From positions 1 through 64,000 of IMG/VR virus record IMGVR_UViG_3300033816_000195: a stretch of DNA of 64,000 nt, one strand, 5' to 3'. A model generated the notes under the pieces. That model was given only the letters and a program-made list of their open reading frames with translations. It ran no database searches and was not told the DNA's origin. Source of the stretch: a virus. Below are positions 1 to 64,000 of the stretch, piece by piece. The position numbers were made by a program, and so were the translations under genes. Position 1 is the first letter of the stretch; each line of letters opens with the position of its first letter.

Positions 1-43
1 TAAAAAGTTTGATTATAAGAAGTTTATGGACACGCAAGCATAA
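1..43 (+). CDS. 3' end of an unidentified gene (partial)
   Basis: The frame starting at base 2 is open from the left edge and ends in TAA at 41-43, giving only the C-terminal tail KKFDYKKFMDTQA. A strong rho-independent terminator begins about 20 bases later, and this is the main reason to treat the fragment as the end of a real plus-strand gene. Nothing can be said about its function. Another frame is open to about base 62, so the frame choice is an inference. Confidence 0.45.
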   Translation, partial: KKFDYKKFMDTQA

Positions 44-63
44 ACATTTACAGTTAGTTTGAA

Positions 64-93
64 AGAGGGTGGGTACCAAACACCCTCTTTTTT
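64..93 (+). terminator. Rho-independent terminator upstream of polB
   Basis: A perfect 8-bp stem (AGAGGGTG at 64-71 with CACCCTCT at 81-88) has a 9-base loop and is followed by a run of T. It separates the upstream gene fragment from the DNA polymerase gene, so polB is probably transcribed from its own start or by read-through. Confidence 0.85.
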
Positions 94-133
94 ATTTATT
101 AAAATGGGGGAACAGCTTAACTGAACTAATCTT

Positions 134-2032
134 ATGAAAACACATTGGGTACATGACTATGAAACAATGGCTAACTTATTTGTAGCCGTGTTTGAAGATG
201 TAAAATCTAAAGACAGAAAAATATTTATCTGTCACAAAGCAAAAAATGATATAGAAGAACTAGTTAATTTCTTAAACAGAAATAAAAACTTTAATGAATG
301 GCATGTAAGTTTTAATGGTCTTGGTTTTGACAGTCAGATTACTGAATATATACTAAGAAAACAAGTAGACTTATGTAACATGTCTGGTGAAGAAGTAGCA
401 AAGTATTTATATGGTAAAGCACAAAATGTAATATCAAGACAAAATGCAGGTGAGTTTCTAGAATTTAGTCCACGGGACCTACAGATAAGACAAGTAGATG
501 TGTTTAAACTTAATCACTGGGACAACCCAGCAAAAAGATCTAGTCTTAAATGGATACAGTATACTATGGATTGGAAAAACATTATGGATATGCCTATTCA
601 TCATACTACTGAAGTAGAAGAAGACCAGATTCCGGATATTGTTAGTTACTGTATTAATGATGTTAAGTCTACTAAACAGATTATGCATCTAAGTAAGGAG
701 CAAATTAATTTAAGAAGAGCTCTAACTGAAGAGTATAACATAGACTTATTCTCTGCTTCTGAACCTAGAATATCTAAAGAATTGTTCTTACATTTTTTGA
801 GTAAACAAACTGGAATAAAAAAAGCTGAGTTAAGACAAATGAGAACTCAGAGAAACCAAATAATATTTAAAGATATAATCCTTCCTTATATTGAATTTAA
901 GACAGCTACATTTCAAAACCTTTTAAAAAAGTTTCAGGACGTAATATTATATCCTGGAGAAACCAAAGGTGGTTTTAAATATTCTGTTCAGTACAAAGGT
1001 GTTAAAACAGATTATGGTCTTGGTGGTATTCACGGTGCTAGAACTAGCAAAGTATATAATGCTACTGATGATATGATTATTATGACTTCAGATGTTACTA
1101 GTTTCTATCCTAATCTAGCTATTAGAAATGGATGGTCTCCGGCACATTTACCTAAAGTAGAATTCTGTGAGCTATATGAATGGTTCTTTGAAGAGAGAAA
1201 GAAAATTCCAAAGAAAGACCCTAAGAACTATGTATACAAGATTATTCTAAACTCAACTTATGGTTTATCTAATGATGAGAATAGTTTCTTGTATGACCCG
1301 CAGTTTACTATGAGTATTACTATTAATGGTCAGTTGTCTTTAACTATGTTGTATGAGATGATTTGTGAAGAGATACCAAATGCTATTCCTCTAATGCAGA
1401 ATACAGATGGTCTTGAAACTATAATTCCAAGAGAATATGTAGATAAATACATGGAAATTTGTGAAAGATGGGAAAAGATTACTAATCTACAACTAGAACA
1501 TGACAAGTACTCTAAGTTAGTATTAGGTGATGTAAATAATTACATAGCAGTTACTGAAGATGGTAAGTCTAAATGTAAAGGTAGATTTGAGTATAAAGAT
1601 CTAGCTCTTCATAAAAACAAAAGTTTCTTGATTATTCCTAAAGCACTACATGCATACTTTGTTGAAGGTATTAAACCTGAAAAGTTTATAGCTGAAAATT
1701 TAAACATTTTTGATTTTTGTGGTGGTGTTAAGATCAAAGGAGATTGGAAATTTTATAAACATGAAATAGTTTCCGGAGATTTTATACTAGAAGAATTACA
1801 AAATACTATTAGATATTATATATCCAATAAGGGTTGTAAGGTTATCAAGAAGAATAATGAGGACTCTAGAGAAATACAAGTAGAGGCTGGAAGATGGTTG
1901 CAAAAACTATATATAAATGCTGATGAGAAAGCATTTGAAGACTATGATATTAATTATGATTACTATTTAGAGAAGATTAAGAAAGAAATTAATTCTCTAG
2001 AACCAAATACAAATCAATTAAGTTTATTTTAA
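134..2032 (+). CDS. polB: Compact family B DNA polymerase with 3'-5' exonuclease domain
   Basis: This 632-aa protein is the replicative DNA polymerase candidate. All three exonuclease motifs are visible: Exo I DYET (D8, E10), Exo II NGLGFD (about residues 61-66) and Exo III YCIND (about 172-176). The polymerase half has motif A DVTSFYPN (D320), motif B KIILNSTYG (from K369) and motif C QNTDGLE with the likely catalytic D425. The usual first Asp of the YGDTDS motif is replaced by Asn (N423). Motifs A and B are only about 49 residues apart, so the fingers are short and there seems to be no TPR1-type insertion. The length is well below the 800-900 aa of T4-type enzymes. The gene is followed after one base by the DUF932-like gene, which suggests an operon. 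Family assignment is confident; biochemical properties are inferred. Confidence 0.9.
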   Translation: MKTHWVHDYETMANLFVAVFEDVKSKDRKIFICHKAKNDIEELVNFLNRNKNFNEWHVSFNGLGFDSQITEYILRKQVDLCNMSGEEVAKYLYGKAQNVISRQNAGEFLEFSPRDLQIRQVDVFKLNHWDNPAKRSSLKWIQYTMDWKNIMDMPIHHTTEVEEDQIPDIVSYCINDVKSTKQIMHLSKEQINLRRALTEEYNIDLFSASEPRISKELFLHFLSKQTGIKKAELRQMRTQRNQIIFKDIILPYIEFKTATFQNLLKKFQDVILYPGETKGGFKYSVQYKGVKTDYGLGGIHGARTSKVYNATDDMIIMTSDVTSFYPNLAIRNGWSPAHLPKVEFCELYEWFFEERKKIPKKDPKNYVYKIILNSTYGLSNDENSFLYDPQFTMSITINGQLSLTMLYEMICEEIPNAIPLMQNTDGLETIIPREYVDKYMEICERWEKITNLQLEHDKYSKLVLGDVNNYIAVTEDGKSKCKGRFEYKDLALHKNKSFLIIPKALHAYFVEGIKPEKFIAENLNIFDFCGGVKIKGDWKFYKHEIVSGDFILEELQNTIRYYISNKGCKVIKKNNEDSREIQVEAGRWLQKLYINADEKAFEDYDINYDYYLEKIKKEINSLEPNTNQLSLF

Positions 2033-2033
2033 A

Positions 2034-3191
2034 ATGCCAAAGAAAATACAAAACACAACAAAGGCACATTTAGTTAGTGTGCCTTTACCAAATCATGCTG
2101 CTACTTATACTGTTATAAGTCACCAGTTTGTTATTGATTATGCTTACCAATCCCTTGCTGCTGCAGGGTTTGGTATTGTAGATGAGGAGTACAGATGTAC
2201 TGCTGATGGACAGATTGCTCAAGGAATTTATAAGTTAAATTTTAATAATGACCCTGAGTTGTCAATGATGTTTGCTTGGACAAACAGTTATAATAAACAA
2301 GTAAAGTTTAAATGTGTAGTTGGTGCTTATATAAATAAGACAGGTGGTGTTATGATTTCTGGAGAAGTTGGTAGCTGGGTTAGAAAACATACTGGTTCTG
2401 CAGATACAGAAACAAAAGCTACTATTGATGATTATATCACTAATGCTAACATGTATTATAATCAGTTATGTTCTGATAAAGCTGCTATGGAAGTAGTAAC
2501 ACTTAATAAAAGAAAACAATCTCAACTTTTGGGTGTGCTCTTTGCTGAGTATGAAATACTTACTACAGAACAATCTAGTATGGTAAGAGACCAAATGAAG
2601 AAACCAAATCATGTATTTGCTAATACAGATAGTTTATGGGCCTTTTATAATTATGTAACTGATGCATTACAATTATCACATCCTAAGACTTGGATGGAAG
2701 ATCAAAGAATCTTACATTACTTTATAGGAACAATTTGTGATTTTAGTCAAACAGTTCAACCTGTTGCTGTAGTTAGTGAACCAGTTGAGGAAGAACCAGA
2801 AATAATAGATCCTTTATATACTGATCCAAGACAAACTAATATTCTAGATCAAATTGCTGAAGCAGAACTATCTGATAATCAAGTGGTGCAAGAAGACCCT
2901 GAAATGTTAGAGATTGTGCACCAGGTAGAAGAAATACTTGAAACTTTAGATGAAGCTGAGGAAGTTCCATTTGCTCTAGATGAAGATGTAGTATCTTTAC
3001 AACCATCTCCTGAAGATTATGAGCAGTTTGAAAAAGAAGTAATACTTGAGCATAATGATCCAATAGCTAATACTTTTGAAACAGTAGAAGCTACTGACAA
3101 TTTAGATTCAGTATTTGCTGAAGAAGATGATTTTGATCTTGACTTTAATGAAACTGATAATGATTCAGATTCTGCACCTGATTTCTTTTAA
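2034..3191 (+). CDS. DUF932-like protein with long acidic C-terminal tail
   Basis: A 385-aa protein starting one base after the polB stop. Residues 1 to about 240 form a globular part resembling the DUF932 / phage-plasmid-like family common beside phage replication genes, with the stretches ISHQFVIDYAYQSLAAAGF and GAYINKTGGVMISGEVGS. From about residue 245 on it is low complexity and dominated by Glu and Asp, ending in DFDLDFNETDNDSDSAPDFF. An acidic tail closing on aromatic residues is a hallmark of single-stranded DNA-binding proteins such as SSB and T7 gp2.5, which use it to recruit partners. The position next to polB fits a DNA-binding or replisome accessory role, but no OB fold can be identified by eye, so the function is an inference. 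A terminator follows the gene. Confidence 0.6.
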   Translation: MPKKIQNTTKAHLVSVPLPNHAATYTVISHQFVIDYAYQSLAAAGFGIVDEEYRCTADGQIAQGIYKLNFNNDPELSMMFAWTNSYNKQVKFKCVVGAYINKTGGVMISGEVGSWVRKHTGSADTETKATIDDYITNANMYYNQLCSDKAAMEVVTLNKRKQSQLLGVLFAEYEILTTEQSSMVRDQMKKPNHVFANTDSLWAFYNYVTDALQLSHPKTWMEDQRILHYFIGTICDFSQTVQPVAVVSEPVEEEPEIIDPLYTDPRQTNILDQIAEAELSDNQVVQEDPEMLEIVHQVEEILETLDEAEEVPFALDEDVVSLQPSPEDYEQFEKEVILEHNDPIANTFETVEATDNLDSVFAEEDDFDLDFNETDNDSDSAPDFF

Positions 3192-3197
3192 TTTTAT

Positions 3198-3230
3198 GGG
3201 GATAGTATAAAGCTATCCCCATTTTTTTTA
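3198..3230 (+). terminator. Rho-independent terminator after the DUF932-like gene
   Basis: The stem GGGGATAG (3198-3205) pairs with CTATCCCC (3213-3220) across a 7-base loop and is extended by AT/AT at the base. A run of T follows. It separates the polB operon from the MazG-like gene, which starts at 3241, so that gene may have a separate promoter or rely on read-through. Confidence 0.88.
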
Positions 3231-3240
3231 TTTTAGCAGT

Positions 3241-3663
3241 ATGAAAAAACAACTTGAAGCAGTAGAAAAATTCCATAAAGCATTTGGACAAGAAAATGGT
3301 AGATGGCCGAGACCATTAAGTGAGTATGAGTATAATCTTAGACATTCATTAATGAGAGAAGAAAATGATGAATATCTTGAAGCATGTGCTAAGAATTCAT
3401 TAGTAGAAATAGCTGATGCTCTAGGTGATCAGTTGTATATTTTATGCGGTACTATATTAAAACATGGCATGCAACATATTATAGAAGAAATATTTGATGA
3501 AATACAAGCTAGTAATATGAGTAAGTTAGGTGAGGATGGTAAACCTGTACTTAGAGCTGACGGGAAAATATTAAAAGGACCTGGATATTTTAGACCAGAG
3601 TTAAGTAAGTTTATTAAAGTTGAGAAAGATGCATCCAGTAGCATTCAAGAAAGCAATGATTGA
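3241..3663 (+). CDS. MazG/HisE-like NTP pyrophosphohydrolase
   Basis: A 140-aa all-alpha NTP pyrophosphohydrolase candidate. Enzymes of this superfamily hydrolyse nucleoside triphosphates to the monophosphate and pyrophosphate using Mg2+ bound by acidic clusters. The helical signature is visible as REENDEYLEA (E40, E41, E44, E47) followed by EIADALGDQLY (E56, D59, D63), the EExxE...ExxD arrangement. The C-terminal part (LGEDGKPVLRADGKILKGPGYFRPEL) matches the phosphoribosyl-ATP pyrophosphohydrolase-like phage subfamily. It sits beside the DNA polymerase block, consistent with nucleotide-pool control or removal of modified nucleotides during replication. The next small gene overlaps its 3' end. 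The superfamily call is fairly sure; the substrate is unknown. Confidence 0.78.
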   Translation: MKKQLEAVEKFHKAFGQENGRWPRPLSEYEYNLRHSLMREENDEYLEACAKNSLVEIADALGDQLYILCGTILKHGMQHIIEEIFDEIQASNMSKLGEDGKPVLRADGKILKGPGYFRPELSKFIKVEKDASSSIQESND

Positions 3664-3802
3664 AGCATACTTAGCAGGTGCTAATAGTATGTATTGTGGT
3701 TGTTATGAAAAACAATCTAAAGCAGATGCTGCAGATTGGTTCTATAATCAGTATGGAGAACAAGAGTCAGAGAAATGTGACTGTTGTGAAGAAGATGAAT
3801 AA
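3629..3802 (+). CDS. Small Cys-rich acidic-tailed protein, unknown function
   Basis: A 57-aa product starting MHPVAFKK. I chose the ATG at 3629 over an upstream in-frame TTG at 3620. The gene overlaps the last 35 bases of the MazG-like gene. It has an N-terminal amphipathic helix-like stretch (FKKAMIEAYLAGANS), a CGC pair, and ends CDCCEEDE, so it could bind a metal. A terminator follows within a few bases, which supports it being a real final gene of the transcript. The first half looks like small phage proteins that share an AYxAG motif, but I cannot name a family. Confidence 0.6.
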   Translation: MHPVAFKKAMIEAYLAGANSMYCGCYEKQSKADAADWFYNQYGEQESEKCDCCEEDE

Positions 3803-3807
3803 TTTTA

Positions 3808-3835
3808 GGGGAGCCGTTTGGTTCCCCTTTTTTTT
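3808..3835 (+). terminator. Rho-independent terminator at the convergent junction
   Basis: GGGGAGCC (3808-3815) pairs with GGTTCCCC (3820-3827) including one G-U pair, with a 4-base loop, followed by eight T. It ends the plus-strand transcript just before the stop codon of the converging minus-strand gene at 3837. On the minus strand the same hairpin has no good T tract, so it is at best a weak terminator in that direction. Confidence 0.88.
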
Positions 3836-3836
3836 C

Positions 3837-3977
3837 TTACCTACCCTGAGCTCTATAAGCTTTTTTATAGTTTTTAGACTTCTTAAGTTTTGAAGTCTTA
3901 GATTTTGCATGTACTCCTGGACGTGATACTTTGTTGCTTTTATAAGCTTTGACTGTTGATGTATTAGTTTTTGCCAT
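3837..3977 (-). CDS. Small basic protein (46 aa)
   Basis: A 46-residue ORF from ATG at 3977 to TAA at 3837. The product starts MAKTNTSTVKAYKSNK, contains KSKTSKLKKSKNYKK, and is about a quarter lysine with no acidic residue. It begins six bases after the stop of the 1150-aa gene and is the last gene of the long minus-strand late transcript, ending where the converging plus-strand terminator begins. The composition resembles the other tiny basic proteins at 57-60 kb, so a nucleic-acid-binding or virion-packaged role is plausible but only inferred. No family is recognised. Confidence 0.65.
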   Translation of the reverse strand: MAKTNTSTVKAYKSNKVSRPGVHAKSKTSKLKKSKNYKKAYRAQGR

Positions 3978-3983
3978 AATATA

Positions 3984-6900
3984 TTAATTAAAGAATGTAC
4001 TTTCAAATGATTTGACTGCTTCTCCTGGTGTAAAATTGTATCCAGAAAAACCCATTAGTTTTAGAAAATAAGCCCAAGATTTATTGTCTCCTTTGTTCCA
4101 AACTCCTGTATCTTTTTGATAACTTAATTTTTCTGGATTCCAAGTAAAAACAAACTGATCTGTAAATTTAATTGCTCTTTCTAATGTACCTGTCATTGCT
4201 GAAGGTGACTTTACAACCCTATATGCATCTATAGGATTAATGTATGAACTTGTTTCACTTCTCATCCTAACAGCCTCATACAAAACAAAATTATATAAAT
4301 AATTATCTCTAGCTGCTTTTTGAGATTCAGTTAATTTATCATCATCATCACCTGTACCCATCATAGATCTAATTAGCATGATAAGAGCTACAGTTGTTAA
4401 AATTATTGTAGCTTCTGCAATAACTCTTCTTATTTGTGCTTTTTCAAATGGAGAATAAGAAGCCCAGTTTTTCATTATATTAAACTTATAGTCTCTTAAA
4501 TCTCTAACAAAAGTTTTATAAAATGTCATATAATAGCCTTCAGTAGGTGCACCTAATTCTTGATCCATACCTAGCTTTTTCCATCTTTTTTTATAAGCTG
4601 GAACTAAGTGTTTTTTATACATTAAAAGTAATCTTCCTAAAGCTCCTCTTTGAGCTGTACCTTTATCAAATTCATTATAGACACCATGCATTCTTTTATT
4701 TAATGCATGTAATCTAGACTGGAAGTTTAGTCTTTGTTTTTCATCATAATTAAAAGCTATGTATTCTCCAGCATCATCTTTGATTGGTTCTTGGTTTACA
4801 TCTACTTGTAATATTTTTATTTTACCATCAAGTTCAACACCATACTTTTCATGAGCTTGTAATAGAGTTATTATTTCTCCATTTTCATTATCTAATACTT
4901 TAGTAGCATCCATTAGTGCAAACATAGTACTACCCTGTACTTCATGTTCACCAAAGAACTGATTAAAGAATAAAGTATTTGTACTAAATAATTTGTTCGC
5001 CATACTACCTGTAATGTTCCTACCATACTGGTCTTTAAAATTACCTTGTATAGCATCATAATAATCAAATAACTTGGTAGCTAAATTAGTTGGAGCAGAT
5101 TTACTAAAGTCTGAAATAAACCCAGGGACTGATTTAGTATAATAAGCTTTTCCTTTCATAAGATTTTTCTTATTAAAGAATTCTCCGGCATTTGCTTCTA
5201 TCATTACTTGAATATTAGCCTGCATATTATTTGCAACACCCTTTAATAAATCTGCTGCAATAGATGTAATAGCAGAATAACCCATTAAATTATTTACAAT
5301 TTTATCTATTTGTAAACCAAATAATTGTTCTGATTTTTGCATTTCTCCATATACAACCATATCTATAAAAGCATCCACATGTTTTTGAGAATAACTTTCA
5401 CCATTCTTTTTTATATATTCCTCATAACCTAATTTTTTTGCAAATGCATCTAACACAGGTTTACCAAGAGAATTAGTTTTTAAAACTTGTCTATCACCTA
5501 TAACAGTTTGGAATAAAGAAATTTCAGAGTTTATTTTATTTAATGCTTCGTATCTATTAGCCATTGAGTTAAATAACATTACAGATCTTGCTATATTTAA
5601 ACTCATATCTTCAGTAGGCATTATCTGTGTATAATACACCGGGATAAATTTTGCTTCTGTAATACCTAAACCAGCTAAACCATATTCAGTATCATAAGCT
5701 TGCATCTTTACAGCTTCTCTTGCTTTTGTTTTTACAGTTTTTATAATACCTTCTTGCTGTAATCTTTCACCATCAGTCTTTACTACTGAAGGTAGGATGT
5801 AACCTCTTCTCTGTACTTCCGGTAATTTTTCTTGCGCCTCTAAATATATATCTAACATTTTCTTATGGTACTCACCTTTTGCATTTTTAGGTGTACCATC
5901 TAAATTATATAAGGCTGTCCAGTTAGCATTTAAATAATCATTAGAAGGTTCAGATAACTCTCTCATATAAGTAACTACACCATTTCTTTCATGCTTTACA
6001 CTTTTTAACCAATCTGAATATTCATCATCAGTAATAATTCTTTTAGATAATTCAAGTTGTTTTTCTTCAATTATTTTATTTATTTCTGATATAGGTTTAG
6101 CTTGAGTGTTCTTTTTATACCAAGCAGCTCTTTGAGATCTCCAAGCTTTTAATGCTTGTTTTTCTTCAAATGTAGGTTTATCACTTAAAACAGGTTCTTC
6201 ACCTATTGCTTCAAGCATTTGATTTCTAGCTTTATTAAATTTGGTTACATCATATTTTTGTACAAAAGCATATGTCTTTATGTATTCAGTTTCACCATCT
6301 TTATTCTTAATAGGTATTTCTATAGTTTCATAAATACCTTCATTAAATTTAGCAGGGTTATCTCTATTGCTTTGTGTTCTTAAATAATCTTCAAAAGTTT
6401 CTGCTACAGTACGTTCCATTACTATATCCTTAAGACGGGCTTCTTCTAGTCCACCTTTAATAGCTTTAGCAAATAATCCTAGAGAAGCATCATGAGAACT
6501 AATTAAAGGCCCTACTAAGAAATCAAATACATCTTCATCTTTATTTGCTACTTTAAGCATTTTTATTAAACCTTCTCTATCTAAATTAAAAGACTTAAAC
6601 TTTTCTTTTCTTTCTTCTAATTCAGCTATTCTTTTAGCTTTCTTTTCATCACTTAAATTACTGTTTTCTATATCAGATATTCTTTGATCTAGTACAGTTA
6701 TATCTGATTCTAGCCTGTTAGTAATATCTGGACCTTTATACTCTAATAAAAAGTCTGCAATTAAGGGAATACCTTCTGTTAATACTTTTTGTTTAATAGT
6801 TTCATGTATACCTTTTATCTCAATAATTTTTTGTTGAGGCGTTAAAGGTTGTCCAGGAACTCTATTAGTTATACTATCTGCTGTAAAGTAATTATCTATA

Positions 6901-7436
6901 TCTGCTTTACTTATTTCATCTAGTATAGAATACCCATTAATAAAATCATTTATAGCAGATAATTTTCCTATTACTTCTTTAGGGTCTAGAGTTTCTTTAT
7001 TTTTTAAAAGATAAGCCATTTCTAAAGATGCCTTTCTGGATTTTTCATAAGCATCATCTACAAATAAGTAAATAGATTTAACACCTTCTGCAACCTTTAC
7101 TTCTTCAATAAGATCTCTAAGTTTTTTCTTTTTATATTCTTTATTAGTAATGACTTTATTTTGGAGAGTAGCATATTGTTTTTCAAGATATAATATCACA
7201 CTATCAACTAAGTTACCAAAATCTCTAGGGTCTGATTCTTCTTCATCAGTTTTTGCAGTTTCAGCTTCTTCAGCAAAGTCTTCTGTTTCATCTGAAAATG
7301 TAAGTGTATCTGGAGTACCATCATCTAGAAGATCTTGTTCTAACAACCAAGCTTCAAATGCAGCTGATTCATTACCATTAGCTTCTGCTAAAAGTCTTTT
7401 CCAATCTTCACTATCTTTATTAGGGCAGGCTAACAT
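3984..7436 (-). CDS. Giant virion cargo-type protein (1150 aa) with C-terminal membrane segment
   Basis: The last of three consecutive giant genes. Its start overlaps the stop of the RNA polymerase gene by 7 bases, so the two are probably co-translated. The N-terminus (KDSEDWKRLLAEANGNESAAFEAWLLE) is followed by acidic and lysine-rich helical stretches with coiled-coil character (residues about 90-310). One strongly hydrophobic segment lies near the C-terminus, ATIILTTVALIMLI (about residues 1004-1020), followed by a DDDDK cluster. In crAss-like phages the genes beside the RNA polymerase encode proteins carried in the virion and ejected with it; that role is inferred from position and size. 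The hydrophobic segment could insert into the host inner membrane. No enzymatic motif is seen. Confidence 0.7.
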   Translation of the reverse strand: MLACPNKDSEDWKRLLAEANGNESAAFEAWLLEQDLLDDGTPDTLTFSDETEDFAEEAETAKTDEEESDPRDFGNLVDSVILYLEKQYATLQNKVITNKEYKKKKLRDLIEEVKVAEGVKSIYLFVDDAYEKSRKASLEMAYLLKNKETLDPKEVIGKLSAINDFINGYSILDEISKADIDNYFTADSITNRVPGQPLTPQQKIIEIKGIHETIKQKVLTEGIPLIADFLLEYKGPDITNRLESDITVLDQRISDIENSNLSDEKKAKRIAELEERKEKFKSFNLDREGLIKMLKVANKDEDVFDFLVGPLISSHDASLGLFAKAIKGGLEEARLKDIVMERTVAETFEDYLRTQSNRDNPAKFNEGIYETIEIPIKNKDGETEYIKTYAFVQKYDVTKFNKARNQMLEAIGEEPVLSDKPTFEEKQALKAWRSQRAAWYKKNTQAKPISEINKIIEEKQLELSKRIITDDEYSDWLKSVKHERNGVVTYMRELSEPSNDYLNANWTALYNLDGTPKNAKGEYHKKMLDIYLEAQEKLPEVQRRGYILPSVVKTDGERLQQEGIIKTVKTKAREAVKMQAYDTEYGLAGLGITEAKFIPVYYTQIMPTEDMSLNIARSVMLFNSMANRYEALNKINSEISLFQTVIGDRQVLKTNSLGKPVLDAFAKKLGYEEYIKKNGESYSQKHVDAFIDMVVYGEMQKSEQLFGLQIDKIVNNLMGYSAITSIAADLLKGVANNMQANIQVMIEANAGEFFNKKNLMKGKAYYTKSVPGFISDFSKSAPTNLATKLFDYYDAIQGNFKDQYGRNITGSMANKLFSTNTLFFNQFFGEHEVQGSTMFALMDATKVLDNENGEIITLLQAHEKYGVELDGKIKILQVDVNQEPIKDDAGEYIAFNYDEKQRLNFQSRLHALNKRMHGVYNEFDKGTAQRGALGRLLLMYKKHLVPAYKKRWKKLGMDQELGAPTEGYYMTFYKTFVRDLRDYKFNIMKNWASYSPFEKAQIRRVIAEATIILTTVALIMLIRSMMGTGDDDDKLTESQKAARDNYLYNFVLYEAVRMRSETSSYINPIDAYRVVKSPSAMTGTLERAIKFTDQFVFTWNPEKLSYQKDTGVWNKGDNKSWAYFLKLMGFSGYNFTPGEAVKSFESTFFN

Positions 7437-10400
7437 AATTTTTTAAGTATTTCAGTTTCTATTTTTAACAAATCTTCTTGTGTTTTAGCTTTTTGTAAAT
7501 TTAATAATACATCATTAGCATCTATACCTTTTTCAGCTAAAATTTCATCTATAGGCATAGTATTACGTAAATTCACAAACTGATCTATTAAAGCTTTTCT
7601 TTTACTTTCATCTACAGGAGTAGTAGTTGATTGTTCAACTAGACCAGATTCCATATTTACATTTCTTAATAGTATAGTATTTTCATCTACAAGATCATAT
7701 AAGTTTCTAGAATTTTTAATCCAAGTTCTTGTACCAGTAGGTAAACTTACAATAAATTTATTTGGTAATACTCCATCATTATCAGTTAATGCTGCTTGGA
7801 ATACTTTCATATCTTCTTCTTGTATTGTAGGTGTTTTTGTTGGTTCTCCTGGTTTAACTTCTCCTACTGGTTCTACAGTAGGTTGAGTAGGTTTACTTCT
7901 AAGTTGTTCAACCACTTCTGCTAAAGCTGTAGGATGCATACCTTGACCTCTAGCTTCTAATTTACCAGCATATAATAATGTAGCTCCATCAAGTTTACCT
8001 TGATTAATTTGATTAAGTATCCAAGCTCTTTGGTTATCAAATTTAGCTAAGTCACTAACACTTCCTTCTAAAATTTCTGATTCAGTTACAGCATTGTTTA
8101 ATAACCAATCCTTATACATTCTAACAGCTGCACCTATACTAGCTACTTTTATAGTATTACCATAGCCTGCTTCACTAAAAGGATTACCAAAATGTTCATT
8201 AGGTTTAGCAGATTCAGTACGCATTGTATTAACTCCTTCTGCAGTATATACAAGTCTTGTTTTTAAATCTCCTGACCACTCTCTACTTAAATCTATTGTA
8301 GGTTTAACACTAGTAGATGGTTGAGTAGTAGCCTTAAATGTATTTTCATATACATCTCTAATAGCTTGTTTACCTGCTTCATTTATTTCTCTAGTTCCTA
8401 TACCTGCAAAGTTTTTAGTAAGAGTTGGAACTTCAGACTTAGACCATTCACCATTGATATTTTTATACCATTGATTTCTTACTTGGTCAAATACATATAC
8501 AGGTTTACCGGCTTGTATAGCCATTTCTACTGCGTAACCTGTTCCCCCCTGTACTGCAAATTTAAGAAGCTTTCTTGGTTCTGCAGATTTCTCATCTCCT
8601 TTCCAAATGTCACCTTCTTTACCTAATGTACCAATAGCAAACACAGTATCTGAATTAGCAACCTGAGCCCAATTTCTAATTAGTCTCTGGTCTTTCATTG
8701 TGTTGTATTTATAACCCCACATTTCTTTTGCAGCCTGAGCAACTTTACTTGCTCCTTCTACAGCTATTGGATTATTTGTAATGTCTACATTTCCTAATGG
8801 TGCATTCTTTGGTCCTTTTTCTCCGGTGAAGTAATGTTTGTTATTTACCATACCAAACTCTTTACCTATAACATCCCACTGAGTATCTGATCCAATTGCT
8901 CCACCTGAGTGATTAGTATATTCAGCTGGATTATTTGCTGTTACTGTAGATTGAGTAGAAAGTTTAGCTGGTGTTTTAGGCATTCCAGAAGTCAAATCAG
9001 CCGCTCTTCTAAATGTAAGAGTAATAGTATAATTAGTAATTACTCTACCGTCTGAAAGTTTAATAGGTGGAAAAGGATTCTTCTTTATATTTCCTAATGG
9101 TGTTGTGTGAGAGAGAGCAAATCTTCCTTTACCTTCCATACCAAATGTATATATAGTACCATCTTTAGTAGGGATTTCATTTGTAGGATTTCTACCTTGA
9201 TAGTCTTGTTTATATGCTCCTTGGAATGTTATTTTACCTTTATTATCATCCCAAATACCAAGACCTGAATCATTACCTATTGTATATACAATAACAGGAT
9301 AACCTTCAGCAGATTTAGCTTCTGTTGTATCTCTATGTGGAGCTATACTTTGATTATCTAAATATATATTTCCTAACATTGAATCATAATTAGACATATC
9401 AATACCTAAAGCATTTTGTATTTTATCAATAAGTGGTTGTAATTCTGATAAAGATGGAAGTGTATTACCATCCTGATCAAGTTCATGATAGTCATAAATA
9501 AACTTTGTTTTATCTGTATTTTTTCCTGCTTTCTTTAAAGCTTCTATTTGAGCTTTTGTTTTACTAATACCTGCAAAAGAATCTATAACTAAAGGATTTG
9601 CTTTAAGATTAACTCTTGACCACATATTTCCAAAACTAAACTGCCAGTTAGCATTACCACCTACGTTTTCTTTATAAGCTTGTTTTTCAATTTGAGGAGC
9701 AATTAAATTAATAATCTGTTGTGTATCAGATTCTGTAGGATTAGTTTCAGCTTTAACTACTCCATAATCTGGAGAGATAACTTGAACATTAGTATTTACA
9801 GGAGCTCCTGTAGGTTTAACAGAAGATTTAGGATATACCTCATCAGCTAATAACATCTTTTTACCAGTTGCTAAGTCTACATTTTGTATGTAAACTTCTT
9901 TTGTGGCATTATCTATCATATCATAATAACCATATGAGTTTAGATTCCACTGTGCACTTTCAGGCATAGTTTGTCTTTTACCCGTTACATTATTATAAAA
10001 TTCTGTAAATAAAGTTTTTGGAGTAAAGAATACTTTAGGTTTAATGTTATTACTCTTACTTAAGTATGTGTTATAAGAAGCAACGTCTTCTGCAGACATA
10101 ATAACAGGACCCTCTGATAAACCAGTTAATAAATCAAATGATTCTATAAATTCATCTTTTACTTCTTTAGCATGAGAACCTTTTAAAGGAACAGAATAGT
10201 TCTTGAACATTTCTTCACTTACAACAGTATCATATATTCTATTTAAAATTTTATTTGTATCCTCTGCAGATATAAAATAATTTTTAAAGAAATCATTTAC
10301 TGAACTACGCATTAATTCTTGATACTGTTCAGGATCTAAAGCTTTTGTAAATCCAAATTTAGTAGGCCCAACACCATGCTGATAAAACATCATTAATGAG

Positions 10401-13400
10401 AACTGATTAAATAAGTCTGATATTCTTTTATTTAATTCTGGATCATCAACTTTTTTAATAGTAACATCTCCTAAATTACGCAAGTTAGAGTAATATATTT
10501 CTGCTAACTGTCCTTTTACAAGCTTCTTATTATTTAATTGTAGAAGTTTTACATTAGCTCTTCTTGTTTCAGCAGGTGCAATCTGTGATAATATAGGGTA
10601 TTCTGATTTTACTTTATCTGATAAACCTCTTATAAGATCAAGTATAGTATCTGAATAACTATATTTAGTAGAGCCCATTATATAAGCTTTATTATAACTA
10701 CTTCTTAAAGCTCTTTCAGATAACCATGCTTCATATGCATCTTCAGGAATATTACCTAGTGTACTTAAAAACTCTTTATATGCTAAATCATTTTCTAAGG
10801 ATTCAATAGGATTTTTAACTCTTAACGCCTCTCTTTCTAAAACATATTTATAGTAACTATTTAAATTTAAGAAAGGATTTTGATTAGGTTTAAATACATC
10901 TAGACCTTGTTCTGCATAATTTCTAGCAGTAGTATTTCCTTCTAAAAATACTTTATTATTAAAGTCATCTTCAATAGCTTTTGTATTTACAATCATTACA
11001 CCATTTTCTACAATAGCATCAAAGTCTGCATTATCATCTATTAAAGTAGGAAAGCCTCCAACTTCAGGGCCTACATTAACTAATTTACCATCTTCATTTT
11101 GAAAATTAGAAATATAGTTTTGATATATAAAGTTAATTACACCATTATTATAAGCTTTAGTAAAGTTTTCTTGTCCCTTTATACCTGTTCCAAATTTTGA
11201 TTTTATAAGTCTTCTTTCCTGAACTATTTTATCTGATATAAAAGTACTGATGTCAGCATTTAATCTTAAAGGAAATAATGGTAATATTAAATCTAATATT
11301 AAATCATCTATATTAAATGAAGATACTACAGAGTCTTTAGTTAATCTTTCAAAGGTTCCATTGTCTATTTTACTAGACTGAGTAAGCATTTTATAATTAC
11401 TTTTTCTTTGTCTTACTTGTTGAGTTGTAGTTAATGTTGAAGTATCTGGAGCAAAAGACTGTTGTAAGTTATCCATTCCTTCAAATTGTTTTTCTAACTC
11501 AATAAAGTTCATGAATAAGGCAAGTGATTTTAAACTTGAACCATCATTTGTTGATATACCATCATATAAAGTTTCTAACTTAATATCACCTGCTGGTAAA
11601 TAAGTTTTTGATAAAACTTCTGTTGTAAAAGGAATTGTTGAATTATCTAATAAATCTCCTACCTCACTAGCAGATTTATATAGTATTTTATTATACTTAT
11701 CTTCTGATTGATTATAAAGAAATATCTTATCTACCTCAGTTATTTTTTTAGAGTTTAACTCATTTGCTAAATCATTTATTGATAGCAATCTTCCTTTATT
11801 TGCATTAGGGGTTATAACAAATACATTTTGATCTTCTAACTTTCTAACTGTATTAATAGCAGCTCTTAGTTTTTCACGGTTTACCTTATTTAGTAAATCA
11901 GTTTTTTGTCCATCATTTAATGTATCTAATATAGGTATTGCAATATCATATAGGGCTGTACTCTTAACCTTAGAAGCTTTTTGACCATTTATAATAGTAT
12001 AGTATGCACTATTCATTAATCTTTGGTCTTCCATGTATTTTTTAATCAAAGGTTGATTAACAAACATGAATACTTCTTCTTCATTTACTCCTGCTTGTAT
12101 TAAGTAACTAATTACATTAATACCTTCTGGAGTCATCTGTAGATCAAAAGGAAAAGGATTTTTTGCTCTATCTAATATACCATTAAGATTATGTGAGTTT
12201 AAGTCAGTAATTCTACTACCTTTTTGTGTTTTTTCTCCGGATAATGAAATTACTAATTCACCCTTTTCATTTTTAACTACATTATGTAAAAATCTCATTA
12301 CTAAAGGTAGCTCCAATGGTTTTATAATTAACTCACCTGTATCTAAATTAAAGAACTCATCTTTATATGTATTAGGCATTTTAGCTCCAATAGTTTTAAA
12401 TATAGTATGGTTCTTTGTTATTTTAGCTTGTATACCTAATGAAGGCTCTAAAGATAAATTAGCAGCATGTTTATACAAGTTATAGGTTGCCTCTAATAAT
12501 CTTGTAGGACTTATAACTGTTTTTCTTTTTCCATCTTTATCAGGAGCTGATTTATTAGGCTCAATATTTCCTGGGTTTTTATATCTATCATAACCACTTC
12601 TTGTTTTCTCTAAATACGGTATATATTTATCTACCAAGTGAGTCAAGTTTGGTGTAACTAGATATGCATAGTTTTCAGGAAGAGCTAACAAAGATGTATG
12701 AGTTTCAATATATTTATTTTGTAAATATCTTTTCTGTTGCTCTATTAATTGTTCAGAACTTATTTCAGGAAGTTTTTCAAAATCTTCTTTAGTTAATCTT
12801 TTATTAGAAGCTTTCTTTTCCTCAAACTGTTTCTCAAGTTCTTGAGCTTTCTTTAATTTATTTTCAAAATCAGGAATTCCTTTACTAATGTAATTACCAT
12901 CTTTATCAATGTTAGCCATTGCAAAGAAAAGTTTATCACCATCAAAGTCAGAACCAGCTTTAGCAACTATTTCTGTAGGAACAATAACAGTATTACCAAA
13001 TGCAGGATCTACAAAATGCCATACTTCAGCACCTTCTATAGTATTTGTAGCATCATTTGGAATTCTTGGTCCACCTATAGTAATTGCTTTTCTATTATTA
13101 CCTGTATTCAACCATTCCTCATCTTTGATAAGCTCATTAAGTCTTTCAATGGTACCTATTTTTTGACCTTTATATACTTGGTTTAAAAGATTATTATAAG
13201 AACCTTGTAAACTAATTGCTACTTTCATCATTTTTGTAGCTGCTCTTTCACCAGTTTCTTTATTTATAATCTCTCCTCTTAAATAAAAAGGTAGAGTGTT
13301 AGATCCTAATAATTTTTTTCTTTCTTCTGGATCGGTTACATTACTAAATTGTGTGTCCCACCAACCATTTGTAAATGATGTAGGTGCTTGTACCAGTGGT

Positions 13401-16400
13401 TCACCATTAGTGGTTTGTTTAATTAGTCTTTTTTGGATTACACTCATTAACAACTGCTCAATATCCTGAGACTCAGGATGAATAGAAAGGTCCATTGTTA
13501 ACTGACCGTCATCAGTTGTATTTACTAACTTAACTAAGTGATTAGGTACATCTTTTGCTGATAATTCTTCTCTTATGAATTCAACAAAGTTTTTAAGATT
13601 ACCTTCATATCTTTTAGTTTTTTCATTATACACATAACCTATTTCATTTAATAGATCTGATTGTAATAACTTTGTGTAATCTTTAATGGTATTTAAATAA
13701 CTATCTATTATTTGTTGATTATTTTTATTTTTTATCTCACCATTTTCAAACAAGTTATCTAAAATAATAGCTCTTGTTTGTGTAGCTATTGGAAGCTTGC
13801 CTTTAAATTCATCATTAATTACAGTAACTTCTTTTAAATTAGCTAAGTAAATTGGATTTAATGTAAATTCTACATCATCAGAGATAGCTTTTTGTTGATC
13901 TGAAGCAAATATATTATCTAGTTTACCTGTAGAAGTTAAGTTAGCAGCTTTAGATCCAGAACCAAATGTAACATATTGTACATTTTCTCTAAGCATTTTT
14001 TTATGAAGTTTATCTAATTGAGAACCTTCTTTAGCATTAACACCTGGAATTAAAGGCATAACAGAAAACTTATGCATTGCTGTAGTAGCAATTAAGTCAT
14101 TCTTTAGTGCACCAAAATAATGTAATTTATAAATAGGAAAGTACTGAGCAGCCTCAGCTTGAGTAACTTTTTCACCATTTATAATCTTTTGATATAAGTT
14201 CTCTTGAGCTATAGACCATCCTCTACCTGTTTTATGTAAAGCTCTATATGCATCTATTGTCATATAAGCCATACCATCACCTTCAGTCATTTTCTCAAAT
14301 GCTTCAGCATTTAGTTTTGTAAAATACTCTGCAGTTTCATTATCATATGTTTTAGAAAACTCTTCTTTCCAGGCAGCTTTCATATCATCTAGATATATAC
14401 TTTTTCTTTCTATATCTTGAATAACAGCAGTATTTAATATGTCTGAAAAAACATAATTGTCATAGTTTATTTCACCATTAGTTTTTGCAGTCTCTATTGC
14501 AGCATAGGTTCTTAGCTTTTTTACATTTTGACCTGACTCATTTTCAGTTTCATAAGGTGCATTAAATGTATTATTAATAAAATCTTGAGTGCCTTGATCA
14601 TATAAGAAACCTGTACCATCTGATGTAGCTCCTGGAATCCTTTTAGACCAATCTTCTTTTGCATGATCCCATTGAGCAAAATCACCAAACATTATTATAG
14701 ATGTTTCAAACTTATGTATCCAATCATTATAAGCATATGCTTTAATAATATTATCTGTTATAGTCTTATTATTTCTTATTGCTTTAAGTTCTTCTGATGT
14801 AGGTGACTCAGAAAGTTTAACACCAGCTTTTCTTAAAAGAGACTCAGATAAATAAGGAACATCTTGATAGTAAGTTTTAGAATAATTAGAAACTAATTCA
14901 TTAAAATAATTTTTAAAATCATTAGATACTAGACGTGCTAACTCTCTATCAGTTTTTAATGAAGTTCTTAAATTAACATTTATATTTTCTTCAATAAGAT
15001 TATATAATTTTGTTTTAGTCTCCCGGCTCAGTACAGTATCAAATGCACTGAATACTTCTCCGGCATAAATCTTTTTACCATTAACTTCATCTACTACTCT
15101 ATTATAACCTGTAATTTTTAAAAGCTCATTTCTTTGTGATCCTTTAAACTTTTTTATTCTATCAAACTCTCCTTCTAAGTAACCAGAAAGATATTCAACT
15201 ATAGCATAATTTTCTCCCTTGTTACCCTCAAAGAACATATTGATATCTACATACAAGTTTTTATCAGCACCCTTCTCAAGAACTAATCCATTTTCTATTC
15301 CACCTATAACTCTAAAACCTTGTGAAAACTTTTTCTCAGAAATACGCGGTAGTTCTGCCCAGCCTGCAAGAAGCATACTATGAATCTCTTGTAGAAACTT
15401 GGATTTATCATCTAGTTCAGTAGTAGTATTACCTAGATCATCATTTATATTAGTACCATCTACAGCAATAGCTTCAATATATCTACCTTTTTTTCTATCA
15501 CCATTTTCTTGATATCTATCAAATATACTATTCAGTATTTTTAAATGTCTAGTATAAGTATTTATAGTAGGGTCAAGATAACTCATATAAGAATACTGTT
15601 TATCTTGCCATAGATCTGTTATTTTTTCTACATTGTTAAGAGCATCTAATCTAGCAGAATAGGTACTATAGTTTATGTCTTCATATCCTGTATTACCATT
15701 AGATCTAATTACACCAGCTGTAGCTGAATCATATCCATATTTACCTTGTAATTCAGCAAGTCTTCTTAACTGAGTATTCTCATTAAAGTCCTCTTTTATT
15801 ATTCCTGTAAATACATCTTTTGGTACAGTTGTTTTTAAAGTCTCAAGTGGGTTTAATCTAAATTTATCTAAATATTCTTTTTGAAGTGGAGTTAATGTTT
15901 CACCTGCTTGTTCAAGTAACTGTAGTTCATTAAACTCTATTACAGCATCAAATATATAAGGTAAACCATAGTAATCAGAGTTTTTATCAAGTTCAGAAAT
16001 TATATTTTTGTTTGTATCTAAACCAATACCTATAGCTTGAGCAAACTCTAAAGATTTAGATTTTTTTAAGTTCCCGCTTTTTTCTTTAAACTCAGATACA
16101 ATTGCATTTAAATTTAAAGAAGAAACATTATTTGCACTCTTATTTATATATGGAGTTTTAGGAGAACTCTTAAATTCAGAAATCCATCTACCCTGTATAG
16201 AACTAATAGATAAAGAAGCTTGTACAGATTGTAAATCAAACTCACCATTATCATTTAGTGTAGCAAACAATTGCATGTATTTAACTTTAGCTTTACCAAA
16301 GTCTTGTAAGAATTGTCTACTTATATCAAATTCATAAGTGTTTCTTGTATTTGGTTCAGGATATTTACTTTCAATTAATTGTTTAATTTCCGGAAACTTT

Positions 16401-19400
16401 TCTGCTTCTCTAACAAGAGCATCATAAGCTTTTTGTCTATCTCTTATACCACCAATAGTTTTTGCTACAATATTAAATATCTTAGAAAAATCAGCTCTTT
16501 GTTTAAATCCAAATCTATCTACAGGAGTTTTTCCTTGAGAATCTACTTTAAACAAACTCTTTAATATATAAGCTGTTTCTTTACTCATTAATTGTTGTAG
16601 AGAAACCTTACCCTTTAACTCATCATTATTTATTTCTTCTTGTCTTGTAACACCTTTACCAACTTTTGTTGAGTCAATTGCATTATCCTCACCATCTAGT
16701 ATTTCTGTATAATCTGTTTCATACTTTTTCTTTGCTACTTCATAGTCTGTATTTTCTAAATAGTATTTAATAACACCAGTTTTATTATCTCCCCAGTTAC
16801 TAAGAGCTAATTGTAGTATTCTAATATTATCTAGTATCAGAGCTTGATCATCAGATAAATTTAAATTAGGCTGTAAAGCTTTTTGATTAAGTTCAAATCC
16901 TGTATAAGCTTTTGCCTTACCTTCTACATAGTTATTATATTGTACTTCAGCATCCTCTAAATTAGATACTACAATTATATCTACAGGTTTACCATTCTCA
17001 TTTTTAATTTCTTTATGCTTATAAAAATCAGAAACAATTTTTATAGTACCTGCATATGATTCACCTTTTACTCTTTCACCTTTCTTTAAAGAAGGATCAA
17101 GTTTAGAAAAATCTAAAATTTGAGAAGCTAAGAATACATATTTATGATCACCTTTTTTATTAGTTAATTTGGCAGATGCATAATCTTTTATATTCTGTAA
17201 AGTAGATAACCCATTAAAATCAAAATCTGGTTTTAATTTATTTAGTTTATCTTTTTCTGTTTTAAGTTTATTTTCTAAAACTTCTCTAACATTATTTAAA
17301 AGAATTTCTCTTCTTTGAGTTTCAACAAGAGTAGCGATAGTGATAGCTTTAGCTCCAGGAACATTTTTATATTTCTGATATCTCTCATCTATAATTTCTG
17401 CAATTATAGAATCTATTGTAGACACTAACTGTGTACTATCTTGTTTACTAAGTATATCTTCTCTAGGATTTTCTACATTCCTTACACCTCTGTCTAAAGA
17501 GAATAGTTGAGCATTGGATATAAGTGGCGTATAACTATTTAAATTACCAACTCTCAAATTGTTAAACAATTCTTTTGCCATTGGTGAATTTAATGCATCT
17601 ATAGTAACATCTTTTTTGTTAAACTTCTTAAGAATTTTACCTAATAAAGCTTTTAAAAAATTTAATATTTGTCTAAATAAAGTATTTTTAACCGGAGTTT
17701 TAGTTTCAGGTTTTTCAGTCTTCATGTAGTTTCTGAAATCTTCTGCTAACTTTTCTTCTAATTGTCTTATCTTTGCTGTAGAGTAGCTATAGGTTTCTCC
17801 ATTTTCTAAAGTGAAGGTTCCCTTTAAAGATCTCATCTCATTATATAGATCAGTCTTTTGTTGAGGAGTTAAGAATAATTGTGAGAAAGCATGCCATGCC
17901 TCATGATATATTGTTAGATTTTGGAATATACTACCTTTCTGAACATTATAATTTATCTTACCAAGTCTATCTGGATTTGCTAAAGTTCCCGCACTTACAA
18001 TAAAAGTAGCATATACATCTGAATTTACTATATTCATTATAGGATTCAAGTCTATTGCATCTCTCATGGCTTTCATTCCAGGACTATTCCACCAATCAAT
18101 AGACTGTTTTATTTTCTTTGCACTTATTTTTTCATCTAAGTTTTTTCCTTTTCTAAATAATCCATCTATTAAATCATCAGGTTTATTAGAGTTAGTTGGA
18201 TTATTATGAGGCTGAGGAGCTTCTGGCTGAACAATATTTTGTATTATATCAGTACCATTTTTAATTTCAGCACCATCAACTTTATTATCTATAATGCTAT
18301 TTATATAATTAATTTGTTTTTGTGAAAAGTAATTTATTAAACTGTCAAGTACTTCTCTAGCAAATTCTTTAGTGTACTCGGGATTATTTTTTATTTCATT
18401 TACTAATAGTTTAGTTAAATGAAATGGTTCATTTCCCAAAATACCTTGACGAGCCATCTGATCAGTATATTCTGGTGAAGTTATTATATTATATAATCTT
18501 GTTGCTTCTATATCAGCTGCAGTAGTAGTATTTACAGGTATGAATTCATCATCAACAGGTTCTTGTGTTTGTTCATCTGTAACTATATTAGAAATTGCAG
18601 GACCTGTAGGAGCATTAAACTGTAATGAATAGTTAAAGAATCCTGGGTTATTTTCTATGAGTGAAATATTAGGATTTTGAGCAAGTATTAAATCATAATA
18701 ACTTTTTCTTTCAAATGTTTTACCACCTTTATAAACTCTATATGAGTTATTTCTTAGTGCATCATTATCATAACTTATAAAAGTATGATACCCTTTATAA
18801 CCTTTAGTTAAAGCATTAAATAAATCTTCAGAAGCTTTTGCTGTATTTTCATTATTTAGATTAGTATTAGATAGATTATATTTAGCTATTTGGTTTATTA
18901 GGTTAGGTTTCTCATATATATTTAAGAACAATGAGTTTTTTTCAAAATTATATGTTATGTCAAAATTTCTAACACTTTTTGTCATTCCTATAGGAATGAA
19001 CTGTTTAATAAAATCATATTTTTCTTGAACGGTTAATTCTGAATTTATAATGATTTCTGAAATTTGTTTTGCTATATCATTATTTATTCTCATCCTATCA
19101 ATAGGAAACTGTTCACCATTTATTCTTATGGTTCCTCCACCTTGCTTTACAATACCATTTTCTTTTGATTCAGTTTCAATTGTTTCTATAATTTTTTTAG
19201 ACTGATTAGGAAATGTTATTAAGTTTTCTAGAGATATAGTTGTAGCAGAATCTAGAGTAGTTACACCATTAGTCATTCCTGTAATAGGTAATAAGTAGGC
19301 AGCATCTGAAGGCTTTCTTCTTAAAGCAGCATCTTGTATTTTTTTAAGAGTTGCTAAGTCTTCCTCTTGTTCTTTTATTATTGAATCTAAGTAAACTTGT

Positions 19401-20392
19401 TTATCTCCAAATTCTTCTTTATAAGTACTTCTAGCAATTTCTTTTGGTGTAAGAATAGCATTCTCATTACTATAAATATTAGTAGTTACAAGTTTATTCT
19501 CAACTACTCTTACTGGTCTTAAGAATTGGTAAACAATTTTACCTTCATTTTCATTAGAAATATTACCGGCATCATCAAAGTAAAGTTGATTTCCTGCTTC
19601 ATCAGATAATATTAATACAACTCTTTCATTAATTTTTAAAACTCCTTCAGGTGTTTTAGCACCAATTGATCTAGCTTTTATAATTTCATCTTGAGTTGTT
19701 TCATCAAATAATGCTTGTCTATTTCCAGTAGCAAAATCATTTAAATTATAAGCTCTAAAGAATAGTTTTTTACCTTGATACATTACACCATCTGTAATAC
19801 TTTGATTGTTCATACTATTGCTTATAGAAGCCATTGTATTAACAATATGTATTTTATTTGGATCTATTCTTTCTACAACAAGTTCTTTAGAATTTTTTGC
19901 AGAAGGTTTTATTTTAACATATGATTGACCTGTACCTGTTAAAGGACTAAATGTTCTAAATCTTCTTGAAGGTATAACTGGTTCATTAATTACTGTTTCT
20001 TTTATTTCAATCTCATTTTCAGATATATCATCTGTATTTATACTAGCATTAATTTCATCAGCATTTACAGGCTTGTCAAATTGTTTTAGTACATTATTAA
20101 TACCATCTTCTGATCTAAAAGATACGTTTAATTCTTTTAATTTATTTACATCAATATTAATATTACTTTCAAAAAAATATGAAGTATATACACTTGATAT
20201 TAATTTAGGTAATGATGCAATGTATTTTGCTGCAGCTTCTGGTGAACCATTAGCTTTAAGTTCATTATAAAAATTTTGCATGAACTCATTTGGATCAAAA
20301 CTTCCTTTTTTTTCTGCCTCTTTTAAATTTGCAACAACATATGAATAAAGTGATTTTATTATCTCTGGATCATTTATAGCACATTGGATCAT
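7430..20392 (-). CDS. Giant virion RNA polymerase polyprotein with zincin, AlkB-like, SLOG-like and DUF4326-like domains
   Basis: A 4320-aa protein. The catalytic signature of two-barrel RNA polymerases is clear: DFDGD at residues 2482-2486, about 45 residues after a GGPRIPNDATNTIEG segment that parallels the 'NRxPTLHR' region of bacterial beta-prime. Related crAss-like polymerases are packaged and transcribe early phage genes. Other modules are visible. HEAWH (830-834), with a downstream EEKLAEDF, suggests a zincin metalloprotease. An AlkB-type 2-oxoglutarate/Fe(II) dioxygenase spans about 3640-3800, with HRD (H3686, D3688), H3762 and TITLTFRR near 3795. A SLOG-like Rossmann segment spans about 3820-4010 (SGGAIGSD, QGGTGYAVEMAIQAGKPVYV, FAGIGTRE). 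A DUF4326-like domain spans about 4035-4165 (NPF ... GKLEARGQGMHP). The start codon overlaps the upstream stop (TAATG). The polymerase call is firm, AlkB good, the others moderate. Confidence 0.9.
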   Translation of the reverse strand: MIQCAINDPEIIKSLYSYVVANLKEAEKKGSFDPNEFMQNFYNELKANGSPEAAAKYIASLPKLISSVYTSYFFESNINIDVNKLKELNVSFRSEDGINNVLKQFDKPVNADEINASINTDDISENEIEIKETVINEPVIPSRRFRTFSPLTGTGQSYVKIKPSAKNSKELVVERIDPNKIHIVNTMASISNSMNNQSITDGVMYQGKKLFFRAYNLNDFATGNRQALFDETTQDEIIKARSIGAKTPEGVLKINERVVLILSDEAGNQLYFDDAGNISNENEGKIVYQFLRPVRVVENKLVTTNIYSNENAILTPKEIARSTYKEEFGDKQVYLDSIIKEQEEDLATLKKIQDAALRRKPSDAAYLLPITGMTNGVTTLDSATTISLENLITFPNQSKKIIETIETESKENGIVKQGGGTIRINGEQFPIDRMRINNDIAKQISEIIINSELTVQEKYDFIKQFIPIGMTKSVRNFDITYNFEKNSLFLNIYEKPNLINQIAKYNLSNTNLNNENTAKASEDLFNALTKGYKGYHTFISYDNDALRNNSYRVYKGGKTFERKSYYDLILAQNPNISLIENNPGFFNYSLQFNAPTGPAISNIVTDEQTQEPVDDEFIPVNTTTAADIEATRLYNIITSPEYTDQMARQGILGNEPFHLTKLLVNEIKNNPEYTKEFAREVLDSLINYFSQKQINYINSIIDNKVDGAEIKNGTDIIQNIVQPEAPQPHNNPTNSNKPDDLIDGLFRKGKNLDEKISAKKIKQSIDWWNSPGMKAMRDAIDLNPIMNIVNSDVYATFIVSAGTLANPDRLGKINYNVQKGSIFQNLTIYHEAWHAFSQLFLTPQQKTDLYNEMRSLKGTFTLENGETYSYSTAKIRQLEEKLAEDFRNYMKTEKPETKTPVKNTLFRQILNFLKALLGKILKKFNKKDVTIDALNSPMAKELFNNLRVGNLNSYTPLISNAQLFSLDRGVRNVENPREDILSKQDSTQLVSTIDSIIAEIIDERYQKYKNVPGAKAITIATLVETQRREILLNNVREVLENKLKTEKDKLNKLKPDFDFNGLSTLQNIKDYASAKLTNKKGDHKYVFLASQILDFSKLDPSLKKGERVKGESYAGTIKIVSDFYKHKEIKNENGKPVDIIVVSNLEDAEVQYNNYVEGKAKAYTGFELNQKALQPNLNLSDDQALILDNIRILQLALSNWGDNKTGVIKYYLENTDYEVAKKKYETDYTEILDGEDNAIDSTKVGKGVTRQEEINNDELKGKVSLQQLMSKETAYILKSLFKVDSQGKTPVDRFGFKQRADFSKIFNIVAKTIGGIRDRQKAYDALVREAEKFPEIKQLIESKYPEPNTRNTYEFDISRQFLQDFGKAKVKYMQLFATLNDNGEFDLQSVQASLSISSIQGRWISEFKSSPKTPYINKSANNVSSLNLNAIVSEFKEKSGNLKKSKSLEFAQAIGIGLDTNKNIISELDKNSDYYGLPYIFDAVIEFNELQLLEQAGETLTPLQKEYLDKFRLNPLETLKTTVPKDVFTGIIKEDFNENTQLRRLAELQGKYGYDSATAGVIRSNGNTGYEDINYSTYSARLDALNNVEKITDLWQDKQYSYMSYLDPTINTYTRHLKILNSIFDRYQENGDRKKGRYIEAIAVDGTNINDDLGNTTTELDDKSKFLQEIHSMLLAGWAELPRISEKKFSQGFRVIGGIENGLVLEKGADKNLYVDINMFFEGNKGENYAIVEYLSGYLEGEFDRIKKFKGSQRNELLKITGYNRVVDEVNGKKIYAGEVFSAFDTVLSRETKTKLYNLIEENINVNLRTSLKTDRELARLVSNDFKNYFNELVSNYSKTYYQDVPYLSESLLRKAGVKLSESPTSEELKAIRNNKTITDNIIKAYAYNDWIHKFETSIIMFGDFAQWDHAKEDWSKRIPGATSDGTGFLYDQGTQDFINNTFNAPYETENESGQNVKKLRTYAAIETAKTNGEINYDNYVFSDILNTAVIQDIERKSIYLDDMKAAWKEEFSKTYDNETAEYFTKLNAEAFEKMTEGDGMAYMTIDAYRALHKTGRGWSIAQENLYQKIINGEKVTQAEAAQYFPIYKLHYFGALKNDLIATTAMHKFSVMPLIPGVNAKEGSQLDKLHKKMLRENVQYVTFGSGSKAANLTSTGKLDNIFASDQQKAISDDVEFTLNPIYLANLKEVTVINDEFKGKLPIATQTRAIILDNLFENGEIKNKNNQQIIDSYLNTIKDYTKLLQSDLLNEIGYVYNEKTKRYEGNLKNFVEFIREELSAKDVPNHLVKLVNTTDDGQLTMDLSIHPESQDIEQLLMSVIQKRLIKQTTNGEPLVQAPTSFTNGWWDTQFSNVTDPEERKKLLGSNTLPFYLRGEIINKETGERAATKMMKVAISLQGSYNNLLNQVYKGQKIGTIERLNELIKDEEWLNTGNNRKAITIGGPRIPNDATNTIEGAEVWHFVDPAFGNTVIVPTEIVAKAGSDFDGDKLFFAMANIDKDGNYISKGIPDFENKLKKAQELEKQFEEKKASNKRLTKEDFEKLPEISSEQLIEQQKRYLQNKYIETHTSLLALPENYAYLVTPNLTHLVDKYIPYLEKTRSGYDRYKNPGNIEPNKSAPDKDGKRKTVISPTRLLEATYNLYKHAANLSLEPSLGIQAKITKNHTIFKTIGAKMPNTYKDEFFNLDTGELIIKPLELPLVMRFLHNVVKNEKGELVISLSGEKTQKGSRITDLNSHNLNGILDRAKNPFPFDLQMTPEGINVISYLIQAGVNEEEVFMFVNQPLIKKYMEDQRLMNSAYYTIINGQKASKVKSTALYDIAIPILDTLNDGQKTDLLNKVNREKLRAAINTVRKLEDQNVFVITPNANKGRLLSINDLANELNSKKITEVDKIFLYNQSEDKYNKILYKSASEVGDLLDNSTIPFTTEVLSKTYLPAGDIKLETLYDGISTNDGSSLKSLALFMNFIELEKQFEGMDNLQQSFAPDTSTLTTTQQVRQRKSNYKMLTQSSKIDNGTFERLTKDSVVSSFNIDDLILDLILPLFPLRLNADISTFISDKIVQERRLIKSKFGTGIKGQENFTKAYNNGVINFIYQNYISNFQNEDGKLVNVGPEVGGFPTLIDDNADFDAIVENGVMIVNTKAIEDDFNNKVFLEGNTTARNYAEQGLDVFKPNQNPFLNLNSYYKYVLEREALRVKNPIESLENDLAYKEFLSTLGNIPEDAYEAWLSERALRSSYNKAYIMGSTKYSYSDTILDLIRGLSDKVKSEYPILSQIAPAETRRANVKLLQLNNKKLVKGQLAEIYYSNLRNLGDVTIKKVDDPELNKRISDLFNQFSLMMFYQHGVGPTKFGFTKALDPEQYQELMRSSVNDFFKNYFISAEDTNKILNRIYDTVVSEEMFKNYSVPLKGSHAKEVKDEFIESFDLLTGLSEGPVIMSAEDVASYNTYLSKSNNIKPKVFFTPKTLFTEFYNNVTGKRQTMPESAQWNLNSYGYYDMIDNATKEVYIQNVDLATGKKMLLADEVYPKSSVKPTGAPVNTNVQVISPDYGVVKAETNPTESDTQQIINLIAPQIEKQAYKENVGGNANWQFSFGNMWSRVNLKANPLVIDSFAGISKTKAQIEALKKAGKNTDKTKFIYDYHELDQDGNTLPSLSELQPLIDKIQNALGIDMSNYDSMLGNIYLDNQSIAPHRDTTEAKSAEGYPVIVYTIGNDSGLGIWDDNKGKITFQGAYKQDYQGRNPTNEIPTKDGTIYTFGMEGKGRFALSHTTPLGNIKKNPFPPIKLSDGRVITNYTITLTFRRAADLTSGMPKTPAKLSTQSTVTANNPAEYTNHSGGAIGSDTQWDVIGKEFGMVNNKHYFTGEKGPKNAPLGNVDITNNPIAVEGASKVAQAAKEMWGYKYNTMKDQRLIRNWAQVANSDTVFAIGTLGKEGDIWKGDEKSAEPRKLLKFAVQGGTGYAVEMAIQAGKPVYVFDQVRNQWYKNINGEWSKSEVPTLTKNFAGIGTREINEAGKQAIRDVYENTFKATTQPSTSVKPTIDLSREWSGDLKTRLVYTAEGVNTMRTESAKPNEHFGNPFSEAGYGNTIKVASIGAAVRMYKDWLLNNAVTESEILEGSVSDLAKFDNQRAWILNQINQGKLDGATLLYAGKLEARGQGMHPTALAEVVEQLRSKPTQPTVEPVGEVKPGEPTKTPTIQEEDMKVFQAALTDNDGVLPNKFIVSLPTGTRTWIKNSRNLYDLVDENTILLRNVNMESGLVEQSTTTPVDESKRKALIDQFVNLRNTMPIDEILAEKGIDANDVLLNLQKAKTQEDLLKIETEILKKLC

Positions 20393-23300
20393 TACTGACA
20401 GTTTTTAAATTTATTAATTAAATCATTCTTTATATCCTCTACATTTGTTTCCATACCAATATTGTAAGCTTCTTGTTTAGCTTCATCAGATGCAAGGAAA
20501 ACATCTTGAGCATCAAAAGTTTCTTCTAAAATTTCTTTTTCAGCAGGAGATGTTGTATATGTTGTTTGTTTATCAGAAACATTATTTAACTCTGATTCTT
20601 TAACAAAATTATTTGAGAATTCATTTGGAGAGACTACCATTTCTTTTGCATTTTTTCTAGGTGTATTTTGTTTAGTAGCTAATTTTAACACAATGTTTCC
20701 ATTTTCTAATATCTCTGTTACCACCATTTTAGGGTTACCATCCTTATTAAGATAATAAATATCATTTACTTTTACAACACTTTCTCCATCTATTGTGGAA
20801 TCTATTGGATCAGCAAAAATATCTACTACATCAACAAAGCCTGAATCTAATCTAAAGTTAGCATTAAAATCTTTAACATCTTTAAGTTGACCTTGTATTT
20901 TTTGTATAACATTATCTTTTAAATACCTGTTACTTAATTGCTGTTCTAGACTACTTTGTAATGTATCTAAACTATTTACAGCATCTTGTATTTCTTGAGG
21001 TGTTGTAGCCTGAGAGGCATTAACAAATGTTTCTAAGATAGCTTTATCTTGAGCATTAGTATTATTTAAACTAATTAAACTAAAGACATCTCTTTGATAA
21101 TCTGAAAATGCTCTAGCAGCAACATCACTGGTTGTATTAACTTTTAAATACTGTATTCTTTTAACTGCTTCATGTATTATTTCAGATACTTCTTCTCTAT
21201 TAGGATTACCATTTTGTACAAGATCTATTTCTTCTGGAGTCAACACTCCTGTAGATAATGCGTCAATTGCTAGTAATTGTCCAGGAGTTGGAGCATAAGA
21301 AACTTTTCCAACAAATCTATCTTTGTGTACTTTAAATACATTAGCAAAAGCTTCATCTTTTTCTAGTTGTTGTTGTACAAAGTCAGAGTTTTCAGATAGG
21401 TCTATACTATCAAAGTTCTGAGTAATATTGAATTTACTAAGTCTTTCTTGAATAGTTTCTATTTGAGAGTCAATCTTCTTAGTACTATTTTCATATTTTT
21501 TAGTAAGAGTATTTAATTTATCTTTAGGTGATACAGTTTTAGATACACCAGATAAATCTATCATTTCTTCAACATACTCACCTGTTGCATCCTTATATCT
21601 TGTGATTGGGAAAAGAGTATTCATCTCATCTCTTACACTAGCAATATAAAGAGGAATCAGCATTTCTGAAACTTGTGCTGAATCTTCTATTTCAAACTCT
21701 TTAATACCAATAGAATTTTTTGATATTTTACCATCAGGGGTTCTTCTATAAATTAAAGGTTGATATATACCTTGAGCTGTAGGTTTTCCTGCAGTTAAAA
21801 TTTTTCCAGTTTGCGGATCAGAACTTCTTTGAACAGGTAATAAAGATATACTAGCATCAACACCAATCATTCTTTTTAATAAGGTTGCATAAGTAGCTTG
21901 TTGTAAAGTATAGTTTTCTCTTTTAGAATATATACCATCATCTTTTGTGGTGGCTGTTTTTTTAGTCTTTTTAATTCTATTAAACTTCAACCACTTATCT
22001 TCATTTCCTGTTTTAATATCTATGATATGTATTTTACCTTTTCTATCTACTGCTATTAAGTCAATTTCCCCGGCAATCCTATCTGTAGTACCATCTAGCT
22101 TTTCTATATTAGAATCATATACTACTAATCCTTTAGCTACTATATAAAGTTCACCATTATCAATTCTTCTTTTTATTTGGGTAAGGTGCCCATCTGGTCC
22201 AAATAAATCTAAGTAAGCTTTTTTAGTAATTTTATTAGGATCAAACTCCGGCATTTTACCTTCACCCAAGAAATCTTTTGCAGCTTGATCTACATAATTA
22301 CCAGCTTCTCTACCATCTTCATATGTTTTTTCTGATACAAACTTATATATCTTATTATATAAATCTTCATTGCTTATGTTTACAGGTTGAGTACTAGTAG
22401 TTTGTTCTGCAGTAGTAAGTCCTTTAGATTTATCATAGAGTTCTTTACTAGCCCAAATAGTTTTAGTAGCTTCATCAAAATATTCATCTTGTCTAAGATC
22501 TTTACCCCAAGTATCTTTTACTCTTTGTATTTCTTGATCATATGCTTCAGGTGTACTACTTCTTTGTTTGTCTTTTTCTAAAACATCAATCGTATTCTGA
22601 AGAGTACGTGGACTATACCATAAAAGATCTTGTTGTTTAAATTTATTTGCAATCTCTATAGACTTTCTTTGAGCTTGTTCAGGAGTAAGATTTATACCCA
22701 GTACTATACGCGCTCCTTTAACAGGACTATATTCATTATCTGATTCTTTAAGTTCATCAGCTATTTTTCTATTTTCTTCAGATAAACTATCAATTGCTAT
22801 TTCAATATAATCTTTTCCTCTTGAAGCTTCACCCTGTACAGAGTTTAACCAAGAACCCGTAGTTTTAATATTCTTATCCCAGAAAATTTCTGAAGCTGGT
22901 ACTAATGGTCCTGCTACAACATCTGCTATATTTTCTTTTTTAGAAATAGGTACAGCAAAAGTTCGAAAACCTGTTCTAGGTGCTTCAGTACTTACTGGAG
23001 CTTCTTCTAAAGCAGTTGGTTCTGAATCATATTTAGCGTTGATTTCATCAATTACTTGGTCTTTAGTGTATTCATTTTGAAACAATTCATAGTTGGTAAA
23101 TTTAGTTGCTTGACTACTAAATTGCCCTATATATTCCCAAGTCTTTCCACCATTGTACCCCTCTTTAATAGAAGCTATAGTTTCTTCCTTTTTTCTTTCT
23201 ATATCAGCTTTAGTATCTGTAGTAGTAGAGACAGGAGTTGTAGTTGGTTGTAAAATATTAGTTAATTCATCTGCTAGTTCTTCATATAATACATCTCTAA

Positions 23301-26300
23301 ATCCAGCAAGATCAGCTTGTTTAGCTAAATAAACAAAGCCTAGTATTGAAGACTCAGTTTCTGATAAAGGTTTTATTGTACCATCTTCTAATTTTTCTGA
23401 TACTTTAATATTATAACCACCTTCTGTAGGTACTAAATCTTTAACATAGTTTTTACCTTTAAAGGTAAAGTCTTCTGCTCCAGTATTTTCTTTAAGAACA
23501 TTACCACCAAAAGCAATTTGAAATATATCTTCTAAAACTGCTTTATCTGTATATTGGTAATCACTTGCTTCTACATCTTTTATAGCATTAGTAACCCTTC
23601 TATGGAAAAGATCATTTATTAAATAAGCTTTTTCTCCGGCCTTTAATCCTGTTACAGGATCATCTACCTTAAGTGTTTCTCCTGCTTTTACATTTTCCTG
23701 AAGTTTAATTAACTCTTCAATCTTTTTAATAGAAGCTTTTTGTTCTGGAGTATATGATTTATAAAGTTCTTCTTTAGTTTTTTGTGTTGTTTCTTCATCT
23801 TCAAAAATCATTTCAAGATCTAAGTCTTGACCAAAGAGTTCATCTTCTTCTTGACTTACTGGTTTTTCAGGTCTAAGAGCATTAAACTTAGTTAAGTACT
23901 CTTCAAAAATTTCATCATATTCAGTAGTACCTTCTTGATATACTTCATTAGCAGGTTCATTAAAGAACTCTTTTGGTTTAGTTCCATTTTTAATAAACTC
24001 TGCAAAGTCATCTACACTCATGTAGATACCTCTATCTGCTAAAGCATTTAGTAAAGAGTTTGCTTCTACAATACCTATTTGTTCAGTTACAATATCTCTA
24101 AAAATATTTTCTCTATTATCATAGAGAGACTTTAACCATTCTGTATTTCTTTCTACAAGTTTTAAAAATTCTTCCGGGTTATGTAGTAGGTTATTATACC
24201 TAACTAACTTTTTAGATTCTGTATCTAGTTTTTGGTGATCTAATAAATCATTAAATAAGTCATCTAATTTTTCATCAAATACATTATCATTACTAACATC
24301 AGCAATAGACTTTAAATATTTGTCTACACTTCTTTTATATGCTTGTATTCTTTCAGCTTTATTTACATCATCAAAAGCCCCTAAGTTTTTATCTATGGCT
24401 GCAATAACAGCCTCATCAGTTAATTCATCAGTTTTAATATTTCTTTTTTCAAGTTCTTTCTTCATTGATTTTTTAATCAACTCAAGATTTTCATATCTGT
24501 TAAAGAAATTATTAAATGTTTCTGTTTCATTAAATAACTCTGTGTAAGCTTCTAATTTTTTCTTTTTGTTTTCTAACTCTTTATTTAACTCAGGGTCTAA
24601 TGTACCAGATTTCTTTAAATCTTCTAATGATTTAATTTCATTTCTGATATTACTTATTTCTTTTCCTAATACTAAATTGTCTAATAAACTATTAACTTCT
24701 GTATCTGATATAGATGCAAATGGTTTATTAGCTGTAAGTTTATTTTTAATTCCTGCTTTTCTTTTTATAGCAGATTCAAAAGCTTCATTAAAGAATACAG
24801 CATTTCTCAATGCTACATTCCAACCTGTATAAAGTTGTACTTTAGCATTAAACTCTGGATCTTTTTCATTTAATGTATCTGGAGAAATTGGATTAGGATA
24901 TCTTTCTTTATAGTAATTATATCTTTTTTCTACAGTATCTATTCTGTTAATTATATCATCAAGTCTATTTAAATATTTTTGACCCTCACCTTTTTCTACA
25001 CCAGGAACTTCTTTTTCTATTTCTTCAGGAGTCATCTTCTTCATATCAGTCATCCTTTCTCTGAAGAGATATAAACTACCTGTTTCCATAGCAGTAGTTA
25101 CTTGACTTATAAAAGCTTCATCTGTAGCATCATAAGCTTGTTTTTTTGAACCTGTATTTTTAATATCTGCAGCCATATCCTGAACAGCAGTATTAAATAT
25201 TCTAGAATCATAAAATTGCTTTGGACCAAGACTGTTTAAATTATTTACAATACCATTAAGCATTTCTTCTTTTCTTGCTTTATATTCTTGGTATTCTGTA
25301 TTATTAAATAATCTGTTATATCCTACAGACAACATAGGTACTGCACTATTTAAAGGTGCTGCAAGCGTACCCATTAAGAAACCAGAAGCAAAAGTTTCAG
25401 CACCTTGTTCAGTAAACTGTTTACCAAATTCATCTTCATAATAGTCAAACTTAGTTTTATTTGCATAACCAGTTACACCTCTTGAATATAGATTCATTTT
25501 TAAAACAGAACTTTTAAAAGCATCTGTATAATATTTTTCATTTGCTCCAGCAATTATTTCTTGAGCATTTTCTTGTAAACCTTCAGTAAAATTAGATTTA
25601 AAATAACCTACAGTCTTACCTACACTTTTATATATAGGGTCTTTTGCCCAACCTTTTGCCCATGACATAAAATCATTAGACTGTCTAGCAAATTGTTTTT
25701 TAGTATTATCATAAACAATCTTACCTACAGTACCAAACTTACCGTTACCGGCTTTCATTACATCATCTATATTAGCTCTTACAAAGTTTCTTATACCACC
25801 TCTTGGACCTGTAATATTATTAAAGGTTATTTTATTTGATGCATATATTAATCCTGTATTCCAATATAAAGTATCTAATGAAGCTTGTTTAGCTGTAGAC
25901 ATTAATTTTTCTTGTACATCATTAGTAGGAGCTGTACCAAATTTTTCATAGTGAGCATTATACCCATCTTTATAAACTTTGTTTTCTACCATACCAGCTT
26001 CAAGCCTAGCTTCAGATAAAGCCATATTTAAGTTTCTTACATCTCTATAGAAACCTCCGGCAGTTCTAAATGTCTTAGCAAAACCAGTTAAGTTATCAGT
26101 AGCTCTTATACCTGTTATTGCATCTACAGTATTTTCTAAAGGATTTAAGAATCTTCCTATTTTACTAGTACCTGCAGCATTAGCTGCATTCCAAAACTTT
26201 CTTGCTGATTGAGAATTATTTAAAGCTTTAAGTGTATTACCTACTGCTTTACTAGCATCATATGCTGCATCAAAACCTTTTATACCTCTAAATAAAGAAG

Positions 26301-27117
26301 GTATTTTTCTTGCATTATTTGCAGTAGTAACTGCTGCTGAAGTACCACCCGTTAAAGGAGCTAATGCTAAACCAGCTACTTCTTCTACTATAGCTTCAGT
26401 AATAATACCAGCAGTGTAACCAAAGTTCATTACTGTATTATTTACAAATCCAAACGCTCCTCCTTTACTAGATGATCCTATAGCAGCTAATCTTTCATAT
26501 TCTTCTGCTCCTTCTAGGTCTGTTCCGGTAAAGTCACCTTGAATCATTTTCCATAAACTCTTAGGTCCATCAGTAAAACCTTTCCACACCATTGGTAAAA
26601 ATGAGTGTGACATCATTCTACTCCAATCATCTGCTTTAGTAGTTCTTGCATTAAATATAGCTTCATTATCCCTTAAAGGGTGAAAGCCTATTTTATCAAA
26701 TGTTTCTTGTCCATATGCTGCATATCTATCATAGAATGCTCCTCCACTTGGGCCAGCATTATAACTATATATTCTAGCATAATCTTCATTTGACTGTTTA
26801 CTTTGTATTAATGATTTTAAATAATCTTGTTGTGCATTCATTAAACCTTTTACATCTACCTTTCCAGGTTTAGGTGCAGATTTAATTATACCAGGATTAT
26901 TTACAATATTTTGTTTAATGTTAAAGTTAGGTCTTGTTAAATCTCTAACACCAGGCATACTAAAAGGATTAGGTGCCTGTGGAAAATTAATTTTAGGAGT
27001 ATCTATTTTATCACCTTCAAAAGGTAAATAACTATTAGCATCTGAACCAGGTCTATTAATACCACCAAACTCTGGACCTAAATCATCTAGAGGATTAAAA
27101 AGATTTTCTTCAGCCAT
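20392..27117 (-). CDS. Giant virion cargo protein (2241 aa) with RecB/Cas4-like nuclease core
   Basis: The gene lies directly upstream of, and overlaps by one base (TAATG) with, the RNA polymerase gene. Residues about 1590-1770 carry a PD-(D/E)XK nuclease signature of the RecB/Cas4 type: REAGNYVDQAAKDFL, then GEIDLIAVDRKGKIHIIDIKTG with D1686, D1700 and K1702, then the QxxxY helix LQQATYATLLKRM near 1737. The N-terminal 60 residues are Pro/Asn-rich and look disordered. A small-residue hydrophobic stretch lies near 230-255 (ITEAIVEEVAGLALAPLTGG). Long charged helices follow (about 600-1000). In crAss-like phages such proteins accompany the RNA polymerase in the virion. The nuclease might process host or phage DNA after ejection; both role and activity are inferred from motifs. 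Confidence 0.8.
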   Translation of the reverse strand: MAEENLFNPLDDLGPEFGGINRPGSDANSYLPFEGDKIDTPKINFPQAPNPFSMPGVRDLTRPNFNIKQNIVNNPGIIKSAPKPGKVDVKGLMNAQQDYLKSLIQSKQSNEDYARIYSYNAGPSGGAFYDRYAAYGQETFDKIGFHPLRDNEAIFNARTTKADDWSRMMSHSFLPMVWKGFTDGPKSLWKMIQGDFTGTDLEGAEEYERLAAIGSSSKGGAFGFVNNTVMNFGYTAGIITEAIVEEVAGLALAPLTGGTSAAVTTANNARKIPSLFRGIKGFDAAYDASKAVGNTLKALNNSQSARKFWNAANAAGTSKIGRFLNPLENTVDAITGIRATDNLTGFAKTFRTAGGFYRDVRNLNMALSEARLEAGMVENKVYKDGYNAHYEKFGTAPTNDVQEKLMSTAKQASLDTLYWNTGLIYASNKITFNNITGPRGGIRNFVRANIDDVMKAGNGKFGTVGKIVYDNTKKQFARQSNDFMSWAKGWAKDPIYKSVGKTVGYFKSNFTEGLQENAQEIIAGANEKYYTDAFKSSVLKMNLYSRGVTGYANKTKFDYYEDEFGKQFTEQGAETFASGFLMGTLAAPLNSAVPMLSVGYNRLFNNTEYQEYKARKEEMLNGIVNNLNSLGPKQFYDSRIFNTAVQDMAADIKNTGSKKQAYDATDEAFISQVTTAMETGSLYLFRERMTDMKKMTPEEIEKEVPGVEKGEGQKYLNRLDDIINRIDTVEKRYNYYKERYPNPISPDTLNEKDPEFNAKVQLYTGWNVALRNAVFFNEAFESAIKRKAGIKNKLTANKPFASISDTEVNSLLDNLVLGKEISNIRNEIKSLEDLKKSGTLDPELNKELENKKKKLEAYTELFNETETFNNFFNRYENLELIKKSMKKELEKRNIKTDELTDEAVIAAIDKNLGAFDDVNKAERIQAYKRSVDKYLKSIADVSNDNVFDEKLDDLFNDLLDHQKLDTESKKLVRYNNLLHNPEEFLKLVERNTEWLKSLYDNRENIFRDIVTEQIGIVEANSLLNALADRGIYMSVDDFAEFIKNGTKPKEFFNEPANEVYQEGTTEYDEIFEEYLTKFNALRPEKPVSQEEDELFGQDLDLEMIFEDEETTQKTKEELYKSYTPEQKASIKKIEELIKLQENVKAGETLKVDDPVTGLKAGEKAYLINDLFHRRVTNAIKDVEASDYQYTDKAVLEDIFQIAFGGNVLKENTGAEDFTFKGKNYVKDLVPTEGGYNIKVSEKLEDGTIKPLSETESSILGFVYLAKQADLAGFRDVLYEELADELTNILQPTTTPVSTTTDTKADIERKKEETIASIKEGYNGGKTWEYIGQFSSQATKFTNYELFQNEYTKDQVIDEINAKYDSEPTALEEAPVSTEAPRTGFRTFAVPISKKENIADVVAGPLVPASEIFWDKNIKTTGSWLNSVQGEASRGKDYIEIAIDSLSEENRKIADELKESDNEYSPVKGARIVLGINLTPEQAQRKSIEIANKFKQQDLLWYSPRTLQNTIDVLEKDKQRSSTPEAYDQEIQRVKDTWGKDLRQDEYFDEATKTIWASKELYDKSKGLTTAEQTTSTQPVNISNEDLYNKIYKFVSEKTYEDGREAGNYVDQAAKDFLGEGKMPEFDPNKITKKAYLDLFGPDGHLTQIKRRIDNGELYIVAKGLVVYDSNIEKLDGTTDRIAGEIDLIAVDRKGKIHIIDIKTGNEDKWLKFNRIKKTKKTATTKDDGIYSKRENYTLQQATYATLLKRMIGVDASISLLPVQRSSDPQTGKILTAGKPTAQGIYQPLIYRRTPDGKISKNSIGIKEFEIEDSAQVSEMLIPLYIASVRDEMNTLFPITRYKDATGEYVEEMIDLSGVSKTVSPKDKLNTLTKKYENSTKKIDSQIETIQERLSKFNITQNFDSIDLSENSDFVQQQLEKDEAFANVFKVHKDRFVGKVSYAPTPGQLLAIDALSTGVLTPEEIDLVQNGNPNREEVSEIIHEAVKRIQYLKVNTTSDVAARAFSDYQRDVFSLISLNNTNAQDKAILETFVNASQATTPQEIQDAVNSLDTLQSSLEQQLSNRYLKDNVIQKIQGQLKDVKDFNANFRLDSGFVDVVDIFADPIDSTIDGESVVKVNDIYYLNKDGNPKMVVTEILENGNIVLKLATKQNTPRKNAKEMVVSPNEFSNNFVKESELNNVSDKQTTYTTSPAEKEILEETFDAQDVFLASDEAKQEAYNIGMETNVEDIKNDLINKFKNCQ

Positions 27118-27119
27118 TA

Positions 27120-30100
27120 TTATCTATTATTATAATTGTAATTATTTATTGCTCTTGATTGATCAAAGAAACCACCTTCACCTGTAATATTATCAAATAC
27201 AAAACTTGTAAGATCATTACCATAAGATGTTTCATAGTCTACTAATCTATTTTCTAATTCTGTATTTGTATTAGGGTCATATACACCAGATGTTATTTCT
27301 ACTGAATAAGGTGATAATCCAAAATCATTTTTTGAAATTGTTAATGTATTTTTTGGATTTAATGGATCATTATAAACATAAGGTTTACCTGTATAGTCTA
27401 TTACAGCTGATATTGGGTCTACGGTAGATTCTTGATACAATGTAGTTCCTGATAGTTGTTCTTTAGGTACCATAAACTGTACTCCATTTTGCTGTAGCTC
27501 AGCTTTCTTCTCATCACCAACATTAAGAGATTTAATATAGGCATCTGGTAGTTTTATTATTACTCCAGAATATTTTATATCACCTGCAGATATTGGTTTA
27601 TAAGCAATACCAAATTCAGTAAGAGTATTATCTTTTGTATACTTTCCTTTAGCATTTTTAAGATCTGTTAGTATTTGTTGTACTAGAGGAACATCTTTAC
27701 CTTCAGCAACATGACCATGTGCCCAAGCAGAAGCACTTGAACCAAAAGTAGATACTCTAATATTTTTGGTATCACCTAAATCTAAATTACTTAGTGTATT
27801 TAACATTTCATATCCTTTAGCTGCAACAGGTCCCATGCTCTTTGTATTAATATTATAGTACTTCATTTTATTAGTATAAAGTCCTGTACCAGCCTCAGTA
27901 ATTGCACTAATTCCTGGAGGAGCTTTTTTAATTACAGAAGAATTTGTAAATGCTTTATTGGCTTTTTCAACAAGTTTATTATAGTTTAACTCATCACCAT
28001 AAGCTGAAGAATTTACTGGATATTTACCAGAAGCAAATCCTATTGTTACAGTTCTTGCTGGTCTATTTCTTGCACCTTCATAGTAAGCAGGCATCCTATA
28101 ATCAGTTTTTCTAGGAGCAACTACTTTTGTTTTAGTAACATATTTATCTTTTATAGCATCAGGTATACTTTTATAATATTCAGCTTCCGATTTAATATTA
28201 CCATACTCATCAAATAAATAATTTGCTCCATCTTGTGTCTTTGAATCAAGTCTAACCATTTCAGCTGTTACACCTTTTATAGCATCTTTTTTCCACTTTT
28301 CAGCAAGTTTATCATATTCTATATAACCACTAATAGCAGCACTATTTTTTCTAACAGCTGCATATAAAGGTGTAGGTTTACCACCAACTTGAATTTCTGA
28401 TAAGTTAGGATTTTGAGCAACAAATTCATTTAACTTATTAGACATATTGTCTATTTCAAGTGCTTTAGGACCTGTACGTGAACTTATTCCTTTAAATATA
28501 TCTTGAGATGCACTAGCAATTTCTGAATAAACTTTATCATCAAAACTACCTAAAAGTGCAGCAGCTTCTTTAGCAGGAATTTTACCATCTCTTACTGCTT
28601 GATACAAAGACATACCACTTTTTACATCATATTTTTTTCTTATATCTTTTGTAAGTATATGAGATTCTGAAGCATCTACATTAGGAAGGTAAGCTGACAT
28701 TTGAGCAAAATAGTCTTTTCCTTTTTCATATCTATCAACAGCTAATAATTGTTCTTGTAATATATTTGCTGCTTGCTCTTTGCTCATCTTATTATTTCCA
28801 GTTAATGTAGCAATAAGAGCACCGGCACTTTGTAGATAATTCTTTACAGGAATAAACTGATCTTTCTTAACTTGATTAGCAAAGTCCAGCATATTAATTT
28901 CATTTGTAACATTACCCTCTCTATCTGTTATAGTTACACCAGTAGTTTCACTTTCTTTTTCTCTAGCTACTCTACCTACTACATTACCATTAGCATCAGT
29001 AATAGGTTCCCATGTATGGGTACCTCTTTCTTCAACTAACCATTTATCTAATGCTTCTTTTTTAGCAAGTCCAGATTTATACTCGGCAACTCTCTTTGCA
29101 GAAGCTTCTTTTGCACCAATCTCTTTGAGATTGTACATATGCTTGTCTTCCATTACTTTATATGGGTTAGACTCTAAATCTGTTTTAGCATCTTTATAAG
29201 CAAATATTTGAGCAGCTTCATTTAAGTCTTTTGACATAAGCATACTGGCTACACCAGAATCTACTTTAAATCTTAAAGTATTTAGGTCACCATAAGGATT
29301 TCTAAATCCACCTTCAGTAGATGGTGTACTTGACATACCATTATTTAGAGTCTTGCCTTGTTGTTCTACTGATGATAATACTTTAGCATTAATATCTCGG
29401 TTCATTTCTAATTGAGCTATCTCTAACTCTGTTCCAGGGTTTGCTGTTTTATTAGCAACCTGTTTCTTTAAATCATCTATTCTATTATTATATACTGTAT
29501 TTTGTGCTTGTAAACCTTTGTATCTTAATTCATTTTGTCTTTTAAGTATTGTAAACTTATCTTCAAGATACTTCATTTCTGCAGCATTCTCATCATTATT
29601 AAATAAAGCAGCATTAGACTTAGCATAATCTTTTCTATCAACATAAGCTTGTGTATTATATACAGCTTGTATTCCAGGATCATTACCTAATCTTGCTTCA
29701 AATAATTTACTTAATGGTTCTATTAATTGTTCACCATTTTTATTTTTAATAATCCATCTACCATCAGGACTAAACTTTACTGACTCAATAGATAATCCAG
29801 CTTCTTTAGCTACATCTTGAGCTACAGACATAGCATTTACATATGGAGTATATGTAGCATTTCCAAAACTCATAGCTGTTGCATCATCTGCTTTTTTAAA
29901 TTCTTCTCTTTTATAATCTAGTTCTCTTAAACCTACATCCCAATATCTATCTTGTAATTTTTCATCATAAGCATTTTTAAAAGATTCTCCTTTAGATCTT
30001 TCCGTCATATAATTTTTAGTCCAGGCCATATCTTTTACTAAGCCTTTATCTTCATATAATGGTTTAAATATTTGTGTAGCTTGATTTACATTTTGCTCTA

Positions 30101-30353
30101 ATGATAAATCCATTTGAGAAATTCTTTTTAAATCAAACTCAGCTTGTTTTAAATAAGTATCTCTTTTATTAATATTACCATCTCTAGTTAAATCTGCATG
30201 GTATAATTTACCATACATATTATTTAATGCCTTCCAATTATTATCATACTGAGTTTGTTTTGTCTGCAAAACATTTGCATAAAAATTTAAGTCAGGTTGA
30301 AAGGGTTGAAACTGAGGTATATAATCTGTGACGCCTTGTAAATACGTTGCCAT
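27120..30353 (-). CDS. crAss-type virion protein (1077 aa), cargo or tail candidate
   Basis: Starts MATYLQGVTDYIPQFQPFQP and continues with charged, Gln/Asn-rich helices (about residues 20-330), a pattern I associate with the conserved crAss-like virion gene upstream of the giant ORFs. No enzymatic motif was found. The C-terminal 200 residues look beta-rich and end in a Tyr/Asn-rich tail (NYNYNNR). The gene ends two bases before the 2241-aa gene, so the four genes from here to 3984 form a tightly coupled block. A role as a stored and ejected or tail-lumen protein is inferred from position only. Confidence 0.65.
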   Translation of the reverse strand: MATYLQGVTDYIPQFQPFQPDLNFYANVLQTKQTQYDNNWKALNNMYGKLYHADLTRDGNINKRDTYLKQAEFDLKRISQMDLSLEQNVNQATQIFKPLYEDKGLVKDMAWTKNYMTERSKGESFKNAYDEKLQDRYWDVGLRELDYKREEFKKADDATAMSFGNATYTPYVNAMSVAQDVAKEAGLSIESVKFSPDGRWIIKNKNGEQLIEPLSKLFEARLGNDPGIQAVYNTQAYVDRKDYAKSNAALFNNDENAAEMKYLEDKFTILKRQNELRYKGLQAQNTVYNNRIDDLKKQVANKTANPGTELEIAQLEMNRDINAKVLSSVEQQGKTLNNGMSSTPSTEGGFRNPYGDLNTLRFKVDSGVASMLMSKDLNEAAQIFAYKDAKTDLESNPYKVMEDKHMYNLKEIGAKEASAKRVAEYKSGLAKKEALDKWLVEERGTHTWEPITDANGNVVGRVAREKESETTGVTITDREGNVTNEINMLDFANQVKKDQFIPVKNYLQSAGALIATLTGNNKMSKEQAANILQEQLLAVDRYEKGKDYFAQMSAYLPNVDASESHILTKDIRKKYDVKSGMSLYQAVRDGKIPAKEAAALLGSFDDKVYSEIASASQDIFKGISSRTGPKALEIDNMSNKLNEFVAQNPNLSEIQVGGKPTPLYAAVRKNSAAISGYIEYDKLAEKWKKDAIKGVTAEMVRLDSKTQDGANYLFDEYGNIKSEAEYYKSIPDAIKDKYVTKTKVVAPRKTDYRMPAYYEGARNRPARTVTIGFASGKYPVNSSAYGDELNYNKLVEKANKAFTNSSVIKKAPPGISAITEAGTGLYTNKMKYYNINTKSMGPVAAKGYEMLNTLSNLDLGDTKNIRVSTFGSSASAWAHGHVAEGKDVPLVQQILTDLKNAKGKYTKDNTLTEFGIAYKPISAGDIKYSGVIIKLPDAYIKSLNVGDEKKAELQQNGVQFMVPKEQLSGTTLYQESTVDPISAVIDYTGKPYVYNDPLNPKNTLTISKNDFGLSPYSVEITSGVYDPNTNTELENRLVDYETSYGNDLTSFVFDNITGEGGFFDQSRAINNYNYNNR

Positions 30354-30417
30354 AATTGATTCTTATTATCTATTGTAAAACTATCAAAATTTTATAAGTT
30401 TAATAAACTTTTAAAGT

Positions 30418-32625
30418 TTAGTAAAACATAAATGGAAAAACTGTATCACCCATTACATATGCTCCGCCATTAGCAAATTGTCCACCATATCTACCAACAT
30501 CAAAATTTTGTTTAAATAACATTTCTTGCATCTTTGGACTTAGACCAGAACCTTGTAATTCATATGCAAAATCTAAGGCATCTTTTTGTTTAGTACCTGG
30601 ATCAACAGTTTTATCAGTCGCTACATAATCTACAAAACCACCTGATTCAGGATCAATTTGATAATTAGGGGTCATTTGGTTAAGAGCATCTGTTTGTGCC
30701 GCATTAGTAGTTGCTGTGTTATATGCTTGAGCAAGATTGCCTCTTAAAGCCATTTTAGAATTATCATACTGTTGATTAGCAATAGCATTTTCATTTCCTA
30801 ATTGTTTAGTCAACTGATTATTCAGCATGTTATATTGGTTTCTTAAAGCACCTAATCCTTGTTTATATTGATTAGCAATACCCACATTAGCATTATCATA
30901 TTGACTAGACACATCAGCAACACCTTTTGATAACTTACCTTGCATTGCAGCTAAAGTAGCTCTATTTGCAGGACCAGCAGCTGTTGAAGAAACAGCCTTA
31001 GCTAATTGTGCAGTAGCTTCATTTTGTCCAGCAATGTTTCTTGTAGGATCTAAATAGTTTACTCCATACTCTATAGGTTGCATTCTTTGTGTAATAGGTA
31101 AGTATTTTTTTAATCCCATTAGATTTGCAAATGCATTAGCAGTATTTATAGTATCTTGTAAATAAAAACCTGATCTTCTTCTTGGTGGGGCAAAACCAGG
31201 ATCATATTCTGACTCTGCAGTATACTCATCACATAGACATTTACCATCTACCATAGGTGTCTCAACTTCATTACCATTTTCATCAGGGCAATAACATTTT
31301 TGAACAGGAGCGTTAGGATTTTCTATAACTTTTGGATCCTCTTCCTTTTTAGCTAAAGGATCTAATTGTCTAACTCCAAAATAATTATCTACATAAGCTT
31401 CTTGTAATTTCCCTAATAGTTCTGGATCTTTAAGCATTTCTTCTGTAAATGTACCAGTTTTATTTTGGCTAAGTGCTCTAAGTTTAGAGCTTTCCATTCC
31501 TTTATTTGTTAGACCAAATTCTTGCCACATTGATCTAATAGCATCTGGATTATTTTTTAAAGACCATTCATAGATAGCTTTTTGAGCTTGTCCTTCTGAC
31601 ATATCTTTAATACCAGGTATATCAGCTTCCCATTGTCCTAGATAATCTTCAAGCTTTTGATCTCTATCACTAAACTTATTTTGTTTACCAGTTGGTGTAA
31701 TATTACCTTTTTTAGTTTTAGCTTTCTCATATGGTGTTATAGCTCCTGGAGCAGCTTTAGGTAAGTAACCTCCATAAGCCATTTCAACAGGATTGTAAGG
31801 AAAGAAATAATCTTCCATAGGATATCCTCCGTAAGCCATCATTTGCTCTTGTCCCATTTGCATCATTTGTTCATCTTGCATAGGTTGAGCAATAGGTTCT
31901 CCACTTGGCATTTCTGAAGGCATCTGATTTCCTTGTTCTACTTCTTCATAATCTGCATACTCTTCAGTAGGTTGCTGCTGTGGTTGGGCTTTTTGTGGTA
32001 ATAACTCCTCTTCAGAAATACCATTTGCTTCCATATAAGGTTTAGAAATCAAAGGTATCTCTTGTGGAAAACCTTTCATAGATTCTTGAATTAATGCTAA
32101 TTCTCCTAACTTCATTGTATAGTTTTTTAGCATCATTTCAGCAGTCTTTCTTTCTAATTTATCTGAGTCAGGATCTTGTAGAATTTTTCTATAAGGATTT
32201 AAATCATACTTTTTAGATATAGCCGCAGGAGTATACCCACCATCTTTAGGTGATAAACCAAATTTTTTAAGTATAGCAGGATCCTTTATTTTCATTGCCT
32301 TAGTATCACTGAAAATAAAACTATCATCTGGTAAATTTAAAGGAGTACCTCCTTCATAATGTCTTTTACCACCAATTGTATAAAATGCAGGCATATTACT
32401 ACCATCATTAGTAACAACTGTTTCATTCTTTTCAGCTTCTAGATTAGCTCCTTCTCTTGCAACAGGTTGCAAAGTTCTACTAACTTTAGTTTGAGGTTTT
32501 CCTATATAAGCATTATAGTCAGCACCACCAAAGGCAGGTACGTCATTTGCTAATGCACCTTGAACTTGATAACCAGTTCTAGCTTGTTTTAAACCAGGAA
32601 CTTTTTTAATTCTTACTTTTATCAT
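30418..32625 (-). CDS. crAss-type conserved virion protein (735 aa), cargo candidate
   Basis: The N-terminus MIKVRIKKVPGLKQARTGYQ shares the KVRIxKxP pattern with the neighbouring 1602-aa protein. Residues about 55-200 contain GKRHYEGGTPLNLPDDSFIF and a KYDLNPYRKILQDPDSD stretch, which I recognise as a conserved crAss-like virion domain. A central Pro/Gln/Met-rich linker holds the repeated phrase MAYGGY (twice). A Cys cluster (CYCPDENG ... GKCLC) follows near residue 440. The last 200 residues are Ala/Asn/Gln-rich helices suited to a long coiled coil. The C-terminus again holds a GG phrase (FANGGAYVMGD). It is probably a virion structural or ejected protein; the exact location is unknown. Confidence 0.65.
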   Translation of the reverse strand: MIKVRIKKVPGLKQARTGYQVQGALANDVPAFGGADYNAYIGKPQTKVSRTLQPVAREGANLEAEKNETVVTNDGSNMPAFYTIGGKRHYEGGTPLNLPDDSFIFSDTKAMKIKDPAILKKFGLSPKDGGYTPAAISKKYDLNPYRKILQDPDSDKLERKTAEMMLKNYTMKLGELALIQESMKGFPQEIPLISKPYMEANGISEEELLPQKAQPQQQPTEEYADYEEVEQGNQMPSEMPSGEPIAQPMQDEQMMQMGQEQMMAYGGYPMEDYFFPYNPVEMAYGGYLPKAAPGAITPYEKAKTKKGNITPTGKQNKFSDRDQKLEDYLGQWEADIPGIKDMSEGQAQKAIYEWSLKNNPDAIRSMWQEFGLTNKGMESSKLRALSQNKTGTFTEEMLKDPELLGKLQEAYVDNYFGVRQLDPLAKKEEDPKVIENPNAPVQKCYCPDENGNEVETPMVDGKCLCDEYTAESEYDPGFAPPRRRSGFYLQDTINTANAFANLMGLKKYLPITQRMQPIEYGVNYLDPTRNIAGQNEATAQLAKAVSSTAAGPANRATLAAMQGKLSKGVADVSSQYDNANVGIANQYKQGLGALRNQYNMLNNQLTKQLGNENAIANQQYDNSKMALRGNLAQAYNTATTNAAQTDALNQMTPNYQIDPESGGFVDYVATDKTVDPGTKQKDALDFAYELQGSGLSPKMQEMLFKQNFDVGRYGGQFANGGAYVMGDTVFPFMFY

Positions 32626-32630
32626 TTGTT

Positions 32631-35600
32631 TTAGTATATATATTCTACTTCACCACCATTATTTAAAAATTCTTGAAGTTCTTCTGGTGTCATCATTACT
32701 TCATCTCCTTCTTCCATATCATCATACACACTTCCTCCATCCTCATATATAGGCCCACCAAATTTAACTACTCCTTCAAAACCTTGTTCATCTGGTTTAA
32801 ATAAACCTGTATTAGTATCATAGTTTCCACTATCTATCATTGCTGTTTCAGGAGCAGATGCATCACCATAAAATTCATTATATAAACTTGCTTGCACCTT
32901 TTTTGTATCTCCTATATTTTTAAGTCCAGTAGCTCCAGCTAAAGCAGTATTAAATTGAATATTACCTATTTCTGGATTTAATTCCCACATATTTTTATTT
33001 TTGTAATCTACAGAAACTACTCCAGGTTTTTCACCATACTCTTCTCTCATTTTATCTAATTGAGTATTCAGTAATTGTCTTCCCGCATCTTTAGAAGACA
33101 TAGTTTGCATTCTATCTAATGCAGGTTTAGTTCTGTCATCTTCAGTAACAGGAGTTTCAAAACCATATCGAGCTTGAGGTATTCCGCCAAATCTTTTTTT
33201 ACCAGCAAGTTTTGCATCAACTATCTTTTTAAGTTTAGCTTCTTCTGCTTGTATCTTAAGTGTTAAATCATTTGCTTGTTTATTTACCTCAGATAATTTT
33301 GTTTTTTCAGCTGTTGTTTTATTTGTTTTATTTAATAAAGTCATTTCTTGGTCTCTCAAAGTTTCTAGCTGCTTGTTCATTCTAAAAATAATATTATCTT
33401 GTGTAGAAACATCAGAAAATTGTCTAGCTGCATTCTTAGCATCAGTGTAACTATTATAGTTTCTATTACGATATCTAGCCTCATCCTGTTTTAATTTAGC
33501 AGCTTGTGCTTTTTTTGATTCTTCAGGTGAAAGTGGCTTATAATTATTTCTATTTTCAGAAACATATTTATCATAATCATCAGCTGATACATTTGAACTA
33601 GTAGTAGATTTAGATTTACCAGATGAATTAGATTTTGGTTTACTATATTTTTTCTTATTACTAAACCTTGATTTTTTACTAACTGGTTCAATTAAACCTA
33701 ATTGTTCAGGAGTATATTCTGTTTGATACATCAGATCTTCTTCTGGTACAGGTAATGTATTCTGAAAGTTTTCTGAAAGTTTCATAGCATCATTTACACT
33801 TTGATTATAAAAATCTTGTAAAGGCATTTCTTCTTCAAATGTTTGTTGAGGCATTTGTACAGACTCTTCATCATCATTACCAAGAAAAGATCTGAGTCTA
33901 TCTAAGCGGTCAAATAATTGAGGCATTATTCTTCTCTTTTCTCCACCCGGCTGATAATAACCACCAAATCTAAAAGCAGCTTCATTTCTTCTCCATTCTG
34001 GATAAGCTTCATTTCTCATATTTTGGAGATAGTTAAACATTTCCTTTTGTTCATTATAAGGATTGTTTTTGTTAATCTCAAATTTTGCTTCTGGTGCATT
34101 AGGAGTTGTAGGTAAATCAAAACCTGGTCTACCTGTTTGTACATTTGCTGAACTTTGAGGAGAAGCATTAGCTTTCATTTGTTGCACAGCATTGAATAAA
34201 TTTTCAGTAGATGTACTACTTGGTGAACCTATAGCAGATTGTATAAATGCTGCTAACGGATTAGGTGCTGCAGATGCCGGATTTGCTGCAGAAGGTGTGT
34301 TAGCTTCTGTAAAACTTTCATCTGTTATTGGTTCTCCAGCAGCATTAATTACTGTAGTACCACTTTGTGTTCTACTTGTTGGTTGAGCTTTCCCTTGTAA
34401 ATAATCTAAAGCTGTTGGAGATTGTGTCTGTCCAGTAGGTGCAGATTGTTTTACATCAGGAGCACTAGACTGTCTAGGAGAATTAGAGTAATCAAAAAGA
34501 TTAGATGGATTATTTACCATTTGCTCCAAAGCATTACCTGCAGTTTGTTGATTAGCTACATAGTTTGGATCAGTTGCAGCATTAATAGCCGCCATATTCT
34601 GTGCATTAGGTACCCATTTCTTTTGTTGTTCATTCCATACTAAACCTCTATCTTTTTGTTTTTGTTGGAATTCTGCAATATACTCTTTATCTTCTCCAGG
34701 TGCTTTTACAGTAGATGATGGAGTAAATGAAAAATTTCCATTTCTACTATCATCATATGCATAATCACTACCATAACCTTGCTTAAAAGCTCTTTTTATA
34801 TCACGCTCTTTAACTCTCAAATCTCTGCCAGATAAACCTTGAGTTTCTCTCTGTAAAGTAGATTGTAGATCATTTCCTTTAGGTACATTGCTACCGGCAG
34901 ATGTATTACCTGCGGATGCTAAACTACCTGAAGTAGGTAGATTAATCAGTGGTTTTCCAGAAGCATCTCTGTTTACATTATAATCTATAGTATATCTTCT
35001 AGGAGCTCCTGTTAGCCAATTAGATTTTGTAACATTTATCTTAGCAATACTAGAAGGATCAAACATACCTGTGTAAGGTTGATTGGTTCCTGCTACACGC
35101 ATACCCATTGGTTTTGCCCATGTTCCTGCATAAGTAGCAAATCTCCCTGGAAATATACCAGGACCTCTGTTTCCTAATCTAGGATCATAATACATTCCCG
35201 GAAACTGCCCTCTATTATAACCTGCGTTAAAATAATTAGGATAAGCATTTCTGTTTACATTAGTCTGTGTTCTTGTATTACTTTGAGGATTAGACATACC
35301 AGCCTTTTGAGCTAACTCATACATTTCTTTAGCAGATAGATCATCTCTCAAAGACATACCTAATCTATCTCCTATTTGTTTAGCATAAGAACTATAATCA
35401 TTACCTACTTCTCCTCTTGTTTGATATTTAGTTAAACCACCATTAGCAAAGTAAGCATCTGTTGTATCTTTAGAATAAGTATCATCTAAATCTGCTTGAG
35501 TAAAAGCATCATTACCACCATAAATAAACTTTTGTAAATTTCCGTAAGGATCCATAAATGGATCATTTACTATACCACCTATTTGAAATGGTAATTTAAA

Positions 35601-37439
35601 TTGAAAACCTGCAGGTGGATTAAGTAATTTTTGTCCAGGATTTAACATTCTCTGTCCTGAATTTAACATAGTTTGTCCAGCATTTAACATAGTTTGTCCT
35701 GAAGGTAATGCTGAAGTACCTTTACCTAATAGTTTTGAACCACTATTAACAGCTTGAGATACAGCATTTTTACCAAAATTAATTCCCCAATTAGGTGCAC
35801 CAAATACAAGTGTTTGCACTAAAGCATCATCTGCTTGTGCTGCTTGAGGACCCATACCTAGAGAACCATAATAATTTCTTGGATCATAACCCCTGCTATT
35901 CATTCTTTGAGTAGCTTCAGCAATTAATTCAGAATCAGGTTTCCAACCAGTTTCTCTAGCAGTTTTTTCTAACCAATCTTTTCCTTTTGTAATACCTTGG
36001 TCTAGATACTCAGCACCTCCTCTAATAAGATTCTCAATTCCTGCACCAATACCAAATGGATCTGAAGGAGGAGTAACTACTGGAGTAACTACTGGAGTAA
36101 CTGTTTTAGGAGTAGATTTCTTTTTAGGTTTAGTAATAACTTTTTCTGTAGGTATTTCTTCAGTAGGATCATTAGGATTTTCTACTGGACCCACAGGTAA
36201 ATTTCTACCCATTGCTAGATCTTCTGTTCCTGCACCATCTGGTTGTAAATAATCTGGAATATTATCACTATTATAATCTGCCTCATTCCAATTTTTTGGA
36301 CCAGTAGCGTTATTTGCAGCTTCAGAGTTAGTTGTATTTGCTACTTCTTTTATACTCTCATTATTTACATCTTTACTGATTTGTTCAGTTACAAGTCTAC
36401 CCGGAGTTTTATTTCCAGTAGCTCTCATACCGTGCCCATAACCAGGTAAATAATAACCCATACCCATTCCTGGCATAGGGCTAAATTCCATAGAGTATCT
36501 AGAAGGTCTTCCTGTTAACCAATGGGATCTTGTAACATCTAATTTACTTATAGGTCCCATCATTCCCATTTGTAACATATCAGGAGTAAGACCCATAAAA
36601 GGTGTCATGTAATATGGATTGTTTCTAAAACCTCTTCTTTTATTAAAGCCTAATCTTGCTTGTACTAACTCATTCATAGGATCATGAAACACATCAGTAT
36701 CACCATGAGTATAATGAGTAAAGTCATATGGTTGTTCTTGACCACCATCTTGCATGTATGTATCAAACTGATTTTCTGCTTGTTCTTTTATTACAGCTAA
36801 CTGAGCATTATTCTTAAGATTATTTACAAAAGAACCTTTCATATTATTCCTAACTTCTTCACCAGTTGGATCTGGTGTAGAAGATTGAGTTAGTTGTGTT
36901 GTTCCACCAAGTTCTTTTTTAGCCAGTTTAAGAATATTGTTTACATACTTTCTTCTTTCCTTTTTAAAGTTACCTCCTAATTTAGCTTGAGTAGTTGCAT
37001 TAGGATCTTCATAGTCAGAGTATATTTCTGCATCAAAGTCTGAGTCGTCTCTATCTTCAGCTATAAGATCATTAGAAATTTTAGTTTCATTCTGTTGTGA
37101 AACAGGTTGTGTTACAGGACTATTTGCTATTTCTACTTTGTTAGATTCTGTTGCTTCATCTGTTTCTTCTTCTTCCTCTTCTTCTTTATTTTGAGAAGCA
37201 TACATTTGATATACTTGATCATAGTAACTATTAGCTGAATTAAAATCATTACCTAAAATAGCAAAGAGTTTAACCATAGTTTCTTCTTTAGCTTTTCCTG
37301 AAGCAATATCATTTGCTATAAAATTTACCAATTGTTCTTGAGAAGAAGGAGGTGTTCCACCCATTTGTGCTGTAAATTTTTGTAGTTTACTTACAAACTT
37401 CCCTTTTCCATCTGGTGCTTTAGTTATTCTTACTTTCAT
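32631..37439 (-). CDS. Large low-complexity crAss-type virion protein (1602 aa) with internal repeats
   Basis: Begins MKVRITKAPDGKGKFVSKLQ, matching the start of the 735-aa neighbour. It is rich in Asn, Pro, Gly and Gln with long probably disordered stretches. Two 24-residue copies are seen at residues 297-320 and 798-821 around a shared WLTG(R/A)P core. Four tandem 7-residue units of type xGQxMLN lie near residues 580-607. More than ten GG-centred phrases occur (YMQDGGQ, YFANGGLTKYQ, FRFGGYYQPGG, KRFGGIPQ). The C-terminus (EDGGSVYDD ... MTPEELQEFLNNGGEVEYIY) resembles the repeated module of the 1339-aa protein. No enzymatic motif is seen. Gene position and composition suggest a tail or cargo structural protein. 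Confidence 0.65.
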   Translation of the reverse strand: MKVRITKAPDGKGKFVSKLQKFTAQMGGTPPSSQEQLVNFIANDIASGKAKEETMVKLFAILGNDFNSANSYYDQVYQMYASQNKEEEEEEETDEATESNKVEIANSPVTQPVSQQNETKISNDLIAEDRDDSDFDAEIYSDYEDPNATTQAKLGGNFKKERRKYVNNILKLAKKELGGTTQLTQSSTPDPTGEEVRNNMKGSFVNNLKNNAQLAVIKEQAENQFDTYMQDGGQEQPYDFTHYTHGDTDVFHDPMNELVQARLGFNKRRGFRNNPYYMTPFMGLTPDMLQMGMMGPISKLDVTRSHWLTGRPSRYSMEFSPMPGMGMGYYLPGYGHGMRATGNKTPGRLVTEQISKDVNNESIKEVANTTNSEAANNATGPKNWNEADYNSDNIPDYLQPDGAGTEDLAMGRNLPVGPVENPNDPTEEIPTEKVITKPKKKSTPKTVTPVVTPVVTPPSDPFGIGAGIENLIRGGAEYLDQGITKGKDWLEKTARETGWKPDSELIAEATQRMNSRGYDPRNYYGSLGMGPQAAQADDALVQTLVFGAPNWGINFGKNAVSQAVNSGSKLLGKGTSALPSGQTMLNAGQTMLNSGQRMLNPGQKLLNPPAGFQFKLPFQIGGIVNDPFMDPYGNLQKFIYGGNDAFTQADLDDTYSKDTTDAYFANGGLTKYQTRGEVGNDYSSYAKQIGDRLGMSLRDDLSAKEMYELAQKAGMSNPQSNTRTQTNVNRNAYPNYFNAGYNRGQFPGMYYDPRLGNRGPGIFPGRFATYAGTWAKPMGMRVAGTNQPYTGMFDPSSIAKINVTKSNWLTGAPRRYTIDYNVNRDASGKPLINLPTSGSLASAGNTSAGSNVPKGNDLQSTLQRETQGLSGRDLRVKERDIKRAFKQGYGSDYAYDDSRNGNFSFTPSSTVKAPGEDKEYIAEFQQKQKDRGLVWNEQQKKWVPNAQNMAAINAATDPNYVANQQTAGNALEQMVNNPSNLFDYSNSPRQSSAPDVKQSAPTGQTQSPTALDYLQGKAQPTSRTQSGTTVINAAGEPITDESFTEANTPSAANPASAAPNPLAAFIQSAIGSPSSTSTENLFNAVQQMKANASPQSSANVQTGRPGFDLPTTPNAPEAKFEINKNNPYNEQKEMFNYLQNMRNEAYPEWRRNEAAFRFGGYYQPGGEKRRIMPQLFDRLDRLRSFLGNDDEESVQMPQQTFEEEMPLQDFYNQSVNDAMKLSENFQNTLPVPEEDLMYQTEYTPEQLGLIEPVSKKSRFSNKKKYSKPKSNSSGKSKSTTSSNVSADDYDKYVSENRNNYKPLSPEESKKAQAAKLKQDEARYRNRNYNSYTDAKNAARQFSDVSTQDNIIFRMNKQLETLRDQEMTLLNKTNKTTAEKTKLSEVNKQANDLTLKIQAEEAKLKKIVDAKLAGKKRFGGIPQARYGFETPVTEDDRTKPALDRMQTMSSKDAGRQLLNTQLDKMREEYGEKPGVVSVDYKNKNMWELNPEIGNIQFNTALAGATGLKNIGDTKKVQASLYNEFYGDASAPETAMIDSGNYDTNTGLFKPDEQGFEGVVKFGGPIYEDGGSVYDDMEEGDEVMMTPEELQEFLNNGGEVEYIY
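34977..35048 (-). repeat. Second copy of the 24-residue WLTG repeat
   Basis: Encodes IAKINVTKSNWLTGAPRRYT plus four further residues, at 798-821 of the 1602-aa protein. It matches the copy at 36480-36551 at most positions, so it is an intragenic duplication about 1.5 kb away. Confidence 0.85.
35619..35702 (-). repeat. Four tandem 21-bp units in the 1602-aa gene
   Basis: Exactly four 21-base units encode SGQTMLN, AGQTMLN, SGQRMLN and PGQKLLN. The reading frame is kept because the unit length is a multiple of three. This looks like recent slippage expansion and could vary in copy number between strains. Confidence 0.9.
36480..36551 (-). repeat. First copy of the 24-residue WLTG repeat
   Basis: Encodes ISKLDVTRSHWLTGRPSRYS plus four further residues, at 297-320 of the 1602-aa protein. 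It pairs with the copy at 34977-35048. In both copies the following residues are Met/Gly/Pro/Tyr-rich or Asn-rich linkers, as if the unit were a small folded or binding module on a flexible chain. Confidence 0.85.
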
Positions 37440-37497
37440 AATAACGTGTTATATACTAATATACTAAAATTTAATTTAATGAGTAAACTTTAAAAAT

Positions 37498-37583
37498 TTA
37501 CAATTCTTCTATAATGTAACCTTGATCAACATATCTTTTTAGGTCTTCTTTATTTTTAATATCCATTTCAATAGCCCCACCAT
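37498..37583 (-). repeat. C-terminal copy of the GG / YVDxGYxxEEL module
   Basis: Encodes NGGAIEMDIKNKEDLKRYVD followed by QGYIIEEL at the very end of the 1339-aa protein. A second copy at 40524-40602 encodes GGITLNVSDNEIQKYVDGGY followed by VVEEL. DNA similarity is also visible around the shared ATCAACATAT stretch. A more diverged version closes the 1602-aa protein near 32640-32720. Confidence 0.8.
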
Positions 37584-40500
37584 TTTTCTTGTTCCACCAA
37601 CCAGTTTTAAGCCAATCAAAAAAACCTTCATCTGAACCTTTAGAGAAATCAGTAGTATTTATTACATTTTGAGTCCATTTATTTCTTTCTGATAATCCTC
37701 TTCTTTCATATTGCTGGAGCATTTTATTTTTATCTCCTTTTACAACTCCTTCTACAAAACTTGGGAACGGATTTAAGCTACCTAAATTATATGCATAATC
37801 AGTAAGCATCATTTGACTATTCTGAGGTAACTTGTCATAAGTTCCTGTACCATATTTTTTATCTACATATTCTTCTGCTTTAGCCTGATGAACTAATACA
37901 TCTTTTTTCTGTAAGTCTCTAGCTTGTTGTTCAGTCAAACCTGAAGCAAATGATTCACCAGGTTTTAATTTATGTCCATAAGCTATAGTATTAGCACCAC
38001 CCTCAATACTAGAATGTGGATACCATTTATTATTTTTGTAACCTTTTTTAATAGAGTTTTCTAAATCTCTTAAATCTGATAAGTATTTTTCTAGAGTAGC
38101 TGGGTCTAAATCTTTAGGAGATAGTTCTCCTCCCGGAGCATAGTTATTAATGTTACCACCTTTTTTATTTTGTGGTTCAGTATTATTTTCAGATGTACCA
38201 TAAGCAGCTGCACCGGTTCCTAAACCTGTCGGAATAATATATGGTAATAAAGCTTTAAATTTATTAGGATTAGTTAAATCAAATTCTCCACTATTACCCC
38301 ACCTAGATTTAAGTTGTTGTGCCTTATTTAAATTATGCACTTCAACGTCAATAGGGTTTAGAGTACCGTCCATTATCTTTTGAAACTCTACTCTGGATAT
38401 ATCTTTACCTGCGGGTGAATTTAAAAAATCTGCAAAATGATCTGTCATTACCCAGTCATTTAAAATTCTAGGTTCTCCTGACCAACCTCTTTCTGTCATT
38501 GTAGGATGTTTCTCTAACATCCAATTTTTAAAAGCTTCTAAATTTTGAGCTTCTAATTCATTAGCAGGTACCTGATCAATTGCATTTAACCTAGCATAAT
38601 TAGTTCTATATGCCGGATCTATAACCTCTTTACCCTTATCGTCAATATAAGGTAAACCATACTTTCTATTCTTATGTCCTATAGGATATATATTTCCATC
38701 TATAACTATTTTATTAGTTGTTTGTGGCATATATAATTGACTTATCCCTTCTGGTGGAGCTTCTGTTAAAGATATAGCCGGCTCATCTAATGTTCTATTA
38801 TAAGCTCTTGCACCATATTCATCTTTTGTTGTAAATACAACCTTAGATTTGTCACTCCAATCACTTTTTAATGCATCACTTTTATCACCCCCTCTATATG
38901 TTATTTCAGTTCCTTCAGGATAAGCTTGTTTAAACTTAGTACTTTGTTGTTGAATAAATTGTTCTGGTGTTCCTTGGAAAGGAGTTCCATCTGCATTTGT
39001 CATCCAAGTACCATTAGCTTTTGTTTGTTGTTCAATAATATTATACTCTTCAGAATTTTTAATTACATTTTGAATATCTTCAGCATCATAATTTTTATTA
39101 TGTTTTTTTACCCAATTAACCCAATCTATTTCTGATTCAAAGTTAGGAATTGTTTTAGGAGTTTTTGTTCTACTTCCTAAACCAAGCATAAGTGGTCCAG
39201 GAGGTCTATTAAAAAACTCTTTTAATTTAGCTGATTTAATAATAGGTTTTGCAACTTTACTTGCTGTATTTGATGCATTTGCTCCTTTAGAATAATTTTT
39301 ATATCTTGTATGTGGTTGAAGTGGATTAGGATTATATAAAGGTAGTTCTTTACCAGTTGCTCCTGTTATTTGATCTTCTAGATACTGATAACCTTTATTT
39401 GAAAATACAGGATCATCCGGTGAAAAAGGAGAATAATTAAAATCAAACTCACTTATATCAATATCTTCTCCTCTAAAATTCTTAGCATAAACAGGTTGTT
39501 TAAAAACTTCCTCTGGTGCTGCTTTTATTACTGTTGATTTTCTTGGATAAAAAATATTTTTTCTAGGGATAATGTATTCATTAGCATTTATTTCTGATTG
39601 AAACATAGTTCTAGGTTGCCCTGGTAATACAGAACCTTGTGCTGTTTTTAAGTTTACCACATCTGAATCACTTAAAATATTTTTTTTCCAAAAAGGTATT
39701 TTTACTTCTTCTATCACCATATCATCTCCCATAAAAACACCTCTCCTGCCTTCATTTCCTTTTAAATATTGTGACATTTCTTCCAAGTCTGTTGTAAAAA
39801 AATCTCCTTTTTTATTTACTTTAGTTATAAGTTCTTTTTGTTTTGCTGCATTTATAGGATCATCTCCTAAACCATAATTTAAATTTTCTAAATTTTTATC
39901 AAATGTACTAGCTCTATATCCTCTTGTAGGATATATTACATTATCTGCGTATTTTAATCCACTTTTTAAAACAGGTTTTGCAACTTTACCTGCTGTACCA
40001 ACAACTGGTAAAGCACCTACAACATCAAGAGCAACACCTAATGCATCTGTGTCAACATCAACATAGTCTTTATTATCTCCAAATAGTTTACTACCTAGTG
40101 TCATAGCACCTTCAACAAGAGTTTCAGGAACTTGACTTATACCTGTAGTTAAATCACCTGCAAACTTTAAAGGATCATCTATCAGTCTTTCTCCAGTTCT
40201 TATAGCAGAATTTATACCTGTAATTTCTCCAACTCCAGATAAAGCTTCTGATAAATGTTGCATATTTTGACGATCTCTATTAGCATTATATGTTGCTTCA
40301 TCTACTGATATGTTTTCAATACCTTTTAATTTATTTTCTTTATTTACTTGAGCAGCCCTATCTGCAAAACTAGATGTTGATTGTTTTTTTGCTACTGGTT
40401 TTGAAACAGCAACTGGTTTTGCTTTAGCTACTTCTTTTTTAATAGTAGCCATTTCAGACTTACTTAATGTAGGCATCTTGTAACCTGTGCCTGGTTTAAA

Positions 40501-41517
40501 TGTACCACCAGGTTGCATCTCAGGTAACTCTTCTACTACATAACCTCCATCAACATATTTTTGTATTTCATTATCAGAAACATTTAAAGTAATACCTCCA
40601 TCTTTTTCCTTAGGTACATATTTAAATCTTTGTAAATCTAGATCATATACTGGTGTACTATCATTAGCTCTAGGACTTGCATAATGACCAGCTATTTCCA
40701 TCCAGGTTGTGTCACCTTCTTTAAATCCTGGTTTACCTGATTTTAAAAATACTCCTGTATTTGGATTAACACTAAAACCATGATAATATCCATCATAAGG
40801 ATCTGGTTGCCAATCAGAATTCATTTGTAAAGCTTCTTCAAAGTTTTTAGGTTTACCTAATGCATCCCACATACCATAGTGATCATATTCATTTGGATCA
40901 CCATAAAAAGAATAAGGTCTCCTATTTTCAGGAGCTGATTCAGAATACTCTAGAAATTGGTTATAATCTTCTGGCTCATTTTCTGTTCTTATTGGCTTAA
41001 ATGGCATTGGTGTTTCCTCTGCTTCTGGATCAACAGAAGTAAATGGATTATAATTATAAGGAACACCGCCATCTTGATAATACTTAGCATTAGGATCAAA
41101 TACTTTTCTTTTTTTAGATTTTGGTTTCTTAAATAGAGGATTTTCTGTAAACAGTTTATTTGTAGCAGAAAGACTCCTTGAATATTTTTTAGAAGCTAGA
41201 CCCTTTTTAGTTGGTTTAGGCATTTGTACTAAACCTCCTTTTTTTGCCATAGGAGTTTCATCTACATAGTCTGCTCCTGGAAAATTATATTCTTGTCCAG
41301 GATACATCATTTGTGGTTTACCAATATTAGGTTGTGCAAATACAGGATAAGGTACTCCTTGCATAGTAATATCACTAGAAGGTATTCTAGTTTTTTGACC
41401 CGGGAATTTCCATTGACCTTGTTCAGTATAAATAATATCTTTTTTATACGGATTAGGTTTCTTGTATTTATCTAAATCTAATTTTGCTTTAGATAAGGCT
41501 TTTCTATTATAACTCAT
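37498..41517 (-). CDS. Tail or cargo protein with phage-lysozyme-like domain and possible ART-like segments (1339 aa)
   Basis: The C-terminal region (about residues 1137-1285) looks like a T4-type phage lysozyme/muramidase: SIEGGANTIAYGHKL (E1172, T1177, H1182), GLTEQQARDLQKKDV, then MMLTDYAYNLG. A muramidase here would open the peptidoglycan during entry. Two earlier segments resemble ADP-ribosyltransferase folds, at about 525-615 (RGYRAST ... GDFFTTDLEEMSQYL) and 870-960 (TYRGGDKSD ... VFTTKDEYGARAYNR); these are weaker calls. Lysine- and Pro-rich N-terminal linkers carry GG phrases (MAKKGGLVQMPKP, YYQDGGVPYNYNP). A 26-residue GG module occurs twice (about 305-332 and at the extreme C-terminus). 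The start shares one base with the stop of the 1831-aa gene (TAATG). The lysozyme call is fairly secure. Confidence 0.78.
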   Translation of the reverse strand: MSYNRKALSKAKLDLDKYKKPNPYKKDIIYTEQGQWKFPGQKTRIPSSDITMQGVPYPVFAQPNIGKPQMMYPGQEYNFPGADYVDETPMAKKGGLVQMPKPTKKGLASKKYSRSLSATNKLFTENPLFKKPKSKKRKVFDPNAKYYQDGGVPYNYNPFTSVDPEAEETPMPFKPIRTENEPEDYNQFLEYSESAPENRRPYSFYGDPNEYDHYGMWDALGKPKNFEEALQMNSDWQPDPYDGYYHGFSVNPNTGVFLKSGKPGFKEGDTTWMEIAGHYASPRANDSTPVYDLDLQRFKYVPKEKDGGITLNVSDNEIQKYVDGGYVVEELPEMQPGGTFKPGTGYKMPTLSKSEMATIKKEVAKAKPVAVSKPVAKKQSTSSFADRAAQVNKENKLKGIENISVDEATYNANRDRQNMQHLSEALSGVGEITGINSAIRTGERLIDDPLKFAGDLTTGISQVPETLVEGAMTLGSKLFGDNKDYVDVDTDALGVALDVVGALPVVGTAGKVAKPVLKSGLKYADNVIYPTRGYRASTFDKNLENLNYGLGDDPINAAKQKELITKVNKKGDFFTTDLEEMSQYLKGNEGRRGVFMGDDMVIEEVKIPFWKKNILSDSDVVNLKTAQGSVLPGQPRTMFQSEINANEYIIPRKNIFYPRKSTVIKAAPEEVFKQPVYAKNFRGEDIDISEFDFNYSPFSPDDPVFSNKGYQYLEDQITGATGKELPLYNPNPLQPHTRYKNYSKGANASNTASKVAKPIIKSAKLKEFFNRPPGPLMLGLGSRTKTPKTIPNFESEIDWVNWVKKHNKNYDAEDIQNVIKNSEEYNIIEQQTKANGTWMTNADGTPFQGTPEQFIQQQSTKFKQAYPEGTEITYRGGDKSDALKSDWSDKSKVVFTTKDEYGARAYNRTLDEPAISLTEAPPEGISQLYMPQTTNKIVIDGNIYPIGHKNRKYGLPYIDDKGKEVIDPAYRTNYARLNAIDQVPANELEAQNLEAFKNWMLEKHPTMTERGWSGEPRILNDWVMTDHFADFLNSPAGKDISRVEFQKIMDGTLNPIDVEVHNLNKAQQLKSRWGNSGEFDLTNPNKFKALLPYIIPTGLGTGAAAYGTSENNTEPQNKKGGNINNYAPGGELSPKDLDPATLEKYLSDLRDLENSIKKGYKNNKWYPHSSIEGGANTIAYGHKLKPGESFASGLTEQQARDLQKKDVLVHQAKAEEYVDKKYGTGTYDKLPQNSQMMLTDYAYNLGSLNPFPSFVEGVVKGDKNKMLQQYERRGLSERNKWTQNVINTTDFSKGSDEGFFDWLKTGWWNKKNGGAIEMDIKNKEDLKRYVDQGYIIEEL
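40524..40602 (-). repeat. Internal copy of the GG / YVDxGYxxEEL module
   Basis: Partner of the C-terminal copy at 37498-37583 in the same gene, at about residues 305-332. Both have GG, about ten residues, an acidic helix ending in KYVD or RYVD, then GY and VEEL or IEEL. This shows duplication of a small module within one protein. Confidence 0.8.
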
Positions 41518-44500
41518 TACCTAAGTGATATTTGGTTTTTACTATTTGTAAGTTTAATTATCATATTCACATCATTAGAAATTTCTCTTTTTAAATGGAG
41601 TATATTTAAATAATGTCTAAACTTCTTTCTTTGTAATTCTGGTTTAGTTAAATCTAAGTTAGCTAAATTTAATTCTTTTCTATAACCATCTGCTCTAGTT
41701 ACCCAAATATTTTCACTAGGATAATTTCCTAAAAGTTGTGTAGTATCTGGTACTAATGGACCTTGTGGTGGATAACCTGAACCAATAGGAAACTCTCCTC
41801 TATCTTTTGTTATATCCCAGAACTGATTAAATCTATATTTGTTTTCTTCTTTAGAGAATAATATATCAAACCCTGGTAAACCTACTATAGTATCATCTAT
41901 AATAGTTGGTATAATCGGATTAAACTTAGGATAATCTAAACTAAGTGTTACATTATTTTTAGGGAAAATATTTAAATTTAAATACCCGGATACTTGTTCT
42001 GAATTATATATTACTGCTTTATCAAAATTATAATCTAGTACATGGAACTGATCAACACAGTTACCAGCTTTTCTCTTATAACATTCTAATATATATTCTA
42101 TAGATTTAATTGTAGTTACAGTCTGTCCTGTAATAATTGGCAGTTCTATTTCAAAAGGATAAGGAGTTCCATAGTAATTACAGAAATTATCGCACACATA
42201 ATTATGTATCCATAAAGTATTACCTTTTGAAGTTAAAAATGTAGTTTTTGTAGGGAATGTTAAATCTGGATGCCAGTCATGAAAACTTATCCAGAAATTA
42301 TTTTTAGGGTCAAAACTTATTGTCCAAGATGCACTTTCAAATAAAGCAGGATCACCAATTAAATATTTACCTTTTCCACCTACTGTAAAGTAATCACCCC
42401 TACCTTTATATTTTCCTGTTGAAACATAAGGTACATATTCTACAGGACCAGCCGGTCTTTGTTCTATAGGTTTTAATTTATAATCTTTTTTAGCAAAATA
42501 TAAAATAGAGTTTTGATTATCATAGACAGATTGTATTCCAATACCAGCAACAGGATTATCTTGCCATGGGTAATTAGGAAAATCTTCAAGTAACTTATAT
42601 GGTAAGAATAATGTAAACCACCATTTTAAACCTATCTGAGATATTTCTTTTAACATGTTACCACCATACTGATATATCTTTGCTTGGTTTTGAGAAACAT
42701 AGTACAAACCAGCAGGAGTATTTATTACAGACAATCTATTTTGAGATGATCCATATTCATATGGTTTATCTGCATTTGATACTGTTTGTTGTGGTTGTGA
42801 AAATAAACCTCCGTCACCTATAGTAATTTTTGTATTAAGATCTGTCTGAAGAACATCTACACCCTGATACATTAATGGGCTATCATTTTTAAAAGTAATT
42901 AATATACCATTTTTATTTATTGACTTTACACCAGATATTTGTGATTTAAATTCCTTATAGTTATTTGGTAAATATACAAACCAACTATCTTTAAATGCCT
43001 CTTCTACTTGTTGTAAAGAATAATAAATTCTATCAGGAAAATATGTATAGCAAAGTTTAGAAACAAAAGGATCATAATATCTAGATTGTAAATTACCAGA
43101 TGAAAAATACTGATTATATAATTTACTTACACTTAAAGAATAGTCATATTCATAGTAATCTCCTTGAGTAATATTTACAGGATTCATATCAAACAATACA
43201 GGTAAATCTGTATAGTTATATGGATTGTATACTTTTTCAAATTGTTGTGAACCAGCTTCTCTAAAATCTACAAGAACATCACTCTCTACATAAAAATCTC
43301 TAACAGAAGAATTAGCTAAATAGAAATAAGAATTCTTTACACCAAAACCAACAGCAGGAGGATAGTTACCTTCAGCATCTGTTTGATAGTTATAACTATT
43401 GTGATCTAGTTGATAAAAGTTTCTTGGTCTAAATCCTCCACCAGGATAACTAGGCGAAAGGAAGTTTGCTGGACTCATTTCTGAAATATCATATCTCTGA
43501 GAGTTTATCCAGAATCTAGGATTTATAAACATTCTTCTTAAAAGATAATTATACTCAAATCCATTTGGAAAATCATATAACCAATCATTAAAAAAGAACA
43601 TTGTGTTTTTTTCAGCATACCTATTAATATAAGTATCTCCACCAAAAAATATAGGAGTTTTAGTTAAAGACTTAACAGTATAATTACTATTTACTCCCGG
43701 AGTACATTGAAATGGTCCTGTTTGTACAAAGTAATTAATATCTGTAGGGTCTGTATAATTTATTTTTTGTTCACAAGGTGTGATTACAATTTGTTTTATG
43801 GAATCTAATTGTCCATACTGATTTTGTAATCTAACTTTTATAGCTCCATAATAGCTAGCAATATTTTTTCCAAAATCTCTATCAGGAGTAGCTTCATAAC
43901 CTAACTGACCAACAGTAACTAATGATTTATCATTTTGTAAAAATGCAGGTCCTTTATTTAAACCATTTGGATAACTAACATTATATCTAGGACCTGTAAG
44001 AGTTCTTAAAACTACTGTGTCAGATCTTTTAAGATTATTTATTTTATATCTATACCACGTACCGGGCACACTATTGTTTGCATAAGAAGGCATGGTTTGT
44101 AAAGAATCTCTTAAATAAAAAGCCTCTCCAATTTTAAATCTTTTTAAATTACTATCTGATAATGTTTGTGTAATATTCCAACCATCATAAAATCCATAAG
44201 CTTGTTGTTGAAGTGCATATTGTCTATATGGTAAGAAAGCATATATAGCATCAAGTGTAACATTAGCACCTTCAGAAAAATAATATGCAAACTTATTTAT
44301 AGCACCTAATACACTAAAACCTGTTTCTAAATATGCTGGTAAATATGAGTTTGCATTAGATTCAACAGATAACCAAGGAGCTGTATAATTTCCACCAAAA
44401 GCTAAAGCATTTTCATTAAAATTTTGTAATAGTTGTTGTTCTACATTAGTTCCTGTAAAAGCATCTAATAAAAAACCACCTGAAAGATCATAAATACCTT

Positions 44501-47012
44501 CTTGAGCATTATATAACTGTAATTGTGTATAAAATAAAAAAGCATCATCTAAGTTAGTTTGTATACCAATTGGTAATGTATTACCTCCCACTTCAGGTAA
44601 TTGATATTGTGCAGTAAAATTTCCGCCAGGTTGATTGTAAACTCTTTTACCTAGTAAAGATACTATAGCTTCTCCAAAACCTACAAATAAGGCTGTAGCC
44701 CATGCTTGATCACTTATTAATTTAAACTGAGGGTGTTTAGAAGGTTCAACAAATTTTTGATCTGAAACTCCTGATATATAACCATATGTTTTAAATTCAG
44801 TAGCTGATAAGAATGGATTTCTAAATGTAGTATCTGGAGAGTGAAATGAAATAATATCTTCCGGTATACTTTGATTTAATACCTTACCTCCTGCATCAAG
44901 AGGGTCAGGATCATTAGGGTCAGGAATTCTAATAAAAGGATCATTATATAAATAATTATGATCACTTGGATTATTAGTATTATATGGAGGATATATACAG
45001 TTAAACGGATGGTTTAAATATAAACCTCTTGTTCTTAATGAAGATTGTGTATTATTATAATCTCCAATGTCTTCATAAGTTCTAAAGTTATTTATCATAC
45101 CTTTAGCAATAACACTTCTGTTACCTTCTCTAGAACTTCTTAATATTTCATATCCTACAATACCTGGTATATCATTACCATCATTATCTTTTGGAAAAAT
45201 TATATTTTCAAAATATACTCCTAATATTCTTATAGAAGGAACATCTACTTGTGAGCCTGTAGCATTTACATTAGGTGTAAAATGTGGATCTGTAGTATTA
45301 TCAGGAAACTTATGGTGTCTAATTTTTTTACCACATAAGTCATATTCTTTTGATGCACCTGCTTGTCCAGTCCAACAATGTTCACTTGGGTTCCAAATTT
45401 CTGCTTGATTATCAGGATAGTTTTCTGTTGATTCCCAATAACCCATTTCACCCACTCTATTTACTATACCTCCATCTGGTAAAACTATTTTACCACCTAT
45501 TGTTTCAGTACCCGGAATATTTACAGGTAATAAAGTACTAGCAGTATTATATACTTCAAATACTTGTTCTGTTTTTAAAGGATCTGTTGAATCATAATAA
45601 AGGATGTTTTTTCCATTATAACTTGTTGACTCTTCAGGATAGGTATTAGTAGTTCCTGGTATTGTATAATTTTTAGGAGGTCTCCCGGGGATATGATAAG
45701 AAGCAGACTTATCACCTGTATCATATACCCAACGTATAAAGAATGCATATACTTCATCTCTTAAATAACTAGTTTTATTACCACCATTTACATAATAGTT
45801 AGCAGGATATTCAACTGAAGCCCAACGGGATCTAATTAAGTTTGCTAAGGGTTGATAATTAAAATCAAACTTAGATGTAGGTCCTACTCTTAGTAAGTAA
45901 TTGTTTACTTCAGTAATCTGATCTGACTTTTCAAATACTGGTGTTTGTAAAGGAATGTCTTCTAATGGAACTGTAAGAGTATCTTCTTTAATTTGATCTA
46001 AAGTAATTCTGCTTGTATTAGTAGAATATGTACCAATTCTTTTTGCTACTGTACCATTATTAATACACTGTACTATTACTAATTCAAACTCATCAAAATT
46101 TTCTGAGTCTGCACTTACTTCTAAATCTAAAGAACCCTGTAAATCTTCAAATGTGTAAACAAACTGATAATTACTTTGTGAAAAATAATCTGTTATTTTC
46201 TGACCCTTTATACTATAAGCTATTGTTGCAAAGTAAGTACCGTTTCTTAATGTTCCTCCTGTTACACCTAAACTTAATTTAAGACAAGGTGTACTCATTA
46301 ATCTTGCTAATCTTATTTTATCACAATCTAATTTATTTTGATCTACACAAAACTCACAAGGATTATTAGTATCTATTGGTGTACACTTTTGTGTCCAAGT
46401 TACTCCGGGCCAAAGTATTGTATCAGATGTATTATTATAATTAGTATAAAAGTTTACACTATTAGTATAGTTACTTTGTGACACAGACCAAAAATAGTTT
46501 GCAGGATCTGGCCATAATTTAGGATCCCCAACATTTAAAAATCTATCTGGATTTAAACCATCTGCCCAATATACTTGCCAAGTACAATCTTCTTTTTCTC
46601 TTGAAGAACCTGATATTAAAAATCTTTTATCAAAACCTAAACAAGCATCTTGTACAATAGGTCTATATATACATTTACTTTCTTCAAGAAGACCAATCTC
46701 TGACATTACTGTAACACCATTTACATCATGACCAGCTGTATATATAACCCAAGTATCACTGAATAAATGTATTCCTCCTATAATGTATTTATTTACTACA
46801 GTAGGTGGCATTGTTGATCCGGCTGTTGCACAAAGATAGTTTGAACTCTCATTTGATAATGTACCTAAGTCTCCTTCTGCTGTATTGTTTACAGCATTTC
46901 GAGCATGTAACCACATACCTTCAGATACAAATGAAGGATCAGAATCTTTATTAAGACCTTTTGTAAATGTATTAGTTAAATTCTGCGCACTATTTTGTAT
47001 GTTCTTTGCCAT
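41517..47012 (-). CDS. Large crAss-type tail protein (1831 aa), nozzle/muzzle candidate
   Basis: The N-terminus NTFTKGLNKDSDPSFVSEGM followed by HARNAVNN and GTLSNESSN is a conserved start I associate with the largest tail protein of crAss-like phages. It resembles the N-termini of beta-propeller tail nozzle proteins such as T7 gp12 and P22 gp10. The rest is rich in Tyr, Asn and Pro with many short beta-strand patterns, and has Cys pairs near residues 210-235 (CEFCVDQNKLDC). No signal peptide or enzymatic motif is seen. It ends KNQISLR, much like the NSLR ending of the 225-aa protein. The next gene (1339 aa, lysozyme-bearing) overlaps by one base. A tail structural role is likely; the exact position is inferred. 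Confidence 0.72.
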   Translation of the reverse strand: MAKNIQNSAQNLTNTFTKGLNKDSDPSFVSEGMWLHARNAVNNTAEGDLGTLSNESSNYLCATAGSTMPPTVVNKYIIGGIHLFSDTWVIYTAGHDVNGVTVMSEIGLLEESKCIYRPIVQDACLGFDKRFLISGSSREKEDCTWQVYWADGLNPDRFLNVGDPKLWPDPANYFWSVSQSNYTNSVNFYTNYNNTSDTILWPGVTWTQKCTPIDTNNPCEFCVDQNKLDCDKIRLARLMSTPCLKLSLGVTGGTLRNGTYFATIAYSIKGQKITDYFSQSNYQFVYTFEDLQGSLDLEVSADSENFDEFELVIVQCINNGTVAKRIGTYSTNTSRITLDQIKEDTLTVPLEDIPLQTPVFEKSDQITEVNNYLLRVGPTSKFDFNYQPLANLIRSRWASVEYPANYYVNGGNKTSYLRDEVYAFFIRWVYDTGDKSASYHIPGRPPKNYTIPGTTNTYPEESTSYNGKNILYYDSTDPLKTEQVFEVYNTASTLLPVNIPGTETIGGKIVLPDGGIVNRVGEMGYWESTENYPDNQAEIWNPSEHCWTGQAGASKEYDLCGKKIRHHKFPDNTTDPHFTPNVNATGSQVDVPSIRILGVYFENIIFPKDNDGNDIPGIVGYEILRSSREGNRSVIAKGMINNFRTYEDIGDYNNTQSSLRTRGLYLNHPFNCIYPPYNTNNPSDHNYLYNDPFIRIPDPNDPDPLDAGGKVLNQSIPEDIISFHSPDTTFRNPFLSATEFKTYGYISGVSDQKFVEPSKHPQFKLISDQAWATALFVGFGEAIVSLLGKRVYNQPGGNFTAQYQLPEVGGNTLPIGIQTNLDDAFLFYTQLQLYNAQEGIYDLSGGFLLDAFTGTNVEQQLLQNFNENALAFGGNYTAPWLSVESNANSYLPAYLETGFSVLGAINKFAYYFSEGANVTLDAIYAFLPYRQYALQQQAYGFYDGWNITQTLSDSNLKRFKIGEAFYLRDSLQTMPSYANNSVPGTWYRYKINNLKRSDTVVLRTLTGPRYNVSYPNGLNKGPAFLQNDKSLVTVGQLGYEATPDRDFGKNIASYYGAIKVRLQNQYGQLDSIKQIVITPCEQKINYTDPTDINYFVQTGPFQCTPGVNSNYTVKSLTKTPIFFGGDTYINRYAEKNTMFFFNDWLYDFPNGFEYNYLLRRMFINPRFWINSQRYDISEMSPANFLSPSYPGGGFRPRNFYQLDHNSYNYQTDAEGNYPPAVGFGVKNSYFYLANSSVRDFYVESDVLVDFREAGSQQFEKVYNPYNYTDLPVLFDMNPVNITQGDYYEYDYSLSVSKLYNQYFSSGNLQSRYYDPFVSKLCYTYFPDRIYYSLQQVEEAFKDSWFVYLPNNYKEFKSQISGVKSINKNGILITFKNDSPLMYQGVDVLQTDLNTKITIGDGGLFSQPQQTVSNADKPYEYGSSQNRLSVINTPAGLYYVSQNQAKIYQYGGNMLKEISQIGLKWWFTLFLPYKLLEDFPNYPWQDNPVAGIGIQSVYDNQNSILYFAKKDYKLKPIEQRPAGPVEYVPYVSTGKYKGRGDYFTVGGKGKYLIGDPALFESASWTISFDPKNNFWISFHDWHPDLTFPTKTTFLTSKGNTLWIHNYVCDNFCNYYGTPYPFEIELPIITGQTVTTIKSIEYILECYKRKAGNCVDQFHVLDYNFDKAVIYNSEQVSGYLNLNIFPKNNVTLSLDYPKFNPIIPTIIDDTIVGLPGFDILFSKEENKYRFNQFWDITKDRGEFPIGSGYPPQGPLVPDTTQLLGNYPSENIWVTRADGYRKELNLANLDLTKPELQRKKFRHYLNILHLKREISNDVNMIIKLTNSKNQISLR

Positions 47013-47013
47013 A

Positions 47014-48057
47014 TTATTTTACTCTATTAAATCCTAGGTTTCTATAATAAGCACTATTAGGAGAATATGATTTAAACATATCATAATACTTAGAGTACAT
47101 TGCCTTTCTATTTGTCCACCATAGCTGTTCCATTTCTTTAAAGTTTGGAGTATTAACTACAGTAAGAGCTTGATTTCTTGCAGGTCTTAATCTTTGTTCA
47201 ACAAGTTGAAGTCTTTGCATTACATCTTCCCCATTCATATATAGATTCTCAAGAATTCTTTGTTTAAATGCATACTCATAATATTCATTTATAAGATCAT
47301 GATCTGGTACCAATAAGTTACCTTGATCATCTTCCATCTGACCCTGATAGTTTAAATATACTTTTCCAGTTTGAAATGTTGTAAATAAAAAACCTCCTTT
47401 AATCCAACCTTGGTTTACAGTATTATAGTAAAGATTAGGACAGTCACATTCTATTTCTTGACTAGCCTTCATTCTAAGTGGAATAAGATTTTTATATATT
47501 CTTACATTACTTGTATTTATAATTTGTACTAATTCATATTGTTCACCTTTGCAATTCATAAAAACTCTTGGAGCAATACAAGTATCTCCGTATGGATTGT
47601 TAGGATCATATTGAGTAGGTATTGGATCTGCTATAGGATAATTAAGCCCGCAAGCTGCTGTATGATTACATGGATTAGAATTACAGGTTCTACAGTTTAC
47701 TGTGGGTGCTGCGCATGTATCTGTTGTACTAGGTACTTCTTGATAAGGTACTTCTTGCACATTAGTACCAGAAGCCCATCCATCATAACCTACTCTTTGT
47801 TCAAATTCACCACAAACAAATGCAAAGTTAAATGTATAAAAATCATCAGGTAATTTAACTTTACCATGACAGACTTCTAATATAATTTCTTTCTGCTGAT
47901 TTATTCTTAAACCTAAATCATAGTTTAATTTTTTAGCTAACTTAATAAGAGTCTGTGGCTCTATCATGTTCTCTAAAGCAAATGTATTTAAGTCAATAGA
48001 TACATCTTCCAATAACTGGTCAAATGTACGGTACCGGAGTGTATAATTATAATCCAT
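47014..48057 (-). CDS. crAss-type tail ring/hub protein (347 aa)
   Basis: Starts MDYNYTLRYRTFDQLLEDVS, then LIKLAKKLNYDLGLRINQQK and a strand-rich part (VKLPDDFYTFNFAFVCGEFE). This is a conserved crAss-like late gene located between the small ring proteins and the large tail protein. A Cys-rich insert (CRTCNSNPCNHTAACG, about residues 121-137, plus a later ECDCPN) could bind metal or form a knot. The C-terminal 80 residues are helical (LYMNGEDVMQRLQLVEQRL). It shares one base of overlap with the upstream 225-aa gene and is followed after one base by the 1831-aa gene, so the three are co-expressed. A tail ring or hub role is inferred. Confidence 0.65.
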   Translation of the reverse strand: MDYNYTLRYRTFDQLLEDVSIDLNTFALENMIEPQTLIKLAKKLNYDLGLRINQQKEIILEVCHGKVKLPDDFYTFNFAFVCGEFEQRVGYDGWASGTNVQEVPYQEVPSTTDTCAAPTVNCRTCNSNPCNHTAACGLNYPIADPIPTQYDPNNPYGDTCIAPRVFMNCKGEQYELVQIINTSNVRIYKNLIPLRMKASQEIECDCPNLYYNTVNQGWIKGGFLFTTFQTGKVYLNYQGQMEDDQGNLLVPDHDLINEYYEYAFKQRILENLYMNGEDVMQRLQLVEQRLRPARNQALTVVNTPNFKEMEQLWWTNRKAMYSKYYDMFKSYSPNSAYYRNLGFNRVK

Positions 48058-48734
48058 TATCTAAGTGAATTTTGACTATCATCAGCACCATCTGTAGGTA
48101 CTTGCATAGCCATAGTAAGTTCTTTAATTACAAATTGCTCTACTTCAGAAAATAAGTATTCTGGAAAAGGTAAAGGTTGGTCTTGTCTAATTACACAAGA
48201 ATCTTCATTATCTTCTCCACATTGATAACCTAATGTATCTCCTTGAAATATTGCTTCAACTCTAACTGCGTCCCAGTCTACATTTGGTAAATATAAATAA
48301 CCATTAAGATACCAAAAGTATTGTTTCTTATTATATTTAAAAGTAGTACTCCTAGTCATAGATACCCATGTACCCGGATCAGTTCTATATAATTCTATAG
48401 AACCATCTATAGAAGATACAGTACGTATAATAGGGCCAAATATACCATCAAGTATAGTTGGTAATTTTTCTTTAGATCTTTTAAAGTAACAACCTGAATA
48501 TACACCAATACATTGAGCTTCTACTTTATCTACACTAATTAATTCTACATAAGGTAAAACATTAAATATAGAACTTATTTTCATTAGTCTAAATTGGTTA
48601 TCTTCTCTTTTAAGAAGAGTTTGGCCATACTTAAGTAATGAAAAATATATAGTTCTATCAGTCAAGAAAGGATCTTCTTTAACTGCCTTTAGAGTATTTC
48701 TAACTCTTGATATTGCTTCACCTATTGTTGTCAT
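48057..48734 (-). CDS. crAss-type ring/adaptor protein (225 aa)
   Basis: The N-terminal helices (TIGEAISRVRNTLKAVKED, then YFSLLKYGQTLLKRED) lead to a beta-rich middle (GYLYLPNVDWDAVRVEAIFQ). A C-terminal helix follows (LFSEVEQFVIKELTMAMQVP). This helix-beta-helix plan is that of the portal-attached adaptor or ring proteins of podoviruses (T7 gp11, P22 gp4), and I recognise the N-terminus as conserved in crAss-like phages. The start overlaps the stop of the 193-aa gene by four bases (ATGA type), which suggests translational coupling. It ends SQNSLR. Adaptor assignment is an inference from architecture and position. Confidence 0.65.
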   Translation of the reverse strand: MTTIGEAISRVRNTLKAVKEDPFLTDRTIYFSLLKYGQTLLKREDNQFRLMKISSIFNVLPYVELISVDKVEAQCIGVYSGCYFKRSKEKLPTILDGIFGPIIRTVSSIDGSIELYRTDPGTWVSMTRSTTFKYNKKQYFWYLNGYLYLPNVDWDAVRVEAIFQGDTLGYQCGEDNEDSCVIRQDQPLPFPEYLFSEVEQFVIKELTMAMQVPTDGADDSQNSLR

Positions 48735-49312
48735 ATATCAAATTCATTATAGTTTTTTAAAGCATGTAGAGTCTTTGTCTTTAACATGTTTTTATAAACA
48801 GTTTTACTATATTGTGTTTTAATTTGTAATTTTGGTTCAACTACTAAATACATATTCCAGTTCTCCGGATATGATTTAGCAACTGATCTTTTAAATTCTC
48901 TACAAGCAGTAAACCCCCAAAATTCTCTATTTTTAATTTTATGCTTATTAGCACTATTGCTATAAAATATTTTAGCTAGTTTACCATCTGTTCCTAAATT
49001 ATTATTAGTTACAGTTACGCCATATTTTAAAGACTTACCAAAATCCACATTTTTCTTTTTACTTGTTTGACAAGTTCCAATAAACAACCAGCCTAATGAT
49101 TCAGGTAGTTGTATACCATCTCTTGTTTCAATTACTGTATTGAATAATGTTTTATTGTATGTCTTTATAATATTTTTCAAAACACTATTTTCTAGATTCT
49201 TATATCTAGGAAATTTTTTTTTAAAACTGTCAAAGAACTCTTTTTCTAAAATGTTGTGTACTCTAGGTCTAAATCTTGGAGCACTAATGTCAGGTTGCTT
49301 AAATTCCTTCAT
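48731..49312 (-). CDS. Conserved crAss-type late protein (193 aa)
   Basis: Begins MKEFKQPDISAPRFRPRVHN and EKEFFDSFKKKFPRYKNLEN, a pattern I associate with a conserved small crAss-like gene at the head of the tail module. It is strongly basic (many Lys and Arg) and has a central GWLFIGTCQTSKKK strand. The function is unknown; a tail-assembly or nucleic-acid-binding role would fit the charge. It is the first gene after a clear terminator and a candidate -7 box, so it may start a new late transcript covering the tail and cargo genes. Confidence 0.6.
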   Translation of the reverse strand: MKEFKQPDISAPRFRPRVHNILEKEFFDSFKKKFPRYKNLENSVLKNIIKTYNKTLFNTVIETRDGIQLPESLGWLFIGTCQTSKKKNVDFGKSLKYGVTVTNNNLGTDGKLAKIFYSNSANKHKIKNREFWGFTACREFKRSVAKSYPENWNMYLVVEPKLQIKTQYSKTVYKNMLKTKTLHALKNYNEFDI

Positions 49313-49341
49313 AATAATATACTAAAAATAAATGAGATTAA

Positions 49342-49349
49342 CAAATATA
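49342..49349 (-). promoter_or_regulatory. Bacteroidota-type -7 box (TATATTTG)
   Basis: Reading the minus strand, TATATTTG matches the TAnnTTTG -7 consensus of Bacteroides promoters. It sits between a terminator and the ATG at 49312, which would leave a leader of about 20 bases. No clear -33 TTG is found at the expected spacing, so it is only a candidate. A host-type promoter here would fit late transcription by the host polymerase, as reported for a related crAss-like phage. Confidence 0.4.
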
Positions 49350-49354
49350 CGAAT

Positions 49355-49381
49355 AAAACAAAACCCTCACTAGTGTGAGGG
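49355..49381 (-). terminator. Rho-independent terminator after the 81-aa gene
   Basis: On the minus strand CCCTCAC (49381-49375) pairs with GTGAGGG (49370-49364) across an ACTA loop and is followed by TTTTGTTTTATT. It closes the transcript of the fibre and Cys-rich genes and isolates the tail operon that starts at 49312. Confidence 0.85.
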
Positions 49382-49426
49382 CTTTGCCTTGTTTGTTACA
49401 GAAAATACCAACAAACCTGCAACATC

Positions 49427-49672
49427 TTAAGGTGCTGGACAAAAGTATCCCACAATTAATCTTAAAGCTTCTGCCATATTAGTATTACTAGGCACCACTG
49501 TATCTCCATTACATGTAATAGGTTCACCTGTATAGATTATACACTGAGCATCAAAAACTTCAGAACATGGTTCTGGTTCTGGACATCCTTGTGGAGTAGG
49601 ACATGGTGCAGGACTTGTCAAGAAACTATCTTGACATCCACAATTCTTTTTACATGTATTTGTAGTTGCCAT
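49427..49672 (-). CDS. Small Cys-rich protein related to the N-terminus of the fibre-like protein (81 aa)
   Basis: An 81-aa protein with a Cys/Pro-rich N-terminus (CKKNCGCQDS, CPTPQGCPEPEPC). It then shows a motif found also near the start of the adjacent 468-aa protein: C-x-I-Y-T-G-E-P-I-T-C-x-GDTV followed about 10 residues later by a helix ending in YFC. In the neighbour the equivalent is CVIWQGPDIPC ... GDTVSDVVYKIATELC. The shared motif suggests a common attachment module or a duplication. It ends six bases after the 468-aa gene starts its own intergenic gap and just before a terminator. A virion surface or fibre-base role is inferred. Confidence 0.6.
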   Translation of the reverse strand: MATTNTCKKNCGCQDSFLTSPAPCPTPQGCPEPEPCSEVFDAQCIIYTGEPITCNGDTVVPSNTNMAEALRLIVGYFCPAP

Positions 49673-49678
49673 TTTTTA

Positions 49679-51085
49679 TTATTTTATTCTTTGTACTGAA
49701 AATCTTATTACATCTCCTGTTTCAGATAAGTAATCATAATTTGTAAGATTAATTACCTTTAAACATATTTGTGTTCCTGTTGTAAGTTTTCTAGTAAAAG
49801 ATCCATTTATTGATGAATGTTTTTGTGTAACTACTGGAGAGTTATTATTTACACAATAAAACTGACAACCAGTTGGACTCATGATTCCTGCTGTAATCAT
49901 TCCTGGGACACCAGCATCATACCAACCGGTACCTACATCTTTTGTAAGATGAGCAAAAAATGATATTTGATATACACCATCTGTAGGAACTGTAAATATA
50001 CCAGTTGTACTGTCATATGCTGCACCAAAGTCATTGTATTCTGCAGAACTCATTATTTGTATACTTCCATCACATAATCTACCTGTATTTAATCCAGGTG
50101 CGGTTTTTAGTATATTAGCTGGAGGACTTAGAAAAACACTAAGACCTGGTTTTTCAGTTTCAGCTACTTCATATGTAGTTACTGTACCTACAGTAGATGC
50201 TGTTACAGTTATCCAATCACCAGCAGTTACTACTGAAGTTGGTGCAACATAACTAGTAAAGCCGTTATAAAGATCACATACAACTAACCATAAATTATTA
50301 ATAGCTCCGGCAGCTGTATCTACACTTAATGAAGATACCCATCCTGCAAGAGAGCCGTAAGTTACAGCTGGGTTACTTAATGTAGCATCTCCATCTGCAA
50401 TGCATTGGGATGTAACTGCACTAATTATATCTGCTGGTAATCCAGTTGCATTTATTAATGCACAATAACCATTTGTATCATCATTTATTAAAGCAGTAAG
50501 AACAGCATCAATCTGATATGTTCCACCTGCAGTTATTGTTGCACTTAAATTACAATCAACTAATATAGAAGGTAATGTATATGTAGGTAAGTTGTCTATC
50601 TGATTTTGAATATCTATAATAGATATCTCTACATTATCTATTCTATTATTTATGTTTGCAATTTCTGTTATAAGACCACATATTTTATTTGCTATTGCCT
50701 GTACATAATCTAATAATTGCATAGTAGTTTGAGTACCTACAACAAAACAAGGAGCTACTGAAACTACACAATCAGGACAACCTGAAGTTGCTCCATCTGT
50801 TCTTGATGGTAAATTTTCTATAGAACAAATTTGATCAATTAGAAATTGAATAAGTGCTTGAAAATCTTGAGGACCACACGCATTTATATTAAAACAAGTA
50901 AGGTCATAATTATCTACTTTTAAAGTATCTAATACTGTACAAAGTTCAGTAGCAATTTTATATACTACATCAGATACAGTATCTCCTGTACATAATTTAA
51001 TACAAGGAATATCAGGACCCTGCCAAATTACACAATTACTTGAAATTGGACTACAAGGTTTATTATCTAAATTTAATGGTTTCAT
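49679..51085 (-). CDS. Trimeric fibre-like protein with coiled coil and C1q/TNF-like C-terminal domain (468 aa)
   Basis: The N-terminal 80 residues hold two Cys-rich attachment-like modules (NCVIWQGPDIPC ... GDTV; DYDLTCFNINACGPQDFQAL). A short coiled coil follows at about 155-185 (EIANINNRIDNVEISIIDIQ), which suggests trimerisation. The C-terminal about 140 residues look like a C1q/TNF-type jelly roll: YDSTTGIFTVPTDGVYQISF followed by strands and a final RFSVQRIK. Such domains tip phage head and tail fibres and bind host glycans or capsular polysaccharide. The gene sits among other Cys-rich surface-type genes and before the tail module. Head fibre or tail fibre cannot be decided from sequence. 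Confidence 0.7.
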   Translation of the reverse strand: MKPLNLDNKPCSPISSNCVIWQGPDIPCIKLCTGDTVSDVVYKIATELCTVLDTLKVDNYDLTCFNINACGPQDFQALIQFLIDQICSIENLPSRTDGATSGCPDCVVSVAPCFVVGTQTTMQLLDYVQAIANKICGLITEIANINNRIDNVEISIIDIQNQIDNLPTYTLPSILVDCNLSATITAGGTYQIDAVLTALINDDTNGYCALINATGLPADIISAVTSQCIADGDATLSNPAVTYGSLAGWVSSLSVDTAAGAINNLWLVVCDLYNGFTSYVAPTSVVTAGDWITVTASTVGTVTTYEVAETEKPGLSVFLSPPANILKTAPGLNTGRLCDGSIQIMSSAEYNDFGAAYDSTTGIFTVPTDGVYQISFFAHLTKDVGTGWYDAGVPGMITAGIMSPTGCQFYCVNNNSPVVTQKHSSINGSFTRKLTTGTQICLKVINLTNYDYLSETGDVIRFSVQRIK

Positions 51086-51117
51086 ATTGTTCTTATTATA
51101 TAATATACAAAATATAA

Positions 51118-53475
51118 TTAAGAATTACAAGTCTTACTTGTAGTACATCCGCAATCAGGTACTGGACAACCACATGATGATGGTTTACATACATAATTAG
51201 GATCTACTAAAGCTTGTAAATCTATCAGTTCTTTTTTAATTAGCCATTTATCATCTTCTTCCGGACAACAATTACTTATTCCATATCTAAGAGTCATTAC
51301 TTGTTTATATAATATCTCAGATGCTTTACAAGTTATTTTCTCATATTTATCAGTACTACATACTGGAGTTTTATAACCTGGTTTAACTTTTCTTATAGGA
51401 TAATTTTTTGGACAGTCCCATTGAAATTTTATAGTCTCAGTACAATTACCAAAGTATTCTATATTATCTGTAGGGTATGTTGTAAGCCAAACAAATAAAC
51501 ATAATTTACCTGAAGACTCTCCGGGTTGTAAAGTAATCTGTTTTTCTACACTATTACAGTCTATATAGTCGTATACATGCTCTACTGTATCATAGTTTTT
51601 TATTCTGCTACATACACATGCATAATTTTCAGTACAAGCATCACAAGTTATATATTGTTCTACAACAGTTATATTTTCTATTGTATCTGGTTCTCTTGTT
51701 TCTTCAATAGTAAAACAAGAGTCACAGTTTTCTATTTTTATGATTGCACCACTATATCCTGATAAATCTGTAGTAGTATAAATAACATTATTAGGGTTAA
51801 GACAATCTATAAGTTTATAGATAATACTAGTGCATATGCTACAATTATCAAATGAATAATCTGGAACAATAGGTATATCTGTAGGAGGTTGATAGTTTAT
51901 TAATTCAACTGTATAACATCCGCAGTTAAATTCTATTGTTTTACCAACATATAAAGATAAATCAGATGTAGTATAAATAATAGGTAATGTTTCATCACAA
52001 CCTGTTAGTTTATAAGCTGTTACTCCTAAACATGTAGGGCAGTCACTAAAATATGTGAGTACTGTTACATTTATTGGACACTCACATTCTTCAGGTTGAT
52101 TAATATCTATTTGCCAGCATCCTTCATTATTAAGTAAAGTAACTACTTGGTTAAGATTATAATAAGATGATAAATCTGTTATTGTATTAATTACTTCTCC
52201 TGTTTCACAATTAGTTAGTTTATAACATATTGTTGGACACTCTCCATCAATACAATCTAATCCTTCAATTACTTGATATTGACCTGGAGTACCTGTTACA
52301 AAAGGATAAACAAATGAACAAAACTTTGTTTGTGTTGCATCTTTAATAACTTCTCCTTCACAGTTTATATATAGTAAAGTAGAAACTTGTCCTGTTATTT
52401 CAAAACATCTACAGTCACATGGTTCTGGTGGAGTAAGATCTACTGTTATATCTTCTACAGCATTATTACAATTTCCATTATTTGGAATTACAAACCAAGT
52501 TCCTACAATAGGTCCGCTAGGATTTGATACTGAAACAAATGTTCCAACATAAGCTGACATATTTGCTGTAGTATTAAAATATGTTCCATCACAATTATAA
52601 AGTGTATAACACTTCTTTTTACAAGATGGACATTCTAATGTATAATCAGCACAGTTAGTATTAGTATTTGATTTAGTATCAAATGTAACATTTTCTATAA
52701 ATGCCGGAGCTTCTGGTAATGCAGCATACTCAGCAATATCATTTATTGGAGCAATACCTACATCATATAATGTAAGACTATAACAAGTATTTTCTAAACC
52801 ATTTACTGGTGTACCTAAGTATTCATATACACCATTTGTATAACTACTAAGACTATTAGGTCTAAAGTATAAAATTGTATTTTCATCACAACAAGAAGTA
52901 AATGCCAAGTATTGTTCAGTTACAGAACAAGATGGACAATTAGGTGAGTTTACACAATCCGGTCCTTCATATGTAAAATCTTTAAAATCAGGACCAGCTG
53001 TTGTTACTGAATTACCTACAAAACTAATACTATAACAGCTACCTGGTTCAAATATAAAATCTCCTATAGTAAAAGGGGTTAATCCATCATATGAGTAAAC
53101 ACCATCTATTGTAAATTCTGTATCTAAATTTAAAGTAATTACATTTGCTGAGTCACAACAATTATATACTTCAAATGCATTTGGTGCTAAAGAATCACAT
53201 TCAGCACATCCTGGAAAAGTACATTGTTTTTCTGCATCTGTATATGTTGCAGGAGTAGGTGTTTGTGGATAAAAAGCTAATGTAGTTCCTTGATATTCTA
53301 TATCATAACAAAAACCTGAAGTAAATAGTATTCCATTAACTACAGCAGTAGGACCATTATATACCCAAATACCTTCATAGTTTGCAACTGCATCAGGTAT
53401 GTTAAAATATGGAGTAATTGCTTCTCCTAAATCAGGGCAGCAAGGTACAATAGTAAAGTAAGGAATACCAGCCAT
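51118..53475 (-). CDS. Cys-rich multi-repeat virion protein (785 aa)
   Basis: Built from at least seven degenerate units of 55-75 residues, each with a Cys pair at the front and a CYxI or CYTV strand at the back. The first three are of type CCD...GVYxYxG...CYxI (residues about 1-260). The next four are of type CYKLTxC...IYTTxDLSxY...C (about 285-595). The last 130 residues are different and contain KQVMTLRYGISNCCPEEDDK and WLIKKELIDLQAL, which I recognise as a conserved ending in crAss-like virion proteins. There is no signal peptide or enzymatic motif. A filamentous head or tail appendage built of beta-rich Cys modules is the most likely form; this is inferred. Confidence 0.65.
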   Translation of the reverse strand: MAGIPYFTIVPCCPDLGEAITPYFNIPDAVANYEGIWVYNGPTAVVNGILFTSGFCYDIEYQGTTLAFYPQTPTPATYTDAEKQCTFPGCAECDSLAPNAFEVYNCCDSANVITLNLDTEFTIDGVYSYDGLTPFTIGDFIFEPGSCYSISFVGNSVTTAGPDFKDFTYEGPDCVNSPNCPSCSVTEQYLAFTSCCDENTILYFRPNSLSSYTNGVYEYLGTPVNGLENTCYSLTLYDVGIAPINDIAEYAALPEAPAFIENVTFDTKSNTNTNCADYTLECPSCKKKCYTLYNCDGTYFNTTANMSAYVGTFVSVSNPSGPIVGTWFVIPNNGNCNNAVEDITVDLTPPEPCDCRCFEITGQVSTLLYINCEGEVIKDATQTKFCSFVYPFVTGTPGQYQVIEGLDCIDGECPTICYKLTNCETGEVINTITDLSSYYNLNQVVTLLNNEGCWQIDINQPEECECPINVTVLTYFSDCPTCLGVTAYKLTGCDETLPIIYTTSDLSLYVGKTIEFNCGCYTVELINYQPPTDIPIVPDYSFDNCSICTSIIYKLIDCLNPNNVIYTTTDLSGYSGAIIKIENCDSCFTIEETREPDTIENITVVEQYITCDACTENYACVCSRIKNYDTVEHVYDYIDCNSVEKQITLQPGESSGKLCLFVWLTTYPTDNIEYFGNCTETIKFQWDCPKNYPIRKVKPGYKTPVCSTDKYEKITCKASEILYKQVMTLRYGISNCCPEEDDKWLIKKELIDLQALVDPNYVCKPSSCGCPVPDCGCTTSKTCNS
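51696..52611 (-). repeat. YKLT-type Cys-rich repeat array
   Basis: Four successive units begin CYTLYNCDG, CYKLTNCETG, AYKLTGCDET and IYKLIDCLNP. They continue to (D/N)(L/M)SxY and end in a C-containing strand. Spacing is 65-80 residues and identity between units is low, so this is an old protein repeat, not a recent DNA duplication. Confidence 0.75.
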
Positions 53476-53476
53476 T

Positions 53477-53674
53477 TTATCTATTTATAAATTTTTTTAA
53501 GTCATGATATCCATTTGCACCTGTTGGTGCTGTTCTAGATCTCACAGTATTTTTAGTTGAAGTAGTAGATGGTGCCTTACCAGCACAATTAACACACCCT
53601 ATACTTCCATTAGATAAGGTTCTCTTTTGACAACCACATCCAAGAGTAGCTCCGCAATTTGCACATTTAGCCAT
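53477..53674 (-). CDS. Small zinc-ribbon-like protein (65 aa)
   Basis: The N-terminal half has six Cys in a ribbon-like arrangement, MAKCANCGATLGCGCQKR then GCVNC, which would suit one or two zinc sites. The C-terminal half is Thr/Ser/Arg-rich and ends YHDLKKFINR. The gene starts two bases upstream of the 785-aa gene and follows a short A-rich leader with ACCAACAAA. Small proteins of this type sit in this region of crAss-like genomes. A structural zinc protein or an assembly factor is possible; no function is known to me. Confidence 0.65.
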   Translation of the reverse strand: MAKCANCGATLGCGCQKRTLSNGSIGCVNCAGKAPSTTSTKNTVRSRTAPTGANGYHDLKKFINR

Positions 53675-53695
53675 AATTTGTTGGTTTTTAAATAA

Positions 53696-54256
53696 TTAAC
53701 AATTAGTACAACTTAATTTATTTAGTAACTTCAGTGCATAGTTATAAAGACTCATACCTTTTTGAGGCTCATGACAGTACTCTACTTTTGCTACTGCAGC
53801 ATCTAAATACATTTTAATTAATCTTAATTCTTCTAATCTTTGTTTAATTTTAAATGGAGGATCACAGGCATTTACATCAACATCACAAAGAATATTGTAA
53901 TATTTATTTAAAGCTTCTGTAATTCTCATATGGTTATATTCTACATAAACTATTTCATTAGGTGATACACTATACTTAATAATGTATATTCCATCTGGTA
54001 AGTTTACATACTCACTTCCACAATTTGTAGATTGCAATTGTAAATCACAAGCAGTTAATGTTAACTGACTTGTATTTATAAAATCATCCATAATACTTCC
54101 TGTAATTTCATTAGAATAACTAAATCCAGGTACTGTTATATTTAAAGTTGGACAAGTTACAGGTAATAAAATATTATAAACACTTGTATCAAATAACTTT
54201 AAAATACAAGGATTCATTACCAAAGGAACCTCTAAACTTAATACGTGATTTGCCAT
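53696..54256 (-). CDS. Conserved crAss-type late protein (186 aa)
   Basis: The N-terminus LSLEVPLVMNPCILKLFDTS is followed by strands (NITVPGFSYS, DGIYIIKYSVSPNEIVYVEY). Two long helices carry EALNKYYNILCD and IKQRLEELRLIKMYLDAAVA. Three Cys occur near the end (SCTNC). The beta-sandwich plus helical-hairpin layout and the position between the 571-aa head protein and the Cys-rich appendage genes fit a small head-tail or appendage-base structural protein. I recall homologues in crAss-like genomes but no defined role. A terminator lies just upstream, so transcription probably reads through or restarts there. Confidence 0.6.
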   Translation of the reverse strand: MANHVLSLEVPLVMNPCILKLFDTSVYNILLPVTCPTLNITVPGFSYSNEITGSIMDDFINTSQLTLTACDLQLQSTNCGSEYVNLPDGIYIIKYSVSPNEIVYVEYNHMRITEALNKYYNILCDVDVNACDPPFKIKQRLEELRLIKMYLDAAVAKVEYCHEPQKGMSLYNYALKLLNKLSCTNC

Positions 54257-54269
54257 AATATTTTATTAT

Positions 54270-54303
54270 AAAAAAAGGGGAGGAGTTTGAAACTCTGCTC
54301 CCC
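54270..54303 (-). terminator. Rho-independent terminator after the 571-aa gene
   Basis: On the minus strand GGGGAG and GAG pair with CTC and CTCCCC around a TTTCAAA loop, with a two-base bulge, followed by seven T. It lies 28 bases after the stop of the 571-aa gene and ends just before the start of the 186-aa gene. Confidence 0.85.
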
Positions 54304-54331
54304 TTATATTAATAATTACTGTAATTCTAAT

Positions 54332-56047
54332 TTAGAATTTAACGTCTCCTTTACGTTTTGATACAATAGGTAATGGAGGAAACTGAATTGGAACATCACA
54401 AAATGTTTCACAACCATAACCTTCTAATTGACATACACCACAATTACTTAACCAGTTATTAATTAGTTCTATTGCATAACTATAACCACTACCAAGAGTC
54501 GTCGGGAAAATAAGTTGTAGCAAGTACTGATCATTATCAAATACTCCTGTAGGATTATTAAATCTTGGAACATTATGTTGTAAGTATAATGCATTGTATA
54601 ATGCAGATCTATTAATTGCAGTTACCAATTGGTTTCCTTGAGTAATCTCACGGATACGTAGATCTGTTGCTAAGAAGTTTTGTCTGTAAGACTCAGAAAG
54701 AATTAAATCTCTCAACATAGTCTCACCTAAACCATTAGCTTGAGTTGCTAAACACTCATGAACTACACAGATACCATCAAATGTACATGGATCACCATTA
54801 TAGTCTACTTCAGATAAATAAAGTTTAACCGGTTCTTTTTCATAGAAGTCAGTTAATTGGAATGTACAATCACCAAATTTAGTATCTACATAAGCACCTG
54901 CAATAATTAAACCTGCACATGCACCATCTACGTGAGCAACTCCCGCAGGATAGTTATCCCAAGTATCACCACCTAATGTTGCTAAATCTGCTGCAGAAGT
55001 TCCTGGAGCATACCAAAGAACACCAGCCTCATCTTGTACAACAATTCTTACAAAAGGATTTACTATAGGTGAATTAATAATAGCATCTGCCCATTTGATA
55101 AACACTTCTGTTGAGTTAACTGCAACAGGTGCAATTGAACCTTCTGGACAACATCCTGTATATGCATCTACAGTTAAGTAAGCATTGTGATTTAAGTAAC
55201 GTAATGCAGGGGAACCTTTAATATCTAAACGTAATGAATATGTTTCACCACATAAAAATTCTTTACAGCATGCAGTACCACCAGCTCCTGTAATAGGATC
55301 AAATCCTGTTGCAGTAATATTAGTAACTGTAATTTCAAAAGTACCTGATGTATCTCCAGGAATAGTAAGTGCATCACCTACAGTATATCCTTTACCAATA
55401 CCTGTACCATTTGTAAAAATATTAATACTTGTTACTTGACCAGAACCATTTGTAGTAACTAAAACAGTTGCACCAGTTCCTGTTCCACCATCAAGTTGAA
55501 TTGGAAAATCTACAAGATTAGCTGCAAGACCTGTAGCTGGACCACCTGTAGAACTAAAACTAGCTATTCCTCCTACAGGAACAGTAGCACCAGCACCAAA
55601 TGTATAATATGTAGAACCTACGTGTACTATTTCATTTTGTGGTTCACATGCATCAACAGAATAAAATCTTGATACATATTTAGGATTAATAACTTTAGAC
55701 TTGTTAGTTTCAGTATAACCTCCTGCAAAAGGACCAATTTTGTCATTATTGTATATTGCAGAACCTGCAATAAATACATTACAACAAGACTTTAGATCAT
55801 TCTCACTAGCTGATAGTTGTGAACCTGAATTAAAGATTCCAACATAACCAGATTGATATGTACTATAATTTGTTTCTGCAAGCGCAGATAAAGAATTAAG
55901 TACATAAGTTGGTAATCCACTAGTCTCTAATACACCTCCTTGGGTAACAGCAGTAGTTACTGTCCCGTCTAATAAAGTAACTGATGTAGATTGACTTTCA
56001 CCAGTTGCTAAAAACGTTTTTCTAAACGCATGATTAAAATAAGCCAT
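54332..56047 (-). CDS. crAss-type head/auxiliary virion protein (571 aa) with Gly-rich inserted domain
   Basis: Begins MAYFNHAFRKTFLATGESQS, a start I associate with a conserved abundant crAss-like virion protein. Residues about 170-245 form a Gly/Thr-rich inserted module with the phrase GKGYTVGDALTIPGD, a motif common in beta-structured phage virion proteins. The rest has paired Cys (SCCNVFI, ACCKEFLCGE, CCPEG) and ends NNWLSNCGVCQLEGYGCETF. It is a candidate auxiliary capsid or collar protein. A strong terminator directly follows, as for the major capsid gene, which is consistent with high expression. The location in the virion is inferred. Confidence 0.65.
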   Translation of the reverse strand: MAYFNHAFRKTFLATGESQSTSVTLLDGTVTTAVTQGGVLETSGLPTYVLNSLSALAETNYSTYQSGYVGIFNSGSQLSASENDLKSCCNVFIAGSAIYNNDKIGPFAGGYTETNKSKVINPKYVSRFYSVDACEPQNEIVHVGSTYYTFGAGATVPVGGIASFSSTGGPATGLAANLVDFPIQLDGGTGTGATVLVTTNGSGQVTSINIFTNGTGIGKGYTVGDALTIPGDTSGTFEITVTNITATGFDPITGAGGTACCKEFLCGETYSLRLDIKGSPALRYLNHNAYLTVDAYTGCCPEGSIAPVAVNSTEVFIKWADAIINSPIVNPFVRIVVQDEAGVLWYAPGTSAADLATLGGDTWDNYPAGVAHVDGACAGLIIAGAYVDTKFGDCTFQLTDFYEKEPVKLYLSEVDYNGDPCTFDGICVVHECLATQANGLGETMLRDLILSESYRQNFLATDLRIREITQGNQLVTAINRSALYNALYLQHNVPRFNNPTGVFDNDQYLLQLIFPTTLGSGYSYAIELINNWLSNCGVCQLEGYGCETFCDVPIQFPPLPIVSKRKGDVKF

Positions 56048-56110
56048 TTTTTCTAATTTTTAATTAATAAACATAATATAATATAATAAATCTTTTTGAA
56101 ATAACAAAAT

Positions 56111-56629
56111 TTATTTCAAGAAAAGTAATTTATACTTAGTAGAATTAATTGAGTCTTTAACAAGATCTAAGTTGTTTACTATCTCAGAATAAGGTAACAT
56201 ACCTTGTAATTTAGTAATCATTCCATACATATCTCTAAGATAAGCTACACCATCTGCAACAGTATCAAGTGTTCTAGGTGTAACATCTTTACAGTTTAAT
56301 ATTTTTTCTGTTACTCCTTGGTAACCTTCTACAAGTGTATCTGCATGTCCAGGTAAACCATCATAGAAATCCCCAATAGCAACATGAGCAGCATAAGATC
56401 CTTCTCCGGTTACTTTAAGATGTAATTTATGAAAACTATTTCTAGCATTCATAAGTTCCATTGCACAAGCCGCTACCATTGTATCTAGTGAACTTCCACC
56501 TACACCAGCATCTGGAGTTGGTTGTGGTTTAGCTGGTTCTGACTTGGGTTGTGTTACAGTTACTTCCGGTCTACTTAAAGTTCTAGTAGATTCTGGATTT
56601 CTTTTAAGTAATCTTGATTTTGTTTCCAT
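56111..56629 (-). CDS. Ferritin/Dps-like four-helix protein (172 aa)
   Basis: After a Pro/Thr/Arg-rich N-terminal extension of about 45 residues, the protein forms helices with His, Asp and Glu spaced as in a ferritin-like bundle: MELMNARNSFHKLHLKVTGE, then SYAAHVAIGDFYDGLPGHAD and TLVEGYQGV. The pattern resembles DUF5856 of phages, a ferritin-like family. The last two helices are YLRDMYGMITKLQGML and VNNLDLVKDSI. It sits among head genes, two bases after the 232-aa gene. It may be a virion or DNA-protection protein, but whether it binds metal cannot be told here. Confidence 0.55.
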   Translation of the reverse strand: METKSRLLKRNPESTRTLSRPEVTVTQPKSEPAKPQPTPDAGVGGSSLDTMVAACAMELMNARNSFHKLHLKVTGEGSYAAHVAIGDFYDGLPGHADTLVEGYQGVTEKILNCKDVTPRTLDTVADGVAYLRDMYGMITKLQGMLPYSEIVNNLDLVKDSINSTKYKLLFLK

Positions 56630-56631
56630 AT

Positions 56632-57330
56632 TTAGTTGTTACGTTCTGCAGTTTCTGTACCTCTTGAGAATTGGTTTCCTGACTCAATATCTCCAGCAAG
56701 TATACTAACTGCTTCATCTATTATTAATTCTATTATATCATCTTTAAATTCACATTGTATTTCTGTTGTAGATGCAACTCCAGTATAAGGATCTATACAA
56801 CCTTGTATTTGTATTTTAATAGGTTGTCTATAGTAAACTAAGTCTGCTTGTGAAATATCAAAATCATTATTTGTATAAATATTTACACCATTTCCTTTTA
56901 GTGTGGCAAAAGTTTCTGCCCATTCAAAGTTTGGTTGTTTAGCTTTATCTCTGAGAAGTTGATTAAGATTTCCTTCTTCTGCTAAATAAACAGTCATTCT
57001 TCTTTTATCACAACAATCTTTATTTGCAAAAACATCTACTCTTTTCCATTGTAAATAATCTCCGGGAATAGTAGTCCTATAGTAGTAGTCTTTATCTTGT
57101 AAAGAAAGTGTACTTGTAACAAGTAATGCCTGAAGATCATCTTTTCTTCTGGTAGATTGTTCATCTCCTTCTCTCACAGGATTAATCCCATGCAGCTGCC
57201 TTCTAGCCCATTCCACCTGAGCTTTATTAAAAGACTCAACTACCTGCCAGCATTCTATGTTATCATAGTCTTGACTATCAAGCTTGTTAAGCCTTTGTTT
57301 CATCTTTATGGTAATAGTACTATTGAGCAT
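56632..57330 (-). CDS. Adaptor/ring-like head-tail connector protein (232 aa)
   Basis: The N-terminal helices (NIECWQVVESFNKAQVEWAR) carry a long Arg-rich stretch. The middle is beta-rich (YYYRTTIPGDYLQWKRVDVF, RRMTVYLAEEGN), and one long C-terminal helix follows (DDIIELIIDEAVSILAGDIE). This plan matches portal-bound adaptor proteins (T7 gp11/P22 gp4 fold), and crAss-like virions contain several ring proteins. The ATG at 57330 is used here; an internal ATG ten codons later (MKQRLNKL) is an alternative start. The gene begins three bases after the stop of the 125-aa gene. The function is inferred. Confidence 0.65.
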   Translation of the reverse strand: MLNSTITIKMKQRLNKLDSQDYDNIECWQVVESFNKAQVEWARRQLHGINPVREGDEQSTRRKDDLQALLVTSTLSLQDKDYYYRTTIPGDYLQWKRVDVFANKDCCDKRRMTVYLAEEGNLNQLLRDKAKQPNFEWAETFATLKGNGVNIYTNNDFDISQADLVYYRQPIKIQIQGCIDPYTGVASTTEIQCEFKDDIIELIIDEAVSILAGDIESGNQFSRGTETAERNN

Positions 57331-57333
57331 GTC

Positions 57334-57711
57334 TTATTTTTTTCTTTTTATAGCTCCACCTTTTTTTTGAGAAGGTATTTGATAATTTGGATACAGCTTA
57401 TTTACTGCCTCAGTTTCTGGATTTACATATTTTTTTGTTGCATCATTATATGCCTTACTTAAGTTGGCTCTTACTGCTTCTTTAGACTTTTCCCGTAAAA
57501 GATCTATATCAGGACGCATACTTCCTGCAAGTGATGCAAGTAGATTACCTGTATTTTTATAACCACCTGTAGAATCTGGTTTGTTAATCATCATGTCATT
57601 TGTCTCAATTCCATCTTGAGCTTTTTTCAATGACTTCTTTACTACAGTTTGCCTAGCTTCATTAGCTTTTCTAAATGCTGTAATAGGGTGAACTTTATTA
57701 GTTTTTTTCAT
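57334..57711 (-). CDS. Basic protein with C-terminal KKGG motif (125 aa)
   Basis: The sequence starts MKKTNKVHPITAFRKANEAR and ends NYQIPSQKKGGAIKRKK. It is strongly basic with a central helical part (IDLLREKSKEAVRANLSKAY). A terminal Lys-flanked GG phrase is shared with several of the next tiny genes and with the large cargo proteins. It is the last gene of the tiny-basic-protein cluster before the connector gene. Possibly a virion-internal or DNA-binding protein; no family is recognised. Confidence 0.6.
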   Translation of the reverse strand: MKKTNKVHPITAFRKANEARQTVVKKSLKKAQDGIETNDMMINKPDSTGGYKNTGNLLASLAGSMRPDIDLLREKSKEAVRANLSKAYNDATKKYVNPETEAVNKLYPNYQIPSQKKGGAIKRKK

Positions 57712-57713
57712 GA

Positions 57714-57878
57714 TTATTTATTTTTAGCCATTTTTTTAAATGTAAGTGCTAAGGTTTTAGCTTTACCAGTACAACCAGGTTTAGTTATAGGAGTACATTT
57801 TCCAGCAGTACCTCTACGTTTAATAGAAGCTGTAGCCTTTTGTATCCAGTTTTTATCTGACTTCTTTTTAGTTGCCAT
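57714..57878 (-). CDS. Small basic protein (54 aa)
   Basis: ATG at 57878, TAA at 57714. The product starts MATKKKSDKNWIQKATASIK and continues RRGTAGKC, TPITKPGC, then ends LALTFKKMAKNK. Lysine-rich with two Cys and a WIQKA start, it resembles small basic proteins that recur in tailed phages and large DNA viruses. It fills an otherwise empty 170-base gap between two basic genes with 2-base spacing on both sides. That fit, together with its sequence, makes it a convincing gene despite its size. Function unknown. Confidence 0.7.
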   Translation of the reverse strand: MATKKKSDKNWIQKATASIKRRGTAGKCTPITKPGCTGKAKTLALTFKKMAKNK

Positions 57879-57880
57879 GA

Positions 57881-58204
57881 CTATTTCTTTTTAACTCCAC
57901 CTTTCTTCATGTAACCCATTTTATTTCTTACAGCAGTAGGAAGTTTAGATAAACCTGTATTATCTGAAGGAACAGGTTTAAGAGATCCTCCAGATTTCTT
58001 TTTCATAATACCACCTTTTTTCATAGTATCAATACCTTGGTAATTTGGTCCTGTAGGTCCAGAGTTAGGCATACCAGCAATAAATGTTTTAGCATTTTTA
58101 TCAGCTAATTTCATTCCACCCATTGCCATCTTTTTTACTTTCTTAACAGGTCCTCCAGATTTCATTTTACCACAACCCATTTTACATGTTTTCATTGCTT
58201 TCAT
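57881..58204 (-). CDS. Basic protein with repeated Gly-Gly motifs (107 aa)
   Basis: Contains five or six Lys-flanked GG phrases: KSGGPVKK, AMGGMKLADK, KKGGIMKKK, KSGGSLKP and a final KKGGVKKK. It has a CKMGCGKMK start and Gly/Pro/Asn-rich links (GMPNSGPTGPNYQG). It is probably disordered alone and strongly positively charged, so condensation of packaged DNA or binding to the inner capsid are reasonable ideas, both inferred. It lies in a run of tiny basic genes with 2-base gaps. Confidence 0.65.
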   Translation of the reverse strand: MKAMKTCKMGCGKMKSGGPVKKVKKMAMGGMKLADKNAKTFIAGMPNSGPTGPNYQGIDTMKKGGIMKKKSGGSLKPVPSDNTGLSKLPTAVRNKMGYMKKGGVKKK

Positions 58205-58206
58205 AA

Positions 58207-58614
58207 TTATTTCTTTTTAGATTTTAAAACAGTTTTTTTAGTTGGTTTAGATTTTATATAACCACCTTTTTTAAAAGGTGTGGTAGATTCTTTTACAGGC
58301 TTTTTTCCAGCAGCAGCTACTTTTTCATCTTGTTGCTTAATATATTTTTCCCTAGCATCTTTTCTTTTCATACCAGGATTTGCTTTTTTAATATCAGTTA
58401 CTTCTTTACGTCTTTTAATAGTATCAGCTGTCATTTTACCTATAACACCTGCTGCACCAGTAACAGCTGTTGTAAGACCTGCAACAACACCTGGACATGG
58501 TTCACAACCTTGTCTTTCACCACCTACATATTTAGGACATTGTCCTTTTCCACATCCTCCAAAAGATGCTCCACCGGTTTTCATTTTTTTAATTGTTTTT
58601 ACAGTCTTTTTCAT
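58207..58614 (-). CDS. Basic protein with Cys cluster, hydrophobic segment and GG motifs (135 aa)
   Basis: The N-terminus KTVKTIKKMKTGGASFGGCG is followed by a Cys cluster (GCGKGQCPKYVGG, GCEPC). A Gly/Ala/Val-rich hydrophobic stretch (GVVAGLTTAVTGAAGVIG, about residues 42-60) could be membrane-active, as in phage ejection or capsid-internal peptides. The remainder is charged (RKEVTDIKKANPGMKRKDAR) and ends with KKGGYIKSK and a Lys tail. Fusing a hydrophobic segment to basic GG-bearing tails is unusual within the cluster. Function unknown. Confidence 0.6.
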   Translation of the reverse strand: MKKTVKTIKKMKTGGASFGGCGKGQCPKYVGGERQGCEPCPGVVAGLTTAVTGAAGVIGKMTADTIKRRKEVTDIKKANPGMKRKDAREKYIKQQDEKVAAAGKKPVKESTTPFKKGGYIKSKPTKKTVLKSKKK

Positions 58615-58624
58615 TTTATATAAT

Positions 58625-58984
58625 TTAACAATTCCACTTTCTTAAAGACTTATTAATCCTTGAGTTAGGATCATTAGCTGTTTTAGAGCTTGTTAGTTTT
58701 TTCTTCATTCCACTCATCCTAGCACAAAAAGATTTTCTTCTCTTAGCAGATTTACTATCCGGATCTAGTTTAGAAGGTTTAGTAGTAACAGCCATTTTAA
58801 GTTTACTTCCTGGATTCTCTCTTCTATAAGAAGCTACACCTTTAGCATTAAGACCTCCTGTCTTATTTTTTCCTTCTGACCTTGTCCAAGCTGGAGTAGA
58901 GCCACCAGATTTCATCTTAGGTTTCTTACCAGCTTTCTTCATTGAGATAGCTATTGCTGCTTGTTGTGCTCTATTTGCTGCCAT
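58625..58984 (-). CDS. DUF6321-like small basic protein (119 aa)
   Basis: I recognise the block AWTRSEGKNKTGGLNAKGVA, SYRRENPGSKLK, KRRKSFCARMSGMKKK and NDPNSRINKSLRKWNC as the DUF6321 pattern, shared by many phages and giant viruses, whose function is not known to me. An upstream in-frame ATG at 59035 would overlap the previous gene by 50 bases. The ATG at 58984 (MAANRAQQAA) sits one base from the upstream stop and gives a typical N-terminus, so I chose it. The SFCARM segment is the most conserved part. Likely virion-associated by context only. Confidence 0.75.
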   Translation of the reverse strand: MAANRAQQAAIAISMKKAGKKPKMKSGGSTPAWTRSEGKNKTGGLNAKGVASYRRENPGSKLKMAVTTKPSKLDPDSKSAKRRKSFCARMSGMKKKLTSSKTANDPNSRINKSLRKWNC

Positions 58985-58985
58985 A

Positions 58986-59273
58986 TTAATATCCTTTACT
59001 TTTTTTACTACCTGGTTTAGCAAATCCAGAAACATGTCCTCCTAATCTTTTTTTAGGTTTAGGATAAGGGTTTTCTCTATGCCATTTTTTAGTTGCTGCT
59101 ACACCTTGTTTAATAGTTTTTGCTCCTGCTTTTTTGGTTAAGTTAATTGTATCCCACTTTCCTTTGTCTTTAGTAGGATGATTAACCATAATATCACCGG
59201 GTTTACCTTTACCTATTTTATTAGTTTTTTTATAAACCCGGTGCTTTTCACCATCAGCAGTAACTCTTGCCAC
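58986..59273 (-). CDS. Small basic protein, GTG start (95 aa)
   Basis: The start is GTG at 59271-59273, overlapping the TAG stop of the preceding gene by one base (TAGTG). The product reads MARVTADGEKHRVYKKTNKI, with GDIMVNHPTKDKGKWDTINL and an end rich in Lys/Gly/Ser (RLGGHVSGFAKPGSKKSKGY). It combines a beta-like N-terminal half with a basic disordered tail that carries another GG phrase. No family is recognised. The coupling overlap supports the GTG start. Confidence 0.6.
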   Translation of the reverse strand: MARVTADGEKHRVYKKTNKIGKGKPGDIMVNHPTKDKGKWDTINLTKKAGAKTIKQGVAATKKWHRENPYPKPKKRLGGHVSGFAKPGSKKSKGY

Positions 59274-59404
59274 TATTTCTTAGTTTTAGTAGTAGTAGTT
59301 TTTGCTGTTTCTTTTTTTTCCTCTGCTTTTACATATGCAGGATTCAATATAAATTTTCCAGGTGCAGTTTCTATGTAAGCTGGAATTTCTTTTTTTGTTG
59401 CCAT
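59273..59404 (-). CDS. Small protein (43 aa)
   Basis: ATG at 59404 to TAG at 59273. The product starts MATKKEIPAYIETAPGKFIL and continues NPAYVKAEEKK before a Thr/Lys tail (TTTTKTKK). The IPAYIETAPGKFxLNPAYV core looks like a genuine conserved peptide, and the ORF fills the gap between two neighbours with a one-base overlap downstream. This is one of the few TAG stops in the late region, showing that TAG is read as stop here. Function unknown. Confidence 0.65.
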   Translation of the reverse strand: MATKKEIPAYIETAPGKFILNPAYVKAEEKKETAKTTTTKTKK

Positions 59405-59419
59405 GTTATATTAATTTAA

Positions 59420-59665
59420 TTAAATTTTTTTACCTGAAGCAAGATTATTAAATTCTTTTGCTTTTTCTGCTGCCATCTTTTTTACATCAGCCATTAACTT
59501 AGTATTCTTTTGAATCTCAGCAGCTCTTTGTAATGTAGACATAGCAGATTCAACTTCCCACTTTCTCATCTCTGCTTTACCACCCCCTAAAATAGAAATA
59601 CCAACAGTAGAAGAACTCTTCTTAGTTGGTGTTGATTTTTTAGTTGTTGTTTTTTTTATTGCCAT
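59420..59665 (-). CDS. Small basic helical protein (81 aa)
   Basis: The Thr/Lys/Ser-rich N-terminal tail (MAIKKTTTKKSTPTKKSS) is followed by VGISILGGG. One long amphipathic helix with coiled-coil spacing runs EMRKWEVESAMSTLQRAAEI and NTKLMADVKKMAAEKAKEF. The tail resembles nucleic-acid-binding tails of histone-like proteins. It is spaced two bases from the 112-aa gene upstream and 15 bases from the 43-aa gene downstream. No family is recognised; a role in the virion interior is inferred from the cluster. Confidence 0.6.
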   Translation of the reverse strand: MAIKKTTTKKSTPTKKSSSTVGISILGGGKAEMRKWEVESAMSTLQRAAEIQKNTKLMADVKKMAAEKAKEFNNLASGKKI

Positions 59666-59667
59666 AA

Positions 59668-60006
59668 CTATACTTTTTTAACTCTTCTTCCCATACCTAC
59701 TTTAGACTTTTCAGCTTTCTTAGCAGCTAGTTTAGAAGGAGTTAGTTCATACTTTGTTTTAGGAGTATCCTTTGATACTCTTTTTGTAGGCCGGCAGTAT
59801 TCATTTTTACCACCGGCACCACAAGGTTTTCCTGATTTAGTATCTTGCCACTTCTCTGCTTGCCATCTTTTTAGTTCAGTTCCTTTCTCAGTCTTCCTAA
59901 CTTGACCTTTACCTTTTCTACACTTTGCAATAGCTTGTGATGCTCTTGCTGAAGGAAAAACAGCATATCTGGATTTTACACTATGATAGCAAGAATCTTT
60001 AGGCAT
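59668..60006 (-). CDS. Small basic 'MPKDSCYHxVKxRY' protein (112 aa)
   Basis: The start MPKDSCYHSVKSRYAVFPSA, followed by RASQAIAKCRK, is a pattern I know from small proteins in many phages and giant viruses. Next come WQAEKWQDTKSGKPCGAGG and NEYCRPTKRVSKDTPKT, then a Lys/Ala tail. Four Cys may form a metal site. I do not assign a DUF number. Conservation across very different viruses suggests a packaged accessory function. The neighbouring genes are 2 bases away on both sides. Confidence 0.65.
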   Translation of the reverse strand: MPKDSCYHSVKSRYAVFPSARASQAIAKCRKGKGQVRKTEKGTELKRWQAEKWQDTKSGKPCGAGGKNEYCRPTKRVSKDTPKTKYELTPSKLAAKKAEKSKVGMGRRVKKV

Positions 60007-60008
60007 GA

Positions 60009-60230
60009 CTATTTTTTCTTAGCTTTTACCATTCCACCCTTTTTCATCATTCTGCCATACATTGCTTCTGGTATAGCAGTTTTAGGAGCTTTAGAAGTAC
60101 CACCAACTTTACCTTTTGGTTTAGTTTGTTTTTTCAATGCTGGATTTGTACCTCCAGTTTTTCCACTAGGTGTTTTATCAGCACCCATTAACTTTTTAGA
60201 CTTTGTTTTAGTCACGTTAGCAGCTTTCAT
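60009..60230 (-). CDS. Small basic protein with GG motifs (73 aa)
   Basis: An upstream ATG at 60275 would overlap the preceding gene by 32 bases. The ATG at 60230 (MKAANVTKTKSKKLMG) follows its stop closely and fits the spacing seen in the cluster, so I prefer it. The product is Lys/Gly/Thr-rich with KTGGTNPALKK, KVGGTSKAPK and a final KKGGMVKAKKK. It is the first of the tiny basic genes after the capsid-adjacent gene. Probably disordered and polycation-like; the role is inferred. Confidence 0.6.
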   Translation of the reverse strand: MKAANVTKTKSKKLMGADKTPSGKTGGTNPALKKQTKPKGKVGGTSKAPKTAIPEAMYGRMMKKGGMVKAKKK

Positions 60231-60243
60231 TTTATTTTTAAAT

Positions 60244-61260
60244 TTAAGAGTTCCAATACTTTTCACAGGATGCATTAAGATCTTTTAAAATATCCTCATT
60301 TAAAGGATTTTTTAAATACTCAACAACATCAGATACATTTCTACCAAGTAAACTATTTGTCTTAGCATGGTAAATATATCCATCTGCCTTATTTATAATA
60401 TACTTAAAAAAAACGGAATCTCTAACAATTGATTTAAGTTTTAATGTTTCCATGTCAAAATTAGATGCTTCAATGAATGATTTTGCAGCTCTTTCTTTGT
60501 TAGATTCCCCACCTTCACCGTTAATATGTCTATCCATATTTTCATAAATAGAGTCTAATGGTGTAGATTTTCTATATTGTGTACTGTTAATATCTACAAC
60601 TTTAGCAATGTAGAATAACTTAGTACTGTTTTTGTCAAATAATTTTTGAAGTTCAGAAAGTGCTTTGTTACGCATTTTCTTATATTCAGTTCTTGCTACT
60701 ACAGTTTCTTCTTCTTTATCTAAATAAAACTTAGGGGGTACTGCTTTAGATCTAGCATCATCATAGCTTTTAGCTACAATAGAAAATCCTCCGGCTTCTA
60801 TAGCAAATAACTTAACTCTATCATAAGGATCTTTAGTATCTAAATATAAAGGTTCATTACCACATGCAATAGTAATCTTATTCCAGAACTCTGCATTATC
60901 AGGCTTTAATACTTTTACTTTATTCCAAAATTGAGGATCCTCTATTTCTAATACATTAGCAGCTAGTTCTTTTTCTAATTCAGCAACAGCTTCTCTTATT
61001 TGTTTTATTCTAGCTTCTTTTTCTTCTGTAGGTAAGAGTTTAATTTCAGGAGCAAATTCATTAAGTCCTGTAAGATATCTTACTATACCATTGTTTTCTA
61101 AACAGGCTAATTGTTCATGATGTTTTACACCATCATAAAGAGATAGACCATAGTTTTCTAAACCCATATTTGACATAGTATTGTCAAAGAACGGACGCAC
61201 TGCAATTTTAGTTTTTTTGTTGGTAGCTTTATTAGTTTCTACCATTGTGAAATTTTCCAT
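60244..61260 (-). CDS. Capsid-adjacent conserved protein (338 aa)
   Basis: Lies directly downstream of the major capsid gene, beyond a terminator. After a short Lys/Thr-rich start, the sequence has FFDNTMSNMGLENYGLSLYD and a Leu/Glu-rich coiled-coil stretch (EEKEARIKQIREAVAELEKE). C-terminal helices follow (KSFIEASNFDMETLKLKS; NPLNEDILKDLNASCE). crAss-like genomes carry a gene of this size next to the capsid gene, but I do not know its structure. An AACCAACAAA-type leader appears twice just before its ATG. Function unknown; a head-assembly protein is plausible. Confidence 0.6.
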   Translation of the reverse strand: MENFTMVETNKATNKKTKIAVRPFFDNTMSNMGLENYGLSLYDGVKHHEQLACLENNGIVRYLTGLNEFAPEIKLLPTEEKEARIKQIREAVAELEKELAANVLEIEDPQFWNKVKVLKPDNAEFWNKITIACGNEPLYLDTKDPYDRVKLFAIEAGGFSIVAKSYDDARSKAVPPKFYLDKEEETVVARTEYKKMRNKALSELQKLFDKNSTKLFYIAKVVDINSTQYRKSTPLDSIYENMDRHINGEGGESNKERAAKSFIEASNFDMETLKLKSIVRDSVFFKYIINKADGYIYHAKTNSLLGRNVSDVVEYLKNPLNEDILKDLNASCEKYWNS

Positions 61261-61297
61261 GTTTTGTTGGTTTTTATTTGTTGGTTATTAAATTAAG

Positions 61298-61331
61298 AAA
61301 AAAAGGGGGCAGTTGCTTAGCACCCACCCCC
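61298..61331 (-). terminator. Rho-independent terminator after the major capsid gene
   Basis: On the minus strand GGGGG (61331-61327) pairs with CCCCC (61309-61305), with further weak pairing inside, and is followed by seven T. It begins 18 bases after the capsid stop codon. This placement would limit read-through and raise the relative level of capsid mRNA. Confidence 0.82.
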
Positions 61332-61348
61332 ATTTTATATATGATGGA

Positions 61349-62965
61349 TTAGAATGAACCACCAGTGATTGGGTTTCTCATAACAATCTTAAGGACTTTA
61401 GTTGGATCCTTAACCCAGATAGCTGGCATTGTTTGAGACATCATTACACGGTATCCATTGAACTGACCAGAAGATTGGAACCCTTGAGTTCTTCCCATGT
61501 AGTCCATAGTACCATTTTGATACCACCACTTCAACTGATTATCCCAAGATAATTTTAACATGTAAATATTATCATTAGTATTATCAGTGATATCAAAGAT
61601 AATAAATGAGTAAGAAGATAATGGGAAACCATCAATGATTGGGTTCTCAATATCATTTGTATGAACATTGTCAAATGCTGGGTTAAGAACAAACTTAACA
61701 TTTGCCAAGAATGGAATTACATATGAAGTATAAGCAAATCCAAAGTTCAAGTCCATACCTTTACCAGTAATTGCACCAATGTCAGCAGCTTGGATAAGAA
61801 GACCAGAAGAAATAGCTTCTCTTTTGATAGCTTCATTTACCATACGCATACCACCCATACCAGTTTGAACTACTAGAGATCTTTTTGGATCTGGACCTTG
61901 GAACTCAACTTTACCATTAAAGAAGTTGTAGATTTCTCCACGGAACAAATCAAGTGTAAAGTTATTTTTGTTATATACTCTTTTGAAAGAGTTATCTAAC
62001 TGTTTCCAAAGACCCACAGATAATCTAACATCATCTGGACCATCTTGACGCACTCTACCACCATGTCCCCACATTAAGTAAGTCTCAATGTCAGAAGCAA
62101 CTTTGCTCAAGTGAGCAGCTTCCATTGTAGTTAAGAATGTTCTAGAAAGATCACCATTATCAAATGCTCTTTTAACTTTATCTTTACCAAGTTTCTTAAT
62201 CATATCATCTAATGATGTGATTGAAGGATCCATAGTTTTATCAAAAGTTCTCCAGATCTCAGTTACAGGAACTGTACCATCTGCATTCATTCCACCTTTA
62301 ATCATCAAGTCTGCACGTGATGAGATAGAATAATGTACGTGAGCTTCAGCACCTCCTACAAAGTTGTAGAATTCACGGAAACCTGCATTAGTGATGATGT
62401 CAGAAAATCTTTCACCATACTCACCTCTAGCAGAACCTTTACGGAATACTTTAGTACCATTTGATAAATACTTATTCTCAAGATATTTATAATTGTCATT
62501 GTTTACAAGTTGTACAGTATAGATGAATCCATCACCAATTGGTAAGATATCTTCATTTGTAATGTACATCTCAACACCATTATACTTATCATAAGTAATG
62601 ATATCACCATGACCAAATTCTCTTTTGCTGATTTTGATACGGAAAGTACCACCATCTACACCTTTGAACTCATTGTCTGGTTCAATGTCTTCAATAATGT
62701 AAGGAAGATCTACAGATACAGGAGTCTGCCATCTGTACTCTCCACGAGCATTATCTACCATAATTACATTTTTACCACCAAAGCTAGACATTTGGTAAAG
62801 AGGCATTTCAACCTTCTGAGCCATAGCCCAAAGGTCCACTGGACCTAGATCCATTGGTTCTGCATCCTTTAACATGTTAACCAAGTGGTAAGAGTCTACG
62901 TGTGAACTTGCCGCATAGGCTGTATCCCGTAGAAAGATACCATTGTTTAAAACTGGAGTTGCCAT
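61349..62965 (-). CDS. Major capsid protein (crAss-type, HK97 fold expected)
   Basis: A 538-aa protein starting MATPVLNNGIFLRDTAYAAS, with MAQKVEMPLYQMSSFGGKNV, GDIITYDKYNGVEMYITNED, a Gly-rich FVGGAEAHVHYSISSRADLM, TYLMWGHGGRV, and an end near VLKIVMRNPITGGSF. I recognise this as the crAss-like major capsid protein, which forms the icosahedral shell with an HK97 fold in the family. Size and position between a putative scaffold gene and a terminator agree. No separate protease gene is seen in the window. Codon use looks slightly richer in GC-ending codons than the tail genes, as expected for a very abundant protein. Identification is from memory of the family, not an alignment. Confidence 0.88.
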   Translation of the reverse strand: MATPVLNNGIFLRDTAYAASSHVDSYHLVNMLKDAEPMDLGPVDLWAMAQKVEMPLYQMSSFGGKNVIMVDNARGEYRWQTPVSVDLPYIIEDIEPDNEFKGVDGGTFRIKISKREFGHGDIITYDKYNGVEMYITNEDILPIGDGFIYTVQLVNNDNYKYLENKYLSNGTKVFRKGSARGEYGERFSDIITNAGFREFYNFVGGAEAHVHYSISSRADLMIKGGMNADGTVPVTEIWRTFDKTMDPSITSLDDMIKKLGKDKVKRAFDNGDLSRTFLTTMEAAHLSKVASDIETYLMWGHGGRVRQDGPDDVRLSVGLWKQLDNSFKRVYNKNNFTLDLFRGEIYNFFNGKVEFQGPDPKRSLVVQTGMGGMRMVNEAIKREAISSGLLIQAADIGAITGKGMDLNFGFAYTSYVIPFLANVKFVLNPAFDNVHTNDIENPIIDGFPLSSYSFIIFDITDNTNDNIYMLKLSWDNQLKWWYQNGTMDYMGRTQGFQSSGQFNGYRVMMSQTMPAIWVKDPTKVLKIVMRNPITGGSF

Positions 62966-62993
62966 TTTTATTTGTTATTTAAATTGTTACTAA

Positions 62994-64000
62994 TTAAAAT
63001 CTCTTGAACATGTTAGCTCTTGAGATGGTTCTTTGTTGTGAAGATCTACTAGCTCTTCTTGTTTCTTCAGGCTCTTCATAGCTTGAAGAACCAGTCTTTC
63101 TAGATTCTTCTGTTTTTAATTTTCTTACTGTATCTTCTACAGCTTTTTTAGTTCCTTGATCCTTTACTTTATTTTTATAACCATCTGGGTCAGCAAGTAA
63201 CCAAAGTGCTTCTGCAATAAGATCATGTCTTGGTTGCACAAATTGATACTTCTCTAGGAGATGGCCTAATAAATTTGTAGGTTTTCCGGAGATTGAAGGG
63301 TAATTTGGTTGAACTAATCCTGAGTATAAAAGACTCTGGGTTTTTTTATCAATCTTAATTCCACCAAGCTCACCAACTGCAAGAGTATTATATACATTAT
63401 CTGTATATGCTTTTGCTTGTTGTTGTTGCTGTTCTTTTCTTTCTTCTTGTTCAGCTAATTGTCTTGCAATAATTTCTTCTTGCATTCTATCTAACTTAGG
63501 TTTAAACTGATTAGCTTTTTGTTCTAATTTACCTATGTCAGACCAATCTTGAATTTCAGCTTCTATTTCTTCAGCTGTTCCAAAATTAGTAGCATACAAA
63601 TACTGTCTTGCAATTTCTGCTTGATCATATTCATCAGATGGATCAAGCTGTCTCATTTCTTCTACTTGAGCAAGTGTTCTGAATAAACCTTTAAGATCTT
63701 GTCCTCCATCAGCTACATATTTAGCAGCTACTTGAAGTTCTTCAGGTAAAGAATTAAAAAATTCTCTTGGAGTATTTTTTCTTACTTCAGCTTCTCTCTC
63801 TTGGAAATTAGCTTCAAATAATTCTCTAAAATCTTTAGTAGTATATTCTTCTAAAGGTTTCTCATCATCAAAAGGAATAAGGGTTCCTTCTTCAATCATT
63901 TTTAGAGCTAACTCAGCAAGACCTGATTTATCTACTTTAGGTCTACCTTTATTACCTGCATCTTCTTCTTGAGAAATAAGATCATTTAATTCAGCAATAG
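62994..64000 (-). CDS. Probable scaffolding protein (5' end outside the window)
   Basis: The frame stays open through the right edge (upstream codons read IAELNDLISQEEDAGNKGRP, then VDKSGLAELALK before the first ATG at 63899), so the gene starts beyond 64000 and at least 334 residues are visible. The product is acidic in its N-terminal part, with a long Gln/Glu-rich helix (EEIIARQLAEQEERKEQQQQ). The C-terminal tail is basic and Ser-rich (RRASRSSQQRTISRANMFKR). An acidic helical body with a basic, capsid-binding tail directly upstream of the capsid gene is the usual design of phage scaffolding proteins. The role is inferred from composition and order. Confidence 0.65.
   Translation of the reverse strand, partial: IAELNDLISQEEDAGNKGRPKVDKSGLAELALKMIEEGTLIPFDDEKPLEEYTTKDFRELFEANFQEREAEVRKNTPREFFNSLPEELQVAAKYVADGGQDLKGLFRTLAQVEEMRQLDPSDEYDQAEIARQYLYATNFGTAEEIEAEIQDWSDIGKLEQKANQFKPKLDRMQEEIIARQLAEQEERKEQQQQQAKAYTDNVYNTLAVGELGGIKIDKKTQSLLYSGLVQPNYPSISGKPTNLLGHLLEKYQFVQPRHDLIAEALWLLADPDGYKNKVKDQGTKKAVEDTVRKLKTEESRKTGSSSYEEPEETRRASRSSQQRTISRANMFKRF

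Follow-up and report, generated by a model that had tools for sequence, protein, structure and literature searches.

A giant polymerase frame in a crassvirus genome

The DNA that we analysed, a 64,000-nucleotide stretch of a 73.5-kb IMG/VR contig (hereafter, the window), contains an uninterrupted minus-strand frame (7430–20392) that yields 4320 amino acids without a stop (Table 1). The encoded protein carries the DxDxD catalytic motif as DFDGD at residue 2482, and the surrounding core aligns with other crAss-like RNA polymerase (RNAP) cores. Because the 1831-residue product of 41517–47012 in the same genome matches the crassvirus muzzle model PF25731 at 3e-28, we assign the genome to the crassviruses; judged by its sequence, the 4320-residue frame encodes a virion-type RNA polymerase polyprotein of the Crassvirales. 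These phages are abundant in the gut and in aquatic habitats, and to our knowledge little has been established about their counter-defence. Towards the N terminus, the polyprotein has a HEXXH motif, which recurs in a similar context in five relatives (L002, L003, L008, L010 and L011). Crassvirus RNAP proteins are virion cargo, and the homologues gp47, gp49 and gp50 of crAss001 are present in virions (PMC10172136).

Table 1 Features of the polymerase polyprotein in the window
Feature	Residues	Positions	Strand	Basis
crAss-like virion RNA polymerase polyprotein	4320 aa	7430..20392	-	ORF; DFDGD; core homology
HEAWH (HEXXH) motif, putative zincin-type metallopeptidase	830-834	17891..17905	-	motif only
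RNAP core segment, catalytic DFDGD at 12935-12949	2267-2640	12473..13594	-	
LINK1, small repeat domain, upstream bracket of cargo	3433-3519	9836..10096	-	
Exchangeable cargo zone	3528-4186	7835..9811	-	replaced in close relatives
AlkB-like domain	3537-3805	8978..9784	-	Pfam, PDB profile search, AlphaFold model, motif residues
SLOG-like (DprA/cpYpsA-type) domain; SGGAIGSD, GGTGYAVEMA, FAGIGTRE	3820-4020	8333..8935	-	
DUF4326-like domain (candidate)	4030-4167	7892..8305	-	weak by sequence; window below threshold
P/T/Q-rich linker PTQPTVEPVGEVKPGEPTK	4168-4186	7835..7891	-	
LINK2, degenerate LINK1 copy, downstream bracket	4191-4259	7616..7822	-	
Conserved C-terminal end, not cargo	4260-4320	7433..7615	-	nucleotide identity with relatives

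An AlkB-like domain near the C terminus

A preliminary description of this locus had read an AlkB-like dioxygenase near the end of the polyprotein from the residues H3686, D3688 and H3762 and the segment TITLTFRR. The three residues lie where it placed them, and the segment begins at residue 3789. Searched alone, the domain matches PF13532 just below the gathering score (E = 6e-6), and all 17 first-round relatives match the same family (best 7e-17). In the PDB, the AlkB-like profile picks up OsALKBH1 (1.5e-6), ABH2 and the AlkB of E. coli. As the description had anticipated, the AlphaFold model (pLDDT 76, pTM 0.79) predicts an AlkB-type double-stranded beta-helix, and its best 50 PDB matches are all AlkB-family proteins (best E 3e-11, TM 0.79). 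The multi-domain alignments A7–A10 placed fragments wrongly and were kept out of the folding input, as were the rows of alignment A11 that came from deposited phages. Taken together, Pfam and the AlphaFold model strongly support the identity of the AlkB-like domain.

Whether the domain in the window is catalytic is uncertain. The iron triad HxD...H is intact in its sequence, HxD occurs in every one of the 29 unique AlkB modules, and the distal histidine and the second arginine are kept in nearly all of them. The 2-oxoglutarate (2OG) motif of AlkB, RxxxxxR, comprises two arginines. Of these, TITLTFRR supplies the second (R3795) but has Thr3789 in place of the first, so that the signature quoted in the preliminary description contains one of the two arginines. 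The threonine is found throughout the clade to which the window belongs, YT(I/V)T(L/F)TFRR (TNYTITLTFRR in the window); the first arginine is retained in most AlkB clades (SYRxTITMRR and similar). Because of this replacement, we use the name AlkB-like, rather than AlkB demethylase. The domain shares with E. coli AlkB, ALKBH1 and ALKBH2 their fold (TM 0.79 to 2fdk), HxD...H and the second arginine, but differs from them in the threonine, in an overall identity of only around 15% and in riding on a virion RNAP. The clade-wide threonine would fit a module that is catalytically dead and that binds modified bases or another ligand as a sponge or decoy. We regard this as unlikely, given the conservation of the iron-binding and second-arginine positions and a dN/dS of 0.13–0.16 among AlkB modules; moreover, 2OG may be bound by a basic residue at another position.

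Within the sensitivity of our searches, no AlkB-type relatives were found in 50,697 deposited phage records (tblastn) or in a scan of bacterial genomes, and every AlkB-bearing locus is an uncultured contig. Such a distribution could be expected if the fusions were artefacts of assembly or annotation, which we consider extremely improbable: the arrangements recur in separate contigs (L006 and L007; L127–L130) within open frames of more than 4000 residues, and several deposited genomes (Pylas, PT15-A5, cr113_1, cr109_1 and cr130_1) contain SLOG fusions as well.

SLOG-like and DUF4326-like segments

The segment that follows the AlkB-like domain has no Pfam match of its own in the window, but matches PHROG 768 ('DprA-like') at 5e-7, with a best value of 2e-45 among relatives. 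Of 36 relatives, 11 match cpYpsA (best 0.0012) and 11 match Nuc_deoxyrib_tr (best 7e-5). Strands and helices alternate along the segment, and its SGGA and GGT motifs are invariant or nearly so. We rejected a LOG-type phosphoribohydrolase reading of GGTGYAVE, because the glutamate is a glutamine in many relatives. The next segment is a putative, weakly supported DUF4326-like domain: PF14216 is matched by 14 of the 36 homologous modules (best 4e-4), the module in the window falls below threshold, and a PF14216 search across its own genome returned nothing. Two other matches were set aside, namely a 17-residue chance match of the DUF4326 segment to MOZART1 in Pfam and a spurious flagellar match, the sole one returned by a single-sequence PDB search of the tail.

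The AlphaFold model of the SLOG-like and DUF4326-like segments is confident in its folded parts. A Foldseek comparison of this model with the PDB gave nothing significant, and viral homologues were its only matches; the proposed SLOG fold therefore rests on sequence, at which level the SLOG-like identity is well supported. Profile searches of the tail thus bore out the AlkB and SLOG readings of the preliminary description, although the SLOG part went without a PDB fold match; the three-domain composition that it proposed is strong for AlkB, well supported for SLOG and weak by sequence for DUF4326.

The domains occupy an exchangeable cargo zone

Comparison with close relatives revealed where the foreign segment begins and ends. 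RNAP residues 606–3527 are 97.6% identical at the nucleotide level between the window and relatives L005 and L006, and residues 4187–4320 are 97.5% identical between the window and L006, whereas residues 3528–4186 in between are replaced; in L005 and L006 this cargo consists of a SLOG and two ART-like modules instead of AlkB–SLOG–DUF4326. In L011, with nucleotide identities of 85% over the RNAP and 92.7% over residues 4187–4320, the cargo again differs and comprises an AlkB from a different clade, a distantly related DUF4326 and a NADAR. Both cargo boundaries recur in each comparison, adjoining the two copies of the LINK repeat, and the boundary at residue 3527 is common to L005, L006 and L011. 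The cargo zone is thus an exchange site, a feature that the preliminary description had missed. These boundaries also redraw the earlier map, in which the interval 7430–9350 cut the AlkB-like domain in half (the real cargo is 7835–9811) and the last 680 or so residues were all taken to be non-polymerase. Residues 3528–4186 are indeed foreign, but the final stretch of about 134 residues (4187–4320) is part of the conserved frame, because it is nearly identical in relatives with different cargo.

The repertoire of the zone is broad. Among 103 deduplicated cargo-bearing polymerase ORFs, we counted 50 domain orders of AlkB, SLOG, DUF4326, NADAR, ART and SF1 helicase modules, a number that is not a frequency, as these ORFs were partly fetched by module queries; the NADAR and ART-PolyVal modules of related tails correspond to PF08719 and PF18760. 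A scan that used the RNAP core only returned 73 complete RNAP ORFs, 20 of which carry at least one of the six modules (AlkB 6, DUF4326 7, SF1 helicase 5, ART 4, SLOG 3 and NADAR 3). The other 53 have none, and the cargo is therefore dispensable in many lineages.

Modules and polymerases have separate histories. Spearman coefficients between module similarity and RNAP similarity were −0.20 (AlkB), 0.07 (SLOG) and −0.02 (DUF4326), as against 0.95, 0.70 and 0.70 for the two halves of the RNAP compared over the identical pairs. Near-identical modules on divergent RNAPs were found in 47 (AlkB), 26 (SLOG) and 22 (DUF4326) pairs, and in none of the control. For example, L110 and L120 share a SLOG that is 98.5% identical on RNAPs that are 39% identical, and L107 and L113 an AlkB that is 94% identical on RNAPs that are 27% identical. 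With dN/dS values of 0.06–0.11 for SLOG and 0.21–0.24 for DUF4326, in addition to those for AlkB, the modules are under purifying selection. They are joined by P/T/Q-rich linkers, in which the linker motif occurs 17.5 times per 1000 residues versus 0.14 elsewhere, an enrichment of around 120-fold that is descriptive, given that the motifs were picked after inspection of the linkers. DNA similar to the linker PTQPTVEPVGEVKPGEPTK follows SLOG in L005, L110 and L120. The cassettes are probably reshuffled by recombination in these shared linkers, which would allow phages to match changing host defences.

The SLOG family on a second virion polymerase

SLOG modules are not confined to crAss-type polymerases. 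The 71 distinct SLOG sequences divide into 49 within crAss-type RNAP ORFs, 5 within N4-type RNAP ORFs, 13 within other large or cut ORFs and 4 that are free-standing. The N4-type carriers include Klebsiella phage Pylas and Alteromonas phage PT15-A5, the SLOGs of which are 49% and 37% identical to that of the window (alignment A6) and are likewise fused to a virion RNAP; DUF4326 is present as well in L193 and L229, both assigned to the N4 type by profile. By contrast with the window, the N4-type (Schitoviridae) carrier is an unrelated single-subunit polymerase; Pylas, PT15-A5 and L154 have their SLOG upstream of the polymerase domain, and AlkB was not found in these. Closer in arrangement are the crAss-like RNAP ORFs of cr113_1, cr109_1 and cr130_1 (cr113_1 and cr130_1 translated with TAG as Gln), in which a C-terminal SLOG is present and the whole ORF is recorded as 'DprA-like'. 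AlkB and DUF4326 were not detected in the stretches of these ORFs that were read, whereas cr130_1 also has a NADAR, as do tails related to that of the window.

That two unrelated kinds of virion polymerase share these domains suggests that the domains act as the phage enters the cell. The sharing could also be accommodated if the modules acted in cis, with AlkB ridding the template or the nascent RNA of lesions or methyl marks, and SLOG and DUF4326 sensing a nucleotide signal and tuning early transcription, so that fusion would serve proximity and not only delivery. The prevalence of fusion, which accounts for 54 of the 71 distinct SLOG sequences, would also agree with action in cis. Nevertheless, modules precede or follow the RNAP (L114, L047, L140 and L144), in many orders and on flexible-looking linkers, which argues against a fixed geometry, and it is difficult to see regulators of transcription in the ART and helicase modules. 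We consider such a role in cis rather unlikely.

A candidate payload delivered with the polymerase

In the reading that we favour, and hold to be reasonably probable, a polyvalent virion protein carries the segment as an ejected, exchangeable payload against host defences, built around ADP-ribose chemistry and base repair. By analogy with homologues, the giant RNAP would be packaged and then ejected with the phage DNA, and the row of domains between the two LINK repeats would reach the cytoplasm with it, before phage genes are expressed. There, SLOG, DUF4326 and NADAR most likely bind or break alarm signals or adducts derived from NAD or ADP-ribose that host immunity produces, and the AlkB-like domain most likely acts on base modifications in the incoming DNA or in early transcripts, reversing them by oxidation or, at the least, binding them. 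The purpose suggested in the preliminary description, protection or counter-defence soon after ejection, fits the domain repertoire, the fusion to virion RNAPs in two unrelated lineages, the purifying selection and the rapid exchange of modules. Weighing against a payload are the threonine at position 3789 across the AlkB clade of the window, the SLOG/DUF4326 model that lacks a significant PDB match, the 53 of 73 RNAP ORFs that are free of modules, and the 4 of 71 SLOG sequences that are free-standing genes.

Alternatively, the polyprotein could be cut, for instance by its own HEXXH domain, so that the modules would act as free proteins, either within virions or at a late stage of infection, and not as part of an ejected polymerase. 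Autoproteolytic release has been proposed for polyvalent proteins (PMC5512222), the HEXXH motif lies within the polypeptide, and LINK2 with the C-terminal end forms a separate ORF in some relatives (L028, L107–L109 and L177). We identified no cleavage site in the polyprotein and judge this account improbable; it overlaps with that of an ejected payload if cutting follows ejection. A bolder extension of the payload reading, to which we give little credence, is that crAss-like virion RNAPs possess a site reserved for the exchange of injected counter-defence enzymes, with an AlkB-like cargo that either reverses a base modification introduced by a host defence yet to be described or removes the self-marks of the host so that its own restriction system attacks it.

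If an injected protein were confirmed to have a fixed cargo site, any module found there would be a candidate anti-defence enzyme that acts before gene expression. The AlkB-like type, unmatched in deposited phages, is a lead to a new enzyme, and because one SLOG family recurs on two virion polymerases that are unrelated, a general role in early infection can be tested directly.

Relation to known viral systems

Several of the domain partners have been described elsewhere. In the portions of PMC9503650 and PMC7824862 considered here, SLOG, NADAR and DUF4326, together with Macro, are predicted viral processors of ADP-ribose signals that counter NAD-derived immune signals, and DUF4326 is fused to both SLOG and NADAR, as among the tails that we analysed; PMC7824862 also suggests that AlkB-like phage proteins reset methyl marks. 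Those portions present the domains as typically standalone outside RNA-virus polyproteins and describe no fusion to a virion RNAP; PMC9503650 mentions neither crAss nor AlkB. Our search of the open-licence literature found no paper linking crAss-like phages with AlkB, DUF4326 or DprA.

The polyvalent, injected, multi-domain principle is already known. Iyer et al. 2017 (PMC5512222) described polyvalent proteins, in phages and in conjugative elements, as giant multidomain proteins predicted to be transferred together with DNA; the examples include N4-type RNAPs joined to a metallopeptidase, ART, lysozyme or PBECR. The words AlkB, SLOG, DUF4326, dioxygenase and crAss are absent from the text of that paper. 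What is new here is the crAss RNAP as the carrier, AlkB as cargo and an exchange zone mapped with a control; the window differs from described polyvalent proteins in this carrier, in its AlkB, SLOG, DUF4326 and NADAR cargo and in the defined zone. It resembles them in joining several unrelated effector domains in varied combinations within one giant polypeptide (50 orders in the 103 ORFs), and ART-PolyVal itself (PF18760) occurs in relatives of the tail.

Additional cargo and a possible second exchange site

At aa 606 of the RNA polymerase (RNAP) ORF in the window (about 18575), around 120 residues are absent relative to related loci, and this position is a possible second, N-terminal exchange site. 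The extra residues of two relatives contain RGSGLYYALDKPF, a sequence reminiscent of an ART. Some phages place AlkB, DUF4326, ART or SLOG modules N-terminal to the RNAP core.

Coordinates of N-terminal RNAP features and of a virion-block protein
Feature	Locus	Position
Extra ~120 residues, containing RGSGLYYALDKPF	L006	479-841
Same	L011	776-1138
Module(s) N-terminal to RNAP core (aa in ORF)	L114	569-801
Same	L047	544-688
Same	L008	185-350
Same	L073	91-245
Same	L140, L144	within ORF
1339-aa virion-block protein, C-terminal segment phage lysozyme-like	Window	37498-41517

In L003, a P-loop-like segment (VIYLTPGSGKTTF) lies upstream of the AlkB module (RNAP–P-loop-like–AlkB); it appears to be an additional cargo type, outside our six-module census. 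The RNAP ORFs of L023 and L043 extend 2,756 and at least 3,419 aa beyond DxDxD, respectively, with only a minor share of these very long tails identified, and are candidate sources of new cargo modules.

The RNAP ORFs of L014, L018, L019, L131–L134, L139, L140 and L147 are uninterrupted only when TAG is translated as a residue, which we assumed to be Gln; TAG reassignment has been described in delta-group crAss-like phages (PMC7886860).

The deposited RNAP polyproteins cr113_1, cr109_1 and cr130_1 are named in their entirety 'DprA-like DNA recombination-mediator protein' because of their SLOG tails, a misleading annotation. The lysozyme-like match of the virion-block protein (E = 2.6e-4) falls just under the cut-off.
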